From Phycisphaerales bacterium (GTDB taxonomy: Bacteria > Planctomycetota > Phycisphaerae > Phycisphaerales > SM1A02): a stretch of 64,000 nucleotides of DNA. Where the stretch lies: positions 62,001-126,000 of the forward strand of contig JASMLR010000007.1 in NCBI GenBank assembly GCA_030748575.1, written 5' to 3'. This document shows, in pieces, positions 1 to 64,000 of this stretch. Position numbers and translations under genes: made by a program. Each line of letters opens with the position of its first letter. The first letter of the stretch is position 1. Under the pieces are notes generated by a model, which did not search any database, had not been told where the DNA came from, and saw only the letters and a list, made by a program, of their open reading frames with translations.

Positions 1-292
1 TGACATCGGGGGGGGTGTCGCGGGCGCCCGTGCCGTCGAGCCCGACGACCAGCCCGTACCCCCGAATTCGAACCGGCCGGTACATCGGGCTGGTGCTGTC
101 ATCCCAGCCGAGCACCACGGTGTCGGCGCCAACCGTGCCTCGCATGATGCCGGAGGTCTGGAGCCCGTCGAGTTCCTTGATCGACGACGATGCTTTCGGG
201 CGGGGCCTGGCCCGCTCAACAGAACTGCACCCGCCAGCCATCACGGCGGCGAGTGCAAGAAGAACGGCAGTGGGTGGATTCCGGGGCCACAT
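1..292 (-). CDS. FlgI-like (flagellar P-ring family) lipoprotein, 5' part only
   Basis: The gene starts with ATG at 292 and reads off the left edge, so only about 97 N-terminal residues are visible. The first 22 residues form a hydrophobic signal segment ending in a lipobox-like VMAGGC, so the product is probably a lipoprotein. Residues about 74-92 read RIRGYGLVVGLDGTGARDT, which closely resembles the conserved IGYGLVVGLNGTG segment near the N-terminus of flagellar P-ring protein FlgI. FlgI itself normally has a Sec signal and no lipid anchor, so this may be a FlgI-related paralogue rather than the true P-ring subunit. No strong ribosome binding site is seen before the ATG. The family assignment rests on this one motif. 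Confidence 0.6.
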   Translation of the reverse strand, partial: MWPRNPPTAVLLALAAVMAGGCSSVERARPRPKASSSIKELDGLQTSGIMRGTVGADTVVLGWDDSTSPMYRPVRIRGYGLVVGLDGTGARDTPPDV

Positions 293-345
293 GGGGAGCC
301 CGAAAGTCTATCAGGCCCCGGAGGCCAGGCGGCTCAAGAAGGGGG

Positions 346-534
346 CTACGCGGCCTTGGGGTGGGCGACCCGGCGTTCGTGGTCGGACTGCCACTGCGCG
401 GCGTCGCGGCGGTGGGCGAATCGGGCCAGAATGATGGGCACCGGGGTGCGAGAGCAGACGGCCCAGGAGGAGCCGACCTGAAGCAGCATGGTCGTGGGCG
501 CAGCAGGGTTTGAGGTGGTTTCACAGGCTTGCAT
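346..534 (-). CDS. small hypothetical protein, 62 aa
   Basis: I do not recognise a family. The 62-residue product has a hydrophobic middle and a charged C-terminal part (RFAHRRDAAQWQSDHERR) that looks like the end of short planctomycete proteins with an alpha-beta fold. The ATG at 534 has GGAG about 8 bases upstream, which supports translation. It lies between the FlgI-like gene and the FtsK-type ATPase gene on the same strand, preceded by two tandem hairpins at 567-605. Other frames over this stretch give low-complexity translations. Confidence 0.5.
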   Translation of the reverse strand: MQACETTSNPAAPTTMLLQVGSSWAVCSRTPVPIILARFAHRRDAAQWQSDHERRVAHPKAA

Positions 535-566
535 CGGGCGTCTCCATCCAGCGAGTCGTTACATAC

Positions 567-605
567 GAGTCCGACGCATGCGGACTCATTCCCATCTATT
601 GGGAA
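567..605. terminator. two adjacent perfect hairpins between the FtsK-type gene and the next gene
   Basis: GAGTCCG (567-573) pairs with CGGACTC (581-587) around a 7-base loop. Directly next to it TTCCCA (589-594) pairs with TGGGAA (600-605) around a 5-base loop. The pair lies 84 bp past the FtsK stop in the direction of transcription. There is no clear T-run on either side, so it may be a Rho-dependent or processed 3' end, or a leader element for the 62-aa gene. Confidence 0.4.
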
Positions 606-688
606 GAAGCGTCTCGTCTGTGAGGGCTTTCGTGCAAATGGGGCATGATTGGCAATTTTCCAGCCGGAAATCCCGGATCGCCGACGCT

Positions 689-3600
689 TTATCGGGCTCT
701 CAGCCGAGCGGCGGCCGCCTCAAGCCACTCGGCGTCCGGCATGCCCCACGGGCGGAACTTCTCGATGGTGCCGAATGCGTCCAGGTGCAGCAACGCCCGA
801 TGCGGGCCGAGGTCGGCGGCGGTCGTGGCGTCAATCAACTGTCCCGAGTCGTTGGCCCCCATCTGGAACAGGACTCTGGCGTGGAACTCGCGTTGGCTTG
901 CCCGGCTCAGTCCGCGGTTCACGTTGTTCAGCCCGTCGTACCACAGCAGGGAGTGGATTCCGGCCACCGGACCATCCCGCAGCAGGGCGGCGAGTTGCCG
1001 GTCCGGCTTTGCGGCGGCATCGTCGTCCATGGAGAAGGAGAAGTCGTCATCGGCAGGTCGAAGTGCCGGAATGCGTCCCGGCTCCAGACCGAGGATCAGG
1101 ATGTGCGCGCCGGTGCCACGCCCGCCGCCGGCCCGCGACTCAAGGATGTCGGTGAGCCGCTGCAGTTCGGGCTGGACGTTTTGGGCGGTGACGCGCGTGA
1201 CCTGATGCGGCAACTGATCGCCGAACATGGCGAGCTGACCGGCAAACAACGCGTCCGGTGGCGCGCCATCCAGAATCCAGACCATCAGGCCCTCGGCATC
1301 CGGCGTGTCGGTTGCCGGCAGTTCGGCTGCGGCCTGCAGCAAGGCTGCGATCATCAGCGCATTGGCCGCTTCGGCGTGCTGTCCGACGAGCAGCGCGTTG
1401 GAACCGGACTGGGCCCTGAGCGTGATGTGCGTCTTGGCGGTGATCGCAATCGGATCTCCGAGCAGCAGCGGGATCGTGTCTGTTGCGGCCGGCGGGGCGG
1501 CCAGACGCTCCTGGATGGCCTCGTCGCTGGAGAGGAGGGACGGCACGTTGCCGCGAAAGACAAACTGCGGACGGTCGGCGTTCGGAAAGCGCTGGTGGTC
1601 GAGCGTCTGCAGCCCCTCGAGGATGGTGTCACGCTCCGCGTCTGCGAGCCACACCACCTGGAATGGAGTGTTCCCCTCCAACTTGCCACCGGCGTCGTTG
1701 TAGATGGCGTCGCCCGGCCGGCGGAGCATGCGTGCTGCCGGATTGTCGTCGCTCAGGATCAGGTAGGAGTCGGCCTCAGTGCACTGCAGCGCGATCCGAA
1801 CGCCCATCTGCCCGAGTGTGCTGCGGGCGAGGGAGAACGCGCCGTCGAGGGTCTGTGAACCCATCAGGACGTGCATGCCGAAGGCCCGCCCCTGACGAAC
1901 GAGGCGGTCGAGTAGCAGCCCCGCTTCCTGGGCGATCTGATCGTCATCGACGAAGAACTCCTGGAACTCGTCGACCACGAGCAGGATCCTGGGCATTCGC
2001 TGGTCGCTCTTTGCCCTCCAGCCGGCGAGATCCTGCACGCCGGCTTCCCGGAAGAGGTCTCCGCGGTGTCTGAGTTCGCGGTCCAGCTTCTGCAGAACGC
2101 TTACGCCAAACTCGCGGTCACTTTCGATGGCGATGACCCGCGCGTGCGGCAAGTGATGGTTGGCATAGGTTTGAAACTCCACACCCTTCTTGAAGTCAAC
2201 CATGTGGAACTCAATCTCATCTGGTGAGTACCAGAGCGCCAGGTTGGTGATGAGGACGTGCAGCAGCGTGGACTTGCCCGATCCGGTGCGTCCAGCAAGC
2301 AATGCATGCTGGGTGGTGCCGCGGCCGAGCGTCATCTCCAGAAACCGGTTGGCGCCCGTCTGCCCGAGGGCCACCCGCAGTTCGGTTTCGGTGCCCCGCG
2401 TCCACCTCGCTTCGGGGCTCGGCGCGATCACTTCAAATGGGACTTCCACACGCTGGCCGTCGGCCGCCGCTTCGCCCACCCGCTGCAACATGCCCGCCAT
2501 GGCTTCCGGAGGTGTTGCCGGTGGCGGCGTGTACGGGAAGTCCTTGAGGGGAGGGTTCACCAGTTCCCACCGCTCGCCGTCGAACTTCAGGCCGATGTCC
2601 GGGTCAATGCGATCTGCTGACTCCAGATGGTCCGGAATCTCCCGGTCGGTGTCACGCATGACCATGGCAATCACACCACACCGACCGCCCGAAGACAGGA
2701 TGGACTCCAGTCGCTTGGCGGCAGCGGCGTTGATGCCAGCCGGATAGTCGGCCATGACCACGGCCTGATACTGCTCCGCGATCGCGGCGGCGTGCCGGTT
2801 GTAGTGGGCGAGCGACTCGAACTCGTCTCGCAGGTAGGTTTGAATCACCCGCTCCATGTGCTCGGTGCGTTTGGCGAGTTGCTCTTCAATGTGCCTGGTC
2901 TCGGACCAGACGCGAGACACGGCTGCGTTCTCGAAGTCAGCAAGGTGCATGAAACTCGCAAATGTCTCTCCGAGTCCGACCGGGTCGGCGAGCATGAGCT
3001 TGATCATGGACGGCGGGAGCGACACGACGGCGCCGAACAGGAGCGATTGGAGCATCTGCACGCCCACTGCCCGGTGGGCAGCCGGGCAGTCGATTCGAAT
3101 GTAGTGGGCCGACTCGATGTGCAGGCCCACCGGAAGGTCAACATGGTCGGGCTCGGTCCAGGGGAGCCGTGGATCATTCGGCGGACCTGGCGGAATGTCG
3201 GCCGCGGTGACCCGAATGTGTCCAAGCGGAATCTCCGGGCATGGCGCGCTTGCGAGGGGGGCCTCACGCCACGTCTCAGACGTGACGGGCCGGACCGTCT
3301 GGGCTTCGGCATCCGACGACGCTGCGCGAAGCGACTGAAGGCCGGCGGCCGATCTCGCCCACGTGCTGGCCAGATCGGACCATCCCTCCTGGTGAGCGCG
3401 TTCGGCGGCTTCCTTTCGCTGGCTGAACTCCGACTCGATCGCGGCCGATTCGGAGGTCCGGTCCTCTTCGATCTTCTCCAGCGTTTCCCGGTGCCGGGTC
3501 TCCACCTGCTGAAGGAAGCGCTCACGCTCTTCTCGAATGAGTTTCTCTCGACGCTTGGCGTGGTCTGCGAGTTTCTGAAGATCGTCTCGTGTTTCCGGCG

Positions 3601-4528
3601 CGGCCTGGTCCAGCATGTCGCTGACCGCGGTTCGGACTTCCTCAAGTCGCGTGTTGCGGCTCTCTCTTGCGGATCGTTCCTGGTCCTTGAGCAGTTGCTG
3701 TGTGGCGTCCAGGCGGGCCGCTGCGGCGGCGACGGCCTGACCGGCAAGCTCAGCGGCCTGGTGGTTGAGGGCCCGCATATGCAGCGTGCTTCGAAGCGCC
3801 GTCGCGGCTGCGATCAGCACGCCGGCGAGGGCGGCAAGCCCGGTCCAGAGCAGGGCACTTGCCCCTTCGATCCGGCTGCACACCAGCCATGCCACCGCGG
3901 GAGGGATCAGCACCCATCCGGCGAGTTTGAGCCTGGCCAGCCAGGTGGCCCACCCTGACCTGATGGTTGCGTCCCGCATGTGCTCGGCGGTCGAGAGCAG
4001 TTCTTCAATCTGGTCAATCTCCAGGATCTCGGCCTCCGGATCCGAATCCGCTGGATCTGCCGCGCCAAGTCGGGATGCGCGGTGGTTGGCTGAGTCGAGC
4101 GTGACCTGCGCGAGGCGAACCGCCTCGGCGGCCTTCATGTGCTCAACCTCGTACAGGCTCTCGGCCATCCATCGCTTGCCCTCGGCGGACTTGGCGACCC
4201 GTGTCTGATGGCGTTCGCTGGAGTCCAGAATGCCCAGCCTGCGACGTTCGGTGCTCTCTGCAAGCGTCTCGAGGTCCCGGGTGGATGTCTCAATGGCCTG
4301 CTCGGTCCTGCGGGTTCTGGTCTCCTCGCACTCCCTGGTGGCAGACTTCACACGCTTCTTCAGCGCTTTGGTTCGGTTGTGTCGGTTGGAGTCGTTGGCC
4401 TGCGTTTCGGTTTCGTAGGCGCTTTCGATGTCATTCATGCCGGAGGCGGCGCGGGAAAACATGGAGACGACCTGCTCCACGTAGCGAAGCGCGATGCCGA
4501 CCAGACTTGAATCTTGCGTTTCGTTCAT
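689..4528 (-). CDS. FtsK/SpoIIIE-type ATPase of a type VII secretion-like locus
   Basis: A 1279-residue protein that probably powers export of the WXG100-like proteins encoded just upstream. A charged coiled-coil region fills about residues 20-190, two membrane helices lie at about 200-245, and a second coiled-coil follows at about 260-420. The first ATPase domain has Walker A GRTGSGKST at 746-754 and Walker B ILLVVDEF at 848-855. A second, repeated domain near 1040 onwards keeps the FtsK fold pattern, including the ending ARVLFQMGANDSGQLID, but its Walker A position reads LLVGQHAEAAN and looks inactive. The frame stays open upstream to 4870, but that part overlaps the preceding gene and has shadow-like composition, so I chose the ATG at 4528 (MNETQDSS). 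A TACCAT hexamer at 4551-4556 could be a local -10. Septal FtsK is unlikely because the four-helix N-terminus and DNA-reading gamma domain are absent. Confidence 0.8.
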   Translation of the reverse strand: MNETQDSSLVGIALRYVEQVVSMFSRAASGMNDIESAYETETQANDSNRHNRTKALKKRVKSATRECEETRTRRTEQAIETSTRDLETLAESTERRRLGILDSSERHQTRVAKSAEGKRWMAESLYEVEHMKAAEAVRLAQVTLDSANHRASRLGAADPADSDPEAEILEIDQIEELLSTAEHMRDATIRSGWATWLARLKLAGWVLIPPAVAWLVCSRIEGASALLWTGLAALAGVLIAAATALRSTLHMRALNHQAAELAGQAVAAAAARLDATQQLLKDQERSARESRNTRLEEVRTAVSDMLDQAAPETRDDLQKLADHAKRREKLIREERERFLQQVETRHRETLEKIEEDRTSESAAIESEFSQRKEAAERAHQEGWSDLASTWARSAAGLQSLRAASSDAEAQTVRPVTSETWREAPLASAPCPEIPLGHIRVTAADIPPGPPNDPRLPWTEPDHVDLPVGLHIESAHYIRIDCPAAHRAVGVQMLQSLLFGAVVSLPPSMIKLMLADPVGLGETFASFMHLADFENAAVSRVWSETRHIEEQLAKRTEHMERVIQTYLRDEFESLAHYNRHAAAIAEQYQAVVMADYPAGINAAAAKRLESILSSGGRCGVIAMVMRDTDREIPDHLESADRIDPDIGLKFDGERWELVNPPLKDFPYTPPPATPPEAMAGMLQRVGEAAADGQRVEVPFEVIAPSPEARWTRGTETELRVALGQTGANRFLEMTLGRGTTQHALLAGRTGSGKSTLLHVLITNLALWYSPDEIEFHMVDFKKGVEFQTYANHHLPHARVIAIESDREFGVSVLQKLDRELRHRGDLFREAGVQDLAGWRAKSDQRMPRILLVVDEFQEFFVDDDQIAQEAGLLLDRLVRQGRAFGMHVLMGSQTLDGAFSLARSTLGQMGVRIALQCTEADSYLILSDDNPAARMLRRPGDAIYNDAGGKLEGNTPFQVVWLADAERDTILEGLQTLDHQRFPNADRPQFVFRGNVPSLLSSDEAIQERLAAPPAATDTIPLLLGDPIAITAKTHITLRAQSGSNALLVGQHAEAANALMIAALLQAAAELPATDTPDAEGLMVWILDGAPPDALFAGQLAMFGDQLPHQVTRVTAQNVQPELQRLTDILESRAGGGRGTGAHILILGLEPGRIPALRPADDDFSFSMDDDAAAKPDRQLAALLRDGPVAGIHSLLWYDGLNNVNRGLSRASQREFHARVLFQMGANDSGQLIDATTAADLGPHRALLHLDAFGTIEKFRPWGMPDAEWLEAAAARLRAR

Positions 4529-4550
4529 CGTCTCGGTGAACCTGACATCT

Positions 4551-4556
4551 ATGGTA
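4551..4556 (-). promoter_or_regulatory. possible -10 hexamer (TACCAT) for the FtsK-type gene
   Basis: TGATACCAT is read on the minus strand 22 bases before the chosen start, within a 175-bp gap that holds no other gene. The same TGATACCAT string lies upstream of ugd. No clear -35 is visible. Confidence 0.3.
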
Positions 4557-4703
4557 TCAGTGCCATTGGATGTGCCTGAATGCGTGCCGCCGGATGGCCA
4601 CCCCCGCTCGCCTTCCGCTGCGATCCTTCCCATGCGGCGGGGACACCAGAAGGGCCGTGCGGGCGACACAGATGGCCTGCCCGGTTCACGCAGCCGCAGC
4701 GTG

Positions 4704-4925
4704 TCAGGCCTCCCACCCACATTCCTTTCGTACCTGTTGAAGCACCGTTGACATGGTTTGCACGGCGCTGTCAGCCGCGACGTACGCCTGGTTGAGCGGC
4801 TCGATGTACAGGCTTCCCATCCGCGCGTGCTGCTGGTCTCGCCACGAGTCTCCGGCCCGCTGCCAGACATGGGTCAACAAGGAGACTTCTTCGCGAAGGG
4901 CGGCGCCATTGGAGAGGAGGCTCAT
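4704..4925 (-). CDS. short WXG100-like protein, 73 aa
   Basis: A small helical protein with the central turn SWRDQQHARM (residues about 27-36), which matches the WRDQE turn of the 90-residue WXG100-like protein encoded two genes upstream. WXG100 proteins are helical hairpins with a W-x-G or W-x-D turn that are exported as dimers by FtsK-type ATPases. This copy is shorter than the usual 90-100 residues because the first helix is only about 25 residues long. Its ATG overlaps the stop of the coiled-coil gene by four bases (ATGA). The two Esx-like products could pair, but that is inference. Confidence 0.65.
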   Translation of the reverse strand: MSLLSNGAALREEVSLLTHVWQRAGDSWRDQQHARMGSLYIEPLNQAYVAADSAVQTMSTVLQQVRKECGWEA

Positions 4926-5530
4926 GGGGCGGTGTCCGGCTGATCCAGATCTTCTGAGTCCGGGATGCGGGTTCCCCTCTGGCCCAGATCGGTCACGGTG
5001 GGCTCGTCCTCGCTCAGTTGGTGGGGGGTTGGGAGGGGAGGCAACTCTTCGACGTATCCCTGCAGGTGCCGCTCAAGCGTCGCGAGCCATCGCGCTGCTC
5101 GTGGAAGGTCGTACTCGCCAATCTGGGCGATCCGCTGCAACTGAGCGCGGAAGATCACGGCCTCACGCTCAAGCTTCCGAGTCCACGTCTTGATGCGTCT
5201 GAGTTTCTCGTCGGCCTCTTCGCGTCGAAGTTTGGCCTTGCGGACGGCACGATTGTGATCGACGAACGATCGGGGATCGGCATCCGGCTGCGCGATGCGA
5301 GCACGCTGGAGGTCTGAGAGTGCAGAGTTCAGTTTCTGGTCACGCTTGCGGGACTCAATCTTCCAGTGCGTCACGCAGTCTGAGGTGAGCCACTGCTGCG
5401 TGCGGCGGACCTGCCCGAGGCACTCATCGACGATCCGCCGGATCGACGAGGCCGACTCGATCACCTGCCCTCGCAGGTGTCCGACGGAATCGATCGATGA
5501 AACGTTCGCCTTCTCTTTCATCAATCTCAC
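4922..5530 (-). CDS. coiled-coil protein of the type VII-like locus
   Basis: A 202-residue soluble protein with no signal peptide or membrane helix. Residues about 30-150 are rich in Arg, Lys, Glu and Leu in a heptad-like pattern, and the last 45 residues are acidic and proline-containing, probably disordered. I do not recognise a family. Four-base ATGA overlaps join it to both flanking WXG100-like genes, which argues that the products are made in fixed proportion and act together. It could be a substrate with an Esx-like helical domain, or a scaffold or chaperone. Confidence 0.65.
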   Translation of the reverse strand: MRLMKEKANVSSIDSVGHLRGQVIESASSIRRIVDECLGQVRRTQQWLTSDCVTHWKIESRKRDQKLNSALSDLQRARIAQPDADPRSFVDHNRAVRKAKLRREEADEKLRRIKTWTRKLEREAVIFRAQLQRIAQIGEYDLPRAARWLATLERHLQGYVEELPPLPTPHQLSEDEPTVTDLGQRGTRIPDSEDLDQPDTAP

Positions 5531-5799
5531 TGCTGATTCAGATAGTCTTCTGCACGCTGCGCCTTGCGGAGCAGGAACGGGACGTGGTCCGTGACGTGTT
5601 CACGGAACCGGCCGAGCGTACGCATGGTGTGCTCAAACTCGTCGGAGAACTTCTTGTGCTCCTGATCCCGCCATGAGTGGGCCAGTGCGCGGTGCCGCGA
5701 CATCAGGGCGTTCATCTGTTCGCTCATTCCTTCGGAGAATCGCCTGAGGTCGGCGGCGAACTTCCGAACTTCCCCCGGATCGATGATCGCTTTGGCCAT
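5527..5799 (-). CDS. WXG100 family protein, 90 aa
   Basis: The length, all-helical character and central SWRDQEHKKF turn (residues about 42-51) match WXG100/ESAT-6-type secreted helical hairpins. The first helix runs from about residue 8 to 40 and the second from about 52 to 88. AAAGG lies about six bases before the ATG at 5799. The gene opens the four-gene secretion-like cluster and is 41 bp downstream of the last gene of the respiratory operon on the same strand, so it may share its transcript. WXG100 proteins lack a signal peptide, as here. Confidence 0.75.
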   Translation of the reverse strand: MAKAIIDPGEVRKFAADLRRFSEGMSEQMNALMSRHRALAHSWRDQEHKKFSDEFEHTMRTLGRFREHVTDHVPFLLRKAQRAEDYLNQQ

Positions 5800-5840
5800 G
5801 GTGGGTCGCCTTTCGTCGTGAGCCCTCGTGTACGCACAGC

Positions 5841-6320
5841 CTACGGCGCTTTGGCTGGAGGCGTCGACTGGTAGAGCCGGTCCCAGGCGCCCTCGACGCC
5901 GCCTTCAGAGATTCCTCGGATGGTTACGTGCCGTGCGCCACTGACCTCAATGACGCCTTCAACGACTCCGTCCGGGGCCAGATCAAAGTTGCGGCCGAGG
6001 AAGAAAACATTGCCTGTGTAGTGGCCGTGCAGCTCGGCGTCGCCTCCCTGAATGGCGATGTCTTCGGTGGCACCATGCAGCACGATTTCAGGACCAAAGA
6101 TCAAAGTCGGTTCCGTGATCGGCTCGGTTTCCTCAATGGCCTGTCCCTCCAGCCGCACCCACTCCGGGCCGGAGAAGCGTGCTTCGTACGCTGCGACGTG
6201 CCTGTGCAGCCGCCAGGTCGAAACGACGACCAGCAGCAGGCCGATGACCAGAACAGCGGTCAAGCCGATGCAGCCAAACTTGCCTGTGCCGCGTGCCGTG
6301 TCGGTGGACTGCTCGGTCAT
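5841..6320 (-). CDS. membrane-anchored protein with beta-helix-like repeats, 159 aa
   Basis: One membrane helix at about residues 15-36 (CIGLTAVLVIGLLLVVVSTW) follows a short polar N-terminus. The rest has short glycine-rich turns, such as HGHYTGNVFFLGRNFDLAPD, that suggest a small beta-helix or bactofilin-like fold, but no family is recognised. I chose MTEQSTD at 6320 because it makes an ATGA overlap with the gene before it. An earlier start at 6398 would lie deep inside that gene. It is the last gene of the respiratory operon. Confidence 0.6.
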   Translation of the reverse strand: MTEQSTDTARGTGKFGCIGLTAVLVIGLLLVVVSTWRLHRHVAAYEARFSGPEWVRLEGQAIEETEPITEPTLIFGPEIVLHGATEDIAIQGGDAELHGHYTGNVFFLGRNFDLAPDGVVEGVIEVSGARHVTIRGISEGGVEGAWDRLYQSTPPAKAP

Positions 6321-6805
6321 GGGGATCTGGTCCTTCGTAGGGCTCGATTGCAGGCGAACAGTCCAATGCCCAGCGGCGCGGGCAGGAGCCACGGCCACGC
6401 CGATGCGAAGGGCGGGGCGGGGTCCATGGCTGTGAACGCCCAGTCAACTTCACTGTGGATCTGGCCGCGTGCAATGGACGTCGTGACATCCCACGCTCCG
6501 GATGCCGGAAGCGTGAACTTCGCCGCATACAGAAGGCGGTTGTCGGCCTGGTCGCGGGAGGCCCGGGTCGTGATGAGCAGGCCATCCGGGCCTGCGAGTT
6601 CCAAGGTCACCTCGGCGTCCAGAACGGTGGCTCCGTGCTCCTGTTCCTGCAGAAGCACCGATACGTCGATCGGTCCGGCCCGCAGCGGGGTGGGGTCGGT
6701 CATGACCGTGACCCGCCACGGCGGCGCAGGCTGGCTGAGCCGAACAAGCCCACTGTCGCCGCAGGCGCTCGCCGCTGTGATCAGAATGAACGCGGTCCGC
6801 ATCAT
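6317..6805 (-). CDS. YtkA/FixH-like membrane protein
   Basis: A 162-residue protein with an N-terminal signal segment (MMRTAFILITAASACGDSG), a beta-sandwich-like middle (DPTPLRAGPIDVSVLLQ ... LPASGAWDVTTSI) and a C-terminal membrane helix (WPWLLPAPLGIGLFACN). This layout resembles the YtkA domain and FixH-type proteins, which sit beside cytochrome oxidase assembly genes and are linked to copper handling. The start at 6805 makes an ATGA overlap with the CtaG-polyferredoxin gene. The fold assignment is by pattern only. Confidence 0.6.
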   Translation of the reverse strand: MMRTAFILITAASACGDSGLVRLSQPAPPWRVTVMTDPTPLRAGPIDVSVLLQEQEHGATVLDAEVTLELAGPDGLLITTRASRDQADNRLLYAAKFTLPASGAWDVTTSIARGQIHSEVDWAFTAMDPAPPFASAWPWLLPAPLGIGLFACNRALRRTRSP

Positions 6806-9099
6806 GGCAGGATGGTCCCACGCATCTGCATCGGCTGCAGGACCAACCAGACTCCGAAGGCAAAGAGAAGCACGGCGGGAATGCTGAGGATGGCGGTCGT
6901 CAAGGCCGATCGATGCGTGCCGATACTTCGAGCCACGCGATGCAGGACGACCACTGTGAGAATCAGCCCCGCGTCCAGCAGCAGCAGTTCCAGCGGGAGC
7001 AGCCAGTCGGGGACCGCTAGGCAGCACGCCATGGCCCAGGCGGGCTCGCCGAGGTTCAAGCCCGCGTCTGCGGCGATTCGCTGGGTGACAGGGACAATCG
7101 TTCCCAGGCCGGTGAGGAAGTGAAACAGCATGTGGACCAGCCACATGGCGAAGCCAATCGGCACCAGCGCGAGCGAGAGCCTGCAGGACATCGCCTTCAG
7201 CCCGATCTGCCACTCCCCGGTCCGCCTCGCCCAGGCGGCGATCGGCGGTATGAGGGCCAGCGGCGCAGCAACACCGATGCCCAGGAGCACGACGGTCGCC
7301 GGAATCAGAGGTGTCGCCGCCCCGATGGATGCCGCTACCGCGTCCTCCCACGAGAGAATCGGGCCGACCATGCCAGCCGCATTGGCGAAGGCGCCGAAGG
7401 TCAACAGCGCGGCGATCGCGGCGATGTCGAGCCGCCCGGACATGCGGCCGATGGATCCTCGCCAGCCCGAGTAGGCGCTGTCGACATGCACCCGCCGCGT
7501 TGTAAGCCCCACGTTCTCGTGCGGGCAGGCCCGAACGCAGTCCATGCAGAACGTGCAGTCGAGGTTGCCCCGCTTAGTCGGAATGTACAGGTCCAGTTCA
7601 CAGCCTCGTCCGGACGGGCCACCGCGTATGCAGTCTCGTGTGGTGCAGGATCGGCATGTGTCCTGATCGATCGCTCCGACTTCTCGCGGCGAGATCAACG
7701 CTTCGACGAAGTGAAACTGGCCGATGGGGCAGATCCACCGGCAGAATGCAGCGCCCCGAAAGAAGGAGTCCACCACCAGCGCCGCTGCGAAGTATCCGAT
7801 GACGACCCAGGCGGTCCACCACGGCGAGTCCCACAGGCCGAAGACCTCGTATGCCCACAGGTACACCAGCAGCAGCGTGGCGGCCAGCCACTTGTTGCGC
7901 AGCGCCTTGGGCCAGCGGCGGGTGGGAAGGAACAACCGCTTGCCGAGTTCGCGAGGGAGCATGAAGGGGCACGCCCAGCAGAAGGCGTTTCCCGCGACCA
8001 GCAGCGCAATGACGACGAGCCCGCGCCAGTGTGTCCAGGGCAGGACGCCCGCGAGGTTCATCGGGCTGAGGTGCGGACCGAGCAGCCCGTCAATGACGAC
8101 CATCGCCGCTGCGGCGAGCATGATGCCTTGCACGACGCGGCGAATCCGAAGGTCGGTCAGAATCCGGCCCAGCAGCGGTGTCCTGAGCAGGTCCGCAGGC
8201 CGTGTGCCCCGCGGCAGCGCGCCGCCGCCGCCGCCAATGATGGGGAGTGCGACCGATGTCGGACCTCCGACCCCCGCCAGCGCAAGCCGAGGCTGGAGCA
8301 ACTTCTTGACGATGACTCCGAGCGGCACCAGAAACGCCGCCGAGCCGGCGACCCACATGATGGCGCCCGCCACTTCCTGGTCCTGCACGGTTCCGATGCC
8401 GAGGAGGTCCGGGTGCGCCGCGTAGGCGCCGTAGATCGGGGTGTCGCGAAAGACGAAGATGGCTGAGAACAGCGTGTTTTGCAGATCCGCGGCCAGGAGG
8501 TACGGAAGCAGCATCCACTTCGGCCAGACCGCGCGGCTGGGCCACGGCTGAACGACCGGCCACCAGAAGAGCAGGGCCGTGCCAAGGAAGACCGCGTGCT
8601 CGACTTCATGCCATCCCGCGCTGCGAAGGGCAAGTTCGTAGCACGCGGGAAGGTGCCAGATCCAGGTCGCCGCGACCAGCAGCGACCAGCAGACCACCGG
8701 ATGGGTCAGGTACGAGAAGAGCGTCCGCACCCGGCGCGACGCTATGAACGGTCCCACCCAGTCGCGGCGTATGGTCGGCGGAAGGCCTCGGAGCATGGGA
8801 ATGCCCGGGCACCCCAGGAGGATGAGGGGTGGCCCGATCATCATGAGCAGGATGTGCTGGACCATGTGGGCCTGAAGCAGCAGCCCGCTGAGCGCGTCGA
8901 GCGGGGAGGCGATGGCCACCCAGCACACCACCACGCCAGCGGCGAAGGCGGCGGCCCGCCAGGGCGGAATGTGCTGGGCCATCGCATCGGGCCGGCCTCG
9001 CCAGCCTCGCCAGTAGATGATCAACGCGGCTACGCAGCACGCAGTCGGCCAGAACTCAATGGTCCACGAGGACAGAATGGCGCGCGTCGCGTCGGACAT
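6802..9099 (-). CDS. CtaG-type oxidase assembly factor fused to a 4Fe-4S polyferredoxin
   Basis: A 765-residue membrane protein made of two modules. Residues 1 to about 290 have the multi-helix layout of CtaG (caa3_CtaG), needed for copper insertion into cytochrome oxidase in Bacillus, with motifs such as HMVQHILLMMIGPPLILLG. Residues about 325-540 resemble the membrane polyferredoxins NapH, NosR and CcoG: two CX2-3CP motifs (CWACP near 373, CRWICP near 450) flank membrane helices, followed by clustered cysteines CRSCTTRDC (about 479) and CTFCMDCVRACP (about 514). A further helical region ends the protein. No frameshift is needed, so this is a true fusion. It lies 20 bp downstream of the cytochrome b gene. 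It may deliver electrons for copper reduction during oxidase assembly, which is inference. Confidence 0.75.
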   Translation of the reverse strand: MSDATRAILSSWTIEFWPTACCVAALIIYWRGWRGRPDAMAQHIPPWRAAAFAAGVVVCWVAIASPLDALSGLLLQAHMVQHILLMMIGPPLILLGCPGIPMLRGLPPTIRRDWVGPFIASRRVRTLFSYLTHPVVCWSLLVAATWIWHLPACYELALRSAGWHEVEHAVFLGTALLFWWPVVQPWPSRAVWPKWMLLPYLLAADLQNTLFSAIFVFRDTPIYGAYAAHPDLLGIGTVQDQEVAGAIMWVAGSAAFLVPLGVIVKKLLQPRLALAGVGGPTSVALPIIGGGGGALPRGTRPADLLRTPLLGRILTDLRIRRVVQGIMLAAAAMVVIDGLLGPHLSPMNLAGVLPWTHWRGLVVIALLVAGNAFCWACPFMLPRELGKRLFLPTRRWPKALRNKWLAATLLLVYLWAYEVFGLWDSPWWTAWVVIGYFAAALVVDSFFRGAAFCRWICPIGQFHFVEALISPREVGAIDQDTCRSCTTRDCIRGGPSGRGCELDLYIPTKRGNLDCTFCMDCVRACPHENVGLTTRRVHVDSAYSGWRGSIGRMSGRLDIAAIAALLTFGAFANAAGMVGPILSWEDAVAASIGAATPLIPATVVLLGIGVAAPLALIPPIAAWARRTGEWQIGLKAMSCRLSLALVPIGFAMWLVHMLFHFLTGLGTIVPVTQRIAADAGLNLGEPAWAMACCLAVPDWLLPLELLLLDAGLILTVVVLHRVARSIGTHRSALTTAILSIPAVLLFAFGVWLVLQPMQMRGTILP

Positions 9100-9119
9100 G
9101 TCCGAAAGAGGCTACCGGC

Positions 9120-10601
9120 TCAGGAGTCGGGAAGGATCGGAGGCACTGGATCCTGCGTTGGACGCGGATTCATGGGGTAGCCGGCGGCTGGCTCGTGTTG
9201 CCAGTCCGGAGTCATCGTGAGCAGGAATGCCGTCAACGCGGTGGTTTCCTCGGGAGAGAGGTGCTTGCCGTACGCCGGCATGTTGCCGCCACCCTGAATG
9301 ACCTGCCTGATCAATTGATCGCCATTGAGCCGCGTCGCGACGTCATCAAGGGCGGGGCCACGCTTGCCGCCCTGCCCGCCAAGCATGTGGCAGTTGCGGC
9401 ACTGTTTGTTCTGTACCACGATGGCGCCCTGCAGTTGCAGGGGGGTTCGCCCCTTGACGTAGGCCGGAGGCGTCGGGATGCCGCTCCAGGCATCCATGAC
9501 GGGCGACCAGGGCGCGAGGTAGCCAAGGTAGGTCAGCGTGCCGAGTGACAGCACGAGCGTGAGGACGAACGCGACCGAGATGGGGCGTCGCCGCCAGTGC
9601 TTCTCTCCACCGCCCGAAAGGAAGGGAAGGAGGAAGAGGGTGCCGATCGCAAGAATCGGGAATCCCAGGATCAGGAACGTCTCCATGTACGGAGGGAGCA
9701 ACGCCAGGACCGCGAAGATTGACTGGAAGTAGAAGTCGGGTCGAGGTGCCGTCTGAACGAAGGAGGGGTTGGGCTCACCCGCTGGACCACTCGGACCGAA
9801 CATCATGGCGCAGAAGAACAGCAGGCCAAGTGTGAGGCCGCACGCGATCATGTCGCGGCCGGCTGCGTTTGGGAAGAACGGCATGCCACGCTTCTCGACG
9901 AGGTCGTGGTACTTCTCCTGATAGGAGTTCTTCTCGACCAGAACGCCCGGTGTTGGTTTTTCGTTGATGCCGCACTTGATGACCAGAAGCAGGTGCAGCC
10001 CGATCAGGCCAATCAGCATGCCCGGAATCACGAACACGTGCAGCGCGAAGAACCTGCTGAGGGCTTCGCCGCCGATGATCGGGCCTCCCAGGACAAAGTG
10101 CACCAGTTCGGGTCCGATCCACGGAACGCGGCCAGCCATCGACATGCCGACACCCAGGCCCCAGTAGGAGTCCTGATCCCACCGCAGGACCTGGCCCGTA
10201 AACGCCATGCCCAGCGTGCAGAAGAACAGAAGCACGCCGCAGATCCAGGTGAGCTCACGCGGGTACTTGAACGCGCCGAACAGGAAGACCTGAATCATGT
10301 GAATGGTCATGGCCCCGACCATGAGGTGCGAGCCCCAGACGTGCAGCGCCCGGAGGAACCAGCCCATTTCGGCCTGGAACGTGATGTACTCAAGCGACTC
10401 GAAGGCCTGGCTCGCGGAGGGGACGTACAGCAGCGAGAGCGAGATGCCGGTGACGATCTGGCAGATAAAGAGGACCAGCGTCATGGATCCGAACACGTAC
10501 CACCACTTGGCGCTCCGGGGCACCGGGTGCGTCATGCTCGGCCCGACCACCTCGGTGAGGTGCAGTCGATCTTCAAACCACTTCAGGACGTTCTTCAACA
10601 T
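9120..10601 (-). CDS. qcrB: cytochrome b of a bc-type complex fused to cytochrome c
   Basis: A 493-residue subunit that oxidises quinol and passes electrons to the Rieske protein and cytochrome c. The four haem b histidines are visible as paired helices (HVWGSHLMVGAMTIH and FFALHVFVIPGMLIGLIGLH). The Qo-site motif reads PDFY (in APRPDFYFQS) where most enzymes have PEWY or PDWY. After the last cytochrome b helix a cytochrome c domain follows with one haem site CRNCH near residue 398 and an MPAYG methionine ligand. This replaces a separate cytochrome c1. The gene follows the Rieske gene by four bases. Confidence 0.9.
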   Translation of the reverse strand: MLKNVLKWFEDRLHLTEVVGPSMTHPVPRSAKWWYVFGSMTLVLFICQIVTGISLSLLYVPSASQAFESLEYITFQAEMGWFLRALHVWGSHLMVGAMTIHMIQVFLFGAFKYPRELTWICGVLLFFCTLGMAFTGQVLRWDQDSYWGLGVGMSMAGRVPWIGPELVHFVLGGPIIGGEALSRFFALHVFVIPGMLIGLIGLHLLLVIKCGINEKPTPGVLVEKNSYQEKYHDLVEKRGMPFFPNAAGRDMIACGLTLGLLFFCAMMFGPSGPAGEPNPSFVQTAPRPDFYFQSIFAVLALLPPYMETFLILGFPILAIGTLFLLPFLSGGGEKHWRRRPISVAFVLTLVLSLGTLTYLGYLAPWSPVMDAWSGIPTPPAYVKGRTPLQLQGAIVVQNKQCRNCHMLGGQGGKRGPALDDVATRLNGDQLIRQVIQGGGNMPAYGKHLSPEETTALTAFLLTMTPDWQHEPAAGYPMNPRPTQDPVPPILPDS

Positions 10602-10605
10602 GGGA

Positions 10606-11160
10606 TCAGACCGACTCCTGGAGTGTTGGAAGACGTCCGGCCTTCACCTGAAGCGAGTTGCCCTTGACACGCACTTCATAGGTGTACAGGCCGCGGGGGG
10701 GTGGGCCGGCCGCGTGCGATCCGTCTGCGTAGTAGACGCCGCCGTGGCACGGGCACATGAAGAGATTGCTCTCGGGGAACCATCTCACGGGGCACCCCAG
10801 GTGGGTGCAGTTGACGGCAAAGACCGTGAAGTCTCCGCTGTCTTCCCGCCTGACCCAGCACGGGGTTTCGGCCGTGTAGCCGTCCCAGGGCGTGCGGAAC
10901 GGATTTACGTAGGTCGCCAGTCGGGTCTGCCCCTTGGGGAACTGTTCGGTCGACCCGAGGTCCGTCCACTTCTGCCACGCGCCCTTCTTCCAGGGGCTGA
11001 AGAGGTAGCCAACCACCGGAATGGCAATCAGCAGGGCCGCGACCGTGTTGAGTGCAGCGCCGATCCAGAAGAGAAAGCCACGGCGTGACGGCTCGGGTCC
11101 CGATGGGTCACCCATCATGGCGGGGTCGGGCGCGCTGCGGTAGTCGAACTTTTCACCCAT
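10606..11160 (-). CDS. qcrA: Rieske iron-sulfur protein
   Basis: A 184-residue protein carrying the 2Fe-2S cluster that takes electrons from quinol in the bc complex. The two ligand boxes are intact: CTHLGC and CPCHGG. The N-terminus has SRRGFLF followed by a membrane helix (GAALNTVAALLIAIPVVGYL), a twin-arginine signal-anchor usual for Rieske proteins, because the cluster is inserted before export. Its start overlaps the stop of the dihaem cytochrome gene by eight bases, and the cytochrome b gene follows four bases after its stop. Confidence 0.92.
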   Translation of the reverse strand: MGEKFDYRSAPDPAMMGDPSGPEPSRRGFLFWIGAALNTVAALLIAIPVVGYLFSPWKKGAWQKWTDLGSTEQFPKGQTRLATYVNPFRTPWDGYTAETPCWVRREDSGDFTVFAVNCTHLGCPVRWFPESNLFMCPCHGGVYYADGSHAAGPPPRGLYTYEVRVKGNSLQVKAGRLPTLQESV

Positions 11161-11953
11161 GGGTCAGCCCCTCGGTCTCAGGCGTCTTCGGGGAGGGACG
11201 GAAGCCGGGTTCATTGTTCCCGGTCGGCGGATAGGGCTGCCCGGGAAACTCGACGCGGTGCGAGGTGATCCACGCGAGCAGGTCCGCAACCTGACCCTCG
11301 GTCAATGGCGTCAGTCCCTTGAACTGCGGTGCCGGGGCACCGTTCAGATTGCCGTGCCAGTCGGGCATGCCCAGGTCGGGCCGCCCGCACACGATGGCTG
11401 CTCTGATCGCCTGATCGCTTGCAAGCGCGAGGTAGGACGAGTCGATCGGGCTGCCGGCGGTCGCGCCCACTCCGTCCTCGCCGTGGCACTCGCTGCAGTA
11501 CGTGTTGAACGTCGTTCGGCCTCGCGCCGCGTCTCCGGCCTGTCCGCTCCAGTGGATGATGGGAGGGGAGTCGGCGGCGTAGGGTGGCGGCGTGGCCGCC
11601 CAGGCGGCCCGCATGCCGGACACGATCTCGTCGATCTGGTCATCGGTCATCCACCCGCCATTCTGCACGGCGTGCGGCGGCATCAACGTGCCGGCGATGC
11701 CGTCGGAGATGGTCGTTCGGAGCCATTGGTCTGTAACGAGCGATTGGTACAGCGGGTCGTTCAGCGGACGGGCCGGGCCCCAGGTGCCGTCGGCCCCATG
11801 GCAGCCCTGACAGTTGGTCGCCCAGAGCGGCTCAAAGCCGTGGACTGACGTCGGGTTGCCTCGGTCCACTTCGGGGGCGACCGGCTTGCCCGGCATCCAG
11901 TCGCAGCCCGCACCTGCTGCCAATGCGCACAGACATGCGATTCGTCTGATCAC
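11153..11953 (-). CDS. dihaem cytochrome c, probable lipoprotein
   Basis: A 266-residue exported protein with two cytochrome c domains, haem sites CQGCH (near residue 51) and CSECH (near 147). The N-terminus is a signal ending in AAGAGC, so a lipid anchor is likely. I chose the GTG at 11953 because it gives a GTGA overlap with the gene before it. The same frame continues to an ATG far upstream, but that extension lies within the preceding gene. In this operon it probably shuttles electrons from the bc complex to the oxidase. Confidence 0.85.
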   Translation of the reverse strand: MIRRIACLCALAAGAGCDWMPGKPVAPEVDRGNPTSVHGFEPLWATNCQGCHGADGTWGPARPLNDPLYQSLVTDQWLRTTISDGIAGTLMPPHAVQNGGWMTDDQIDEIVSGMRAAWAATPPPYAADSPPIIHWSGQAGDAARGRTTFNTYCSECHGEDGVGATAGSPIDSSYLALASDQAIRAAIVCGRPDLGMPDWHGNLNGAPAPQFKGLTPLTEGQVADLLAWITSHRVEFPGQPYPPTGNNEPGFRPSPKTPETEGLTHG

Positions 11954-12783
11954 TCGTCTGCTCCCATCTCGCGGGCGCCTGGGGTCTCGACGCCAATGCG
12001 TTCCAGATAGTGCCAGTTCTGCATGGTCCCGATCTTCTCGCTTCGAATGATCCACCAGCCCGTGACAACGCCGTACACCACTTGTGAGGCGATGAACCAG
12101 ATCCACTCGATGTGATCGCCAAGCGCCGGATTGACGATCGAGATCGACGCCCAGGTCAAGCCCGACCACATCAGCGGGACGAGGATCGCTGAGAAGAACA
12201 GACGCATGCGTGGAATCAGTGGGAGTGTCACGCCGTAGAGCAGTCCGACGCCGATTGACATGACAACCTGAATCAGAATGCCGACGATCAGGCCCTCCGT
12301 TCGGAAGGCGCACAACGCTTCGGTCGTCATGTCGGCGTATCCGGACAACATGGCGCCGGCGAGCAGGTTGACGGTGTACCAGAGGGACCCGTGTGAGATC
12401 AGACCCCAGACCACCGCAAAGCCGGACATGACGGCGCCACCGAGGATGCCGCCGATGATGCCGGCCGAGTACGGATGGATCTCCATCGGGATGCGGGCTC
12501 GGTGGCCGGCGTCGGACAGGAGGTGGTCGACGCCGCCCTCCTTCGGAACCACCGGTGTTGGGTGTCGGTCGGTGGCCGGCGCCGGCATTTCACGCGAGTC
12601 CGGGTTTGAGTTCCGGAACCAGATGACGATGCCGCACATCATGGTGATGAAGCCCACGGCGGCGACGACCCAGTTCGTGACCAGGCCCGCTGCCATCAAT
12701 GTGAAGCCGAAGGCCGTGAACATGGGCGCAGACGTCGGCTGCGGCAGTTCAATTCCGTGTTCGTCGTGTGGCTGCGTGCTCAT
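11950..12783 (-). CDS. multi-helix membrane protein of the cytochrome oxidase operon
   Basis: A 277-residue protein. The N-terminal 75 residues contain two helices (SAPMFTAFGFTLMAAGLVTN and VVAAVGFITMMCGIVIWF) that resemble the small subunit IV of bacterial aa3 oxidases. After a hydrophilic linker about six more helices follow, beginning with HPYSAGIIGGILGGAVMSGF. I do not recognise that second part. The start MSTQPHDEHG gives an ATGA overlap with the subunit III gene. Its place between subunit III and the dihaem cytochrome suggests a structural or assembly role. Confidence 0.7.
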   Translation of the reverse strand: MSTQPHDEHGIELPQPTSAPMFTAFGFTLMAAGLVTNWVVAAVGFITMMCGIVIWFRNSNPDSREMPAPATDRHPTPVVPKEGGVDHLLSDAGHRARIPMEIHPYSAGIIGGILGGAVMSGFAVVWGLISHGSLWYTVNLLAGAMLSGYADMTTEALCAFRTEGLIVGILIQVVMSIGVGLLYGVTLPLIPRMRLFFSAILVPLMWSGLTWASISIVNPALGDHIEWIWFIASQVVYGVVTGWWIIRSEKIGTMQNWHYLERIGVETPGAREMGADE

Positions 12784-13433
12784 TGGATTGGTTGATTCCC
12801 AAAGACGTAGACCACGAAGAACACGACGATCCAGATGCCGTCCACGAAGTGCCAGTACCACGACACCAGGTCGACCTTCTCAATGTTGCGTGGCGATACG
12901 TGCCCGAGCAGAGCCAGAACAAGGATGAGGGTGAGCACGATCAGCCCCATGGTGACATGAAAGGCGTGGAAGCCGACGAGCGTATAGAAGCAGGTGCCGA
13001 AGAGGTTCGTGCCCATCCAGACGCCGTCGTCAACGATCATCCCGTACCACTCGAACCCGGTACCAACCAGGAACACGGCCCCGCAGATCACCGTGAGGGC
13101 CCACCAGAAGATGAACGCCCCCATCCTGCCCGCCCGCATGGAGCGGATGGCGAGCCAGATCCACACGCTGCTGATGAGCAGGAAGATGCTGTTGAAGAGA
13201 ACCTTGAGCGGCGCGACCGAGACTTCCAGAACGTCCTGGGGATAGGGGCCGTTGATGTCGCGGCCGATGTAGAACAGGTAGGCCGCGATGATCGTTCCGA
13301 AGAAGGCGATCTCGGAAATGATCATGCACGTGACGCCGATCTTTCCGTTGGACATGCGGTCCTGAGGCACTGCCTCCGGGGGGGCGAGCATGGCGGGAGC
13401 GGTGGTCATGGTCGTCGTCTCCCCATCACTCAT
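12780..13433 (-). CDS. ctaE: cytochrome c oxidase subunit III
   Basis: A 217-residue subunit of the haem-copper oxidase with five membrane helices, matching the short bacterial form. Typical segments are SNGKIGVTCMIISEIAFFGT near the N-terminus, GFHAFHVTMGLIVL in the fourth helix and VSWYWHFVDGIWIVVF in the last. I start at ATG 13433 (MSDGETTT), which overlaps the subunit I stop by eight bases. A second ATG at 13409 is possible. Confidence 0.9.
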   Translation of the reverse strand: MSDGETTTMTTAPAMLAPPEAVPQDRMSNGKIGVTCMIISEIAFFGTIIAAYLFYIGRDINGPYPQDVLEVSVAPLKVLFNSIFLLISSVWIWLAIRSMRAGRMGAFIFWWALTVICGAVFLVGTGFEWYGMIVDDGVWMGTNLFGTCFYTLVGFHAFHVTMGLIVLTLILVLALLGHVSPRNIEKVDLVSWYWHFVDGIWIVVFFVVYVFGNQPIQ

Positions 13434-15102
13434 ACTTCCAGTCCGGATCGTCCGGGTGCTTGAGATCCCACAAGGGTCGCCTGCTGTGCACGACCGGATC
13501 CTCATCAAAGTTGTGGGCTGGAGGTGGTGAGGTCGTGGACCACTCCAGCGTCCATGCGTCCCAGGGATCGTCTCCTGCAATCCGGCCCTTGAAGAGCGAG
13601 TGCAAAACATTCCAGGCAAAGAGCGAGAACCCGACAAGCTGAATAATCACGCCGATCGACGACAGGAGATTCCAGAACTCCCATCCACGGTCCAGGTGGT
13701 AGGTGTAGATGCGGCGTGGCATGCCGAGCATGCCCGAAACGTGCATCGGCCCAAACGTCAGATTGAATCCGATGAGCAGCAGCCAGAACTGCCACTTGCC
13801 GAGCCGCTCATTCAGGAGCCGCCCGGTGACTTTGGGGAACCAGTAGTACACGGCGGCGAAGATCGCGAAGACGAGTCCGCCAAACAGGACGTAGTGGAAG
13901 TGGCCGACGACAAAGTACGAGTCGCTCACCTGCCAGTCGAATGGAACGGTGGCCAGGAAGATGCCCGTCAGGCCGCCCAGCAGGAACTGGCAGAGGAAGC
14001 CGGTGCTGTACAGCATCGGGGTCTCGAACCTGATCTTCCCACCGATCATGGTGGCGACCCAGTTGAACATCTTGATGCCGGTCGGCACACCGACCAGCAT
14101 GGTCGAGCCCATGAAGATGGCGTTGAGCATCGGGCTGAGCCCGACGGCGAACATGTGGTGCGCCCAGACGCCGACGCTGATGAATCCGATCGCCACCGTC
14201 GCTGCCACCATCAGCGGATAGCCGAAGATCACCTTGCGACTGAACACCGGGATGATCTCGGTCACAAAGGCGAAGCCCGGGAGAATCAGGATGTACACCT
14301 CCGGGTGCCCGAAGAACCAGAAGATGTTCTGCCACAGCAGCGCGGAGCCCCCGGCCTGCGCATCGAAGAAGTGGGCCCCCAGAAGGCGATCGAACAGCAG
14401 CATGATCTGGCCGGCCGCGAGCGGCGGAAGGGCCACGACGATGAGCACCGAGTCAATCAGCATGATCCACGCGAGCAGCGGCATCTTCATCAGGGTCATG
14501 CCCTTGCACCGCATCCCGAGGATGGTGGCGATGAAGTTGATGCCGGTCGCTGTGCTGCCGATGCCGGCAACGAAGATGCCCAGAATCCAGTAGTCGGTGC
14601 TGTGCCCTCTTGAGAAGGTTCGCTCGGTGAGTGGGGCGTATGCGAACCAGCCCACGTCGGGGGCCGATCCCATGCCATAGAGGCCCTGGCCGCCGAAGTA
14701 TGAGAAGTACAGCAGCAGCGATCCGAAGAAGAACAGCCAGAAGCCAAACGCATTGAGCCGTGGGAAGGCAAGGTCGCGAGCGCCGATCATGAGTGGAATC
14801 AGGACGTTCGCGGCGCCAAGGAGAATCGGCATGCCGACGAAGAACACCATGGTGGTGCCGTGCATGGTGAACAGTCGGTTGAACTCTTCGGGAGAGAGCA
14901 CCTCCTGCCCGGGCCACGCCAACTGCCACCGCATCATGGTGGCCTCAAGGCCGGCGATGATCAGGTACACGATGCCGCACGTGACGTACATCGTCCCAAG
15001 TTTCTTGTGGTCGACCGTGGTCACCCACTCGTGCATCCTGGACAGGAATGGCACAGGGCCGGTGGCCGCGGGTGGGCCGGCGGGTTTCTGAAGCACGCTC
15101 AC
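13426..15102 (-). CDS. ctaD: cytochrome c oxidase subunit I
   Basis: The 558-residue catalytic subunit of an A-type haem-copper oxidase, which reduces oxygen and pumps protons. All metal ligands are visible: the low-spin haem histidine in MHGTTMVFF, the CuB histidines in FGHPEVYI and VWAHHMF, and the haem a3 and a histidines in VVGHFHYVL. The Tyr of HPEVY that crosslinks to His and the Glu at the end of the D channel are present, and GVPTGIK matches the K-channel region. The GTG start at 15102 overlaps the subunit II stop (GTGA). Confidence 0.95.
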   Translation of the reverse strand: MSVLQKPAGPPAATGPVPFLSRMHEWVTTVDHKKLGTMYVTCGIVYLIIAGLEATMMRWQLAWPGQEVLSPEEFNRLFTMHGTTMVFFVGMPILLGAANVLIPLMIGARDLAFPRLNAFGFWLFFFGSLLLYFSYFGGQGLYGMGSAPDVGWFAYAPLTERTFSRGHSTDYWILGIFVAGIGSTATGINFIATILGMRCKGMTLMKMPLLAWIMLIDSVLIVVALPPLAAGQIMLLFDRLLGAHFFDAQAGGSALLWQNIFWFFGHPEVYILILPGFAFVTEIIPVFSRKVIFGYPLMVAATVAIGFISVGVWAHHMFAVGLSPMLNAIFMGSTMLVGVPTGIKMFNWVATMIGGKIRFETPMLYSTGFLCQFLLGGLTGIFLATVPFDWQVSDSYFVVGHFHYVLFGGLVFAIFAAVYYWFPKVTGRLLNERLGKWQFWLLLIGFNLTFGPMHVSGMLGMPRRIYTYHLDRGWEFWNLLSSIGVIIQLVGFSLFAWNVLHSLFKGRIAGDDPWDAWTLEWSTTSPPPAHNFDEDPVVHSRRPLWDLKHPDDPDWKYE

Positions 15103-16124
15103 TTGAGGGTCTCCAGCCAGCTGCAGACGAGATCAACTTCGTCCCGAGAGAGTTTCATCGACGGCATTTCACATCCGGGCTTGACGAGTTGGGGATCCCA
15201 CACCCACTCCCGAAGATTCTCGGGCGTGTTGGGGACGACGCCCGAACCGATGGTCGAGCGGCTCATCAGGTGCGTGAGATCAGGAGCAAACGTTCCGTTG
15301 GCGACCGTTCCCCGAACCGTGTGACAGTTGATGCAGCTGGTTCTGAGGAAGAGCCGCTTGCCGGCCGCGACGGCCGGGTCTTCGACGGCCTCCCGCTGCT
15401 GGGCCGCGACCCACGCGTCAAACTCCGCCCGTGGTTCCACGATGACGGTGATGAGCATGTTGGCGTGCTGATTGCCGCAGTATTCGGCGCATTGGCCCAC
15501 GAAGACGCCGGGGCGGTCCACCTGAAGCCACAGGTGATTGACCCGGTCGGGAATGACATCCATCTTCCCGCCGAACTGGGGAACCCAGAACGAGTGGGCG
15601 ACGTCGGCGGACTTGAGCGTCAGGTACAGGTCGGCCGGCCCGTCATCGTCGATCGGCACGTGCAGTTCCCCGGCCGTGACGATTCCCAGCCCCTCGTAGT
15701 CGAACTCCCACCACCATCGGTGGCCCGTGACGGTCACTTCCAGCGACCCCTCGGGCGGGCTGGTCTTCTCGAGATCGAAGATGCCCCTCGCGGACACCAT
15801 GAAGAGCACGAAGACGATCATGAGCGGCACCACCGTCCAGGCGAGTTCGATCGGGTTGGAGCCGTAGACCTGGGCAGGTTCGCGGTGGTCGCCTTCCTTC
15901 CGGCGGCATCTGAGCACGGCGAATCCGATCAGGCACAGCATGATCAGGCCGATCGCGCCGCAGATCCCGATGAGCAACCATGTGATGTCGAGAATGACCG
16001 CCGCTGGTTCGCCGACCGGGTCGAACATCGAGGGCGTCGGCGCTGCCGGGAGCGTCGCCCCCGCCGCGGTACTGCCAAGCGGAAGACCCGCCAGCCAGCC
16101 GACACACCCACACATCTGAACCAT
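15099..16124 (-). CDS. ctaC: cytochrome c oxidase subunit II fused to cytochrome c
   Basis: A 341-residue subunit with a signal segment, two membrane helices (about residues 45-110) and a periplasmic cupredoxin domain. The CuA site is complete (CAEYCGNQHANM near 212-223). A C-terminal cytochrome c domain has CINCH near residue 266, which makes this a caa3-type enzyme. The first gene of the respiratory operon, it has AAGGGAG about ten bases before the ATG at 16124. A promoter (TTGCAT, 18 bp, TAGCCT) lies just upstream, and hrpA is divergent. Confidence 0.93.
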   Translation of the reverse strand: MVQMCGCVGWLAGLPLGSTAAGATLPAAPTPSMFDPVGEPAAVILDITWLLIGICGAIGLIMLCLIGFAVLRCRRKEGDHREPAQVYGSNPIELAWTVVPLMIVFVLFMVSARGIFDLEKTSPPEGSLEVTVTGHRWWWEFDYEGLGIVTAGELHVPIDDDGPADLYLTLKSADVAHSFWVPQFGGKMDVIPDRVNHLWLQVDRPGVFVGQCAEYCGNQHANMLITVIVEPRAEFDAWVAAQQREAVEDPAVAAGKRLFLRTSCINCHTVRGTVANGTFAPDLTHLMSRSTIGSGVVPNTPENLREWVWDPQLVKPGCEMPSMKLSRDEVDLVCSWLETLK

Positions 16125-16168
16125 GGAACCGGACTCCCTTTCCACCGCGGTCGTCCGCGACGTCCGGG

Positions 16169-16198
16169 AGGCTAGCACGGTCTTCGCCGTTGATGCAA
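16169..16198 (-). promoter_or_regulatory. sigma-70-type promoter for the oxidase/bc operon
   Basis: On the minus strand TTGCAT (16193-16198) and TAGCCT (16169-16174) are separated by 18 bp. The predicted start of transcription leaves a leader of about 40 bases with the ribosome binding site AAGGGAG before the subunit II ATG. Confidence 0.6.
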
Positions 16199-16204
16199 GC
16201 CGGA

Positions 16205-16210
16205 TACCCT
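16205..16210 (+). promoter_or_regulatory. possible -10 hexamer (TACCCT) for hrpA
   Basis: TACCCT lies 11 bases before the hrpA ATG at 16222, which would give a leader of only a few bases. It sits in the 97-bp divergent gap shared with the oxidase operon promoter. No good -35 is visible. Confidence 0.35.
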
Positions 16211-16221
16211 GCCGCGTAATT

Positions 16222-19200
16222 ATGTCCGAACGCGGGCAATTGAAAGAAGCGAGGCGCCGTGCCGACGCCATTCGGGCGGGGATCGACACCTGCATGATCG
16301 CCGATCGACGACGTTTTCATCGTCGGCTACGGCGACTCAAGGGCAGGTCGAACGTCGCTGTGCTCGAGCGGGGGCTCGATCGCATCAGCCGTCAGGTTGA
16401 AGCGTCGTCTGCGGTGGCGGCTCGCCGTCGCGATCGTCTGCCCGAAGCCTCCGAGCCGCCCGGGCTGCCCATCGACGTTGCTCGCGCCGACATCATGGAC
16501 GCGTTGGCGCACTCACAGTGCCTGATTGTGTGCGGAGAAACGGGCTCGGGCAAAACCACACAGTTGCCGCAGTTCTGTCTTCAGGCTGGCCGCGGTGTGT
16601 TCGGCGTGATTGCTCACACGCAGCCGCGACGGGTCGCTGCCCGGTCGGTGGCCGCGAGGATCGCGCAGGAACTCGGCTCGCCGCCAGGCGACCTAGTCGG
16701 CCACCGGGTCCGCTTTGACCGCAGCGGGACGGGCGACGCGCTCCTTGAGATCGTGACGGACGGAATCCTGCTTGCGGATCTTGCGGGCGATCCGCGGCTT
16801 GAGCGATACGACACGATCATCATTGACGAAGCGCACGAGCGAAGCATCAATATCGACTTCCTGTTGGGATGCCTGCATCGGCTGCTGCCTCGGCGGCCTG
16901 AATTGCGCGTCATTGTCACGTCGGCGACGATCGACGCCGCACGGTTTGCAGCCCACTTCGGAGGTGCGCCGATCATCGAGGTCCCAGGCAGGACCTGGCC
17001 TGTGGAAGTCGTGCATTCGGATGAGTCGCCGGATCTTGAGGACTCCGACGCCATCGCGTCGGCCGTGCTTGAAGGCGTACGCCGCGTCGATGGCATGATC
17101 GGGGGAGAAGGGGATGTGCTTGTGTTTCTCCCGGGGGAACGGGAGATTCGCGCCTGCGTTCGAAAGTTGTCGGGCGTGTTTCGCAATCGGGAGGTTCTCC
17201 CGCTGTACGCCCGGCTGTCACTCAAGGCGCAGCAGCGTGCGCTCATGCCGACCCATGGGCGGCGGATTATCTGCGCGACCAACGTGGCTGAAACTTCGTT
17301 GACCGTTCCATCGGTTCGCGGTGTTGTCGATGCGGGTCTTGCTCGCGTTGGTCGGTGGTCCGCGAAGCGGCACGTGCAGCGACTTCCAGTCGAACCTGTC
17401 TCGAAGGCGTCCTGCGTGCAGCGCGCCGGGCGGGCCGGTCGCGTCGCGGCGGGGGTGTGTGTGCGGCTCTTCAGCGAGGAGGAGTTCGAGCAGAGACCGG
17501 AGGAACTGGAGCCGGAGATTCGGCGGACAGACCTTGCAGGCGTCGTGCTGAGAATGGCAGCGCTGGATCTGGGAAGGCCCGCCGATTTTCCGTTTCTTGA
17601 CCCTCCCCGGCGTACGTCCGTACAGGAAGCAGAGCGTCTGCTCCGGGATCTCGGCGCGATGGAGCGGGGCAAGCTCACGCCGACAGGTCGCGCGATGGCG
17701 GCGCTGCCGGTCGAGCCACGGGTTGCCCGCATGCTTCTGGCAGCGAAGGACGGGCGGTGCCTGGACGCGGTGCTCGTGATCGCGGCCGGGCTTGCGGTGC
17801 CTGACCCGCGGATTCGGCCCTCGGGAAGTGAGCGATCGGCGGACGCGGCCCACCGCGACCTGTGTGGTGGCGGCGACTCGGATTTCCTGGCGATGCACAG
17901 GTTGTGGGATCGGTACATCGAGCACCTGCACGAGCATGGCTCGTCGGCGACCAGGCGTTGGTGTGTCAAACACCACCTGTCCTGGGTTCGCATGTTGGAG
18001 TGGAAGGCAATCCACGGCCAGTTGCGCCGGGCGCTTCGCGCGCCCGGGCTCTTGCGAGAAGCGACCCCGGAAGCGCGGCCCGGCCCGGTACACCGGGCGC
18101 TTCTGAGTGGGCTGGTTTCGATGGTTGGGCGGGCAACAGACGACGGTGGGTATGAAGGCATGGGTGGACGCGTGTTCCGGGTCCATCCCTCCAGTGTGCT
18201 CGCTCAGGCGAAGCCACCGTGGATCATGGCGGCCGAACTCGTCGAGACCACCCGGCTCTGGGCCCGAACATGCGCCGCGATTCATCCGACCTGGATTGCG
18301 CGTGCTGCGCCGCACCTGGTGCGTCGCGATTACCTCAAGCCCGCCTGGGACGCCCGCCGCGGGTACGCAACGGCCATCGAGCAGATTTCGCTTCGCGGGC
18401 TGGTCGTGTCGAAGGGACGCCGCGTCAATCTGGAGCCGATCGATCCCGAACTGGCCCGGTCGATCTTCATCGAACACGTGTTCGTCCGCGGGCGGGACGA
18501 CCTGGGCCTGCCATCGCTTGCCCGGAGCCGGGCGGCGGAGTCCAGGGTCGCGTCGGCGGAGGACCGTCTGCGCACGCGGTCCCTCCTGCTTACGCCAACC
18601 GATCGCCAACGTCTCTGGGAGGCGAGGATCCCCGACGGTGTGATCGGGATGAAGTCGTTGCAGGCGTGGTCAAGAGACGACGGCGCGGCGAGTCTGCAGG
18701 TCCGACCGCAGGAATTGCTCCGCGACCCGGACGCTGGCCTGTTCGATCCCGCGGCATTCCCGGACTTCCTGGATGTGGGCGGGGGACCCATGGCGGTCGG
18801 TTACCGCTTTGCCGACGGCGCGGCGGATGACGGGGTGACGCTTCGCGTTCCCCTCGCGCTGCTCCCGGAGGTTTCGGCCGCTGCTGCGGCCTGGCTCGTT
18901 CCGGGGATGCGAGGTTGGCTGATCGAAGCGATGCTCAGGGGGCTTCCCAAGGAACTTCGCCGATCGTTCCAGCCCCTTCCTGACGCCGCATCCAGGTGCG
19001 CGTCGCAGTTGGAGGTGCGGGCGGGGGGCTTCCACGCGGCGCTCGCGGACGCGGCCTCACGCGTGGGCGGATGCGCGGTGAGGCCGGCCGATCTGGCGGG
19101 CGTGGACCTGCCTGCGCACCTAGTGCCGCGTTGGGAGATCCTGGACGGCACCCGAGTCGTGGCCGCAGGTCGCGATCTGGATCGAATTCGCGCGGACGTC

Positions 19201-20079
19201 CGCTCGCTTCGACTGGCTCGGGTCGCCGCGGCCGCGGCCGAACACCCGTTGGCTTCCACCGGCCACCGCGTCTGGCCGGTCGACGCGTTGCCGGCTCATG
19301 CGGAACTGGTCATTGCGGGCACGTCCGTTCAGGGCGACGTGGTGCTTGCGGATCGGGGCGGGCATGTCGATGTCGAAGTGGTGCCTCACGCCGCGGGGTC
19401 GGATGCGACGCACCACGCCGGTGTCCGCAGGCTCCTTGCAATCGAGTGGGAGGGCGAGATCGACGCGGCCGTGGACGCGGCGTTTGATGTCGGCCAGTGC
19501 GGGCTGTGGGCGGCGGCGTGGGGCGGATCGCAGCGGATTCGCGGCGACGCCAGGCTGCTGACACTTGAGTGCGCCGGCCTGGACGGCCGGCAGATCCGAA
19601 CGCGGGGCGACATGGGCCGCTGCAGGGATCAGGTGTGGGGATCGCTGGCAACCGGCGCCTCTGAAGCGGCGGCCCTCCTGTCAGAGGTCTGGACGCAGGT
19701 GCCTCCGCTGCAGGCAGCCCTTGAACGCATGCCCGCGGGCGATCCGCTAACCGATGAACTGCGTGGCGTCCTCGCCCGGGTGCTCACCGGACTCTTTCCC
19801 GCCAGCATGCCCTTGCCGTGGGCGAAGCAGGTGCCTGCGTGGCTGGAGGTGGCGGCCCGGCGGGTCAGCCGGCGGGGCGTGGTCGATTCCGAACTGGAGG
19901 CGTGGAGCCGTCAGGTCGATCGGGGGCTGCGGGGCCGGGCATGCATCGGGTCGAGCCTGACGCAGATGATCTGCCTGCTCGAGGCATGGCGATCCAGCCG
20001 CTGGGGGGGGCCGGCAACGGTACCGGTGAACGCCGACGTCCTGAGGCAGCAGTGGGCAGCGGTGATGCGGGACGGCTGA
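16222..20079 (+). CDS. hrpA: ATP-dependent RNA helicase HrpA (DEAH box)
   Basis: A 1285-residue helicase, close in length to E. coli HrpA (about 1300). Walker A is GETGSGKTTQ near residue 105, the DEAH box is IIIDEAHERS near 201, followed by the SAT motif (VTSATIDA) and the helicase C segment ending ETSLTVPSVRGVVDAG and QRAGRAGRV. The long C-terminal OB-fold and HrpA-specific region follow. HrpA acts on mRNA and stalled ribosomes. The frame is open to 16123, but I chose MSERGQLKEARR at 16222 because the earlier part overlaps the divergent oxidase promoter. The gene abuts convergent ugd with no gap. Confidence 0.92.
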   Translation: MSERGQLKEARRRADAIRAGIDTCMIADRRRFHRRLRRLKGRSNVAVLERGLDRISRQVEASSAVAARRRDRLPEASEPPGLPIDVARADIMDALAHSQCLIVCGETGSGKTTQLPQFCLQAGRGVFGVIAHTQPRRVAARSVAARIAQELGSPPGDLVGHRVRFDRSGTGDALLEIVTDGILLADLAGDPRLERYDTIIIDEAHERSINIDFLLGCLHRLLPRRPELRVIVTSATIDAARFAAHFGGAPIIEVPGRTWPVEVVHSDESPDLEDSDAIASAVLEGVRRVDGMIGGEGDVLVFLPGEREIRACVRKLSGVFRNREVLPLYARLSLKAQQRALMPTHGRRIICATNVAETSLTVPSVRGVVDAGLARVGRWSAKRHVQRLPVEPVSKASCVQRAGRAGRVAAGVCVRLFSEEEFEQRPEELEPEIRRTDLAGVVLRMAALDLGRPADFPFLDPPRRTSVQEAERLLRDLGAMERGKLTPTGRAMAALPVEPRVARMLLAAKDGRCLDAVLVIAAGLAVPDPRIRPSGSERSADAAHRDLCGGGDSDFLAMHRLWDRYIEHLHEHGSSATRRWCVKHHLSWVRMLEWKAIHGQLRRALRAPGLLREATPEARPGPVHRALLSGLVSMVGRATDDGGYEGMGGRVFRVHPSSVLAQAKPPWIMAAELVETTRLWARTCAAIHPTWIARAAPHLVRRDYLKPAWDARRGYATAIEQISLRGLVVSKGRRVNLEPIDPELARSIFIEHVFVRGRDDLGLPSLARSRAAESRVASAEDRLRTRSLLLTPTDRQRLWEARIPDGVIGMKSLQAWSRDDGAASLQVRPQELLRDPDAGLFDPAAFPDFLDVGGGPMAVGYRFADGAADDGVTLRVPLALLPEVSAAAAAWLVPGMRGWLIEAMLRGLPKELRRSFQPLPDAASRCASQLEVRAGGFHAALADAASRVGGCAVRPADLAGVDLPAHLVPRWEILDGTRVVAAGRDLDRIRADVRSLRLARVAAAAAEHPLASTGHRVWPVDALPAHAELVIAGTSVQGDVVLADRGGHVDVEVVPHAAGSDATHHAGVRRLLAIEWEGEIDAAVDAAFDVGQCGLWAAAWGGSQRIRGDARLLTLECAGLDGRQIRTRGDMGRCRDQVWGSLATGASEAAALLSEVWTQVPPLQAALERMPAGDPLTDELRGVLARVLTGLFPASMPLPWAKQVPAWLEVAARRVSRRGVVDSELEAWSRQVDRGLRGRACIGSSLTQMICLLEAWRSSRWGGPATVPVNADVLRQQWAAVMRDG

Positions 20080-21423
20080 TCAGTTGGTGCGTGCCGGCTC
20101 GTGCAGGGGGCGGCGGCCGACCGAGTAGTAGGCAAATCCGATGTCGTGCAGATTGTCGTCGTGCCAGACGTTGCGTCCGTCGAATACGACGGTCGTTGCC
20201 AGTTTGGCCTTCATCAACTCGAAGTCGGGCGTGCGGAACTCATCCCACTCGGTGCAGAGCACCAGGGCAGCGCAATCGGTCAGGCACTCATACATGTCGT
20301 CCACATAGTCGATGTCCAACCCGTACTCGGGGAACGTCGCCTTGGCGATGGGGTCGAACGCCTTGATGCTCGCGCCTCTCTGCAGAAGTTCCTCGATGAT
20401 CGTCTTGGCGGGGGCTTCGCGGACGTCGTCGGTGCGTGGCTTGAAGGCCAGCCCCCAGACGGCAAAGGTCTTGCCCGAGAGATCCTCCCCGAAGTGGGCG
20501 AGAATTCTCGCCAGGAACCAGTGCCGCTGCTGCTGATTGACCTCGTGGACCGCCTCGTTGAGCAGGCAGGGCAGACCGGAGTCCTGGCCCATTTCGATGA
20601 CCGCGAGCGTGTCCTTCGGGAAGCAGGAGCCGCCGTACCCGAGTCCCGGGAAGAGGAACTTGTCACCGATTCGCTTGTCGGCGCACATGCCTTCCCGCAC
20701 ACGGGCGATATCGGCCCCGAAGAACTCGGCGAGCCGGGCGATCTCGTTGATGAACGAAATCTTGCATGCGAGCATCGCGTTGCTGGCGTACTTGACCATC
20801 TCAGAGGACTCGATGTCCATGAACATCAGCGGGTTTGACTGGGTCACGTAGGGCTCGTACAGCCGCGTCAGGAGTTCCCGCCCGCGTTCGCTCTCGATGC
20901 CGCACACCACGCGATCCGGATGCTGGAAGTCCTGGATGGCGTCGCCTTCCTTGAGGAACTCCGGATTGTCAGCGACGGAGAAGGGCTTGCTCGTCACGGC
21001 CGCAATGGCATCCCGGACCTTGGCGGTCGTGCCAACCGGGACCGTCGACTTGACGACGATGACCGGGTCCTCGACCGCGCACACGCCGGACTCGATCGCT
21101 TCGCCAATGTCCTTGGCGACCGCCATGACCGCCGACAGGTCGGACCGGCCATCCGGCCCGGTCGGTGTGCCGACGCAGATAAAGATCAGCTTCCCATCGG
21201 CGTAGGCCTCATCGCGGTCGCCCGTGAAGTGAAGACGGCCGCCCTTGATGTTGAGTGTCATCAGTTCGGACAGCCCAGGCTCGAAGATGGGGCACTCGCC
21301 CCGCCGCATCATGGCGACGCGATCCGGATTGATGTCCAGGCACGTGACCTGGTTCCCCGTGTTGGCAAAGCAGGTTCCGGTGACCAGACCGACGTATCCG
21401 CTTCCGACAATGGTGAGATGCAT
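20080..21423 (-). CDS. ugd: UDP-glucose 6-dehydrogenase
   Basis: A 447-residue NAD-dependent enzyme that converts UDP-glucose to UDP-glucuronate for surface polysaccharide. The N-terminal Rossmann motif GSGYVGLVTG is at residues 7-16, the catalytic cysteine lies in YGGSCFPKDT near residue 262, and the C-terminal domain has GLAFKPRTDDVREAPA. GAGGA lies about nine bases before the ATG. A TACCAT hexamer at 21468-21473 could be the -10. It is a stand-alone gene between convergent hrpA and ogt. Confidence 0.95.
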   Translation of the reverse strand: MHLTIVGSGYVGLVTGTCFANTGNQVTCLDINPDRVAMMRRGECPIFEPGLSELMTLNIKGGRLHFTGDRDEAYADGKLIFICVGTPTGPDGRSDLSAVMAVAKDIGEAIESGVCAVEDPVIVVKSTVPVGTTAKVRDAIAAVTSKPFSVADNPEFLKEGDAIQDFQHPDRVVCGIESERGRELLTRLYEPYVTQSNPLMFMDIESSEMVKYASNAMLACKISFINEIARLAEFFGADIARVREGMCADKRIGDKFLFPGLGYGGSCFPKDTLAVIEMGQDSGLPCLLNEAVHEVNQQQRHWFLARILAHFGEDLSGKTFAVWGLAFKPRTDDVREAPAKTIIEELLQRGASIKAFDPIAKATFPEYGLDIDYVDDMYECLTDCAALVLCTEWDEFRTPDFELMKAKLATTVVFDGRNVWHDDNLHDIGFAYYSVGRRPLHEPARTN

Positions 21424-21467
21424 GGTGCAGCGTCCTCGTAATCCCTGAAAACCGTTGAGAATGCGGC

Positions 21468-21473
21468 ATGGTA
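21468..21473 (-). promoter_or_regulatory. possible -10 hexamer (TACCAT) for ugd
   Basis: TGATACCAT on the minus strand lies 44 bases before the ugd ATG. The same string precedes the FtsK-type gene at 4551-4556. Confidence 0.3.
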
Positions 21474-21498
21474 TCAGCCATGTCGCACGGGTTAGGGT

Positions 21499-21987
21499 CT
21501 ACATCGACGCGATCTTCTGCTCGGTTTCGAGGATTCTCGACTTCAGGCGAAGGTGAGGCGTGTCCATCGACCGAACACCGGAGTAGCCCCCGAGGTCGCT
21601 CGCCCCGACGACCCGGTGGCAGGGGGTCAGCAACGCCATGGGGTTGTTGCGCATGGCCGAGCCGGCAGCCCGCGCCGCGGTCGGGCGTCCGGCCATGGCA
21701 GCGAGTTGGCTGTAGGTTCTGGTCTCCCCGACGGGAATGCTGCGGCACGCCTCCCAACAGGCCTTCTGGAAGGGAGCGCCCTCAGGGACGCTCAGTGGCG
21801 GGGGTCCGACCCGTCCGCTCAGGCACGCCCGCACCCACGCGGTGACTCCGGGCAGCAGGTCGTCTCGCCGCGTGCCGGTCCGCGGGCCGTCCAGCAGCGA
21901 CGCGAACTCGACCGTGACGGCGGGGCCGTCTGCGGTGATGATCACAGCGCCCACCGGAGTTTCGACACGGGTCCATTCCTGAGTCAT
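21499..21987 (-). CDS. ogt: methylated-DNA--protein-cysteine methyltransferase
   Basis: A 162-residue DNA repair protein that removes O6-alkyl groups from guanine in a suicide reaction. The active-site motif is intact as TPCHRVVGASDLGGYSG near residues 115-131, with the DNA-binding segment GETRTYSQLAAMAGRP before it. The start MTQEWTRVETPVG at 21987 has GGAGAGAG about six bases upstream. The frame is open further upstream, but that sequence is not protein-like. It lies 35 bp downstream of glyA on the same strand. Confidence 0.92.
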   Translation of the reverse strand: MTQEWTRVETPVGAVIITADGPAVTVEFASLLDGPRTGTRRDDLLPGVTAWVRACLSGRVGPPPLSVPEGAPFQKACWEACRSIPVGETRTYSQLAAMAGRPTAARAAGSAMRNNPMALLTPCHRVVGASDLGGYSGVRSMDTPHLRLKSRILETEQKIASM

Positions 21988-22022
21988 CGGGGCTCTCTCC
22001 GGGCGTATTCCGGGGGGCGTGT

Positions 22023-23315
22023 TCAATGAGGCAGTGGGTGAGCGTCGCACATCGCCTGGACATCGGCACGAACCGAGGCCGCCACGCCGGCATCGCCTCG
22101 GGACTCCATGACCCGGTCCAGCAGGGCCGCGATCGCCACCATGTCCGCCGCGCCCAGGCCGCGGGTTGTCAACGCCGCCGTGCCGAGCCGCAGGCCGCTG
22201 GTGACCATGGGCGGCCGCGGGTCGTTTGGAATGCCGTTCTTGTTCGTGATGATTCCGGCCGCCTCCAACCACTTCTCGGCGTCGGCGCCGGTGAGGTCGG
22301 CGTCCCGGGGCTGAAGGTCCACGAGCAGAAGGTGGTTGTCCGTACCGCCTGTGCAGAGGCGATAGCCGTGTGAGACCAACGCGTCGGCAAGCGCCTGGGC
22401 GTTGGCAACCACGTCCGCCGCGTACTGTTTGAAGTCCGGTTGAAGCGCTTCGCCAAAGGCGACGGCCTTGGCCGTGATGGCGTGCATGAGCGGGCCGCCC
22501 TGAGATCCCGGGAAGACCTTGCGATCGACCTTCTTGGCGATGTCTTCGTCATCGCAGAGAATCAGCCCGCCGCGGGGGCCTCGAAGCGTCTTGTGTGTGG
22601 TCGTCGTCACGACGTCCGCGTGCGGGAAGGGGGAGGCGTGCACGCCGCCGGCGACGAGCCCGGCGATATGCGCGATGTCGGCCATGAGGAGGGCGCCGAC
22701 GTCATCGGCAATGGCTCGGAACGCGGCGAAGTCGATCGCTCTGGGGTAGGCGGAGAATCCGCAGATGATCATCCTGGGCTTGACCTCCCGCGCCCTCGCC
22801 GCAATGGCGTCGTAGTCAAGCCGCTCGGTATCCGGGTCGACGTCGTAGTCATGGATCTCATAGAAGGTCCCGGAGAAGTTCGGCTTGAGCCCGTGGCTCA
22901 GATGCCCGCCCGACTTGATCGGAAGCGACAGGATTCGATCGCCCGGGGCGCACATGGCCATGAACGCGGCGATGTTCGCGTTGGCGCCGCAATGCGGCTG
23001 GACGTTGGCAAAGCCGCACCCGAAGAGTTCCTTGGCGCGATCCCGCGCGAGGTCCTCCGCTGTGTCGTGGTGTTCGCACCCTCCGTAGTACCGTTTGCCC
23101 GGGTAGCCCTCGGCGTACTTGTTGGTCATCCAGGTGCCCATGGCGTGCATGACGGCCGGGCTCACGTGGTTCTCAGAAGCGATGAGTTCCAGTGTTCCGG
23201 CCTGCCTCGCCGCCTCGGATCGCAGGAGCGATGCCACTGCGGGATCGGCCTGATCGAGCAGGGTGAGCAGATCCAGAGAGACGCTGTCGAGGGCGGAGTG
23301 GTCGGTCGTTGTCAT
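22023..23315 (-). CDS. glyA: serine hydroxymethyltransferase
   Basis: A 430-residue pyridoxal-phosphate enzyme that interconverts serine and glycine and supplies one-carbon units. The PLP lysine lies in [14 protein letters not shown], and [13 protein letters not shown] and [15 protein letters not shown] are near the N-terminus. The length matches the family (about 415-430). I chose [11 protein letters not shown] at 23315. The open frame upstream to 23567 overlaps divergent trmL. No strong ribosome binding site is seen. Confidence 0.95.
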
Positions 23316-23347
23316 GAGGGGAATCGTACGTTGAAACCTGCCGGCTG

Positions 23348-23353
23348 TATGGT
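23348..23353 (+). promoter_or_regulatory. -10-like hexamer (TATGGT) close to the trmL start
   Basis: TATGGT lies six bases before the trmL ATG at 23360. If used, the transcript would begin at or next to the start codon. It is one of 13 such cases in the window. Confidence 0.35.
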
Positions 23354-23359
23354 CCCGGC

Positions 23360-23839
23360 ATGCCGCCCGCCCCGATCCACATCGTGCTGCTCTCCCCCGA
23401 GATTCCCAACAACACGGGCACCATTGGCCGGACGGCCGCGGCTGCCGGATGTGTGTTGCACATCGTGCATCCGATCGGCTTTGAAATGTCGGAGAAGGCG
23501 CGGCGGCGGGCGGGGCTCGACTACTGGGATTCGGTCGACTGCCGCGAGCATGTGGACTGGGAGGCATTTCTGGTCACGGAGCGGCCCGGCCGGCTCTGGG
23601 TGCTGACGGCCCGGGCGGCCAGGCCGGTCTGGGAGGCCGACCTCCGCCCCGGTGACTACCTGCTTTTCGGGTGTGAGACCGGCGGCGTGCCAGAGGCGGT
23701 GCAGGCCTGGGCCGCGGACCGGTGGGGGCCTGAGTGCCGCATCGGCCTGCCGGTCAAGCCGCCTGCGCGCAGCCTCAATCTGGCGTGCGCGGTCACGGCA
23801 GTGGTCTACGAGGCCATCCGGCAGGGGGCTGCCGGCTGA
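23360..23839 (+). CDS. trmL: tRNA (cytidine/uridine-34 2'-O) methyltransferase, SpoU family
   Basis: A 159-residue SPOUT enzyme that uses S-adenosylmethionine to methylate the wobble nucleotide ribose of tRNA-Leu. The family blocks are present: [19 protein letters not shown] near residue 12, [12 protein letters not shown] near residue 100, and the knot motif [15 protein letters not shown] near the C-terminus. The length fits TrmL (about 155). It is divergent from glyA. There is no ribosome binding site, and a -10-like hexamer is only six bases before the ATG. Confidence 0.92.
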
Positions 23840-23868
23840 GGCGGGAATGGCGGGCCACGCGGGCTCGC

Positions 23869-23874
23869 TATAGT
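23869..23874 (+). promoter_or_regulatory. probable -10 hexamer (TATAGT) for the EF-G-family gene
   Basis: CGCTATAGTGG is close to the consensus TATAAT and leaves a leader of about 48 bases containing GGGAG before the ATG at 23929. Confidence 0.45.
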
Positions 23875-23928
23875 GGGGGGTTCCGCCCCGGACATCCAAC
23901 CCCCGGGGCCGTCGGGAGTCAGAAGAAC

Positions 23929-25983
23929 ATGGGAACCTACGGCACTGAACAGATTCGAAACGTCGCCCTCACCGGCACCAGCGCTGCGGGCAAGACAACG
24001 CTTGGCGAGGCAATGCTCGTTGCGTCGGGCGTGATTGGTCGGGCCGGAACCGTCGAGGCGGGCAACACCGTCAGCGATTGGGATGAACTCGAACAACAGT
24101 TCGGTCACAGCATTGACTCGACACTCCTGTCGCTGGATCACGGCGACTGCCACTTCAATTTGATCGATACCCCCGGTCGGGGAGACTTCATCGGCAAGGC
24201 AATGAGCGCCCTTCCCGCGGTCGAGACCATGGTGCTCGTGCTTGACCCAACGACCGGGCTCGATCCCGTGGCGCGGCGTCTCATGAAGACCGCCAAGGAC
24301 CGCAATCTTCCCCGGGCCATCATCATCAACAAGATCGACGCCGCTACGGATCTCAGCGGCTTTCTGGATGGACTGAAGGAGACGTTCGGAAGCGAATGCT
24401 GCCCGATCAACCTTCCCTGCAACGGCGGCACGACCATTCTCTCCTGCTTCCAGGAGACATCGGGCGACTCCGATCTCGGTGACGTTGCCGACTTCCACAC
24501 ATCGCTCGTGGATCAGATCGTCGAGGTCGACGAAGCGCTCATGGAGAAGTACCTCGAGGACGGTGAGGTGGCGCCGGAACAGTTGCTTGGACCGTTCCGC
24601 AGAGCCATGCGGGAGGGGCATCTGGTTCCGGTCGGCTTCGCGTCGGCTCGAAACAACGTCGGCGTGACTGAACTCATGGATCAGATCGCCAGGCTCTTCC
24701 CGAATCCGGCAGAAGGCAATCCTCGCCCGCTGCAGCGGGTCACGGATGACGGCCGCGAGGACATGACGGCGTGTGTGGACGGCGATACTTCACCGATCGG
24801 CCACTGTTTTAAGGTCGCGTCGGACCCGTTTGTCGGCAAGCTCTGCTTCTTCCGCGTCCATCAGGGGACCGTCGATAACAGCACGAACCCGCGTGTGGGT
24901 GACAGCAAGAAGGGCGTGCGGCTCGCTCACCTCTACCGATACTGCGGCAAGAATCACGATGAGGTGCACTCCGCTGTTCCCGGCGACATTGTGGCAGTCT
25001 CCAAGGTCGACGAGATCGCCTACGACAACGTGCTTCACCTCGATGGAGATGGCTGGATCGCCATGAACTCCATCACGCTTCCAAAGCCCATGTTCGGATT
25101 GGCGATCGAGACAACGACCAAGGGGGCTGAGGCAAAGCTGGGTGACGCGCTGGCGCGGATGCAGGCAGAAGATCCGACGTTTGTCGTCGAACGCAACGCG
25201 ACGACTCGCGAGATGGTGATTCGTGGCATCGGCGAACTTCACCTTCGGGCCAAACTTCAACTGCTGAAGGATCGATACGGGGTTGAAGTCGATACGCATC
25301 CGCCCAAGGTCGCGTACAAGGAAACGATCACCGGCAAGGCTGAGGGCCATCATCGGCACAAGAAGCAGTCTGGCGGCTCAGGCCAGTTCGGCGAGGTCTT
25401 CCTCCGGGTGGAGCCTGCGGCCGATGGCTCGGAGGACGTCGTCGGTGGTCTGGAGTTCGTGGACGACACCTTTGGCGGGTCCGTGCCCAAGCAATTCCTG
25501 CCCGCCATTGAGAAGGGTGTTCGCAGGGTCATGTCGGAGGGGGCCATCGCCGGCTATCCGCTGCAGAACATCAAGGTGTCGGTGTACGACGGAAAGCACC
25601 ACCCGGTGGACTCCAAGGAAGTTGCCTTTGTGACGGCGGGCCGACGCGCATTCATCGACGCCATTCAGAAGGCGTCGCCGGTGCTGCTTGAGCCGTTCGT
25701 CAAGCTTGAAGTGACCATTCCGTCCAGTTACATCGGCGACATCTCGTCGGATCTGTCCGGCCGACGCGGCCGAATCCAGGGCACCGACATGCTGCCGGGC
25801 GATCAGGCGATTGTGCAGGCCGAGGCGCCCCTGTCGGAGGTCATGACCTACGCCAACCAGCTCAAGTCCATCACGGGCGGCGCCGGCAGTTACGTGATGG
25901 AGTATTCGCACGACGAGAATACGCCTCCGAATGTGCAGGCCGCGGTCGTGGCGGCGTTCAACCCTCAGGAAGACGAAGACTGA
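23929..25983 (+). CDS. fusA: elongation factor G family GTPase (EF-G or EF-G-like paralogue)
   Basis: A 684-residue translational GTPase with the EF-G domain order and length. G1 reads GTSAAGKTT (residues 14-22) where canonical EF-G has AHxDAGKTT, G3 is DTPG and G4 is NKID. The switch I region has HSIDSTLL in place of RGITI, which suggests a diverged EF-G-like paralogue rather than the main factor. No rpsL, rpsG or tuf gene is adjacent, which fits that view. I chose MGTYGTEQ at 23929. The upstream open frame overlaps trmL. Canonical EF-G drives ribosome translocation. The role of this copy is uncertain. Confidence 0.85.
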   Translation: MGTYGTEQIRNVALTGTSAAGKTTLGEAMLVASGVIGRAGTVEAGNTVSDWDELEQQFGHSIDSTLLSLDHGDCHFNLIDTPGRGDFIGKAMSALPAVETMVLVLDPTTGLDPVARRLMKTAKDRNLPRAIIINKIDAATDLSGFLDGLKETFGSECCPINLPCNGGTTILSCFQETSGDSDLGDVADFHTSLVDQIVEVDEALMEKYLEDGEVAPEQLLGPFRRAMREGHLVPVGFASARNNVGVTELMDQIARLFPNPAEGNPRPLQRVTDDGREDMTACVDGDTSPIGHCFKVASDPFVGKLCFFRVHQGTVDNSTNPRVGDSKKGVRLAHLYRYCGKNHDEVHSAVPGDIVAVSKVDEIAYDNVLHLDGDGWIAMNSITLPKPMFGLAIETTTKGAEAKLGDALARMQAEDPTFVVERNATTREMVIRGIGELHLRAKLQLLKDRYGVEVDTHPPKVAYKETITGKAEGHHRHKKQSGGSGQFGEVFLRVEPAADGSEDVVGGLEFVDDTFGGSVPKQFLPAIEKGVRRVMSEGAIAGYPLQNIKVSVYDGKHHPVDSKEVAFVTAGRRAFIDAIQKASPVLLEPFVKLEVTIPSSYIGDISSDLSGRRGRIQGTDMLPGDQAIVQAEAPLSEVMTYANQLKSITGGAGSYVMEYSHDENTPPNVQAAVVAAFNPQEDED

Positions 25984-26011
25984 TCCCCGCTCGGGCCGGG
26001 CGGCGGGGCGG

Positions 26012-26017
26012 TACCCT
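26012..26017 (+). promoter_or_regulatory. -10-like hexamer (TACCCT) close to the cupin gene start
   Basis: TACCCT lies six bases before the ATG at 26024. No ribosome binding site is present between them. Confidence 0.4.
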
Positions 26018-26023
26018 GTGCCC

Positions 26024-26392
26024 ATGCACGTGCGAACCTGTGATCCGGCTCAAGCCACCGAGGTTTCAGCTGACGACGTGACCGGCGTGGCCATGCAGAT
26101 GATGGTCGGCCGTGAGGACGCTGCGCCGAACTTTGCCATGCGGCACTTTGTCGTGGCCCCCGGGGGGCATACGCCCCTGCACCAGCATCCGTGGGAGCAC
26201 GAGGTGTATGTCGTCGAGGGTCACCTGCAGGCCGAGTGCAACGGGGAGCGGCGGAGCGTGTCGGCTGGCGATGTTCTGCTTGTTCCGTCGGGAAGCATGC
26301 ACCAGTTCGTCAATAGTTCCGACGCAGACGCCAGATTTCTCTGCCTCGTTCCGCTCGCTTCCGAGTGCGGGCAGGACGTCCCGGGAAGCTGA
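26024..26392 (+). CDS. cupin domain protein
   Basis: A 122-residue single-domain cupin. The first metal-binding motif is HTPLHQHPWEHEVYVVEG (two His, one Glu and a distant Gly) and the second is PSGSMHQFVN. Small cupins of this type bind a metal and act as sugar isomerases, dioxygenases or sensors, and the substrate cannot be told from sequence. The start at 26024 is chosen because it follows the previous stop by 40 bases and the motif spacing then fits the family. It is not clearly linked to its neighbours. Confidence 0.85.
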   Translation: MHVRTCDPAQATEVSADDVTGVAMQMMVGREDAAPNFAMRHFVVAPGGHTPLHQHPWEHEVYVVEGHLQAECNGERRSVSAGDVLLVPSGSMHQFVNSSDADARFLCLVPLASECGQDVPGS

Positions 26393-26396
26393 TGTC

Positions 26397-27491
26397 GTGA
26401 ATCACGCGCACATGACCCCCTGGACCGCCGCGTGGAGCTTGCTGCTCCTGGCCGTCTCCATGGTGGTTGTGGTTGCGGGCGTGCTGTTCTCGGCCGAACC
26501 ATGGGGCGTTGCCATGATGGTTGCCGGCGCGGCCTCGGCCGCGCTGTGCGGTATCGGGCTGGTTCTTGGGCAGGCCGTCATCGCGTTTCTGGGCTCCCTT
26601 GCGAGCGGGTGTGGCGGCATGGTCTTCGCGGCGTTGGCTGAGCCGACCTCGGCGTGGGCCTCGCCCGTGCTCACAGCCGGGCTACTCGGGCTGGTCGGCC
26701 TGGGCCTTCTCGGCGCGACTCGAATGATTGCGACCGTTCAGGGACGCGAGCGGACGCATCGGATCGCCACATTGCTGCAGGAAGTGCATGAAACAAGCAT
26801 GCTCAGCGATCTGGCCAAGCGGATTCTCTATCGAGACCGGGAGATGGATCTCATCCGCAGCGCCATCGAAGAGGACATCGAACGCGGGGACTACAACTCG
26901 GGCCTCGTGCTGTGCAGCGACCTGGAGCGGCTCTTCGGGTACACCGATGCCGCTGAGCATCTGCGGCAGCGGGTGCTCCTTGCAAGAAACAGCCAACTGG
27001 CCGCAAGCATTTCGGAAGAACTGGCGGCGGTGACGGCCATGCTTGACGAAGGGCGGGTCCAGGACGCGGAGGCTGCCGGCAAGCGGCTTCACCGTGTGTA
27101 TCCGGACACGCCCGGCGTTCACGGTCTCGACGCCCGCATTCGCAGCGCGAAGTTGCAGATGCGGCGTGAACTTCGCGCCGAGTTTCTCCAGGCGGCGGAG
27201 CGAGGCGACACGCGGCGGGCCATGACGCTTCTGCGTGAGTTGGATCACCAGATGTCGCCCGAGGAGGCCGCCGAGATTCAGTCCGTGGCCGAGCAGACGG
27301 TGGCCCGCCACCGGGAGGCGTTGTCAGCTCGATTCAAGATGGCTGTCAGCGACCATCGGTGGTTGGAAGCCGTGGCGGCGGGGGAGGAGATTGTTGAGGA
27401 GTTCCCCAACGACCGCATGGCTGCAGAAGTTCGCGAGATGCTGGACCGACTGAAGGTCCGGGCGTCCGCGGAGGAGGAGGAGGACGCATGA
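26397..27491 (+). CDS. membrane protein with a helical-repeat cytoplasmic domain
   Basis: A 364-residue protein with three or four membrane helices in the first 110 residues and a long soluble helical region after that, made of 30-40-residue segments rich in Leu, Ala, Glu and Arg that look like TPR or related repeats. I do not recognise a family. The GTG at 26397 has GGGAAG about ten bases before it, with an in-frame ATG at 26412 as an alternative. The stop overlaps the next gene by four bases (ATGA), so the two probably work together at the envelope. Confidence 0.6.
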   Translation: MNHAHMTPWTAAWSLLLLAVSMVVVVAGVLFSAEPWGVAMMVAGAASAALCGIGLVLGQAVIAFLGSLASGCGGMVFAALAEPTSAWASPVLTAGLLGLVGLGLLGATRMIATVQGRERTHRIATLLQEVHETSMLSDLAKRILYRDREMDLIRSAIEEDIERGDYNSGLVLCSDLERLFGYTDAAEHLRQRVLLARNSQLAASISEELAAVTAMLDEGRVQDAEAAGKRLHRVYPDTPGVHGLDARIRSAKLQMRRELRAEFLQAAERGDTRRAMTLLRELDHQMSPEEAAEIQSVAEQTVARHREALSARFKMAVSDHRWLEAVAAGEEIVEEFPNDRMAAEVREMLDRLKVRASAEEEEDA

Positions 27492-28345
27492 GGATTCCGG
27501 CACGATGCTGCGTTTGCGTACTTGCCATCGCTGCGGGGGGATGCGTCATGGAGGACCTTGATGACATCGGCCGCATGTTTGATGTGCCGACGCCAGGGCA
27601 GGCCGCGCGGTGGGCGCTTGATCAACACGATCCGGATCGCCGCAGAGAGGGTCTGGTACTGCTCAGTACGGCGACGTTCGGTGGAGCCGAGGTCTACGTA
27701 TCGCTGTACCGGGATTATGTTGAAAACGATCCGAACCCGCTGGTCAAGGCCGCAGCGATTGCTGCGCTCGCTCGCCACGGCAAACCTGCGGACGCATTGT
27801 TGATTGCCCCGTGGGCCAGGCGATCCGTCTCCGACAACGTGACCGTTCGATGGGCGGCGGTGCAGGGGCTTCAGAGGCTGCACCAACGTGACGTCGTGCC
27901 GGTGCTGGTCGACGCGGCGCTTGACCTTGAAGAGCAGAGCGAGGTTCGCGGCGCTGCATGTGTCGCCATGGGGCAGTACCCGGAGGACCGGGTCGCCCGC
28001 GCGCTCATCGCGGTTCTGGACGCCAGAGAACTTGCCATCAATGCCGATGCAGCCCAGTCGCTTGCCATGCTGACGGGGGAGGACTTCGGCATGGACATCA
28101 CGGCATGGCGGAACTGGTACGAACACGCCCGCACGCAGGGCGACCCGTTCTCCGGTGGCGGCGAGTACCGCTATCCGACGTACGCTCGGGACACGGTCTG
28201 GTGGGAACACATGGCCTTCTGGTTGGACGAGCAGTACGAGCCATCACTCAGACCGGCCGGCCTGCGGGACTCTACAGAGCGGAGCACGTGGGACGACTTT
28301 GACGGGGCCCGGGAGGGTGGTCCGCCGCCGGCGGGCGATGGCTGA
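27488..28345 (+). CDS. HEAT-repeat lipoprotein
   Basis: A 285-residue protein with a signal segment and lipobox (IAAGGC, Cys near residue 19). Residues about 40-210 contain repeated helix pairs such as PLVKAAAIAALARHGKP and EVRGAACVAMGQYPEDRVA, which is the HEAT or PBS-lyase-like repeat pattern used as a binding scaffold. The C-terminal 70 residues are rich in Trp, Tyr and acidic residues. The ATGA overlap with the previous membrane protein and the 8-base overlap with the MATE gene place it in one operon. Confidence 0.7.
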   Translation: MRIPARCCVCVLAIAAGGCVMEDLDDIGRMFDVPTPGQAARWALDQHDPDRRREGLVLLSTATFGGAEVYVSLYRDYVENDPNPLVKAAAIAALARHGKPADALLIAPWARRSVSDNVTVRWAAVQGLQRLHQRDVVPVLVDAALDLEEQSEVRGAACVAMGQYPEDRVARALIAVLDARELAINADAAQSLAMLTGEDFGMDITAWRNWYEHARTQGDPFSGGGEYRYPTYARDTVWWEHMAFWLDEQYEPSLRPAGLRDSTERSTWDDFDGAREGGPPPAGDG

Positions 28346-29846
28346 AGCGGCGCCTCAGGCCGAGGAAGCCGCCGAGGAGCAGGGGCGGATCCGGTCAGGG
28401 GCGTTGGTCGGGCGGTCGCTTCCAGCCGCGATTCTGATCGTCGGTCTGCCTGTCCTCCTTCAACAACTGCTTGGCGCATGCGTCGGTCTGGTCGACAAGA
28501 TGCTTGCGGGCGGGCTGCCGCAGGACATCGTCGTGTCGGCCATGGACGGGCTTGGGGTTGGTTCCTATGTCGGGTGGTTCATAGGCATTGCGATGGGCGG
28601 CCTTGGGATTGGCGGCCAGGCGATCATTGCCAGAGCGATTGGTCGCGGGGACCGGGGCGAAGCCGAGCGGGCCCTGGGGCAGGCCATTGCGTTGAGTTTC
28701 GGGTGGGGCTGTCTCGTTGGCATTGCGGCCTGGGTGCTTTCGCCTGCCATGGCGGCGTTGTGCGAATTGCGAGGCGACGCGGCCGGGCACCTTGTGGCGT
28801 ACGTCCGCGTGCTTTCGCTGTCGATGCCGTTCTGCGGGCTCATGATGGTTGGCGCGATGTGCCTGACTGGAGCGGGCGAGACGGTGCGGCCCGCGGTGAT
28901 CGCGGTGGTTGTCAATGCGTTCAACGTCGTTTTCAGTTGGGTGCTGTCCGGGGCTGACTTTCGGCTGCCCGGGTTGGTCATCGAGAACACGCTGGGCGTG
29001 GACCTCGGTGTGGCCGGCATTGCTGCGGGGACGGCGATCGGCTACTTCGTGGGCGGCGTGTTGACGCTGGTGGTGCTGGTGCGGGGGGTTCGAGATCTGG
29101 CCCTTCGGATTGACTTCATGCGGCCGATCCGATCGATGATCGGGCGGGTCGTGCGTATCGGTGTGCCGAACTTCCTCGAAGGCGTTTCAATGTGGACGGC
29201 CAACCTGGGCGTGCTTGCAATCATCGGAATGATTGCGGGACGTGAGGTTCAAAGTGCCATCACGGCAGCAACTGGCTCGGGATCGCTCGCGGAGCCGACG
29301 GCCGGGGAAGGCCTTGCCGGAGCCCACATCATTGCCGTTCAATGGGAGTCGTTCAGTTTCCTGCCGGGATTTGCGATCGGCACAGCGGCGGCGGCGCTCG
29401 CCGGCCAGTACCTCGGCGCCGGCAATCTCCGGATGGCCAGGCGAGCCGTGTTCGTCTGCACGGGGCTGGCCATTGCGCTCATGGGGACCCTTGGCGTGCT
29501 CTTCATGCTTCTGGGCACGCCGCTGACGGAACTCATCAGCTCACAACCTCGGCACATGGCGTTGGTGCCGGAGTTGCTCTTCATCTGCGGCACGACGCAG
29601 ATCTTCTTTGCGGTGTCCATGGTGGTCCGCCAGGCGTTGCGGGGCGTCGGTGACACCGTGTGGACGTTCACCATCACCACCGTGTCGTGCTATGGCGTGC
29701 GGCTGCCTGCCGCGTGGTTCTTCGGCATTGTGCTGGACTACGGACTCGTTGGCGTGTGGATCGGCCTGTGCGGTGAGATCGCCGTGCGTGCAGGGCTGTT
29801 TCTCTCGCGGTTCCTGCACGGCGGGTGGGCCCTCAAACGCGTGTGA
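28338..29846 (+). CDS. MATE family efflux transporter
   Basis: A 502-residue protein with about 12 membrane helices arranged as two related halves, as in MATE (NorM/DinF) transporters that export drugs or metabolites using a sodium or proton gradient. Typical stretches are LPVLLQQLLGACVGLVDKML in helix 1 and AIGRGDRGEAERALGQAIAL after helix 2, with LAGQYLGAGNLRMARRA as the matching loop in the second half. The start at 28338 overlaps the lipoprotein gene by eight bases. The substrate is unknown. Confidence 0.88.
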   Translation: MAEAAPQAEEAAEEQGRIRSGALVGRSLPAAILIVGLPVLLQQLLGACVGLVDKMLAGGLPQDIVVSAMDGLGVGSYVGWFIGIAMGGLGIGGQAIIARAIGRGDRGEAERALGQAIALSFGWGCLVGIAAWVLSPAMAALCELRGDAAGHLVAYVRVLSLSMPFCGLMMVGAMCLTGAGETVRPAVIAVVVNAFNVVFSWVLSGADFRLPGLVIENTLGVDLGVAGIAAGTAIGYFVGGVLTLVVLVRGVRDLALRIDFMRPIRSMIGRVVRIGVPNFLEGVSMWTANLGVLAIIGMIAGREVQSAITAATGSGSLAEPTAGEGLAGAHIIAVQWESFSFLPGFAIGTAAAALAGQYLGAGNLRMARRAVFVCTGLAIALMGTLGVLFMLLGTPLTELISSQPRHMALVPELLFICGTTQIFFAVSMVVRQALRGVGDTVWTFTITTVSCYGVRLPAAWFFGIVLDYGLVGVWIGLCGEIAVRAGLFLSRFLHGGWALKRV

Positions 29847-29858
29847 GCATCCGGCGGG

Positions 29859-30500
29859 TCAGGCGTCCGTGGGGGCGTCCGCGGGGGCTGCGGCATCGGC
29901 TGCCGGCTTGGCTGCAGCTTCTGCCGCTTTGATGCGGTCGATCTTGGCCTTGTCGGGCCCGAGGATCAGCGTCATGCGGCGACCGGCCATCCGAGGTGTC
30001 ATCTCGACCTTCGAGATGTCCGAGAGTTTCTCGATGACATCCGCCATTCGCTGATTGCCCCGTTCCTTGTGAAGCATCTCGCGGCCACGGAAGTTCTGGA
30101 CGATCTGAACCTTGTGCCCGTCCATCAGAAACTTCCTCGCCTGCTCCATGCGTATGGCGATGTCGTGCGGGTCGATCTTCATGGATCGGCCCAGGCGGAC
30201 TTCCTTCATCTCGGCGGCCTTGGACTTGGCCCGGTTGGACTTTTCCTTCTTCGACTGCTCGTACCGATACTTGCCGAAGTCGAGAATTCTGCAGACCGGT
30301 GGATCGGCTTCCGGAGAGACTTCGACCAGGTCGAGCCCGGCCTCGCTCGCCATCTGGACGGCGTCTCTGACGTCGACGACGCCAACCATGTTCTCGTTCT
30401 GATCGATCAGTCGGATGGGCGACTTTCGGATCTGGTCGTTGATACGCGGAAGCTTGCGGATGTTCTCCTGCTGTCCGAAGTAGCGGCGTCGGCGGGCGAT
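29859..30500 (-). CDS. infC: translation initiation factor IF-3 with an ATC start codon
   Basis: A 213-residue IF-3, which binds the 30S subunit and rejects non-canonical start codons. The conserved N-domain opening RINDQIRKSPIRLIDQNEN lies upstream of the first ATG (30389), so that ATG cannot be the start. Reading back in frame, no ATG, GTG or TTG occurs before a TGA stop. The codon with a proper AGGAG eight bases upstream is ATC at 30498-30500, giving IARRRRYFGQQENIR. Rare AUU or AUC starts on infC are known and let IF-3 repress its own translation. The C-terminal 30 residues are an Ala-rich tail. No rpmI-rplT follow. A promoter lies at 30678-30706. Confidence 0.92.
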   Translation of the reverse strand: MARRRRYFGQQENIRKLPRINDQIRKSPIRLIDQNENMVGVVDVRDAVQMASEAGLDLVEVSPEADPPVCRILDFGKYRYEQSKKEKSNRAKSKAAEMKEVRLGRSMKIDPHDIAIRMEQARKFLMDGHKVQIVQNFRGREMLHKERGNQRMADVIEKLSDISKVEMTPRMAGRRMTLILGPDKAKIDRIKAAEAAAKPAADAAAPADAPTDA

Positions 30501-30514
30501 GAGTAAGTCTCCTG
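30498..30514 (-). promoter_or_regulatory. infC: ribosome binding site and ATC start of infC
   Basis: On the minus strand CCAGGAGACTTACTC precedes ATC. AGGAG is eight bases from the codon. This pairing decides the start and marks the probable autoregulatory site. Confidence 0.7.
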
Positions 30515-30592
30515 GAAGTCAGTGCGCAGCGACTACCCCGTCCGGACTGGAAGGGGTGTTGAATGTGATGAGGGCGGGGAGCGCAGAACGAC

Positions 30593-30637
30593 TCATGCGC
30601 GGTGGTCGTCGTCGTGTCGGCTCAAACAGCTCGGCAT
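30593..30637 (-). CDS. possible 14-residue leader peptide upstream of infC
   Basis: After the predicted infC promoter a short frame MPSCLSRHDDDHRA is preceded by AGGAG with an 8-base spacing to its ATG at 30637 and ends with TGA at 30593, about 93 bases before the infC start. The run HDDDH is unusual. It could be a leader peptide, or a chance frame. No attenuator hairpin with a T-run was found after it. Confidence 0.25.
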   Translation of the reverse strand: MPSCLSRHDDDHRA

Positions 30638-30677
30638 CCGGCTCGCTCCTGCGGTGGACTGCCCACCGCGAACCCGC

Positions 30678-30706
30678 AATCTACCTCGGTCGTGGCCGGG
30701 AAGCAA
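30678..30706 (-). promoter_or_regulatory. sigma-70-type promoter for infC
   Basis: TTGCTT (30701-30706) and TAGATT (30678-30683) on the minus strand are separated by exactly 17 bp. It lies in the 264-bp gap between thrS and infC and would give infC its own transcript with a leader of about 170 bases. Confidence 0.6.
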
Positions 30707-30764
30707 GGAACTGAGGGGTTTTCGGGAGATCCGCCGGGGCCAGACCCCGCGTGCTGGGGGGGCC

Positions 30765-32864
30765 TCAAGCGGTCGATTCCACGGCAAACAGGGTCTCCGC
30801 CAATGTTGCGGCCGTACGCGTCTGCACCTCTCGGTCAAGTGCCTCGACAAAGTCATCGAGCGGGACGGCGCCGAGGTCTTTCTCGATGCCGCGGGCTCGG
30901 ACGCTGACCGTGCCCGCCTGGGCATCTCGCGGCCCGACGATCAGGAGGTACGGAATCCGCTGCGATGCCGCCGAGCGAATGCGGGCCTGCAGGCGTTCAT
31001 TGCCATCGTCAAGGACCGCCCGGCGGCCGGAGGCAACCAACGCCTCATGCACGGTGGCGGCGTACTCGGACGACTTCTCGCTGACGGGAAGCACCCGAAC
31101 CTGCTCGGGGGCCAGCCATGTCGGGAAGGCGCCGGCAAAGTGTTCGATCAGGAATCCGATGAATCGCTCCATGGAGCCGAACGGGGCGCGATGGATCATC
31201 ACCGGTCGGTGTGCGGCGTTGTCGGAGCCGATGTACGACAGGTCAAACCGCTCGGGGAGGTTGTAGTCGACCTGCACGGTGCCGAGTTGCCACGATCTTC
31301 CAATGGCATCTCGAACCACAAAGTCGATCTTCGGTCCATAGAAAGCGGCCTCTCCGGGCTCGGCTTTCCACGGCACGCCGAGTGTCTCGGCGGCCGTTCT
31401 GCACGCAGCCTCCGCCCGGTCCCAGTTCTCCGGGCTTCCGACGTACTTCGTGGAGTCGGGGTCGCGCAGACCCACTCGCACGTCAAACGAGTCAATGCCA
31501 AGCGTCCCAAAGATGATCTGCACCAGTTCCAGGCACCCTCGGACTTCGTCAAGCACCTGATCTTCCGTGCAGAAGAGGTGCGCATCGTCCTGCGTGAAGC
31601 CGCGGACGCGCAGCATCCCGCCGAGTTCTCCGGACTGTTCATATCGATAGACCGTTCCGAACTCGGAGAGGCGTACCGGGAGATCGCGATAGCTCCGAGG
31701 TTCCCCCGCGAAGATCCGGATGTGCATGGGACAGTTCATCGGTTTGAGCAGATACCCGTCGATGTCGCCCTCACGCAGCCGATTGGACAGGTCCGCGCAC
31801 GAGCAGCCTTCGTCGGCCATCTCCCGAAGCTGGTCAGGGTCAACCAGCGGGGGGTACTGGCTGTCCTGGTAGTACGGGAAGTGCCCCGAGGTGCGGAAGA
31901 GGTCGAGTTTGCCGATGTGGGGCGTGAACACGGCGTCGTATCCCTGCCGGGTCAGTTCCGCACCAATGAAGTCCTGCAACTCCTGGCGGATCGTGGCCCC
32001 CGCAGGTGTCCAGAGAACGAGCCCCTGACCCACCATGTCATCAATCCGAAACAGCCCCAACTGCCTGCCAATCACCCGATGGTCACGCCGGCGAGCTTCT
32101 TCGAGGCGTTCAAGATGCGCCGCGAGCCGTTTCTTGTCCGGGAAGGCGGTTCCGTACAGCCGTGTCAGGCGGTCCGATGTGACGTCGCCGTGCCAGTGGC
32201 TTGCCGCGACCGACATGAGTTTGAACGCGCCGATTCGCCCCGATGAGGGTGCATGCGGCCCGCGGCACAGATCGTCCCAGTCGATGCCAGGCTCACCCGT
32301 CGTGTACCAGGACAACCGATCGGCGCCTGAGTCAACGGCTCTGCGGGCATTGTCGAGTTTGTACTTGCTGCCCTCGCCTTCAAGCCGGGCCATTCCGTCT
32401 TCAACGCACGCCTCCGTCAGCGTGAATGGCCGATCGGCCTTCACGATCTCCGCCATGGCAGCCTCGATCCGCTCAAAGTCGTCCGTGCTGATCGCGGTGC
32501 CGTCAGGGAGCGCAATGTCGTAGTAGAAACCGTCCTCGACGGGCGGTCCGTAGACCAGTTGGGCTTCCGGAAAGATCGCTTGAACAGCCTCGGCCATGAC
32601 GTGCGCGGCGCTGTGGCGAATGAGCCAGAGCAGGTCGTCATCGCAGTCGGCGTCGCCCCGTGGCGGGGTGAGCAATGCCAGTTCCGCGTCGCTGGAGATG
32701 GTGTGGTGAATGCCGACCAGTTCGCCGTTCACGCGGGCACCGATCGCCGCCTTGGCGAGTCCGGGCCCGATGTCGCTCGCCACTTGCAGTGGGGTCGTGT
32801 CCGCGTCGTACTGGCGGGTGGAGCCGTCGGGGAGGGTGATGGTTGGCATTGGAACGCTGCTCAA
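30765..32864 (-). CDS. thrS: threonine--tRNA ligase
   Basis: A 699-residue class II aminoacyl-tRNA synthetase. The N-terminal TGS domain (ITLPDGSTRQYDADTTP) is followed by the editing domain with HSAAHVMAEAVQ (HxxxH), the catalytic core with NCPMHIRIF and RVRGFTQDDAHLF (motif 2), and a C-terminal anticodon-binding domain. The start at 32864 overlaps the nrdR stop by four bases. There is no room for a T-box leader, so control must lie elsewhere. A thrS-infC order is common in bacteria. Confidence 0.95.
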   Translation of the reverse strand: MSSVPMPTITLPDGSTRQYDADTTPLQVASDIGPGLAKAAIGARVNGELVGIHHTISSDAELALLTPPRGDADCDDDLLWLIRHSAAHVMAEAVQAIFPEAQLVYGPPVEDGFYYDIALPDGTAISTDDFERIEAAMAEIVKADRPFTLTEACVEDGMARLEGEGSKYKLDNARRAVDSGADRLSWYTTGEPGIDWDDLCRGPHAPSSGRIGAFKLMSVAASHWHGDVTSDRLTRLYGTAFPDKKRLAAHLERLEEARRRDHRVIGRQLGLFRIDDMVGQGLVLWTPAGATIRQELQDFIGAELTRQGYDAVFTPHIGKLDLFRTSGHFPYYQDSQYPPLVDPDQLREMADEGCSCADLSNRLREGDIDGYLLKPMNCPMHIRIFAGEPRSYRDLPVRLSEFGTVYRYEQSGELGGMLRVRGFTQDDAHLFCTEDQVLDEVRGCLELVQIIFGTLGIDSFDVRVGLRDPDSTKYVGSPENWDRAEAACRTAAETLGVPWKAEPGEAAFYGPKIDFVVRDAIGRSWQLGTVQVDYNLPERFDLSYIGSDNAAHRPVMIHRAPFGSMERFIGFLIEHFAGAFPTWLAPEQVRVLPVSEKSSEYAATVHEALVASGRRAVLDDGNERLQARIRSAASQRIPYLLIVGPRDAQAGTVSVRARGIEKDLGAVPLDDFVEALDREVQTRTAATLAETLFAVESTA

Positions 32865-33361
32865 TTCTGCTCGGTGAAGAGGTCCTGCTGCCCCGGATGG
32901 TCCCTGGGCTGCGACTGAAGATTGGATACTTCGGTGGCCAGTTCGGTCAGCGAGTCAAACTCCTGATACTCGCTGGCATACCTGATGTAGGCGATCTCGT
33001 CGAGGTCCCGAAGCGCCGCTGAGACACGCTTGCCAATCTCGACGCTGGGGACTTCGCGGTCGAATTCCCGCCGCACTTCTCGCTCGATCCGCTCGACCAC
33101 GTCCTCCTTGGCCTGCTCGGCGACCGGCCGCTTGCCGCAGGCCGCCAGAATGCCATGAAGGATGTTGTCTCGGTTGAAGGGAACTCGCGTGCCGTCCTTC
33201 TTGACGACCACAAGCCGCCCTGAAGACTCTGCCCGCTCGTAGGTCGTGAACCGCCACGAGCACAACTGGCACTCCCGGCGGCGGCGCACGACGTGTCCGC
33301 CGTCGGAACTCCGGCTGTCGACGACCTTGTCGTCGTCCTGATTGCAGCGGGGGCAGATCAT
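32861..33361 (-). CDS. nrdR: transcriptional repressor NrdR
   Basis: A 166-residue repressor of ribonucleotide reductase genes. The N-terminal zinc ribbon is intact (MICPRCNQDDDKVVDSR ... CQLCSWRFTTYER), and the ATP-cone domain follows (VVKKDGTRVPFNRDNILHGI). The C-terminus is slightly longer than usual and polar. The start at 33361 is fixed by the zinc ribbon. The stop overlaps thrS (ATGA), which ties nucleotide-pool control to translation genes in this operon. Confidence 0.95.
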   Translation of the reverse strand: MICPRCNQDDDKVVDSRSSDGGHVVRRRRECQLCSWRFTTYERAESSGRLVVVKKDGTRVPFNRDNILHGILAACGKRPVAEQAKEDVVERIEREVRREFDREVPSVEIGKRVSAALRDLDEIAYIRYASEYQEFDSLTELATEVSNLQSQPRDHPGQQDLFTEQN

Positions 33362-33398
33362 GGGGTCGGGGCCATGGTACCGCCGGCCCTCCCGGGTG

Positions 33399-34148
33399 CT
33401 ACTTGACCAGCGCCTCGCGGGCGTCCTGGCTGGCATAAAGGATGCGAAGGCAACCCTTGCACTGGACGATCTCGTCCGGTCTTCCGGTGACCCGGCTGAC
33501 GATGTCGAACGGAAGGTGCACATTGCAGGTGTCGCATGCGTACTCGCGGCGGCGTTTGTCAATCAGTTCGATGCTCGCCATGGCCTCGCCCTCAAAGTCG
33601 TCGGCGAGTCCGTTGAACAGCGTTTCAACGTCTGAGGGAATGCTGGTGGCCTTCTCGGCGCGTTCGGCCTCAAGTTCCGCGAGCGAGTCCTTGATCTCAT
33701 CCCGGCGGGAGGAGAGTTCGGTCTCGGCAGACTCGATGACCTTGGCCCGCTCCGCGATCCGCTCATCGGCCTCGGCAAGCTGCCCGTCAATCTCCTCGAT
33801 GCCGGAGAGTTCGGCGAGCGTCTGCTCATCGATACCGGAGCGCTTGTCCTTGAGTGCGTTGACCTCGGCGAGCACGGCGTGGTACTGCCGCGACGAGGAT
33901 GTTGAATTGAGTTCCTCTCGAAACTTCTCAATCCGCTCGTCGATGCCGGCGGCCTCGGTCTCAAGGTTGCCTGCGTGAGCCTGACGTTGCCTCTTGCGTG
34001 TTTCCAGTTCGTCGCGGCGAGTCTGCAGTGTCTGCATGTGTCCCTGCTGAACACGCAGGTAGGTCTCCGCGGAGTCGACGCGAGATCGCAGGCTTCGCAG
34101 TCTGCGGTCAACCTGAAAGAGCGCGAGGAGATCTTCAATGAGCGTCAT
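33399..34148 (-). CDS. coiled-coil protein with C4 zinc ribbon (DUF164/CdsZ type)
   Basis: A 249-residue protein. Residues about 10-190 form a long antiparallel coiled coil, and the C-terminus has a zinc ribbon with two Cys pairs (CDTCNVHLP and VQCKGCLRILY). This is the layout of the widespread zf-RING_7/DUF164 family, whose members include tethering and chaperone-like proteins. GGAG precedes the ATG at 34148 by about seven bases, and TACACT at 34183-34188 is a likely -10. It sits between cdsA and nrdR. Confidence 0.8.
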   Translation of the reverse strand: MTLIEDLLALFQVDRRLRSLRSRVDSAETYLRVQQGHMQTLQTRRDELETRKRQRQAHAGNLETEAAGIDERIEKFREELNSTSSSRQYHAVLAEVNALKDKRSGIDEQTLAELSGIEEIDGQLAEADERIAERAKVIESAETELSSRRDEIKDSLAELEAERAEKATSIPSDVETLFNGLADDFEGEAMASIELIDKRRREYACDTCNVHLPFDIVSRVTGRPDEIVQCKGCLRILYASQDAREALVK

Positions 34149-34182
34149 GGGGCACTCCGGGGCAAACGAATCGTGGCTGCGC

Positions 34183-34188
34183 AGTGTA
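34183..34188 (-). promoter_or_regulatory. probable -10 hexamer (TACACT) for the zinc-ribbon coiled-coil gene
   Basis: GCTACACTGCGCAG on the minus strand leaves a leader of about 27 bases that includes GGAG. No clear -35 at the usual spacing. Confidence 0.4.
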
Positions 34189-34215
34189 GCACGGTCCCCC
34201 GCGGCGCCGAGCAAT

Positions 34216-35088
34216 TCATGGCGTTGCCGGCACGCCCGCAAGCGTCAGGACGAGCCACGCGACCGGGCCTGCAAGCAGGATTGAATCAAGCACATCCATG
34301 ACGCCGCCCATGCCGGGGAGCGTCGAGGCGCTGTCCTTGGCGCCGCACCCACGCTTCAGCAGGCTCATGGTCAGATCTCCCCCCTGGCCGGCGACAGCGA
34401 GCACCAGGCCAAGCACCGCTGCGAGCGGCCAGCCGATGGCTGCGAATCCGGCATCCGCCAGCACGTGCGATGCAGCCACCGACACCAGGATGGCGGTGAT
34501 GCACCCTCCGATCAGCCCCTCGACCGTCTTCCCCGGGCTGAGCCATGGAATCAACTTGTGGCGGCCGATGGAACATCCCGTGAAGTAGGCCCCGATGTCA
34601 CATGATTTCGTGATCAGGACGATCGCCGCAATCCACCAGGCCGAAAGATCCTCCCGGAGGAGCAGATAGAAACCGAGTCCGATGCCGACATAGAGGGCCG
34701 TGCCGGTCGTGACGGCGGCGTCGGCAAGGACGCCCTCGGTCCGCTTGCCCTGGGCGTGCACCACCATGGACGCGAACCACAGGCCGAGTGTGACCAGTAC
34801 CGCCCATCCCGCCTCGCCGGCGGCGCCGCCGGTCCACATGGCGACGAGAAGCGAACCGCTGCCGACGATCGTCAGGACTGGCGCTGCGCGGCGGCCGGAC
34901 GCGGCTGCAACTCGGGACAACTCCAGGCCTGCAAAGACGCTCGCTACCAGACAGATGATCAGGAGGGGCAGCCCCGGTGGCAACGCGGCGCCGCTCAGGG
35001 TGAGGCCGCCCGTCTGCTCGTCCAGCCAGACGACCAGTAGCAGGACCGCAACGAGCACCGGGCCGGTGACCAGCCGCTTGCTCAACAT
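34216..35088 (-). CDS. cdsA: phosphatidate cytidylyltransferase
   Basis: A 290-residue integral membrane enzyme that makes CDP-diacylglycerol from phosphatidate and CTP, the branch point of phospholipid synthesis. Eight or so membrane helices are visible. The family motif lies at the C-terminal side (GQGGDLTMSLLKRGCGAKDS ... LPGMGGVMDVLDSIL), including the conserved Asp pair. The start MLSKRLVTGP at 35088 overlaps the rhodanese stop. The open frame upstream lies within the rhodanese gene. Confidence 0.92.
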   Translation of the reverse strand: MLSKRLVTGPVLVAVLLLVVWLDEQTGGLTLSGAALPPGLPLLIICLVASVFAGLELSRVAAASGRRAAPVLTIVGSGSLLVAMWTGGAAGEAGWAVLVTLGLWFASMVVHAQGKRTEGVLADAAVTTGTALYVGIGLGFYLLLREDLSAWWIAAIVLITKSCDIGAYFTGCSIGRHKLIPWLSPGKTVEGLIGGCITAILVSVAASHVLADAGFAAIGWPLAAVLGLVLAVAGQGGDLTMSLLKRGCGAKDSASTLPGMGGVMDVLDSILLAGPVAWLVLTLAGVPATP

Positions 35089-35459
35089 GTTGGAGCGCCC
35101 TGGTCGCCGAGCCCATCGATGCCGCCGGCGAGCGACCGCACGCACGCGAATCCTCGATGGCTCAGGTACCGCGTGACGATGCGGGAGCGGCGTCCGGTGC
35201 GGCAATACACCACGACCATCCGCGACTTCCAGCGGTCCAGTTCGTCCAGCCGCACGCTGATTTCCTGCATGGGCACCAGTTCCGCACCGGGCAGATGCCT
35301 CTCGTCGAACTCCGGAACCGTCCGGCAATCGAGCAGCAGCAGGTCCTCAAAGCGACGCTTCAGCAGGGGAAGGTCGGAGGGCCGAACTTCCCACACGTCA
35401 CCCTCGGCGGCGGATGCCGGCTCAGGCGGGGGACTGTGCGCGTCTCGCGGGGCTGGCAT
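35082..35459 (-). CDS. rhodanese-like domain protein
   Basis: A 125-residue single rhodanese domain. The active-site loop CRTGRRSR holds the catalytic cysteine, and LLLDCRTVPEFDERHLPGA is the typical N-terminal part. Such proteins carry persulfide sulfur. A Pro-rich stretch of about 20 residues precedes the domain. No ribosome binding site is seen, but a TACCAT hexamer lies six bases before the ATG. It is followed directly by cdsA. Confidence 0.85.
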   Translation of the reverse strand: MPAPRDAHSPPPEPASAAEGDVWEVRPSDLPLLKRRFEDLLLLDCRTVPEFDERHLPGAELVPMQEISVRLDELDRWKSRMVVVYCRTGRRSRIVTRYLSHRGFACVRSLAGGIDGLGDQGAPTC

Positions 35460-35465
35460 GGGTCG

Positions 35466-35471
35466 ATGGTA
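35466..35471 (-). promoter_or_regulatory. -10-like hexamer (TACCAT) close to the rhodanese gene start
   Basis: TACCAT on the minus strand ends six bases before the ATG at 35459. The hexamer lies in the 18-bp gap after recX. Confidence 0.4.
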
Positions 35472-35477
35472 CCGGGA

Positions 35478-36113
35478 TCACTCCGGCAGAATCGTGCGGA
35501 TCGCCTCGGCGACCGCGTCCTCATCGAATCCGCGGCGTGCCAGTCGGCCTGCGAGCCGCCGCGCCGCCACCTCCCGCGGAAGCCCCTTCAGCCCGCGTGC
35601 GGCTCGGCGGGTCGCTTCTTCAAGGTCGTGGTGGCCGTCGCGGTCTTGCATGGCCGCGTCCACAGCGTGGGCCGCGTGGTCCTGCGTGAATCCTCTGCTC
35701 GTCAGCATCTGCATCAGGCGAGCCCGGCCGACCGGTTCCTTGCGGAGCGTCTCGACGACCAGTTGAGCCGCCGCGCGGGCGTCATCCAGAATCCCATCCT
35801 CGGCCAGCCCGTCAAGGACGATGCCGATGTCCTCCTCCGTGCCATGCGTTGCCAGTCGCGATTCGAGTCTGGCCCTGCTTGCGGCCGCCCGGGAGAGCGA
35901 GCGAATGGCCCGCAGTCGCAGCGCGACGCGGCGACCGGCCAGTTCAAGTTGGCCGCGTCGCGACGCATCCAGCGGCTCGCCCACGCGCAGGCCAAGCGTC
36001 TCGACATCGATGCGCCGAACGCGGGCCACGCAGCGATCGCCGCAGTGCACCAGGCGAAGGTCCGGCTCTCGGGGATCCGCCGTGACGGACGTGATGCAGG
36101 GCGAGTCAGCCAT
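35478..36113 (-). CDS. recX: RecX family regulatory protein
   Basis: A 211-residue helical protein of the RecX type, which binds RecA filaments and limits recombination. The three-helix repeats are visible, as in RARLESRLATHGTEEDIGIV, KEPVGRARLMQMLTSRGFTQ and AARRLAGRLARRGFDEDAV. recA is not next to it. The N-terminal 70 residues are less typical. The start at 36113 overlaps the TPR gene by eight bases. Confidence 0.85.
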   Translation of the reverse strand: MADSPCITSVTADPREPDLRLVHCGDRCVARVRRIDVETLGLRVGEPLDASRRGQLELAGRRVALRLRAIRSLSRAAASRARLESRLATHGTEEDIGIVLDGLAEDGILDDARAAAQLVVETLRKEPVGRARLMQMLTSRGFTQDHAAHAVDAAMQDRDGHHDLEEATRRAARGLKGLPREVAARRLAGRLARRGFDEDAVAEAIRTILPE

Positions 36114-36426
36114 CGAGCCGAAGCGTGACTCTGAGTTCCGCAAGTTCGGAGTAGGCCTTGTCATCCCCCTGGGACTCGGCAATCTCCAGGCCGCGGTCAA
36201 TGGCGGCGGCCGCTTCGGGCTGCTTCCGGAGTTGGGCGAGCGACCGGGCCAATTGAAAGCAGGCGTAGGGCTGGTCGGGGTCCGAGACGAGTGACTGCTC
36301 TAGGTGCGCCGCTGCCGCCTGATGTTCGTCCCGTCCGGCGTACTCCATGCCGAGCGCATAGAGGCAGAATGCGTCCTCGGGGTCGGCATCGAGCATTCGG
36401 CGGAGTTGTTCAATGCGGTCTGCCAT
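36106..36426 (-). CDS. small TPR protein, 106 aa
   Basis: Two to three tetratricopeptide repeats fill the protein (ALGMEYAGRDEHQAAAAHLEQ and ACFQLARSLAQLRKQPEAAA). There is no signal or membrane segment, so it is cytoplasmic and probably a protein-binding module. The start MADRIEQLRRML at 36426 is preferred over the upstream ATG because that would run into the divergent lipoprotein gene. First gene of the recX-cdsA-thrS run. Confidence 0.75.
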   Translation of the reverse strand: MADRIEQLRRMLDADPEDAFCLYALGMEYAGRDEHQAAAAHLEQSLVSDPDQPYACFQLARSLAQLRKQPEAAAAIDRGLEIAESQGDDKAYSELAELRVTLRLDG

Positions 36427-36451
36427 GGTGGTCGGTTGGTTGGTCCTTTCG

Positions 36452-36457
36452 TATCCT
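36452..36457 (+). promoter_or_regulatory. -10-like hexamer (TATCCT) close to the lipoprotein gene start
   Basis: TATCCT lies seven bases before the ATG at 36465, inside a 38-bp divergent gap that leaves little room for any other promoter. Confidence 0.4.
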
Positions 36458-36464
36458 TCACCGC

Positions 36465-37922
36465 ATGCCAATCACCCGGCTCAGCGGCCCGCCGCCCATC
36501 CTACTCCTGACGATGCTCCTGGGAGCCGCAGGGGGATGCGCTTCACAATGGAAGCCTGTGACGTCTACGCGTCCTCAGACCGAGTCGATCAGGATCGACC
36601 ACTCGACGCATGGCACGCAGCGGCGGATGCAGGTGCAGGATCAGGCCTGGTACCAGTTGTCAGGGACCAGTCTGCTGGCCCTTGACCAGCAAGGACGGGT
36701 GATTTCAACGACGCATCTGGCTTCGCCGGGCTCGGCGCCGAACGCATCCGACCTGGTCGTGACCGATACCGAGGTCGCGGTGCTGCTCGGAGACGCCGAA
36801 GTTGTCGTGCTCGATCGCACCAATCCCTGGAGACCGGTCGAGGTCGACCGGGTGAGCGGGTCGGATCTGGGCTTCTGGCCGCAAGGGCTGGAATCGTGGG
36901 GCGATGGCGTCGTTGCGGTCGGGCCGGGCGGTGCCCGGACATTTGACGGCGAGGTCGTGGTGCGAACAGACGGCGAGCCGGTGACGTGCGTGGTCGCCGC
37001 CGGCGGCCGCGTCCTGCACGTGAGCGGTCGGCGGATCCACCGGCGAGCCGGCGGTCAATACCTGGGGACGGCCTCTCTTCTCGAGGTGGCCGAGCCTCAT
37101 CCGACGCTTCCGGAAGGGGCCATGCTGTTTGCGCGGAACGAGCGGTCCGGCGGGCTGGTCGGTGTACTCGGCGCGGATTGCAGAGAACTTCATGCGGAGC
37201 AATGGACGTCGGCGGTTCCGGGCGAGGTGCTTCGGCTGCGTCAGGACGGTGGCCGCGTGCTTGTGGTCTCCACGGAGGGCTTCGGTGTCTACCGGCTGAC
37301 CAGTGATGGACTGGTTCGCGCATTCTGGACCGATGTCGAGGGCGTGCAGGACGCGGACTGGCTGGACGAGCATCGACTGGCCGTCGCGGGCACGTTCGGG
37401 CGGGGCATCGTGAATACCCAGCGGGCCAATCCTCTGGACTCGCCCGAGCACTGGACCCATGCGCCAGCCGGGCTCACCCGGGCAGCCTCCGACGGGGAAA
37501 TGTTGATTGCCGACACGCCGCACGGTCGGTGGGCCTACCGACCGGGGCGTGAGCCTGAGCGGATTGACTCGGATGGTTCGGCGTTGGCTGCGCCGGCCAC
37601 GACCGCCTCGGTGCTCGGCTGGACCGTGACGATTGAAGAGGACGGGTCCGCTGAGATGGAGACGCCGGGAGGCGTGCAGCGGCTCCATCCGCCGGGCGGC
37701 GGCCGCTTCCGGTGCGTCGCCTCGACCGAGGACGCGTTCTGGTTGGGACACGACCGGGGCATCCTGCTGCTGATGTTGTCGGGGGACGACAGCGAAACGG
37801 CGAGGCGTTTGGGCGTGCTCATCGACGGGCCGGTGATCGCCATCGAACCGCTGATCCTCGGCGGCGGCGTCGCGTATGCGTCCACCCACGGTGGGTTCGG
37901 CGTGGTCCGCGAGGTGTACTGA
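36465..37922 (+). CDS. lipoprotein, probably a beta-propeller
   Basis: A 485-residue exported protein with signal and lipobox (GAAGGC near residue 23). The mature part is built of short beta strands with repeated phrases such as LVVTDTEVAVLLGDAEVVVL and VVRTDGEPVTCVVAAGGRVL, which look like WD40-like or quinoprotein-like propeller blades. Close relatives in other bacteria are annotated as beta-propeller domain proteins. No catalytic motif is seen. It is divergent from the TPR-recX operon. Confidence 0.65.
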   Translation: MPITRLSGPPPILLLTMLLGAAGGCASQWKPVTSTRPQTESIRIDHSTHGTQRRMQVQDQAWYQLSGTSLLALDQQGRVISTTHLASPGSAPNASDLVVTDTEVAVLLGDAEVVVLDRTNPWRPVEVDRVSGSDLGFWPQGLESWGDGVVAVGPGGARTFDGEVVVRTDGEPVTCVVAAGGRVLHVSGRRIHRRAGGQYLGTASLLEVAEPHPTLPEGAMLFARNERSGGLVGVLGADCRELHAEQWTSAVPGEVLRLRQDGGRVLVVSTEGFGVYRLTSDGLVRAFWTDVEGVQDADWLDEHRLAVAGTFGRGIVNTQRANPLDSPEHWTHAPAGLTRAASDGEMLIADTPHGRWAYRPGREPERIDSDGSALAAPATTASVLGWTVTIEEDGSAEMETPGGVQRLHPPGGGRFRCVASTEDAFWLGHDRGILLLMLSGDDSETARRLGVLIDGPVIAIEPLILGGGVAYASTHGGFGVVREVY

Positions 37923-37936
37923 GCGACCGGGCCGGA

Positions 37937-38623
37937 TTACGGCGTGGCACACGAGCAGCGTTCGGGCCGCCCGTATCTTGCGCACACCGGGTGGTCGCCG
38001 CACGTGCAGTGGCGGGCTTTACAGGCGTAGCGGCCGTGAAAGACCAGCAGGTGGCTGAGCATCGTCCATCGGGCTCGCGGGAAGCGGGCCATCAGGTCCT
38101 GTTCGATCCGATCCACTTTGCCTTCGTGATCGGTGAGGTCGAACCGCCACGCCAGCCGCGCGACGTGCGTGTCCACCACCACGCCTTCGTTGACGCCGAA
38201 GGCATTGCCGAGCACGACATTGGCCGTCTTTCGAGCGACGCCTCGCAGCGTGATCAACTCCTTCATCGTGCGGGGCACTTCACCGCCGTACTCGTCCCGG
38301 ACGCGGCGCATCGACTCGACGACGGCCTTGGCCTTGTTTCGGAACAGCCCGATGGTGGCGATGTACGGTTCAATGTCCGCAGGCTCCGCTGCCGCGAAGG
38401 CTTCGACGCTTGGGAACGCCGCAAAGAGGGCCGGGGCCGCGGCGTTGACCGCCACATCCGTGCTCTGCGCCGAGAGAATGGTCGAGATCAGCAGTTCGTG
38501 AGGCTTGGTCCAGGTCAACTCACACGTGGCATTCGGCCACGCTGCCTCCAGCGCTTTGTACAGCCGGGTCGCTCGCGCCTTCTGCGCCGGCGTGGCGGTC
38601 GGAAACTGTTTCGCGGGGCTCAT
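37937..38623 (-). CDS. nth: endonuclease III
   Basis: A 228-residue DNA glycosylase/AP lyase of base excision repair. The helix-hairpin-helix with the catalytic lysine is LRGVARKTANVVLG near residue 124, and the catalytic Asp is in VVVDTHVARLAWR. The C-terminus is cysteine-rich (CKARHCTCGDHPVC), but the spacing is not the standard C-X6-C-X2-C-X5-C, so the 4Fe-4S site is rearranged. The ATGA overlap with moaE makes a two-gene unit. Confidence 0.92.
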   Translation of the reverse strand: MSPAKQFPTATPAQKARATRLYKALEAAWPNATCELTWTKPHELLISTILSAQSTDVAVNAAAPALFAAFPSVEAFAAAEPADIEPYIATIGLFRNKAKAVVESMRRVRDEYGGEVPRTMKELITLRGVARKTANVVLGNAFGVNEGVVVDTHVARLAWRFDLTDHEGKVDRIEQDLMARFPRARWTMLSHLLVFHGRYACKARHCTCGDHPVCARYGRPERCSCATP

Positions 38624-39063
38624 GCTTCAGGCCTGACCGGCGTCCCGTCCACCCAGGTCGTTCCGTCGGCCCATACCTCCCGTTTCCAGATCGGAAGACG
38701 GACCTTGAGCGTGTCGATGAGCCAGCGGCATGCTTCGAAGGCTTCCGCCCGGTGCCCGGCAAGCACTTCGATGGCAACGCTTGCCTGGCCCGGGGCAACC
38801 TTGCCCGTCGCATGTTGCAGCCTGATGGCGTGGAGGGGCCATCGGGCTGCGGCTTGCGTCGCCAGTTCCTGCATCAGCGGGGCCACCATCTCCGGATGGG
38901 TTTCGTAGTCAAGATGGTGCAGCTCGCCGTGTCGCTCATGTTGCTCCGCCCGCGTCCTGCCGAGGAAGACGACCTCGGCGCCGCAGGCGGGGGTGTGGTC
39001 GAAGCCACACGGCTCGACCGGACCTGAGACGAGGGAGGTCTCGATGTGGGGCGGGCTGCACAT
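38620..39063 (-). CDS. moaE: molybdopterin synthase catalytic subunit MoaE
   Basis: A 147-residue subunit that adds dithiolene sulfur to precursor Z in molybdenum cofactor synthesis. The family blocks are GAEVVFLGRTR, LDYETHPEMVAPLM and the catalytic KREVWADGTTWVDG at the end. MoaD and other moa genes are not in the window. No ribosome binding site. TACCGT at 39070-39075 lies six bases before the ATG. Confidence 0.92.
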   Translation of the reverse strand: MCSPPHIETSLVSGPVEPCGFDHTPACGAEVVFLGRTRAEQHERHGELHHLDYETHPEMVAPLMQELATQAAARWPLHAIRLQHATGKVAPGQASVAIEVLAGHRAEAFEACRWLIDTLKVRLPIWKREVWADGTTWVDGTPVRPEA

Positions 39064-39069
39064 ACCGTC

Positions 39070-39075
39070 ACGGTA
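39070..39075 (-). promoter_or_regulatory. -10-like hexamer (TACCGT) close to the moaE start
   Basis: GATACCGT on the minus strand ends six bases before the moaE ATG. The 33-bp divergent gap also holds the hexamer for the gene on the other strand. Confidence 0.4.
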
Positions 39076-39083
39076 TCGCCTGC

Positions 39084-39089
39084 TAGGCT
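39084..39089 (+). promoter_or_regulatory. -10-like hexamer (TAGGCT) close to the TIM-barrel gene start
   Basis: TAGGCT lies seven bases before the ATG at 39097, in the same 33-bp divergent gap as the moaE hexamer. Confidence 0.4.
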
Positions 39090-39096
39090 TCCGCGC

Positions 39097-39819
39097 ATGG
39101 TTCAGGGCGATGACTTCCCGGACGCGCCGTTGGCGCCGACCGTGTGCGAACTCGGGCCGGACCTGCGGGAGTCGATCGCCCGCCTCGGGCGATCGGGGTG
39201 GCGGGCTGCGCAGCTGGCTGCTTCCGGGCCCCATGGCCTTCGACCTCGGGCCATGACCAACTCGGCCCGGCGTGACCTGGCACTGACGCTCCGGCGGGCC
39301 GATGTGATGGCCGCCGGTCTGGACGTCTGGATTCCGGTCGAGCACTTTGAGGATGACGCCACCGTCGAGCGGGCGATTGAAGCGGTGCAGGCCGCGTGTG
39401 GTCTCGCAGGCGAACTGGGGCGGTGTCCGGTGACGATGCGGCTGCCCTCCACGCCGCTTCCAGCCGATGTGCAGGCGGCGATCGGCCGCTCGGCCGGGCA
39501 GGCAGGGGTCTGCATCGCGGCGGCGGGCGTGGCCGAGCGACCGGCGTGGTGCATTCCGTGCGTTGATCCGCCCGTGTATCTGGAAGCCGGAGAGGATCCC
39601 GTGGCTGCGGCGGCCAATCCGCTGGCGGCGGTGCGGTTCTGTGATCTGGTCGATGGCGTCCGCGGGCCGCCCGGGGCGGGGGGCCGCCTGGACGTGCTGG
39701 CCTACCGAACCGCCTGCAAGGTGGCCGCGCCCCACCGCCCGGTGGTCGCGGATGTGCGTCTACTGGCGGATCCGCCGGCTGCGCTGGCCACCATGCGGCG
39801 GGTATGGAACGCGGCCTGA
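39097..39819 (+). CDS. sugar-phosphate-isomerase-like TIM-barrel protein
   Basis: A 240-residue soluble protein whose opening (PTVCELGPDLRESIARLGRSG and WRAAQLAASGPHGLRPR) matches a group of planctomycete proteins distantly related to xylose isomerase-like TIM barrels. The barrel would be shorter than the usual 270-300 residues, and the metal-binding Glu/His set of true isomerases is not evident. Function unknown. A -10-like hexamer lies seven bases before the ATG. acpS follows after 44 bases. Confidence 0.6.
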   Translation: MVQGDDFPDAPLAPTVCELGPDLRESIARLGRSGWRAAQLAASGPHGLRPRAMTNSARRDLALTLRRADVMAAGLDVWIPVEHFEDDATVERAIEAVQAACGLAGELGRCPVTMRLPSTPLPADVQAAIGRSAGQAGVCIAAAGVAERPAWCIPCVDPPVYLEAGEDPVAAAANPLAAVRFCDLVDGVRGPPGAGGRLDVLAYRTACKVAAPHRPVVADVRLLADPPAALATMRRVWNAA

Positions 39820-39850
39820 TGATGGACGGTCGGTCGTGTCGGGAGAGCGG

Positions 39851-39856
39851 TACACT
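39851..39856 (+). promoter_or_regulatory. -10-like hexamer (TACACT) close to the acpS start
   Basis: GGTACACTTG places TACACT seven bases before the acpS ATG at 39864. Confidence 0.4.
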
Positions 39857-39863
39857 TGCCGCC

Positions 39864-40265
39864 ATGGCCGGACTGCTGCATGGCGTGGACATCGTCGACA
39901 TCGATCGGATTGGTGACCTTGTGCAGTCCCACGGCGATCGATTCGTGACGAGAGTGTTTACCGAGCCGGAGCGGCGGTACGCCGAGTCCTCCAGGCCCGG
40001 CCGCCTGGAGCGATACGCTGCGAGGTTTGCCGCCAAGGAAGCCGTGTTCAAGGCGCTCGGATGCGGCTGGGCGGGGGGAACCGCGTGGACCGATGTGTCC
40101 GTGTCGCACCGGGAGGGAGGCGGGCCTGAGGTGTCGGTTGCAGGCCACACCGCGACGCTTGCTGCGGCGAAAGGCGTTCAGCGGTGGGAGATTTCGCTCT
40201 CCCACGCGGGGGGGCTTGCCATGGCAAGTGTGATCGGAGTTCAAGGAGATGCTGTCGATGGCTAG
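39864..40265 (+). CDS. acpS: holo-[acyl-carrier-protein] synthase
   Basis: A 133-residue enzyme that transfers the 4'-phosphopantetheine arm of CoA to acyl carrier protein. The signature GVDIVDIDRIGDLV (magnesium-binding Asp) is at the N-terminus, and RYAARFAAKEAVFKALG is the second motif. The length fits AcpS (about 120-130). The start has no ribosome binding site but a -10-like hexamer just upstream. Its stop overlaps the start of the next gene. Confidence 0.94.
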   Translation: MAGLLHGVDIVDIDRIGDLVQSHGDRFVTRVFTEPERRYAESSRPGRLERYAARFAAKEAVFKALGCGWAGGTAWTDVSVSHREGGGPEVSVAGHTATLAAAKGVQRWEISLSHAGGLAMASVIGVQGDAVDG

Positions 40266-40911
40266 GCGGGGCTCGCGTCCTTCGCTCTATGAAGTCGGCC
40301 AGCCGCGGCTCAGCCGCGGCGGGCAGGAGACCGGGCCGGACGGATCCGCGGGCGAAGCAGCCCCGGGTCGGACCAGCCTGCGGATCCCGCTTGGCTTCAT
40401 GTGGCTGATCGTTCTCGGCGGCGCAGCCCTGGTGATCATCGCCTGGGTGGCCGGCCGCGGCGCTGGCGTCGAGGAGGCTCGGACGGCCGGCGCGCTCGAG
40501 GCCGCGCAGGCCCGCGTCACGGACCCCTTGCACGTTGAGCCATCCCCTCCGCCGCGGGCCGAGGTGGCAGTGACGCCCCCTCCTCAGACCGAAAGGGCGG
40601 TTTCTGAGGCTCCAGCAGGCGATCCTCTGGTCTCGGGCCTGTATTACTTCGTCCTGGCCGAGTGGCGTCCGAGCGACATGGAGCGGCTTGCCGACTTCTG
40701 TCGCAGCCAGGGACTTGAAGTGGCGGTCGTTTCGGGGGACAATGCGCGGCTCGCGAAGCTCATCGCCCTTCCCGGGCTGCGGTCGGACCGGTCGTCTGAT
40801 CCCGCGGTTCAGGAACTCGCCAGTAGGATTGCCGCCGTGGGGCGGCTGTGGCGGGCTGGTGGCGGGAAGACGAGTTTCGATGACAAGTACCTGATGCGCA
40901 AGGGCGACTGA
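40258..40911 (+). CDS. single-pass membrane protein, possibly SPOR-like
   Basis: A 217-residue protein with a polar N-terminus of about 45 residues, one membrane helix (GFMWLIVLGGAALVIIAWVAG) and a Pro/Ala-rich linker. A compact C-terminal domain (GLYYFVLAEWRPSDMERLAD and FCRSQGLEVAVVSGDN) has the beta-alpha-beta order of SPOR domains that bind denuded peptidoglycan, but the match is weak. AAGGAG lies nine bases before the ATG at 40258, which supports that start over the ATG at 40249. The small basic protein gene follows. Confidence 0.65.
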   Translation: MARRGSRPSLYEVGQPRLSRGGQETGPDGSAGEAAPGRTSLRIPLGFMWLIVLGGAALVIIAWVAGRGAGVEEARTAGALEAAQARVTDPLHVEPSPPPRAEVAVTPPPQTERAVSEAPAGDPLVSGLYYFVLAEWRPSDMERLADFCRSQGLEVAVVSGDNARLAKLIALPGLRSDRSSDPAVQELASRIAAVGRLWRAGGGKTSFDDKYLMRKGD

Positions 40912-40913
40912 CC

Positions 40914-41159
40914 ATGAGCCTCCACCGAAGTTTGAAGACCAAGCCAGCCGGCCTCAACCAGCACCGCAACGTACTCACGCGTGATGAACGTGTGGCGCGG
41001 CTGATGAATGAGGGCGATTTCGACCCCGAAGCGGATTCGCCCATCGGCATGCGCAAGGTCGGGAACCGGGCCATGGTGACCAAGAAGCCCAAGAAGGAAG
41101 CAGCCGAAGAAGGCGATGTCGCTGAGGGTGTCGCCGAGGCTGAGGCCGCCGCAGAGTGA
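40914..41159 (+). CDS. small basic protein of the planctomycete/verrucomicrobial/chlamydial family
   Basis: An 81-residue protein. The first 55 residues (MSLHRSLKTKPAGLNQHRNV, then LTRDERVARL) match the small basic protein family (TIGR04137 type) restricted to the PVC bacteria, where it is very conserved and of unknown function. It is therefore a strong lineage marker. Here the basic core is followed by an acidic, Ala- and Glu-rich tail of about 25 residues, so the whole is less basic than usual. The gene begins two bases after the preceding stop, in one operon with the membrane protein. Confidence 0.85.
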   Translation: MSLHRSLKTKPAGLNQHRNVLTRDERVARLMNEGDFDPEADSPIGMRKVGNRAMVTKKPKKEAAEEGDVAEGVAEAEAAAE

Positions 41160-41216
41160 GCGTGACGCCGGCCACAGGCGGGCCGCACGCGCCCTTCGGG
41201 GTGGAGGAACGACAGG

Positions 41217-42380
41217 GTGATTGATCCGGAACGACTGCTCAGTCAGCGGGCGCGGGATGTCGACGTCTCAGGCATTCGCAGGGCGTTCCAACTCGGCGCC
41301 TCCTTGCCCGACCCCATCAATCTGTCGATCGGACAGCCGGACTTCGCAGTGCCCGACGTGCTGTGTGATGCCGCCATTGAAGCCATTCGAGCTGGTCGGA
41401 ACGGGTACACACTGACAGGCGGCGCGGATGATCTTCGCGACGCCATACAGCGGCACCTTCAGAAAGACGTGGGCTGGGACACCGCCGGCGACGACCTCGA
41501 TGTGCTCGTCACCAGCGGGACAAGCGGCGCACTTGTTCTGGCATTCATGGCGTTGTGCGGCCCGGGAACCGAAGCAATCATCCCCGACCCCTGGTTCGTG
41601 GTGTACCCGGCACTTGGCCCGATGACCGGAGCAACCATCGTTCCATGCGATACGTATGGGGACTTCCGTATGACCGCAGCGCGGGTCGAGCCGCTGATCA
41701 ATGATCGAACTCGAATTGTGCTGGTCAACTCTCCCGGAAACCCGACAGGCGTCGTGCTGACCGAAGGCGAGATGCGGGATCTCGCGGATCTGTGCGAGCA
41801 ACGCGGCGTCATGCTTGTGTCTGACGAGATCTACGACCTGTTCACCTACAGCGACGCCCGCCCCGCAGAATTCAAGTGCCCGAGCCCGGCGCGTCACTCG
41901 AAGGACATGCTGCTCATCCGCGGGTTTGGAAAGACCTATGGCTGCACCGGGTGGCGGCTCGGGTGGACCGCCGGACCTTCCTGGCTCATTTCGCAGATGG
42001 CGAAGTTTCAGCAGTACTCCTTTGTGTGCGCGCCGTCGATGGCGCAGGCGGCCATGGTCAAGGCGTTTGATGTCGACATGTCTGCGATGGTCGACACGTT
42101 CGAATCACGACGCGACATGGTTCGCACCATGCTTGGCGATGTCACCTCTGTTTCAGAGTGCGGCGGCGCTTTCTACGCGTTCGTCGAGGTGCCGGAGCGA
42201 CTGGGAATGTCGGGGACCGAGTTCTCCGAGGCGGCGATCGAGCGAAACGTCGTGACGATTCCGGGCGGTGTCTTCAGCAGCCGCGACACGCATATCCGCA
42301 TCAGTTTCGCGTGCGCCGACGACAAGCTGAAGCAGGGACTGGAGATCCTTCGGTCGCTGATGACCACGTCCCCGGGCTGA
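41217..42380 (+). CDS. class I/II pyridoxal-phosphate aminotransferase
   Basis: A 387-residue fold-type I aminotransferase of the aspartate family. Conserved elements are INLSIGQPDF near the N-terminus, LVNSPGNPTGVV, SDEIYDLFTY and the PLP-lysine segment RGFGKTYGCTGWRLGW. The substrate cannot be fixed from sequence; aspartate, aromatic or alanine are possible. GTG is the start, with GGAGGA about ten bases before it. The gene is followed by a convergent gap with structured elements. Confidence 0.9.
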   Translation: MIDPERLLSQRARDVDVSGIRRAFQLGASLPDPINLSIGQPDFAVPDVLCDAAIEAIRAGRNGYTLTGGADDLRDAIQRHLQKDVGWDTAGDDLDVLVTSGTSGALVLAFMALCGPGTEAIIPDPWFVVYPALGPMTGATIVPCDTYGDFRMTAARVEPLINDRTRIVLVNSPGNPTGVVLTEGEMRDLADLCEQRGVMLVSDEIYDLFTYSDARPAEFKCPSPARHSKDMLLIRGFGKTYGCTGWRLGWTAGPSWLISQMAKFQQYSFVCAPSMAQAAMVKAFDVDMSAMVDTFESRRDMVRTMLGDVTSVSECGGAFYAFVEVPERLGMSGTEFSEAAIERNVVTIPGGVFSSRDTHIRISFACADDKLKQGLEILRSLMTTSPG

Positions 42381-42397
42381 CATCAGGCAAATGAAGA

Positions 42398-42428
42398 CCC
42401 CCGTCCCGACACAAGGCCGGAACGGGGG
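42398..42428. terminator. GC-rich hairpin after the aminotransferase gene
   Basis: CCCCCGT (42398-42404) pairs with ACGGGGG (42422-42428), extended by CC/GG. It lies 18 bp past the aminotransferase stop and in the convergent gap. The minus-strand side is followed by TCTTCATTT, so it may end transcripts of the glycosyltransferase operon too. Confidence 0.45.
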
Positions 42429-42436
42429 GGAGGGGA

Positions 42437-42486
42437 GAAAGACGAGTTATTCGCACGGGTTGAGCCGTGGGTTGGTTCGGTCTTTC
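42437..42486. other. 50-base nested hairpin in the convergent gap
   Basis: GAAAGAC (42437-42443) pairs with GTCTTTC (42480-42486). Inside, two 10-base strands ending in TTCG form an internal loop, and CACGG (42454-42458) pairs with CCGTG (42465-42469). With the GC-rich hairpin next to it, it could be a terminator region or part of a small RNA. The rest of the 211-bp gap (42381-42591) shows no gene I can support. Confidence 0.35.
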
Positions 42487-42591
42487 CGCCGCCCGTTGAT
42501 GAACTTTCTTGAGCACCCCACGCGGCCTTGCGGCGGCGATCAGGCGGTTGGCCCCTGCTGGATAAGGAGATAGCGTCCGCTCCCGCTCGAA

Positions 42592-43641
42592 TCAGAGCGT
42601 ATGCGGGGTCGGCTGGGCTGCGGCCGTCAACGCGGTGACCCAGGCCGCCAGCGCCGTGTCCGGCCGGCAAGCGGCGCGGGCAGACAGGGCGCCGGCGTGG
42701 CTGATTTCCTGCCGGGTCCCAGGGTCTGACAGCAGGCCGGAGATGGCCTCGGACCATGGTCTCGACGCGGGCTGCTCCAGCAGAATGGCCGTCTCGTTGG
42801 AGACGAGCAGTTCATCCTGAACATGGGCGTCGGCCACGACCACTGCGCCGCCGCACATGGCCGTCGGGAGCAGGCTTCGTGCCGGTCCGTCCGGGTCGGG
42901 TGCCGCGACGATCGTGGCGGCGCCGACGAGTTGGGCGAGCATGCCGACACGCTCCAGCACCGTCACCCGCTCGAGGATGCCCAGTTCGTCCGCAGTCTTC
43001 CAGAGTCTGGCCGCTCGTGGTCCTCTGAGTTCCAGAAATGCTTCCAGATCGGGTCTTGTGCTCAGGACACTGGCAAGCGCCTCGATCATTTCGGCGCCGT
43101 GCTTTCGGGGCCCGCCCGGATCCAGCATCACAAGGGACGGCCGCGTATCGGGCAGCCGGGCGACCGACCCGGCTTCGATGGGCGGCCGCGCCGTGATGAC
43201 GGTCCCGTGCTGGAGTGAATCGCGGAGTCCGCCGGCGAGCACTTCGCTTCGCGCGATCCAGGTGTCGACAAAGGGGGTCCGCCTGGCGCTCTCGACCTGA
43301 TCTCGCCTCCAGACGTCACACGCAATCGGCACTTCCAACCGGGTGGCGAGCTCGCGAGCCGTTCGGGATGCCGCATCGCCACTGAAGAACAGAACGTCGA
43401 CGGGCGACTTCGACAACGCCTGCGCCGCGGTATCAAGCTCCGCTGCGCGCCGTGTCCACCGCAGCGGCATCGGCACCTGGACGACGTCGACGTCCTCAAG
43501 AAGTGGTGGCGACGGCGTGGCAGATTGGGCGATGACATGGGTCTGTTGGATCCCTGCTTCGGCCAGGCCCCGGGCAATGGCGGTCAAGGCAGGCCGGTCA
43601 TCCAGCATGCGCTCGCGATCGATGGCCAGTATGGCCCGCAT
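42592..43641 (-). CDS. glycosyltransferase family 4-like protein
   Basis: A 349-residue soluble protein with the two Rossmann-like halves of GT-B glycosyltransferases. The N-terminal half has DVLFFSGDAASRTARELA, and the C-terminal half has a nucleotide-sugar-type region (GILERVTVLERVGMLAQLVG and AATIVAAPDPDGPARSLLPT) typical of GT4 enzymes. The usual E-X7-E motif is not clear, so donor and acceptor are unknown. Its start shares a base with the thioesterase stop (TGATG). Confidence 0.7.
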   Translation of the reverse strand: MRAILAIDRERMLDDRPALTAIARGLAEAGIQQTHVIAQSATPSPPLLEDVDVVQVPMPLRWTRRAAELDTAAQALSKSPVDVLFFSGDAASRTARELATRLEVPIACDVWRRDQVESARRTPFVDTWIARSEVLAGGLRDSLQHGTVITARPPIEAGSVARLPDTRPSLVMLDPGGPRKHGAEMIEALASVLSTRPDLEAFLELRGPRAARLWKTADELGILERVTVLERVGMLAQLVGAATIVAAPDPDGPARSLLPTAMCGGAVVVADAHVQDELLVSNETAILLEQPASRPWSEAISGLLSDPGTRQEISHAGALSARAACRPDTALAAWVTALTAAAQPTPHTL

Positions 43642-44153
43642 CAGACCCGCGCCCGCCAGGAAGGAACAGCGTCGGACGATGCGTCCCGAAGCGCCGCTGC
43701 CATGTCAGTCGGGGGCGGAACGGGACGGCGGTGGTCCAGATCAACATGCACCCACAGCGTGGACGCTGTGCAGACGACCTGCGCTTCGTCTTCGGCCTGC
43801 CGCCAGATGATCGTGTCACGCCATGACTTGACGCGGCGAAGGTTGCGGATCCACGTGGCGACCATCAGCGTTTCGCCTGCGTGGGTTTCGCGTCGATAGT
43901 CCACTTCGTGTCGCGCAACGAACCACATGGCTCCGGACCCCAGCAGTTGATCGCTCGTCCATCCCAGCGCGCCCAGGTGCGCCTGGCCGACCTGATCCAG
44001 CCACCGAACGTACTCGACATTGGAAACATGGGCCACGGCATTGCTTGACGCTTCCGTTCCGGGAACGATCCGGCCCAGCCACACACCGCGTTCTGGAAGT
44101 TCCGGAGGGCACCGGCCCGGCTGGTCGACCGCTTCAATGGACGTCTGGTTCAT
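43641..44153 (-). CDS. acyl-CoA thioesterase, hotdog fold
   Basis: A 170-residue 4-hydroxybenzoyl-CoA thioesterase-like protein. The family pattern is present as NAVAHVSNVEYVRWLDQV near the N-terminus, followed by the long helix and VARHEVDYRRETHAGETLMV. The catalytic Asp of the 4HBT group lies at the ANxxY(D)-like site as Asn-Val-Glu-Tyr, so the exact mechanism is uncertain. The start MNQTSIEAVDQ gives an ATGA overlap with the DUF971 gene. Confidence 0.82.
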   Translation of the reverse strand: MNQTSIEAVDQPGRCPPELPERGVWLGRIVPGTEASSNAVAHVSNVEYVRWLDQVGQAHLGALGWTSDQLLGSGAMWFVARHEVDYRRETHAGETLMVATWIRNLRRVKSWRDTIIWRQAEDEAQVVCTASTLWVHVDLDHRRPVPPPTDMAAALRDASSDAVPSWRARV

Positions 44154-44479
44154 GGGTTTGAGTCCATTCGTGCCGGATCGATGTGACAGAGCCACTCCCA
44201 CGAATAGAGCCCGGTCCGATGCCCATCATTGAATTCGATGCGTACCGCGTACGATCCAACCCGCTCAATGCCGACGGCCTCCAAAGTCTCGGGGCTCTTG
44301 GCTTGCTGGGGAAGGACCGCCAGGGGATTGCGTTCGAGGTCCGCGCGGGCCGCCCGGGCCTCGGCCGAGGGAGACCAGCGGCGGAGGTGGGCGACGGGGT
44401 AGTGCGACGCCGTGCCGTCTGCCCAGACCACATCCAGGCCGGTCTGCTGATCGAGATGAAGATGTCGCGGGGCGTCCAC
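44150..44479 (-). CDS. DUF971 domain protein
   Basis: A 109-residue protein of the DUF971 (gamma-butyrobetaine hydroxylase-like N-terminal) type. The conserved start LDVVWADGTASHYPVAHLR and end GSYAVRIEFNDGHRTGLYSW match. The usual cysteine pair in the middle (CxCA) is absent, so a metal-binding role is doubtful. The start is GTG with a TACCCT hexamer six bases upstream. It heads the thioesterase-glycosyltransferase group. Confidence 0.85.
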   Translation of the reverse strand: MDAPRHLHLDQQTGLDVVWADGTASHYPVAHLRRWSPSAEARAARADLERNPLAVLPQQAKSPETLEAVGIERVGSYAVRIEFNDGHRTGLYSWEWLCHIDPARMDSNP

Positions 44480-44485
44480 AGCCCG

Positions 44486-44491
44486 AGGGTA
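44486..44491 (-). promoter_or_regulatory. -10-like hexamer (TACCCT) close to the DUF971 gene start
   Basis: GGTACCCT on the minus strand ends six bases before the GTG at 44479. A TATCAT on the other strand at 44508-44513 could serve pyrF. Confidence 0.4.
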
Positions 44492-44511
44492 CCCGCTGCG
44501 GGACCGGTATC

Positions 44512-45399
44512 ATGCTGCGGCCCGTGGAACACCTGATGCAGCGCAACCCCGACCAGCTCGTGTGCGGCCCGGCCAAGCGGCTTGTTGAGGCGATGGACCG
44601 CAGTGGTTCTGCAGCATGTGTCGGCCTCGATCCGGTCGTCGATCGCCTTCCGCCCGGCGAGCCCGTTGAGGCCATCCGGGCCTTTTCGCTGGGCGTCATC
44701 GACGCGGTGGCCGAGCATGTGGCCTGCATCAAGATTCAGTCCGCGTGTTACGAGCGGCACGGGCCCGACGGCCTGCGGGTCGTCGACGACGTGCTTGCGG
44801 CTGCTGCGGACCGCGACGTGCCCGTCATTCTGGATGCCAAGCGGGGCGACATCGGCGTGAGCGCGGCCCACTACGCGGCCGCCGCATTCGAGCGGCCGGC
44901 CGCTCCCGACTGGCTGACGGTGAATGGCTGGCTCGGCGGCGAGACCATTCAGCCGTACCTGACCTGCGGAGGCGTGTTTGTGCTCGTGCGAACGTCGAAT
45001 CCAGGCGCCGGCGAGGTCCAGCAGTTGAAGTTGGCGGATGGGCGGACCATGTCGGAGGCCATGGCCGACCTGGTGGCTGGCATGGCGGCGGCCCGCCCCT
45101 CGTGGCAGGGGTGGACCGACGTTGGCGCCGTTGTGGGCGCGACGCACCCGGCTGAGGCCGAGGCCCTGCGGGCGCGGATGCCGGGCGTGATCCTGCTCGT
45201 TCCCGGTATTGGCGCGCAGGGAGGCACCGTGGACGACTGCGGCCCGCTGTTCGGGCCCGACGGCCATGGGGCGCTGGTGACGGCCAGCAGATCAGTCATC
45301 TATGCCGCGCCGACGTCGGCGCCAGGGTGGGCCACCGCGGTGTCCGATGCTGCAGCAGCGTTGGCTGAAGAGAGCGGCGCGGCCGCAGGGCTTCGCTGA
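44512..45399 (+). CDS. pyrF: orotidine 5'-phosphate decarboxylase
   Basis: A 295-residue enzyme of the second pyrF type, converting OMP to UMP. The catalytic motif is ILDAKRGDIGVSAAHYA near residue 103, with CVGLDPVVDRLP near the N-terminus and PGIGAQGG near the phosphate site. The start could be ATG 44512, GTG 44524 or ATG 44536. A TATCAT hexamer at 44508-44513 overlaps the first, which favours one of the later two. The stop overlaps the next ATG (TGATG). Confidence 0.92.
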   Translation: MLRPVEHLMQRNPDQLVCGPAKRLVEAMDRSGSAACVGLDPVVDRLPPGEPVEAIRAFSLGVIDAVAEHVACIKIQSACYERHGPDGLRVVDDVLAAAADRDVPVILDAKRGDIGVSAAHYAAAAFERPAAPDWLTVNGWLGGETIQPYLTCGGVFVLVRTSNPGAGEVQQLKLADGRTMSEAMADLVAGMAAARPSWQGWTDVGAVVGATHPAEAEALRARMPGVILLVPGIGAQGGTVDDCGPLFGPDGHGALVTASRSVIYAAPTSAPGWATAVSDAAAALAEESGAAAGLR

Positions 45400-47108
45400 T
45401 GGCACTCAAGCCGACCTGGATTGGCTGGAAGGAATGCGTGGTTGTCGCGCTGTTTCTGATCGTTCTACTGCTTCCGCTCGTCTTTGAGGGAAGCAGTCCT
45501 GCGGGGAGCGGCGCCGAACGTCAGTTGGTCATCGTGACTCCGCACAACGAGCAGATTCGATCCGAGTTCGAAGGCGCTTTCGAAGCGTGGCACGCCGAGA
45601 CCTATGGCGAGCCGGTCGATCTGGTGTGGAGCGTGCCGGGTGGTACCAGTGAGATTCGCCGCATGCTCAAAGCGCAGTGGGCCGCCGCGCTCAAGCAGGG
45701 ACGGCAGCCCGGGGGGGACGCCGACCTGGTCTTCGGCGGCGGCTCGTACGAGCACAGCAAACTCAAGCAGGGGGCCTCGGCGGTGCTCGCCGGGCTCAGC
45801 GATGCAGAAGCCACGGCGTGGCTTCAGGGCGTGGGCGTGGTCGATGCCGAGGCTGCCAAGCGTTCCGGCGTGGCTGCCAGCGGCGTCGTGCGGGCAGACC
45901 TCACCACGACCACGGCGGAAGGGGCGGCGCCGGAGTGGCGGATCGACGCGACCGCGTCCATCAGCGACGTGCCGCCGATTGCCCTTGACCAGCTTCCAGC
46001 GGTGTACGGGCGAGACACGGTCGCGGGAACCGCCCTCTGGGATGTCGATGGTCACTGGTTCGGAACCGCGATGTCAAGCTTCGGGCTGGTTGCCAACGCC
46101 GATGAACTGCAGGCGCGTGGCTTGCCCATGCCTGACGAGTGGGCCGACCTGGCGCACCCGAAACTTGAGTCGAGCGTTTCGATGGTGAACCCTGCCCAGT
46201 CGGGTTCGGTCACGACGGCGTTCGAGACCATTCTCAAACGGCTCGGATGGGCGCCGGGGTGGAGGGTCCTCCGCCGGGCCGCGGCCAATGCCCGCACGAT
46301 TTCGGCTTCGTCCCTGCGGGGGCCGACCGATGTCGCGGCAGGCGACGCGGCCATGGGCGTGAGCATTGACTTCTTTGGTCGATACCAACAGCAGGCGCTG
46401 GCGGACCACGGTGCTGCGGGTCGCCTGGTGTATGTGGATCCTCCGGGACAAACGACCCTGGACCCGGACCCGATCTCCATGCTGGCCAACCCTCCGGATC
46501 CGGAACTGGCGGCGCGTTTCATCGAGTTCACGCTCTCTGAAATGGGGCAGTCGCTCTGGCAGTTTGAGCCAGACTCGGGCGAGCTCGGCCCGAGGGTGTA
46601 TGCGCTCCGGCGGCTCCCGGTGCGGGCGTCGCTGTATGCGCAGCACTTCGACCGGTTCATGGATCGCGTCGATCCCTTTGAGAATGCCGCAACGCCGGAG
46701 TTTGACGATCGCAACATGCGTTCGTTCATCGCGCCCTTGATGCAGGCCATGGCCATGGACCAGCGGGGACGGCTGCAGAACGCCTGGCACGCGATCATCA
46801 CTCACCCGGCCTATCCGGTCGATGCACCTGGCATCGTGACCGCCGGCGACGTGGATGATCCCGAGTTGTCGGCCATGCTGGAGGCCTTCGACGCCATGCC
46901 GACGGTGGTTCGGGAAAGCGGCGAGGTGCTGACGCTGGACACGCCCGAGGGGCGAGCCGCCATCAAGGCGGGATGGTTGCGAGGCGGGTGGGAGGATGAG
47001 GGGTACTGGGACGGAGAAACCCAGCCGGCCACCGCCTACCGCCGAGCAGCGAGCAGGTTCTTCCAGGATCAGTTCGATCAGGTGATCTCAGGATCTGCCT
47101 CCCAGTGA
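45399..47108 (+). CDS. membrane-anchored extracellular solute-binding protein
   Basis: A 569-residue protein with an N-terminal uncleaved-looking anchor (VVVALFLIVLLLPLVF) and a large periplasmic-binding-protein domain of the type II, iron(III)/thiamine-like class, as in LVIVTPHNEQIRSEFEGAFE and WGVDADLVFGGG-like segments. A C-terminal extension of about 200 residues is not recognised. No ABC permease or ATPase gene is adjacent. It starts in the pyrF stop and ends in the cinA start, so all three may be co-translated. Confidence 0.75.
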   Translation: MALKPTWIGWKECVVVALFLIVLLLPLVFEGSSPAGSGAERQLVIVTPHNEQIRSEFEGAFEAWHAETYGEPVDLVWSVPGGTSEIRRMLKAQWAAALKQGRQPGGDADLVFGGGSYEHSKLKQGASAVLAGLSDAEATAWLQGVGVVDAEAAKRSGVAASGVVRADLTTTTAEGAAPEWRIDATASISDVPPIALDQLPAVYGRDTVAGTALWDVDGHWFGTAMSSFGLVANADELQARGLPMPDEWADLAHPKLESSVSMVNPAQSGSVTTAFETILKRLGWAPGWRVLRRAAANARTISASSLRGPTDVAAGDAAMGVSIDFFGRYQQQALADHGAAGRLVYVDPPGQTTLDPDPISMLANPPDPELAARFIEFTLSEMGQSLWQFEPDSGELGPRVYALRRLPVRASLYAQHFDRFMDRVDPFENAATPEFDDRNMRSFIAPLMQAMAMDQRGRLQNAWHAIITHPAYPVDAPGIVTAGDVDDPELSAMLEAFDAMPTVVRESGEVLTLDTPEGRAAIKAGWLRGGWEDEGYWDGETQPATAYRRAASRFFQDQFDQVISGSASQ

Positions 47109-48370
47109 AGGCGGCGATTCTGTCCATTGGCGATGAACTGCTGGCGGGATCGATTGTGGACTCCAACGCTGCCTGGATCGGGCGGTCGCTGACCGACCTG
47201 GGCTGCCGGCCCATCGCCCACCGGACGGTGGGTGATGATCGTGAGGCGATTGCCGCGGCGGCCGCGCACCTTGCGCCCGACGTCGATGTGCTTGTATGTA
47301 CGGGAGGCCTCGGGCCGACGGCGGACGATCTCACGCGGTACGCGGTTGCAGATCTTGTCGACGCAGGCGTGTTGATCGAGGACGAGGCCGCGCTCGATGC
47401 GGTACGCACGTGGTGCGAGACTCGGGGCCTGCCTGCGAGCGAAGCGAGGCGACTCGTGGCGATGCGGCCTCCGTCCGCTCGGTTTCTGACCAATGACTGC
47501 GGGACGGCGCCCGGCATGCTGACCGATCTCCGCGGCGTGCAGGCGTGGTGGTTGCCCGGGCCGCCTCAGGAGATGCGGTCCATGTTCAACCGCCATGTTG
47601 CGCCGGAGATTCGCGGATCGACGGGCTGGCCGCAACCGCTGGAAGTTCTGGCGGCGGGCCTGACCGAAGTACAGGCCGCCGATCGTCTGGGCGACCTTCT
47701 GGACCAGTCGCGTTCGCCTCGCCTGGGTATTCGCGTCGGAGGTGGACTCGTTCGTATCGCGGTTCGACCGACTGGCAGTGAAGAGCATCAGGGCACACTT
47801 GCAGCGTGTGCCGCAGCGGTCCGAGCGGCCCTCGAGCCATGGGCGCTGCCCGCCGGCGCCGCCAGTCTTCCGGAGGCCGTCGCAGCGGCGGCGTGCGGTG
47901 AGCGGATCGCGGTGGCCGAATCGTGCACTGCCGGGGGCATCGCCGCCGCGCTGACGAGCGTGGCAGGATCGAGCGATTGGTTCGTGGGCGGTTGGGTGAC
48001 GTACGCGGATGCCATGAAGGTGGACGTGCTCGGCGTTCCATCCGACCTGCTCTCGCCATCGGGCCCTGGGGCCGTCAGTTCAGAGACGGCTGCCGCCATG
48101 GCCTCGCAGGCCCGCGTGCGGAGCGACGCGTCGCTGGCGGCGGCCGTGACCGGAATTGCCGGCCCGGGAGGGGGGACCACCTCCAAGCCAGTCGGAACGG
48201 TCTGGCTCGGCCTTGCCGATGCGGCCGGCGTTCGTACCCGCAGGATTCGGGTTCCCGGCGATCGACACCGTGTTCGCGCGGGGACGACCGATGCCACGCT
48301 GCAGTGGATACGCTGGCACTTGCTCGGAGTGGAGGGTGCCTTGCCGTGGGAGTGGCCGACGGGTGACTGA
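47105..48370 (+). CDS. cinA: CinA family protein (nicotinamide-nucleotide amidohydrolase)
   Basis: A 421-residue two-domain protein. The N-terminal molybdopterin-binding-like domain starts KAAILSIGDELLAGSIVDSN and includes CTGGLGPTADDLTR. The C-terminal amidohydrolase domain has VAESCTAGGIAAALTSVAGS and VTGIAGPGGGT. The C-domain deamidates nicotinamide mononucleotide in the NAD salvage cycle. GTG at 47105 gives a GTGA overlap with the previous gene, and folK overlaps its stop by eight bases. Confidence 0.93.
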   Translation: MKAAILSIGDELLAGSIVDSNAAWIGRSLTDLGCRPIAHRTVGDDREAIAAAAAHLAPDVDVLVCTGGLGPTADDLTRYAVADLVDAGVLIEDEAALDAVRTWCETRGLPASEARRLVAMRPPSARFLTNDCGTAPGMLTDLRGVQAWWLPGPPQEMRSMFNRHVAPEIRGSTGWPQPLEVLAAGLTEVQAADRLGDLLDQSRSPRLGIRVGGGLVRIAVRPTGSEEHQGTLAACAAAVRAALEPWALPAGAASLPEAVAAAACGERIAVAESCTAGGIAAALTSVAGSSDWFVGGWVTYADAMKVDVLGVPSDLLSPSGPGAVSSETAAAMASQARVRSDASLAAAVTGIAGPGGGTTSKPVGTVWLGLADAAGVRTRRIRVPGDRHRVRAGTTDATLQWIRWHLLGVEGALPWEWPTGD

Positions 48371-48929
48371 AGACATTTACATTGGACTCGGTTCCAATCT
48401 GGGAGACCGGGCTGCGGCCGTGTTTCACGCGACGGAGTTGTTGGACGCCCGGGACGATGTGAACGTCGCTCGTCTGAGCACGCTGGTCGAGAGCGAAGCG
48501 GTGGATGTCGTCGACCAACCAGACTTTGTCAATGCCGTCGCGCTGGTGCGGACGGAACTCGATCCGTCCGGGCTGCTCGACCGTCTCTTCAGCATCGAAG
48601 CGGCGATGGGGCGGGTGCGAGCGGGCGCCACACCACGCGGGCCACGTCCGATCGACCTGGACATCCTGCTGTGGGGGGGCCGCGTCATCGCCAGTTCGGG
48701 CTTGCAGGTACCGCACCCTCGCATGCACGAGCGAAGTTTTGTGCTGCTCCCGATGGTTGAACTGGCCCCGCTGGCCGTGCATCCGGAGTCGGGTCGGACC
48801 ATGCAGGAATTGCTCGCCGCGGACATTGCCGCCCATGGTCCGGTGGAAGATCGGTGTCGCGTGCTGTCTCGAGGATCGCTGGATCAAGGGAGCGGGATGC
48901 ACGGTCCCGCCATGAAGGAAGCCAAGTGA
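48363..48929 (+). CDS. folK: 2-amino-4-hydroxy-6-hydroxymethyldihydropteridine pyrophosphokinase
   Basis: A 188-residue folate-synthesis enzyme that pyrophosphorylates the pterin. The family motifs are YIGLGSNLGDR near residue 5, the signature GPRPIDLDILLWG near 97 and PHPRMHERSFVLLPM near 116. I chose the GTG at 48363 as the start because the motif begins there and it overlaps cinA by eight bases. The frame upstream is inside cinA. Confidence 0.93.
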   Translation: MTEDIYIGLGSNLGDRAAAVFHATELLDARDDVNVARLSTLVESEAVDVVDQPDFVNAVALVRTELDPSGLLDRLFSIEAAMGRVRAGATPRGPRPIDLDILLWGGRVIASSGLQVPHPRMHERSFVLLPMVELAPLAVHPESGRTMQELLAADIAAHGPVEDRCRVLSRGSLDQGSGMHGPAMKEAK

Positions 48930-48930
48930 A

Positions 48931-50162
48931 ATGAAGTGTTGCCTCCACCGCGTTCTCCGTTGTGCAGTGATCGGCTCGGTGGCGATGCTGCCGGCGTGCA
49001 AAGACTCGGCTTCGCCCGCCGCGGCCGTCTCGGCTCCCCCGGCGGCGCCGGCCAGGCCTGCGGAAGATCCGGCAGCCGCTGCAGCGGTCGCCGCGGTGAT
49101 CGAGGCATACGGCGCTTCCGAGACCGTGGAAGTCGTGACATCGCGGACGTTGATTCGCGGCGACGACACCATCGACCGCGTCGACACCGTGCGGTTTGGA
49201 CCTGAGGACGCATTCAGTTGGGTCGGGCCTGGCTTTGTGATGGCGACGCGGGGCGATCGTGTGCTTGCCAGCGTCGACATGGTGCCTGACCGCGTGGTCG
49301 ATGTGGAGCGGGGCCAGGACCTGCTCGCGACAGTCGAGTCGATTCTGGCTGACACCACGGCGGCGCCCGCGCCGCTCCTTGCCCGAGGCGGCGCCGGGGC
49401 GGAGAACTGGGTGGGCGTCGTGACCGGCGGGCTGCTCCGAAACCCGGTCGCGACGGGGACGTCGATCGACCCGGAAGGGCGGCAGGTCATTCACCTGATG
49501 GACACGAACGCCTCGGCGTCCCTGATCGTTGATCCCGCGACGGGCATGCTCGCCAGCGTGGAGGCGACAGACGGGGCGTCGCGGGGATACCGCGCGGTCG
49601 TGACCACGCGAACCGACGGGTCGTGGCCGCAGCCTGTGGTGCAGGCGGCCGGGCGGACGGTGGTGCCGGACGTCGAGGCGTTACAGACTCGGACGCGGGC
49701 GGAAGCGGTCGTGATCGGCGGGGGGGATATGGCACCTGACTTCACGCTGCCGACGACGACGGGCGAGGTGGTACATCTGGCCGACCTTCGGGAGTCCTGC
49801 GTGGTGCTCGACTTCTGGGCGACCTGGTGCGGCCCCTGCCGGGCAGCGCTTCCCGAGATCGAACGCCTCTATCAGGAGACCGGTCGCAACGAAGGCCGCG
49901 TGCTTGTGTACGGCGTCAATGTCATGGATGGCCGGATGGACCTCCAACGCAAACTGAAGCGGATCGCCGCGTTCTGGGCCAAGGAGCCCGTGACGTTTCC
50001 GACGCTCGTGACAGACACCGACGACGTCGTCAATGCATGGGGGATCAACGGCATCCCGGTCACGGTGGTCATCGCCCCCGGTGGCAGGGTGGCCGCGAGG
50101 ATCAACGGGTACACGCCCGGCGAGTGGAAGCACTTGCTTGAAGTCGTGAACGAGGCGCTCGA

Positions 50163-50181
<19 letters not shown>
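48931..50181 (+). CDS. lipoprotein with C-terminal TlpA-type thioredoxin domain
   Basis: A 416-residue exported protein. The signal ends in a lipobox-like MLPAC near residue 23. Residues about 50-260 form an unrecognised beta-rich domain, with a Pro/Ala linker before it. The C-terminal 150 residues are a TlpA/ResA-like thioredoxin domain, with FWATWCGPCRAALPEIE (redox CGPC) and NGIPVTVVI. It may reduce cytochrome c apoproteins or other envelope thiols. It overlaps convergent dacB by 19 bases. Confidence 0.85.
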
Positions 50182-53666
<3,485 letters not shown>

Positions 53667-53685
53667 GCGTGCGTGGCCGGCTTGC

Positions 53686-53691
53686 TACGCT
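53686..53691 (+). promoter_or_regulatory. -10-like hexamer (TACGCT) close to the next gene start
   Basis: GCTACGCTGTG places TACGCT six bases before the ATG at 53698, in the 31-bp gap after ligA. Confidence 0.4.
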
Positions 53692-53697
53692 GTGCCC

Positions 53698-54117
53698 ATG
53701 GGACAGGTTGCATTGGGTCTGCGAAGCCTTGCGATTCGCATCACGATCTTTGTCGTGATGGCGGCGTTGCTGGCATGGGCGCTCGGAGGGACCCTCTGGC
53801 CCCGACCCTCGTCGGCCGTGCAGCGGCCGGTGATCGAAGCTGGCGGAAGTCAGTGGGGGTGGCTCGTGACGGTGGACGGGGCCCAGCGTGAAGTGTCCTA
53901 TCGACTGGCCCGCCGGACGGCCGGTGATGCCTGGAAGCCGGTCGCTGGCGGTGGTCCGTTCCCGGCGGTCGAGCCGCTCCGCGCTGCGTCGGTCGAAACC
54001 GAGGGAGGCGTGATGTTCACGGCGACCGTCCGGAGCGACGGAGATCACCTCCGGACGATCGTGGTTGGATCGGACGGGGCGATCATTTCGGGCGCGGTCG
54101 CTGCTTCGGCCGATTGA
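53698..54117 (+). CDS. small membrane-anchored hypothetical protein, 139 aa
   Basis: One membrane helix (LAIRITIFVVMAALLAWALG) lies near the N-terminus, followed by a beta-rich domain of about 100 residues that would be outside the membrane. I recognise no family. Its 3' end overlaps the convergent uppP gene by 73 bases, so the last 24 codons are read on both strands. It follows ligA closely but probably has its own start of transcription. Confidence 0.6.
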   Translation: MGQVALGLRSLAIRITIFVVMAALLAWALGGTLWPRPSSAVQRPVIEAGGSQWGWLVTVDGAQREVSYRLARRTAGDAWKPVAGGGPFPAVEPLRAASVETEGGVMFTATVRSDGDHLRTIVVGSDGAIISGAVAASAD

Positions 54118-55007
54118 TCGTCCTGCACCTCGGGCCCGATCGACACGACGCCGGCGATCACCAGCGGCACAAGAACAGCGGTCAGGCCGATGCGGTACCA
54201 GCCGAATGCTGCAAGGCCGTGGCGAGTCAGCCATGACACGAGCCACCGCACCGCCAGCGCAGCGGAAAGTGTGGCAACCGCCAGCCCGAGCAGGACGGGG
54301 GCCCAGCCCAAAACCGCGAACATGTCCGGCCCTTCACCGCTCATGTTCTTGGCCAGTTTGAACACCGTCGCGCCGCCAAGCGTCGGCAGCCCGAGCAGGA
54401 ATGAGAACTCGGCGGCGCGTGCCGGCCGCAGGCCGACAAACATGCCACCGAGAATCGTCACCATCGAGCGGCTTGTGCCGGGCCACATGGCGACGCATTG
54501 AAGCAGCCCGATCTGAAACGCCGCCCGCGCGGAGAGGTCCGCGCCCGTTCGATCGGTTGCGTTGCTGATCCGGTCCCCACGATCCCGAAGCCTCCGATCG
54601 GCGAGGATCATCACGATGCCGCCGACGCCCAGGGCCAGCAACACAGGAATGGGCCGAAAGAGCCGCGCCTCGATCCAATCATCGAGAAACGGCCCAAGCA
54701 CCGCCGCCGGAAGAAAGGCGATCAGGATGTTCCGGAAGAGCAGCAGTCCGCCCGGGTCCTTTCCGAGCACCCCCAGGATCATCCGGCCGACCGCCTTGCG
54801 GTAGAGGCCCAGGACTGCCAGGATCGCCCCGCCCTGAATGACGATCAGCAAGGCATTGACGCTTCGCTCGACGTCTGAGGCCGAGTCCAGCCCCAACAGC
54901 GACTTGGCCAGCACGAGGTGCCCCGTCGAACTCACGGGCAGGTACTCGGTCACGCCCTCGACGATGCCGAGAATGACTGCGTCGAACAGGCCGAGGGGAT
55001 GCGTCAC
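54045..55007 (-). CDS. uppP: undecaprenyl-diphosphatase
   Basis: A 320-residue membrane enzyme that recycles undecaprenyl pyrophosphate to the monophosphate carrier for wall and polysaccharide synthesis. The active-site motifs are LGIVEGVTEYLPVSSTGHLV near residue 13 and WPGTSRSMVTILGG near 175, with eight membrane helices. The C-terminal 25 residues are a polar tail not seen in all relatives and lie in the overlap with the convergent gene. GTG is the start, with GGAG about 12 bases before it. Confidence 0.94.
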   Translation of the reverse strand: MTHPLGLFDAVILGIVEGVTEYLPVSSTGHLVLAKSLLGLDSASDVERSVNALLIVIQGGAILAVLGLYRKAVGRMILGVLGKDPGGLLLFRNILIAFLPAAVLGPFLDDWIEARLFRPIPVLLALGVGGIVMILADRRLRDRGDRISNATDRTGADLSARAAFQIGLLQCVAMWPGTSRSMVTILGGMFVGLRPARAAEFSFLLGLPTLGGATVFKLAKNMSGEGPDMFAVLGWAPVLLGLAVATLSAALAVRWLVSWLTRHGLAAFGWYRIGLTAVLVPLVIAGVVSIGPEVQDDQSAEAATAPEMIAPSDPTTIVRR

Positions 55008-55050
55008 GTCTTGAGGAACTCCGATGGGACGAGGCGAGGTACAGGCTGCG

Positions 55051-55056
55051 TATCAT
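55051..55056 (+). promoter_or_regulatory. possible -10 hexamer (TATCAT) before a short frame and aroK
   Basis: TATCAT lies ten bases before the ATG of a 22-residue frame that runs into the aroK start. No clear -35 is visible. Confidence 0.35.
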
Positions 55057-55066
55057 GCATCGGTCC

Positions 55067-55135
55067 ATGACCGAACTCAAGGACATGTTCAGGCGTTGGA
55101 TTCGCGAAGTCTCGTCGAGGCGGTGGGGCCGGTGA
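55067..55135 (+). CDS. possible 22-residue basic peptide coupled to aroK
   Basis: The short frame MTELKDMFRRWIREVSSRRW (plus Gly-Arg) ends in TGA inside the aroK GTG, giving the same GTGA overlap seen at firmly supported gene pairs in this window. A TATCAT hexamer lies ten bases upstream. The peptide is strongly basic and could form an amphipathic helix. It may be a real small protein or simply a translated leader that couples ribosomes to aroK. It is too short for reliable coding statistics. Confidence 0.35.
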   Translation: MTELKDMFRRWIREVSSRRWGR

Positions 55136-55668
55136 CGGTGTCCATCGCCTTGATCGGCGCTCGAGGTTCGGGCAAGTCGACGGTCGGCAGCGAGGCTGCC
55201 CGGACGCTCGGTCGCCCGTTTGTCGATCTGGATGCGATGGCGCTGGCCATCACCGGGGCCGATTCGGTGACGGCCGTGTTCGAGCAGGCCGGCGTCCACG
55301 CCTGGCGGCAGGCGGAGGCTGCGGCCCTGGAGGCGGTCCGCGCGTCCGGCGCGGTGATTGCCACCGGGGGCGGCGTGCCGGCGGTCGATCCTCCGCGGCA
55401 TGTATTGGAGGCGGCCCGCGGCTCCGGCGAGATTGAGACGCTCTGGCTCCGCTGCAGCATCGAGACGCTGCAGCGTCGCCTGCGAGCTGATCCTGGCGAT
55501 CGCCCCTCACTCACGGGTGAAGACCCGGTGTTGGAGGCCTCCGCCGTCGCGGCCTCGCGGGCCGAGGACTACCGCCGCATGGCGGACGGCGTGATCGACG
55601 CCGACGGTGACGTCGGGTCGGTGGTTCAGGCGGTGGTTGCGTGGATCGGGCGGCGTGAGGATGGCTAG
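55132..55668 (+). CDS. aroK: shikimate kinase
   Basis: A 178-residue kinase that phosphorylates shikimate in aromatic amino acid synthesis. The P-loop GARGSGKST is at residues 9-17, the shikimate-binding DLD is near residue 34, the glycine-rich ATGGGVP is near 79 and the lid Arg lies in GDRPSLTG near 122. I chose GTG at 55132. In-frame ATG 55024 would add 36 residues that do not look like protein. It is 16 bp from convergent rpmH. Confidence 0.88.
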   Translation: MTVSIALIGARGSGKSTVGSEAARTLGRPFVDLDAMALAITGADSVTAVFEQAGVHAWRQAEAAALEAVRASGAVIATGGGVPAVDPPRHVLEAARGSGEIETLWLRCSIETLQRRLRADPGDRPSLTGEDPVLEASAVAASRAEDYRRMADGVIDADGDVGSVVQAVVAWIGRREDG

Positions 55669-55684
55669 CGGGGGCCGTCCTGCA

Positions 55685-55828
55685 TCACATGTCAGGCGTC
55701 AGACGACGGCCCAGCGCCCGCTTGCGGTTGATGAGCTTGCGTCCGGCCTTGGTCTTCATGCGGGCGCGAAAGCCGAACTGGCGGGCTCGCTTGATCTTGC
55801 TCACGCGGCGGGGATAGTGCATGGCCAT
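55685..55828 (-). CDS. rpmH: 50S ribosomal protein L34
   Basis: A 47-residue very basic ribosomal protein. The core SKIKRARQFGFRARMKTKAG followed by RKLINRKRALGRR matches bL34. Residues before it (MAMHYPRRV) replace the usual MKRTFQPS. GAGG lies about 11 bases before the ATG at 55828. A longer reading from 55942 is rejected because a good promoter sits there. No rnpA or oriC-type genes are adjacent, unlike the common bacterial order. Confidence 0.9.
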   Translation of the reverse strand: MAMHYPRRVSKIKRARQFGFRARMKTKAGRKLINRKRALGRRLTPDM

Positions 55829-55913
55829 GGCGGAACACCTCGGGCCCGCCTGACGGCGGGGAACTGAATCGGACCAGAAACCCGGCGACGCGTCGCCTCC
55901 GGGGGAATCGGGC

Positions 55914-55942
55914 ATCCTAGCAGATCCAAAGAGTTCTTCCAA
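55914..55942 (-). promoter_or_regulatory. sigma-70-type promoter for rpmH
   Basis: On the minus strand TTGGAA (55937-55942) and TAGGAT (55914-55919) are separated by exactly 17 bp. The leader to the rpmH ATG is about 80 bases. Confidence 0.6.
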
Positions 55943-55959
55943 CTCGCCCGATCGAGTGG

Positions 55960-55965
55960 TACAGT
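55960..55965 (+). promoter_or_regulatory. possible -10 hexamer (TACAGT) for rnc
   Basis: TACAGT preceded 17 bp upstream by a poor -35 (TTCCAA, 55937-55942, the same bases that form the rpmH -35 on the other strand). The two divergent promoters would therefore overlap. Confidence 0.4.
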
Positions 55966-56131
55966 GAGCGTGCCGCGAGCGGGCGGGATGGCCTCTGTAT
56001 GGGACCTCCCCGTCCTCGCGTGGCGTCGGAGGCCGGCATCGGGCCTGGCCTCTCTATCGTTCACACGACCTCCGTCCCCCCAACTGGGGCCGCCGGAGGC
56101 CGATCCGGGCGTGCGAGGACCCATCCCGCGG

Positions 56132-56851
56132 ATGGATGATGCCACCCTGACCAAGGCCGAGGACCTGCTGGAGTACGACTTTGCGGATCGGGCGATCCTC
56201 AACAGGGCGCTGACGCATGCGTCGACCGCTGCCACACGGCACGAGAGCAACGAGCGACTTGAGTTTCTCGGCGATGCCGTGCTCGGCCTGGTGGTGTGCG
56301 AGTTCCTTCACCGAAACCACCCCGAACTGCTTGAGGGTGAGATGACCAAGGTCAAGTCCGCGGTCGTCAGCCGCCGGATCTGCGCCGAAGAGGCCCGGCG
56401 CCTCGGGCTTGATCAGTTGCTGGTCCTTGGGAAGGGGATGGCGGCCGCTCGCGAACTGCCGTCTTCCGTGGCTGCGGCCGTGTGGGAGTCGATCATCGGC
56501 GCGTTGTATGTCGATGGGGGCCTGCCCGTGGCCGAGGACTTCATTCTCACGGCCTTGAAGCCGCGGATCGAACAGGCCGTTCGCTCCGGCCATCACCACA
56601 ACTTCAAGAGTGTTCTGCAGCAGGTGGCTCAGCAGCGTTTCGGTTCCACCCCCGTGTACAGCGTGCTGGACGAGCAGGGGCCGGATCACGCCAAGTGCTT
56701 TGAGGTCGGCGTGACGATCTCCGGGCGCAGCTTCCAGCCGCGGTGGGGGCCCAACAAGAAGCGGGCGGAGCAGGACGCTGCGCTGGCGGCCCTGGAAGAA
56801 CTCGACGTCGCCGAAGTCCTCGACGACGGCGAGATCCGCGTCAGCGACTGA
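56132..56851 (+). CDS. rnc: ribonuclease III
   Basis: A 239-residue double-strand-specific RNase for rRNA and mRNA processing. The catalytic signature ERLEFLGDAVLGLVV is near residue 41, with the acidic partner region VWESIIGALYVDGG, and the dsRNA-binding domain (NFKSVLQQVAQQRFG ... KKRAEQDAALAALEEL) at the C-terminus. I chose ATG 56132 (MDDATLTKAED), with GAGGA about 12 bases upstream. A long leader with a hairpin precedes it. It overlaps the convergent repeat protein gene by 11 bases. Confidence 0.92.
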   Translation: MDDATLTKAEDLLEYDFADRAILNRALTHASTAATRHESNERLEFLGDAVLGLVVCEFLHRNHPELLEGEMTKVKSAVVSRRICAEEARRLGLDQLLVLGKGMAAARELPSSVAAAVWESIIGALYVDGGLPVAEDFILTALKPRIEQAVRSGHHHNFKSVLQQVAQQRFGSTPVYSVLDEQGPDHAKCFEVGVTISGRSFQPRWGPNKKRAEQDAALAALEELDVAEVLDDGEIRVSD

Positions 56852-58349
56852 CCGGCGGAGGGGACGGGCCGGGCTCCACCACAATGCGGCCCGTGTTCTC
56901 GGCCGTGCTGCCTGCGGCGACCACGGTCTCGCCGGACCCGTTCTGGAATGCCGCCGCGCCGCCGGGCCCGTCGGACGTGATGCCCGCGAGCACGACGGGT
57001 GTCCCGTCTGCGTTCATGAGGTTGAGGGCGCCGCCCCTGGGCGTGGCCGCGAGCGTCGCGGTCGTTCGGTTGTCGGCGGTCTGGAGCGTGAAGGCGGGCG
57101 TGCCGTCCTCGGCCGCCGTGGCGACCGCGCGGCCGCGGGGGGCCGAAATGGCCAGCCGCCCGTGCCCGTCCTGCAGGCCGTGCAGCAGCCCGACGGGCGT
57201 TCCGGTCGTGTCCGCAACGGCGAGCAGTCCCAGCCCCGACCGATCCGTCGTCAGGCTCGCCACCCGAACCTCGCCCGCGCCCAGCACGTCCACGGCCGGC
57301 CGCATGCCGTCCACGCCTCCGGTCAGGCGAATCCCGCCGGACTCACCGCTGCCCAGACGGACGCGGCCAGCGCCGCCGTCGGCATACACGCGGACAGCCT
57401 GGTCACTGGTTTCGAGGATGGCAGCCTCGGCGCCACTGGCGAGCGAGACCGATTCGGTGTCGCTCCCGGCCAGGTCCAGCGATGCCGTGTGGCTGGCGTG
57501 AAGGACCGCGCGTCCGCCCGGGGATGAGAGTGCCAGCGACGCCTCGCCGTCCATGGACTGCGCGGTGAGAATGGGTTGCGATCCGCGGCTGAGCGCCAGG
57601 CCATCGCCGCCGATCGTCAGCGCGGTGTCGCCGGCCTGCAGCCGGGTCCGGTCGCCGTCGGCCAGCATGGCGACCGCGCCTCCACCGAAGCGGAGCGCCT
57701 CGGCGGACAGGGACGTCGTTTCGCCGCTGCTCGTGAGGCGGACCGCGGGCGTATCGGTCGAGAGTGCCAGTGCGTCCTCGCCCCGCGTGAGGCTGACGCT
57801 GGTCGGTGTGAGCGCCGCGGCGCCGCCTTCACTCAGAAGGGCGATGGACTGGGTGTCTCCACCGGTGATCTCCACGCGTCCGGGACCTCCCGCCAGTTGC
57901 AGCACGCCGCCCGCGCCCTGCAGCGACGCCGTGGTAGCGCCGTCGCCGCTCCAGGCGGCGAGGTGCCCGCCATGCGCCGAAGCCCAGACGCCGGCCACGG
58001 TTCGGCCCTGGTTATTCCAGACCGCGAGATCGCCACCTGCCTCGGCGGCCGTCAGCCGGATGGCATTGGCGCCGGCGGATGACCACAGGTCGATCTGGCC
58101 ACCCTGCTCGCCCGTGCCGATGGCGGCAACGATGCGTCCCTCCGCATCGATGATGTCGATGCGATGCGTCTGAATGGAATCGAGCCGCGTCGCGTCCGTG
58201 GCGGCGATCAGGGCCGCAACGCCCAGTCCGCCGGCCAGGGCGGTCGCCGTGAGCCGCCACCGCCGCGTTCGGGCCGCGGTGCGGGCGAGCGTCTGTTCAA
58301 GCGACTCGATCCGTTCGGTCATGGAGGGCGTGGGTGGTGTGATGGTCAT
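56841..58349 (-). CDS. membrane-anchored glycine-rich repeat protein
   Basis: A 502-residue protein. A short charged N-terminus and coiled coil (ERIESLEQTLARTAARTRR) precede one membrane helix (LTATALAGGLGVAALIAA). The rest, about 430 residues, consists of short beta-strand units of about 18-24 residues around a Gly-x-Ala/Leu core, for example DAEGRIVAAIGTGEQGGQID and NNQGRTVAGVWASAHGGHL. This suggests a solenoid or beta-helix outside the membrane. It is Ala/Gly/Thr/Ser rich with very few Cys or aromatic residues. AGGAGG lies six bases before the ATG, one of the best ribosome sites in the window. Confidence 0.7.
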   Translation of the reverse strand: MTITPPTPSMTERIESLEQTLARTAARTRRWRLTATALAGGLGVAALIAATDATRLDSIQTHRIDIIDAEGRIVAAIGTGEQGGQIDLWSSAGANAIRLTAAEAGGDLAVWNNQGRTVAGVWASAHGGHLAAWSGDGATTASLQGAGGVLQLAGGPGRVEITGGDTQSIALLSEGGAAALTPTSVSLTRGEDALALSTDTPAVRLTSSGETTSLSAEALRFGGGAVAMLADGDRTRLQAGDTALTIGGDGLALSRGSQPILTAQSMDGEASLALSSPGGRAVLHASHTASLDLAGSDTESVSLASGAEAAILETSDQAVRVYADGGAGRVRLGSGESGGIRLTGGVDGMRPAVDVLGAGEVRVASLTTDRSGLGLLAVADTTGTPVGLLHGLQDGHGRLAISAPRGRAVATAAEDGTPAFTLQTADNRTTATLAATPRGGALNLMNADGTPVVLAGITSDGPGGAAAFQNGSGETVVAAGSTAENTGRIVVEPGPSPPPVSR

Positions 58350-58381
58350 CAATCACCTCCTGAGAGTGGACGGTCCAGAGA

Positions 58382-59230
58382 TCAGGCTGACGGAAGGGGC
58401 GCGTGGGCTGGTCGGGGATCCACCGTCGCCCAGGCGCGGGCATACAGGTCCGTGGGCAGGGCAAGGTAGCCGGGGTAGTCCTCGCGGGCCTTGAGGACGG
58501 CCTGACGATCAACCGTGACGACGGCCACCTCATCCTCGGTTTCCAGCACGACGGTTCCGTCGGGCGCCACGGCAATGCTCGGACCGCCGATGGGCACGCC
58601 GGCCTCGGGGCCTGGGCGGTTGACCGACAGGATCCAGGCCGAGGAGGTGATCGCATTGGCCTGCCAGATGGCCCGCCACTTCGGATACGTCCCCGGTTCG
58701 GTGGCGCGTGGATTGAGAATGACCTCGGCCCCCTGCGCTCCCAGGATGTGGCAGCCGAACGGGCGGTTGTTGTCGCTGCAGATCTGGAAACCAAGCCGCA
58801 TGCCCAACGCGTCCACCGGCCTGGGCGGCGTCGGGTCGGATTCGTAGTGATCTGCCTCCCAGAAGCCGGGCTCGTCCGGGATGTGAATCTTGCGGTACGC
58901 GTGCAGGAAGGACCCGTCCGGGCCGAAGAGCAGGGCGGTGTTGTGTCGTTGGCCCGCGTCGTTCCGGACGATGGCGCCCCCCAACAGGCCAATGCCCACC
59001 TCGGCGGCCAACTCGGCCTGCATGGTGTGCCGTGGGCCGCCTGGCGGCTCGGCATCTTCGTCACGGGGCGCCCGGGTGGCCGGCACCCAGGGAAGGACCG
59101 CCAGTTCCGGAAGCATGGCCAGTTCGGCGCCCGCCTCCCTGGCTTCGTGCAGTCGTTGTCGGAGTCGATCACGGCCAGTGTCGTCGTGGAAGACGTCCCG
59201 GATCAGCGCGATGGCAAGGGTGTCCTGCAT
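58382..59230 (-). CDS. carbon-nitrogen hydrolase (nitrilase superfamily)
   Basis: A 282-residue hydrolase. The catalytic triad is visible: Glu in AMLPELAVLP near residue 42, Lys in YRKIHIPDE near 114 and Cys in GFQICSDNNRPF near 152. Family members hydrolyse amides such as N-carbamoylputrescine, omega-amidated acids or nitriles, and the substrate here is open. Start MQDTLAIALIRDVF with TACACT six bases upstream and no ribosome binding site. The upstream frame does not look like protein. Confidence 0.88.
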   Translation of the reverse strand: MQDTLAIALIRDVFHDDTGRDRLRQRLHEAREAGAELAMLPELAVLPWVPATRAPRDEDAEPPGGPRHTMQAELAAEVGIGLLGGAIVRNDAGQRHNTALLFGPDGSFLHAYRKIHIPDEPGFWEADHYESDPTPPRPVDALGMRLGFQICSDNNRPFGCHILGAQGAEVILNPRATEPGTYPKWRAIWQANAITSSAWILSVNRPGPEAGVPIGGPSIAVAPDGTVVLETEDEVAVVTVDRQAVLKAREDYPGYLALPTDLYARAWATVDPRPAHAPLPSA

Positions 59231-59236
59231 GCGGGC

Positions 59237-59242
59237 AGTGTA
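59237..59242 (-). promoter_or_regulatory. -10-like hexamer (TACACT) close to the nitrilase gene start
   Basis: AATACACTGCC on the minus strand places TACACT six bases before the ATG at 59230. Confidence 0.45.
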
Positions 59243-59284
59243 TTGGCGGACGCGGCCGGCGATGGCCGAGGTCCATGGCGAGCC

Positions 59285-59998
59285 ATGGCGGAATCGAGGC
59301 GACATCAGGCGCTCAAGCGGGCGGCGGCGGGGTGGCTCCGGGCCGCCGGCTGGGTGGCCGTTGCAGATGAAGTGCACATTCCAACGGGCGGATTTCGGGT
59401 GGATGTCGCAGGGTGGACCGACCGACTCGCCACGCGGGCTGGTCCCGCTGGTCATCATGTCCGCTGCGCCCAACAAACATGCATGATCGAGTGCAAGGTG
59501 TCTCGGGCAGACTTCGCTCGGGACCGTGGCCACGCCGGGCGTCTGCTGGGCCGGCGGGACGCCATCCGCCGCATGCTCAAGGGCCGCCGCGTGGGACGCC
59601 GGAGCCGCGGCGGCCCGAAGGGCCCGATGTTGCTGGACCTCCGGGAGACCTGCCTGGACGCGGAGGCGGCCGCGGTGCGGCGGCTCGAATTGGAACTGGT
59701 CGCGATCGACCAGCGGCTGTCCGGCCGCTGCAAGTTTGCCAAGATGTCGTGGTGGGGTCTGGCCGATGCGTTCTGGCTGGCGGCTCCGGCGGGGCTCGTC
59801 GAGCGGACGTCGCTGCCACGTGGGTGGGGACTGCTCGAGGCGGACCGTGACGATGTGCTCCGCGTCACCGTGCCGACTGCCGCGGCCCCCAGTTCAGATC
59901 GCGATCGCTTTCGGGTCCTCCGCGGGATCGCCTGCGCTGGCAGCAGACGCGTCGGGGAAGCGCAACTGCCACTGCCGGGCCTGGGCTGCTCCGTGTAG
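59285..59998 (+). CDS. PD-(D/E)XK-like nuclease domain protein, MmcB-like
   Basis: A 237-residue protein. The N-terminal half has an alpha-beta-beta core with FRVDVAGWTDR and MIECKVSRADFARDRGHAG, the Asp and Glu-x-Lys signature of PD-(D/E)XK nucleases, and the segment after it resembles MmcB-type DNA repair proteins. The C-terminal half is variable and contains KMSWWGLADAFWLAAPAG, consistent with the same superfamily. True MmcB is shorter, so this is a distant relative. The start MAESRRHQALKR has no obvious ribosome site. Confidence 0.7.
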   Translation: MAESRRHQALKRAAAGWLRAAGWVAVADEVHIPTGGFRVDVAGWTDRLATRAGPAGHHVRCAQQTCMIECKVSRADFARDRGHAGRLLGRRDAIRRMLKGRRVGRRSRGGPKGPMLLDLRETCLDAEAAAVRRLELELVAIDQRLSGRCKFAKMSWWGLADAFWLAAPAGLVERTSLPRGWGLLEADRDDVLRVTVPTAAAPSSDRDRFRVLRGIACAGSRRVGEAQLPLPGLGCSV

Positions 59999-60001
59999 TC
60001 T
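59996..60001 (+). promoter_or_regulatory. -10-like hexamer (TAGTCT) close to the SRPBCC gene start
   Basis: TAGTCT overlaps the end of the nuclease-like gene and lies six bases before the ATG at 60008. Confidence 0.35.
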
Positions 60002-60007
60002 TCGAGC

Positions 60008-60487
60008 ATGGCAGACTTGGAGATTTGCGTCGAACGCACGATTCAGGCTTCGCAGCAGCGTGTGTGGGACGTCGTAGCCGACATCCCATCATCAGCCGAC
60101 ACCATCGAGAGCATTACCAAGGTGGACATGCTGACCGATGCGCCCGTCGGCGTGGGCACCCGCTGGAAGGAGACGCGGCTGATGTGCAGGCGGGAGACCA
60201 CCGAGGAGATGGAGGTCACTGCGTTTGAGCCGCCCCTTCGGTATGTCGTCGAGGCGGAGTCGTGCGGGGCGCATTTCACCAGTGAGATCCGTTGTGAACC
60301 GATCGGCGATGACGTGACCAGACTCTCGATGACCATGCGGACCCGGCCATTGAACCTGTTTGCCCGGCTCATGAAGCCGCTGGCGAAACTCGCGCTCAAG
60401 TCGACGTGCAAAATGCTCGCCAGAGACTTTGATGACATTGCCAGGGCTGCCACCGGAGGCGGCGAGGCCGAACCGTGCCCGGAGTGA
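60008..60487 (+). CDS. SRPBCC (START-like) family protein
   Basis: A 159-residue small lipid- or ligand-binding domain protein of the polyketide cyclase/SRPBCC group. The opening VERTIQASQQRVWDVVADI and the C-terminal amphipathic helix (LMKPLAKLALKSTCKMLA) are typical. No signal peptide. The ligand is unknown. The HAD phosphatase gene starts inside its 3' end. Confidence 0.8.
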   Translation: MADLEICVERTIQASQQRVWDVVADIPSSADTIESITKVDMLTDAPVGVGTRWKETRLMCRRETTEEMEVTAFEPPLRYVVEAESCGAHFTSEIRCEPIGDDVTRLSMTMRTRPLNLFARLMKPLAKLALKSTCKMLARDFDDIARAATGGGEAEPCPE

Positions 60488-61149
60488 TTTTCGATCTCGA
60501 TGGGACGCTGGTCGACAGTTACTCGGCCCACTTCCATGCCTGGACTTCGATCGCGGAAGATCTCGGGCACACGCTGACGGAGCCGGAGTTTCAGCGGCAG
60601 TTTGGCCTCAAGAACGAGCCTATTCTCGCCGAGCTCCACGCATGGACGGGCCGGACGCCCCCGAGCGATGCGGCGGTTGCCGCGCTGGCCGATGAGAAGG
60701 AACGCCGCTACAGGGCCCGCATCTCCGAAGTGTTTCCCGCGATGGCGGGAGCCGGCGGTCTGATTGCGTCACTCCGCGGCGCCGGCTGGAAGGTGGCGGT
60801 GGGCAGTTCAGCGCCTCGGGCCAACATCGATTTCTGCCTGGACCGTTTTCAACAAAGCGGCGTGTCGTTCGATGCGGTGGCGTGTGGCTGCGACGTGTCG
60901 CGGGGCAAGCCCGAGCCAGACGTGTTTCTGCTTGCGGCGGATCGCCTCGGGGTGCGTCCCGAAGCGTGCGCCGTGGTGGAGGACGCGTCGGCCGGAATCG
61001 AGGCGGCGAGACGAGCGGGCATGGCCAGTGTGGGGCTCTGCTCCACGGGCCGGACGCGCGATGAGTTTGCGGGCGCCGACCACGTTGTGGACACGCTTGA
61101 CGAACTCGGCCCCGACGTGTTCGCGCGGCTGCTGGGCCACACGGCATGA
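60475..61149 (+). CDS. HAD-superfamily hydrolase (phosphoglycolate phosphatase/beta-phosphoglucomutase type)
   Basis: A 224-residue haloacid-dehalogenase enzyme. Motif I is IFDLDGTLVDS near residue 5, motif II is VAVGSSAP, the lysine lies in RGKPEPDVFL and motif IV is VVEDASAGIEAARRAGM. The cap domain is the helical type seen in phosphoglycolate phosphatases and beta-phosphoglucomutases. The substrate is not determined. GTG is the start, overlapping the SRPBCC gene by 13 bases. Confidence 0.88.
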   Translation: MPGVIFDLDGTLVDSYSAHFHAWTSIAEDLGHTLTEPEFQRQFGLKNEPILAELHAWTGRTPPSDAAVAALADEKERRYRARISEVFPAMAGAGGLIASLRGAGWKVAVGSSAPRANIDFCLDRFQQSGVSFDAVACGCDVSRGKPEPDVFLLAADRLGVRPEACAVVEDASAGIEAARRAGMASVGLCSTGRTRDEFAGADHVVDTLDELGPDVFARLLGHTA

Positions 61150-61562
61150 GCCACCTCGATCTGGCGACGACGTGGTTTCTCGCTGCGCGGGCCATGGCGT
61201 GCGGCGGCGACGAGCCGTCGATCGCGGAGGAAGCCGCAGCGGGCTTGTTTGCGCGGGCGATCCTGGGTCTTGATGAGGCGTCATGCATTGCCGCCAAGTC
61301 GGCGGAGCACATGCAGGCACTGACGTTGATCGATTGCATGTCAATGGCTGGGCGGCTGCCGCGAGGAACGGCCGATCAGGTGATGGCCGGCGTCATGATG
61401 ATTGCGTATGCGGCAGCGAGCATGCAGCCGCTGCAGGTGCGGTGGGCGTCGATGCTCGCTTCGTCGATGGACATGACCGAAGAGCGATTCCAGCGATGCT
61501 GCGTCAATGCCCGAGTCATTGCCTCCATGCTTCCGCACGAGCAGGAGGCGGTCGGTGGGTGA
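61146..61562 (+). CDS. small helical hypothetical protein, possibly TerB-like
   Basis: A 138-residue all-helical protein without signal or membrane helix. Two helix pairs (LTLIDCMSMAGRLPRG and VMAGVMMIAYAAASMQPLQV) are arranged somewhat like TerB domains, but the acidic metal site of TerB is not clear. Cys and Met are unusually frequent. Overlap with the HAD gene is ATGA, and the next gene starts before its stop, so it belongs to a four-gene run. Confidence 0.5.
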   Translation: MSHLDLATTWFLAARAMACGGDEPSIAEEAAAGLFARAILGLDEASCIAAKSAEHMQALTLIDCMSMAGRLPRGTADQVMAGVMMIAYAAASMQPLQVRWASMLASSMDMTEERFQRCCVNARVIASMLPHEQEAVGG

Positions 61563-62376
61563 GATGCAGAGCAACTTCGACTTCCTGCAGAAGTACGACG
61601 ATCGGGTGGCTCATCTCGCTGCGCAGGCAGAAGCGTACGTACACAGCGACCCGGATTCAGCGCTGTTCAAACTGCGTCTGATGGTTGAAACCATGGCGAG
61701 GACGCTCGTCGACATGCAGGCCCCGGAGCTGGTGGACGCGGATCTGGCCGTCATGTTGCGTTCGCTCCAGCGAAGTGGTCTTCTGTCGAGGCGAGAGGCC
61801 GATGGCATGCATGCCATTCGGCGTGACGGAAACGCAGCTGTCCATGGGCACGACAGTACGACGCCGACGGCGATGCGGCGGCTCAAGGACGCCTGGACGC
61901 TGTCGCGGTGGTATGCGCGCACGGTTCGCAGGGGGGCCAGGGTGGACCCGCCGGCCTTTCACGCGCCGCCGCCGCCCGCGGGAGACGCGGCGCAGCGGTC
62001 CGCCAGAGCGCGGGCCGAGGCGCTGGAGGAGGCCGTGGAGGCCCGCCGCGCCCGCACGCGGGAGGCCTTGCTGCTGTTCGGCGATGCGGACGACCTGAAG
62101 GCGATGCGGTGGCGGCTCCGTGGCGAACTGCGGGGGCTTGAGTTCGTCGCGGCCGCGGCCGGCGAACCGGTCGTCGACGCCGACTTCGTCGCGGTGGTCA
62201 TGGCCATGGATCTGGAGCAGATTCTGGAGCACCCGGCGTGGGGTCGATCGAGCCGGGAGGCGAAATCAGCGGTAGAATCGCAGTTTGAGGCCTTCAAGTC
62301 TGCACATGCCGCGGCCGAAAGCGAATATCTGGCCAACCGGGCTGCACTGGCCAGAGAAGGCCGGCCGAAGGGCTGA
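61555..62376 (+). CDS. DUF4145-like domain protein
   Basis: A 273-residue protein. The first 130 residues (SNFDFLQKYDDRVAHLAAQA and DPDSALFKLRLMVETMA, then HAIRRDGNAAVHG) match the DUF4145 helical domain found at the N-terminus of type I restriction subunits and in stand-alone regulators. The rest is a helical, charged region. AGGAGG lies six bases before the GTG at 61555, which decides that start over ATG 61564. No restriction genes are nearby. Confidence 0.75.
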   Translation: MGEMQSNFDFLQKYDDRVAHLAAQAEAYVHSDPDSALFKLRLMVETMARTLVDMQAPELVDADLAVMLRSLQRSGLLSRREADGMHAIRRDGNAAVHGHDSTTPTAMRRLKDAWTLSRWYARTVRRGARVDPPAFHAPPPPAGDAAQRSARARAEALEEAVEARRARTREALLLFGDADDLKAMRWRLRGELRGLEFVAAAAGEPVVDADFVAVVMAMDLEQILEHPAWGRSSREAKSAVESQFEAFKSAHAAAESEYLANRAALAREGRPKG

Positions 62377-62536
62377 CTGGCAGCAGGACGCTGCAAAGGG
62401 TGCATGATCTGTGCCGACTGTGCCGATTTGAATGGCCTGAAGGTGCTGCTCCCGGCGATGCTGAGGGTTGCATTGGACGTGAAATGAGCCACACTTGGGG
62501 GACAGGGCTCCAGATGCGGCGAGAGGATTGACTCAC

Positions 62537-63985
62537 ATGCTCAGTGCGTTGACAGTTGGCGTGGCAACAGTGATGTTGGGAGGTGGCTCCGGCCTGGTCG
62601 GATTCCATCAGGACAGCAACCTTGATCCCGTGGAGGGTTTTGGCGGCTGGTACGGCTGGTCGACGGACCTCCACGAATCGGTTGGGATCATTGGCTCGCC
62701 CAAGAATGAGGCGGGGCAGGCCGAGGTCATCTACATCAGCGACTTCAACGGAAGCGTCGTCGGGAGCGACACGCTCACGGCGTCGGACGGGGAAACGGAC
62801 GATCAGTTCGGATATGCGGTGACCATCGGGGAGGTGACCGGTGCGACGGATGGTGGCGTCGCGTTTGTCTCGGCGCCGGCGTGGGCTGACAGCGAGGGGC
62901 CGGACTATGAGGGTGCCGTCTACGTCTTCACCGACGACGGCAGCGGATCCGTGACGGAGTCGCATCAGATCACGCTGGACAACCCCGGTACGTTCGGCGC
63001 GAGGTTCGGAACCGGCATCGACTTTGATGGTGTTCGGCTGGTGGTTGGCGCAGGGTGGGAGTCACTGGAGGACGATGGCGAGGGCGGCGAGATTCTGAAG
63101 CATGGTGCCGCGTACGTGTACACCATCGCTGCGAACGGAACCCCGACGCTGGAACAAAGGCTGATCTCGGATGCCCCCCAGTTTGAGGCCTACTTCGGCA
63201 CCACCGTGGCGATCGACGGCGATCAGTTGGTGGTTTCCGCGCTCGGTGAGACCGGGGACGTGGCGTATGGTGGGGCGGTCTACGTCTTCGAGCGGAATGA
63301 ATCGGGCGTGTGGGTACAGACCGACCATGTGCGCCCGGATGAGGCCGAGTACGGCGCGTCCTTCTCCTACTCTCTGGACCTGGCTGGCGACACGCTGGTT
63401 GTCGGGTCCCCGTACCGCTCCGGCGGCGACAACGGAGAGGGGATTCCGTACAACGCCCATGGAATGGTGCACATCTTCGAGCGTGTCGGGGGCGTCTTCA
63501 CCGAAGTGCAGCAAGTCGTGCCCCAGCAGCATGCCATGGGGTTTGTGTGGGGTTGGTCCCTGGAGTATGACGGCGCTTCTCTGGCGATCGGCGCGATCAA
63601 CTGGGCGACGGCCGAACTTGGTGAGGGGGCCGTGGCGCTGTGGGAGCAGGGCCCGGATGGCCTGTTTACCCAGGTACGACTCATCCAGAGTTCGGACGTG
63701 GCGTACGGAGATCAGTTCGGGACGTCCGTGGCGCTGTCCGGTGATCGGGTGCTCGTGGGACTGTGGGGCCAGTTGGACGAGGTCTCAGGAGGCGGCGCGT
63801 ACCTCTTCTCACGTGGCTGCGGTGGCGACTTTGATGATGGTGGGGTGATCGACACCGATGACGTGATGGAGGTCATCCTCGACTGGGGCAGCACCGGCAT
63901 CAGCCCCACCGACATCGAGCAGGATCTTGAGGTCGGCATCTATGACCTGCTGGTGCTTCTGGAACACTACGGGGTGTGCGGCTGA
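62537..63985 (+). CDS. surface protein with FG-GAP-like repeats and a dockerin-like C-terminal domain
   Basis: A 482-residue protein with an N-terminal signal segment (MLSALTVGVATVMLGGG). Most of it is made of blades of about 60 residues that repeat DDQFGYAVTI, GARFGTGIDFDGVRLVVGA and AYFGTTVAIDGDQLVVSA, the FG-GAP/integrin-alpha-like propeller pattern. The last 60 residues (CGGDFDDGGVIDTDDVMEV then ILDWGSTG, with a second half near the end) resemble a calcium-binding dockerin-like tail frequent in phycisphaeral surface proteins. GAGAGGA precedes the ATG. The 160-bp gap before it shows no convincing promoter. Confidence 0.8.
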   Translation: MLSALTVGVATVMLGGGSGLVGFHQDSNLDPVEGFGGWYGWSTDLHESVGIIGSPKNEAGQAEVIYISDFNGSVVGSDTLTASDGETDDQFGYAVTIGEVTGATDGGVAFVSAPAWADSEGPDYEGAVYVFTDDGSGSVTESHQITLDNPGTFGARFGTGIDFDGVRLVVGAGWESLEDDGEGGEILKHGAAYVYTIAANGTPTLEQRLISDAPQFEAYFGTTVAIDGDQLVVSALGETGDVAYGGAVYVFERNESGVWVQTDHVRPDEAEYGASFSYSLDLAGDTLVVGSPYRSGGDNGEGIPYNAHGMVHIFERVGGVFTEVQQVVPQQHAMGFVWGWSLEYDGASLAIGAINWATAELGEGAVALWEQGPDGLFTQVRLIQSSDVAYGDQFGTSVALSGDRVLVGLWGQLDEVSGGGAYLFSRGCGGDFDDGGVIDTDDVMEVILDWGSTGISPTDIEQDLEVGIYDLLVLLEHYGVCG

Positions 63986-64000
63986 CGCCGCGCGGGTGAC

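Follow-up and report, generated by a model that had tools for sequence, protein, structure and literature searches.

A CtaG-polyferredoxin fusion in a caa3 oxidase operon of a Phycisphaerales bacterium, with a possible role in Cu(I) handling during oxidase assembly

The stretch of Phycisphaerales DNA analysed here (64,000 nucleotides, hereafter the window) carried an operon for bc and caa3-type oxidase components on its minus strand. The gene for CtaC (15099..16295), subunit II of the caa3 type with a CuA domain and a cytochrome c domain, matched TIGR02866 over the cut-off (184.1 bits) and Pfam Cytochrom_C with E 5.7e-10, its start being uncertain. It was followed by genes for CtaD, oxidase subunit I (13426..15102; TIGR02891, 706.5 bits, over the cut-off), CtaE, subunit III (12780..13433; Pfam COX3, E 1.1e-13; start likely), and a membrane protein with syntenic relatives that matched no Pfam family over the cut-off (11950..12783). 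Further downstream were genes for a dihaem cytochrome c (11153..11953; two stretches of Pfam Cytochrome_CBB3; likely start GTG at 11953), a Rieske iron-sulfur protein (10606..11160; Pfam Rieske, E 1.1e-8) and cytochrome b with a fused cytochrome c domain (9120..10601; Pfam Cytochrome_B, E 2.9e-45; Cytochrome_CBB3, E 1.2e-11). The caa3-type context proposed in an earlier sequence-only reading was borne out by the CuA subunit with its cytochrome c domain. The cytochrome b-c gene ended 20 nt from the start codon of the gene studied here (6802..9099, minus strand), which ran from ATG to TGA without an internal stop codon and encoded 765 aa. Its stop codon overlapped, as ATGA, with the gene for a YtkA/FixH-like protein of 162 aa (6317..6805, minus strand). 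This neighbour had also been pointed out earlier and was recovered, though its match to Pfam YtkA (PF13115; E 0.015, 16.4 bits) was under the cut-off of 25.9.

The single frame was confirmed to encode first a Caa3_CtaG domain and then a polyferredoxin, as had been read from the sequence. The Caa3_CtaG half (residues 1-279, 8263..9099, minus strand) has seven predicted transmembrane (TM) segments and matched the Pfam profile Caa3_CtaG PF09678 at residues 29-267 with 187.2 bits, over the curated cut-off of 27.7. Its score against the caa3_CtaG equivalog TIGR02737 was 69.2 bits, far under the cut-off of 279.35. The over-cut-off PF09678 domain, the seven predicted TM segments and the terminal position in a caa3 locus are shared with B. 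subtilis CtaG, and the CtaG half is of the Bacillus type; it differs from B. subtilis CtaG in the attached polyferredoxin of 470 residues. The residues H78, M79, H82, H149, H164, H168 and D240 were invariant in 67/67 fused proteins and were also kept in P0001 and in all 12 other aligned CtaGs; this set is predicted to lie at the periplasmic face. The role of Bacillus-type CtaG in CuB is called tentative in the excerpted text of PMC9145763, and that of PMC13344008 describes the site served by Caa3_CtaG, CuA or CuB, as not established.

The polyferredoxin half (residues 296-765, 6805..8214, minus strand) was predicted to comprise four TM segments, two [4Fe-4S] clusters and five TM segments. It contains the motifs CX2CP (374-377) and CX3CP (453-457) and the cluster cysteines C482/485/490/500 and C515/518/521/525, the spacing of the first cluster (CX2CX4CX9C) being unusual. 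All ten cysteine pairs examined in these clusters and motifs were invariant in the 67 fused proteins. The ligand set expected of the CcoG/NapH families, the lack of which would have weakened the earlier reading, was thus present. The C-terminal five-TM bundle carries M652, H656 and H660, spaced i, i+4 and i+8, and a C-terminal QPMxMRG. As candidate ligands, H656 and H660 were conserved in 67/67 sequences, M757 and M759 in 66/66, and M652 in 65/67. An invariant histidine pair for a membrane haem was not seen in the polyferredoxin half, where the only pair was H656/H660, four residues apart. The AF2 model of the fusion had a pLDDT of 89.3 and a pTM of 0.64, with low confidence in the linker (residues 272-296), which is likely disordered. 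The predicted topology indicated an outside N-terminus, cytoplasmic clusters and an outside C-terminus. Lys/Arg counts matched this prediction; the agreement was clear for loops 1 to 12 and weak for the final bundle.

The NapH/MauN profile TIGR02163 matched residues 362-532 of this half (E 5.7e-8, 32.6 bits) under its cut-off of 213.05, suggesting only a distant relationship to NapH/MauN, while the CcoG profile TIGR02745 gave E 0.0093 and 14.9 bits, far under its cut-off of 316.7. When the half was compared by hhalign with NapH, YccM and NosR, E values of 2.6e-11, 4.3e-10 and 1.6e-8 were obtained, and 164 columns were aligned with NapH versus 17 with one CcoG. Judged by these profile comparisons, the half is closer to NapH/YccM/NosR than to CcoG; the CcoG side of the earlier NapH/CcoG assignment was supported by none of the tests. 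With NapH and YccM it shares two CXnCP and two [4Fe-4S] motifs in identical order. It differs from NapH, YccM and NosR in having CX2CP as the first motif, CX2CX4CX9C as the first cluster and the extra five-TM C-terminal bundle, and in lying among cta and bc genes instead of nap or nos genes; the nap or mau genes linked to NapH/MauN are likewise not its neighbours. CcoG/FixG proteins share the context of oxidase assembly and the four-module cysteine order, the latter taken from one Variovorax CcoG, which has two CX3CP motifs, two CX2CX2CX3C clusters and a FixH gene behind it. The first motif and the first cluster of the window protein depart from those of CcoG, although the order is the same and the ligands are invariant. 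The Ig-like periplasmic domain described at the C-terminus of CcoG is replaced here by the five-TM bundle, and CcoG homologues such as YccM are likewise described without that domain (excerpts of PMC7558416). In addition, the window operon encodes an A-type caa3 oxidase, not cbb3, and its YtkA-like protein is separately encoded.

PDB sequence searches found nothing relevant to the fusion protein. Foldseek gave no match to the model of the polyferredoxin half at E <= 0.001, from which neither a new fold nor an absence of relatives follows, and the best VIA-align 2 match of this half had a Z of 6.6 and an rmsd of 8.2 over 167 residues. For the whole model, Foldseek and VIA-align 2 gave no match of note, which allows no inference on fold novelty. 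Assignment of the C-terminal bundle as a CopD domain was unsupported: none of nine polyferredoxin halves matched CopD in Pfam, even at E values as high as 1.

Both domains were found in a single frame at 72 of the 80 best genome-contig loci, belonging to Planctomycetota (48), Verrucomicrobiota (16) and Acidobacteriota (8). Of 298 genomes sampled from the window's class, 12 contained the fusion, in two of which (G443 and G522) the match came in two pieces with the same listed frame length. The same sample contained two further partial frames spanning the CtaG/polyferredoxin junction (G419 and G459) and one genome (G579) with the match spread over three different frames. The 72 loci with the fusion include some on the chromosomes of Lacipirellula limnantheis (NZ_CP036339) and Pan216 (CP036279). 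Because the single frame recurs at these loci and in these genomes, the fusion is due to neither chance nor an assembly join, and the concern that it might be unique to this sequence was refuted. No published description of a CtaG-polyferredoxin fusion was found in the open-licence PMC text.

The fused genes were mostly located 3' of caa3 and bc genes and 5' of a YtkA-like gene. Among fused loci with room, cytochrome b adjoined the fusion gene in 50/59 (absent in L074, L078, L083, L087, L093, L096, L098, L103 and L110) and CtaD lay upstream in 39/45 (absent in L074, L075, L093, L096, L098 and L110). Where the contig left 700 nt or more for it, as in 67 fused loci, a YtkA-like relative was detected downstream in 56 and not in the other 11. 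Pfam analysis of ten neighbours of L074, L093, L096, L098 and L110 detected no copper- or oxidase-related family. Within the YtkA-like family, no residue of a metal-ligand type was conserved: conservation of 60 % or more was reached by no His or Cys and by no Met beyond the start. In eight fused genomes tested, neither CcoG over the cut-off nor Cox11 was detected, and the fused copy was the sole CtaG in seven of them; SCO1 was present in 16/16 genomes tested.

CtaG alone was found at 15 sites with 38-53 % identity over the CtaG half. The analysis covered 14 of them (G1147 was left out), all Acidobacteriota operons that lacked both the polyferredoxin and the YtkA-like gene. A CtaD tree of 59 rows without an outgroup parted fused from CtaG-only operons by one branch. 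Gain and loss look alike in such a tree, and any nesting of the CtaG-only operons hinges on the outgroup. In the tree of 43 of the 59 rows (16 fused rows were thinned out) with 10 chosen outgroup oxidases, which gave a long-branch warning on L171, the 14 operons were nested inside the fused group. This placement suggests that the polyferredoxin and the YtkA-like gene were probably lost jointly and once. We also note that these 14 operons presumably work, which goes against a copper-assembly reading of the fusion.

The polyferredoxin was also found in unfused form. All seven Gemmatimonadota/Chloroflexota loci had the order SCO1-YtkA-polyferredoxin, and the other unfused loci had YtkA-polyferredoxin in 7/8, the eighth beginning at a contig end. 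The upstream YtkA genes scanned (4/4) passed the Pfam cut-off of 25.9, and no bc or cta genes of the window's kind were found in the unfused loci. A His-rich membrane protein encoded beside the unfused polyferredoxin genes was considered as a short CtaG and rejected (hhalign probability 1.8 %). In five Planctomycetota genomes (84-92 % complete) with the unfused polyferredoxin, no CtaG match was detected, and the polyferredoxin therefore has some CtaG-independent role. A quick polyferredoxin tree of 102 rows placed 13 unfused copies within the fused ones, at forks with SH-aLRT of 80-91. When the tree was constrained to keep the fused rows together, the likelihood was higher (p-AU 0.764); five of the 102 rows were dropped in this test, namely L057 (cut by a contig end), L063 (duplicate), and L025, L026 and L030 (long branches). 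The constrained result is compatible with, but does not prove, a single fusion that has been retained in three phyla. The suspicion that the fusion breaks in relatives held in part, for the Acidobacteriota lineage with CtaG alone and for other genomes with the polyferredoxin alone.

The fusion itself, the ligand invariance and the SCO1/YtkA context of the unfused polyferredoxins support a copper-redox role in oxidase assembly, as do the shared operon with caa3 genes and the lack of CcoG and Cox11 in the eight fused genomes. We propose, giving it somewhat less than an even chance, that the protein assists the assembly of the caa3 oxidase and handles Cu(I), its Caa3_CtaG module being equipped with a membrane redox module of its own. 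Counting against this are the nearness of the iron-sulfur half to NapH/YccM/NosR, the CtaG-only operons, the genomes with a polyferredoxin but no CtaG match, the fused loci without an adjoining cytochrome b or YtkA-like gene, the lack of an invariant haem-type histidine pair, and the missing ligand-type conservation in the YtkA-like family. Electrons from a cytoplasmic or quinol donor would enter the two cytoplasm-facing [4Fe-4S] clusters, and the CXnCP motifs would pass them into the membrane bundle. There they would hold copper as Cu(I) at the periplasm-facing CtaG site formed by the seven invariant residues, and the C-terminal bundle, with M652, H656, H660, M757 and M759, would perhaps contribute to this site. 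CtaG would then pass the Cu(I) on to the CuB and/or CuA site of the oxidase encoded in the same operon, the YtkA-like protein being a putative periplasmic partner. Copper as the substrate, the direction of electron flow and the site served are what we infer here; the joining of copper delivery to copper reduction, as in the sequence-only reading, is likewise put forward conditionally. The fusion suggests that copper may be reduced at the insertion site. A bolder and less probable reading takes the whole protein as a single-chain membrane enzyme that both reduces copper and inserts it into A-type caa3 oxidase. Electrons from the iron-sulfur clusters would then cross the membrane and generate Cu(I) at the CtaG site, with the polyferredoxin in the place that CopD takes beside CtaG/YtkA in Gram-positive bacteria.

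Related arrangements are described in excerpts of the literature. CtiP of C. glutamicum, a host with a bc-aa3 supercomplex, is also a CtaG fused to a copper-linked membrane protein, but there a CopD homologue lies N-terminal of CtaG, whereas the polyferredoxin of the window protein lies C-terminal of it; loss of CtiP destabilises the bc1-aa3 supercomplex (PMC9145763). In B. subtilis, YcnJ/CtaK contributes a YtkA-type domain to a pathway also involving CtaG, and SCO and CtaK are implicated in CuA assembly; the YtkA domain of YcnJ is joined to CopC-CopD, whereas the YtkA-like gene of the window follows CtaG-polyferredoxin (PMC13344008). CcoG provides the precedent for oxidase biogenesis having a cupric reductase of its own (PMC7558416), and for organisms that lack CcoG the possibility of a localised cupric reductase serving oxidase assembly is raised in discussion (PMC13344008).

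Several other explanations were weighed against the assembly-factor proposal. The polyferredoxin half may belong to a bc-caa3 supercomplex and move electrons during respiration, either as an electron carrier of the NapH kind or by oxidising quinol, with CtaG serving only as its anchor, in keeping with its best profile, NapH, named in NCBIfam a quinol dehydrogenase ferredoxin subunit, and with the gene position directly behind those for cytochrome b and the Rieske protein. This is unlikely, as the unfused polyferredoxins adjoin SCO1 and/or YtkA without window-type bc or cta genes being found there, and the 14 sister operons do without the polyferredoxin. Clusters of this kind are usually of low potential and would fit poorly into a high-potential chain, which also counts against such a respiratory subunit. 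Slightly less probable is that the electrons keep cysteines in SCO or at the CuA site reduced and do not go to copper. The adjoining SCO1 in all seven Gemmatimonadota/Chloroflexota loci and the presence of SCO1 in every genome tested favour this, but the fused protein matched no thioredoxin-like domain in Pfam, and no invariant cysteine pair was found on its predicted periplasmic side. A similarly low probability is given to copper transport, in which the five-TM bundle would move copper, as proposed for CopD, and the iron-sulfur clusters would reduce or gate it from the cytoplasmic side. CopD over the cut-off was found in none of the eight fused genomes (one match below it in G121) and in 5/5 Gemmatimonadota/Chloroflexota genomes with a separate CtaG, fusions of CopD are described with CtaG in C. 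glutamicum and, in YcnJ of B. subtilis, with a YtkA domain (excerpts of PMC9145763 and PMC13344008), and the spacing of M652, H656 and H660 would suit such a path. Nevertheless, CopD was also missing in the five Planctomycetota with unfused polyferredoxin, so the pattern may reflect phylogeny, and the polyferredoxin halves showed neither a CopD match in Pfam nor a clear solved fold. That the halves have separate jobs and were joined since they are made together is improbable. Each half indeed stands alone in some genomes and the linker is likely disordered, but the polyferredoxin tree is compatible with a single fusion retained in all three phyla, and one separation suffices in the CtaD tree. 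An assembly artefact is contradicted by the fused loci, the two chromosomes included, and can practically be dismissed.

The fusion, occurring in many soil and water bacteria, provides a handle on CtaG, a poorly understood helper, and its presence in three phyla ties CtaG function to the question of a localised cupric reductase without CcoG. Apparent isolates carrying it are Lacipirellula limnantheis I41, Pan216 and Acidobacteriaceae KBS 96, and the sister operons, with CtaG but without the iron-sulfur half and the YtkA-like gene, form a natural control. If the reductase/insertase reading is true, the fusion proteins would form a second class of bacterial cupric reductase, one that does not depend on CcoG, and Caa3_CtaG would act on Cu(I).

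The open frame at 6802-9099 (-) of the window, running from ATG to TGA, encodes a protein of 765 residues that joins a CtaG half to a polyferredoxin half. The Pfam Caa3_CtaG profile matched residues 29-267 (187.2 bits; cut-off 27.7). The NCBIfam NapH/MauN profile weakly matched residues 362-532 (E 5.7e-8, 32.6 bits; cut-off 213), and the CcoG profile barely matched the protein (E 0.0093, 14.9 bits; cut-off 316.7). The AlphaFold model of the whole protein, built with a 67-sequence alignment, had a mean pLDDT of 89.3 and a pTM of 0.64, with low confidence in a linker between the halves (residues 272-296), and the polyferredoxin half modelled alone gave a pLDDT of 88.8 and a pTM of 0.91.

The helices of the predicted model, read together with hydropathy, indicated seven transmembrane helices in the CtaG half, followed by four helices, the Fe-S motif segment (about residues 447-556) and five further helices. 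Lys/Arg counts over 67 fused proteins fitted a predicted topology in which both termini are outside and the Fe-S segment is cytoplasmic; as far as this segment the signal was clear, but it was weak in the last bundle. In the CtaG half, H78, M79, H82, H149, H164, H168 and D240 were invariant in all 67 proteins, the set was identical in 12 other CtaG proteins, and the N-out topology would place these residues at the periplasmic face. The cysteines C374/C377, C453/C457, C482/C485/C490/C500 and C515/C518/C521/C525 of the polyferredoxin half were likewise invariant (67/67), as were H656 and H660 in its C-terminal bundle, where M757 and M759 were present in 66/66 and M652 in 65/67.

Direct reading of the sequences of E. 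coli NapH, E. coli YccM and a single Variovorax CcoG showed that they share the motif order CX3CP, CX3CP and two [4Fe-4S] motifs, whereas the polyferredoxin half of the window starts with CX2CP and has CX2CX4CX9C as its first cluster. When a nine-sequence alignment of this half was compared with single sequences, NapH ranked first (E 2.6e-11, 164 columns), followed by YccM (E 4.3e-10), NosR (E 1.6e-8) and, last, CcoG (E 1.9e-6, 17 columns only). With its NapH-like sequence, the polyferredoxin half may have a respiratory role. More distant polyferredoxins (loci L011-L017, L019, L020 and L023; 28-33% identity) occurred in frames of 518 to 859 residues in several Planctomycetota families, and a few of these loci had cytochrome c genes within 10 kb.

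The fusion gene lies in an operon on the (-) strand in which CtaC (CuA and cytochrome c), CtaD and CtaE are followed by a membrane protein gene, then by genes for a dihaem cytochrome c, a Rieske protein and a cytochrome b with a fused cytochrome c domain, and after these by the fusion gene itself and a YtkA/FixH-like gene. The last of these begins inside the fusion gene's stop codon, and its product scored 16.4 bits, under the Pfam YtkA cut-off of 25.9. Among the fused loci with enough sequence around the gene, cytochrome b adjoined it in 50 of 59, an upstream CtaD occurred in 39 of 45, and 56 of 67 had a YtkA-like gene downstream (at least 700 nt being needed). The small protein encoded after the YtkA-like gene at 5841-6398 (-) matched no Pfam family over cut-off, and its relatives among the best 80 of 485 polyferredoxin loci were only in those titled Phycisphaerales or Phycisphaerae. 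Further along, an FtsK/SpoIIIE-type ATPase (692-4870 (-), E 3.4e-29) near a WXG100 protein (5530-5799 (-), E 1.6e-7) resembles a type VII secretion pair; the closest relatives of this genome in the analysis are Phycisphaerales.

When genome contigs were scanned with a nine-sequence polyferredoxin alignment, 485 matches were confirmed, and the best 80 were retained. A CtaG domain was present in the same frame in 72 of these 80 (48 Planctomycetota, 16 Verrucomicrobiota and 8 Acidobacteriota), a ratio not representative of all 485 because only the closest were kept. The remaining eight were a locus cut by a contig end (L057) and seven unfused ones (six Gemmatimonadota and one Chloroflexota). Even sampling of genomes turned up fusions with both halves covered in 3/294 genomes of the window's phylum, 12/298 of its class, 3/288 of Verrucomicrobiota (the phylum of genome G296) and 3/297 of Acidobacteriota (that of G295). 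The class sample also held two partial frames across the junction and a match split over three frames (G579), and 14 of its 21 genomes from the window's own family had a match. The fusion is therefore recurrent but patchy.

Fourteen Acidobacteriota operons in 13 genomes had the window's gene order with CtaG alone, and neither a polyferredoxin nor a YtkA-like match was found within the retrieved stretches. The polyferredoxin profile detected nothing at E 0.001 in 11 of the 13 genomes, and weak matches in the other two (E 1.2e-8 and 2.3e-4). In a CtaD tree rooted with ten outgroup oxidases, the 14 operons formed a single group (support 100/100) nested within the fused operons, with branch support of 98/95, 99/97 and 95/83. 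Given this outgroup, the simplest reading is one joint loss of the polyferredoxin half and the YtkA-like gene. In the polyferredoxin tree, a single clade of all 74 fused rows was not rejected (p-AU 0.764).

The unfused Gemmatimonadota/Chloroflexota loci showed the order SCO1, YtkA, polyferredoxin in 7/7, with a gene resembling the window's YtkA-like gene thereafter in 6/7. In one Gemmatimonadota locus, a divergent gene for a ZnuA-type periplasmic metal-binding protein (L100:7663-8757 (-)) adjoins this set. Seven of eight other unfused loci had, in this order, a His-rich membrane protein, YtkA, polyferredoxin and another small gene that matched no Pfam family; the remaining locus (L038) begins at a contig end. 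The His-rich protein (L037:10976-11605 (-), L034 about 8364-8954, L035, L036, L192, L195 and L005) is conserved, with HWAEH, WHHxEH and a C-terminal CxCA invariant in six aligned copies; it matched no Pfam family over cut-off, and by hhalign it is not a CtaG.

A separate CtaG was present in all five Gemmatimonadota/Chloroflexota genomes tested, and no CtaG match was found in five tested Planctomycetota genomes with unfused polyferredoxin. SCO1 was detected in 16/16 genomes tested, COX1 in 18/18, Cox11 in 0/18, and CcoG over cut-off in 1/16, a genome with an unfused polyferredoxin. Across 18 genomes, CopD over cut-off was found in none of eight fused genomes (one weak match in G121), none of the five Planctomycetota and all five Gemmatimonadota/Chloroflexota with separate CtaG, a pattern that may reflect phylogeny. 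Genome G000 carries a second COX1 (contig C44, about 40996-44340) with an SCO1 gene about 1.6 kb away; this oxidase seems to do without CtaG, as the single CtaG match of the genome is the fused copy on contig C77.

No description of the CtaG-polyferredoxin fusion was found in the open-licence literature searched. The terms ferredoxin, Fe-S and Planctomycetes were absent from a review of oxidase assembly proteins (PMC9145763) by term search, and the passages covered of PMC8239418 do not mention the fusion. CtaG and polyferredoxins are each already known; what is new is their fusion in this caa3/bc operon. According to passages of PMC13344008, caa3 activity in B. subtilis needs CtaG, and the evidence there implicates SCO and CtaK (YtkA) in the assembly of CuA; these passages also infer protein interactions from natural fusions and discuss that a localised cupric reductase, CcoG being an example, may be required. 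Parts of PMC9145763 describe a C. glutamicum CtaG fused to a CopD homologue, the loss of which destabilises the bc1-aa3 supercomplex, and parts of PMC7558416 report that CcoG has two tetranuclear clusters and reduced Cu(II) in vitro. From the gene context and the invariant ligands, the polyferredoxin half appears to be a redox partner of copper, its putative substrate, in CtaG-dependent assembly of the caa3 oxidase.
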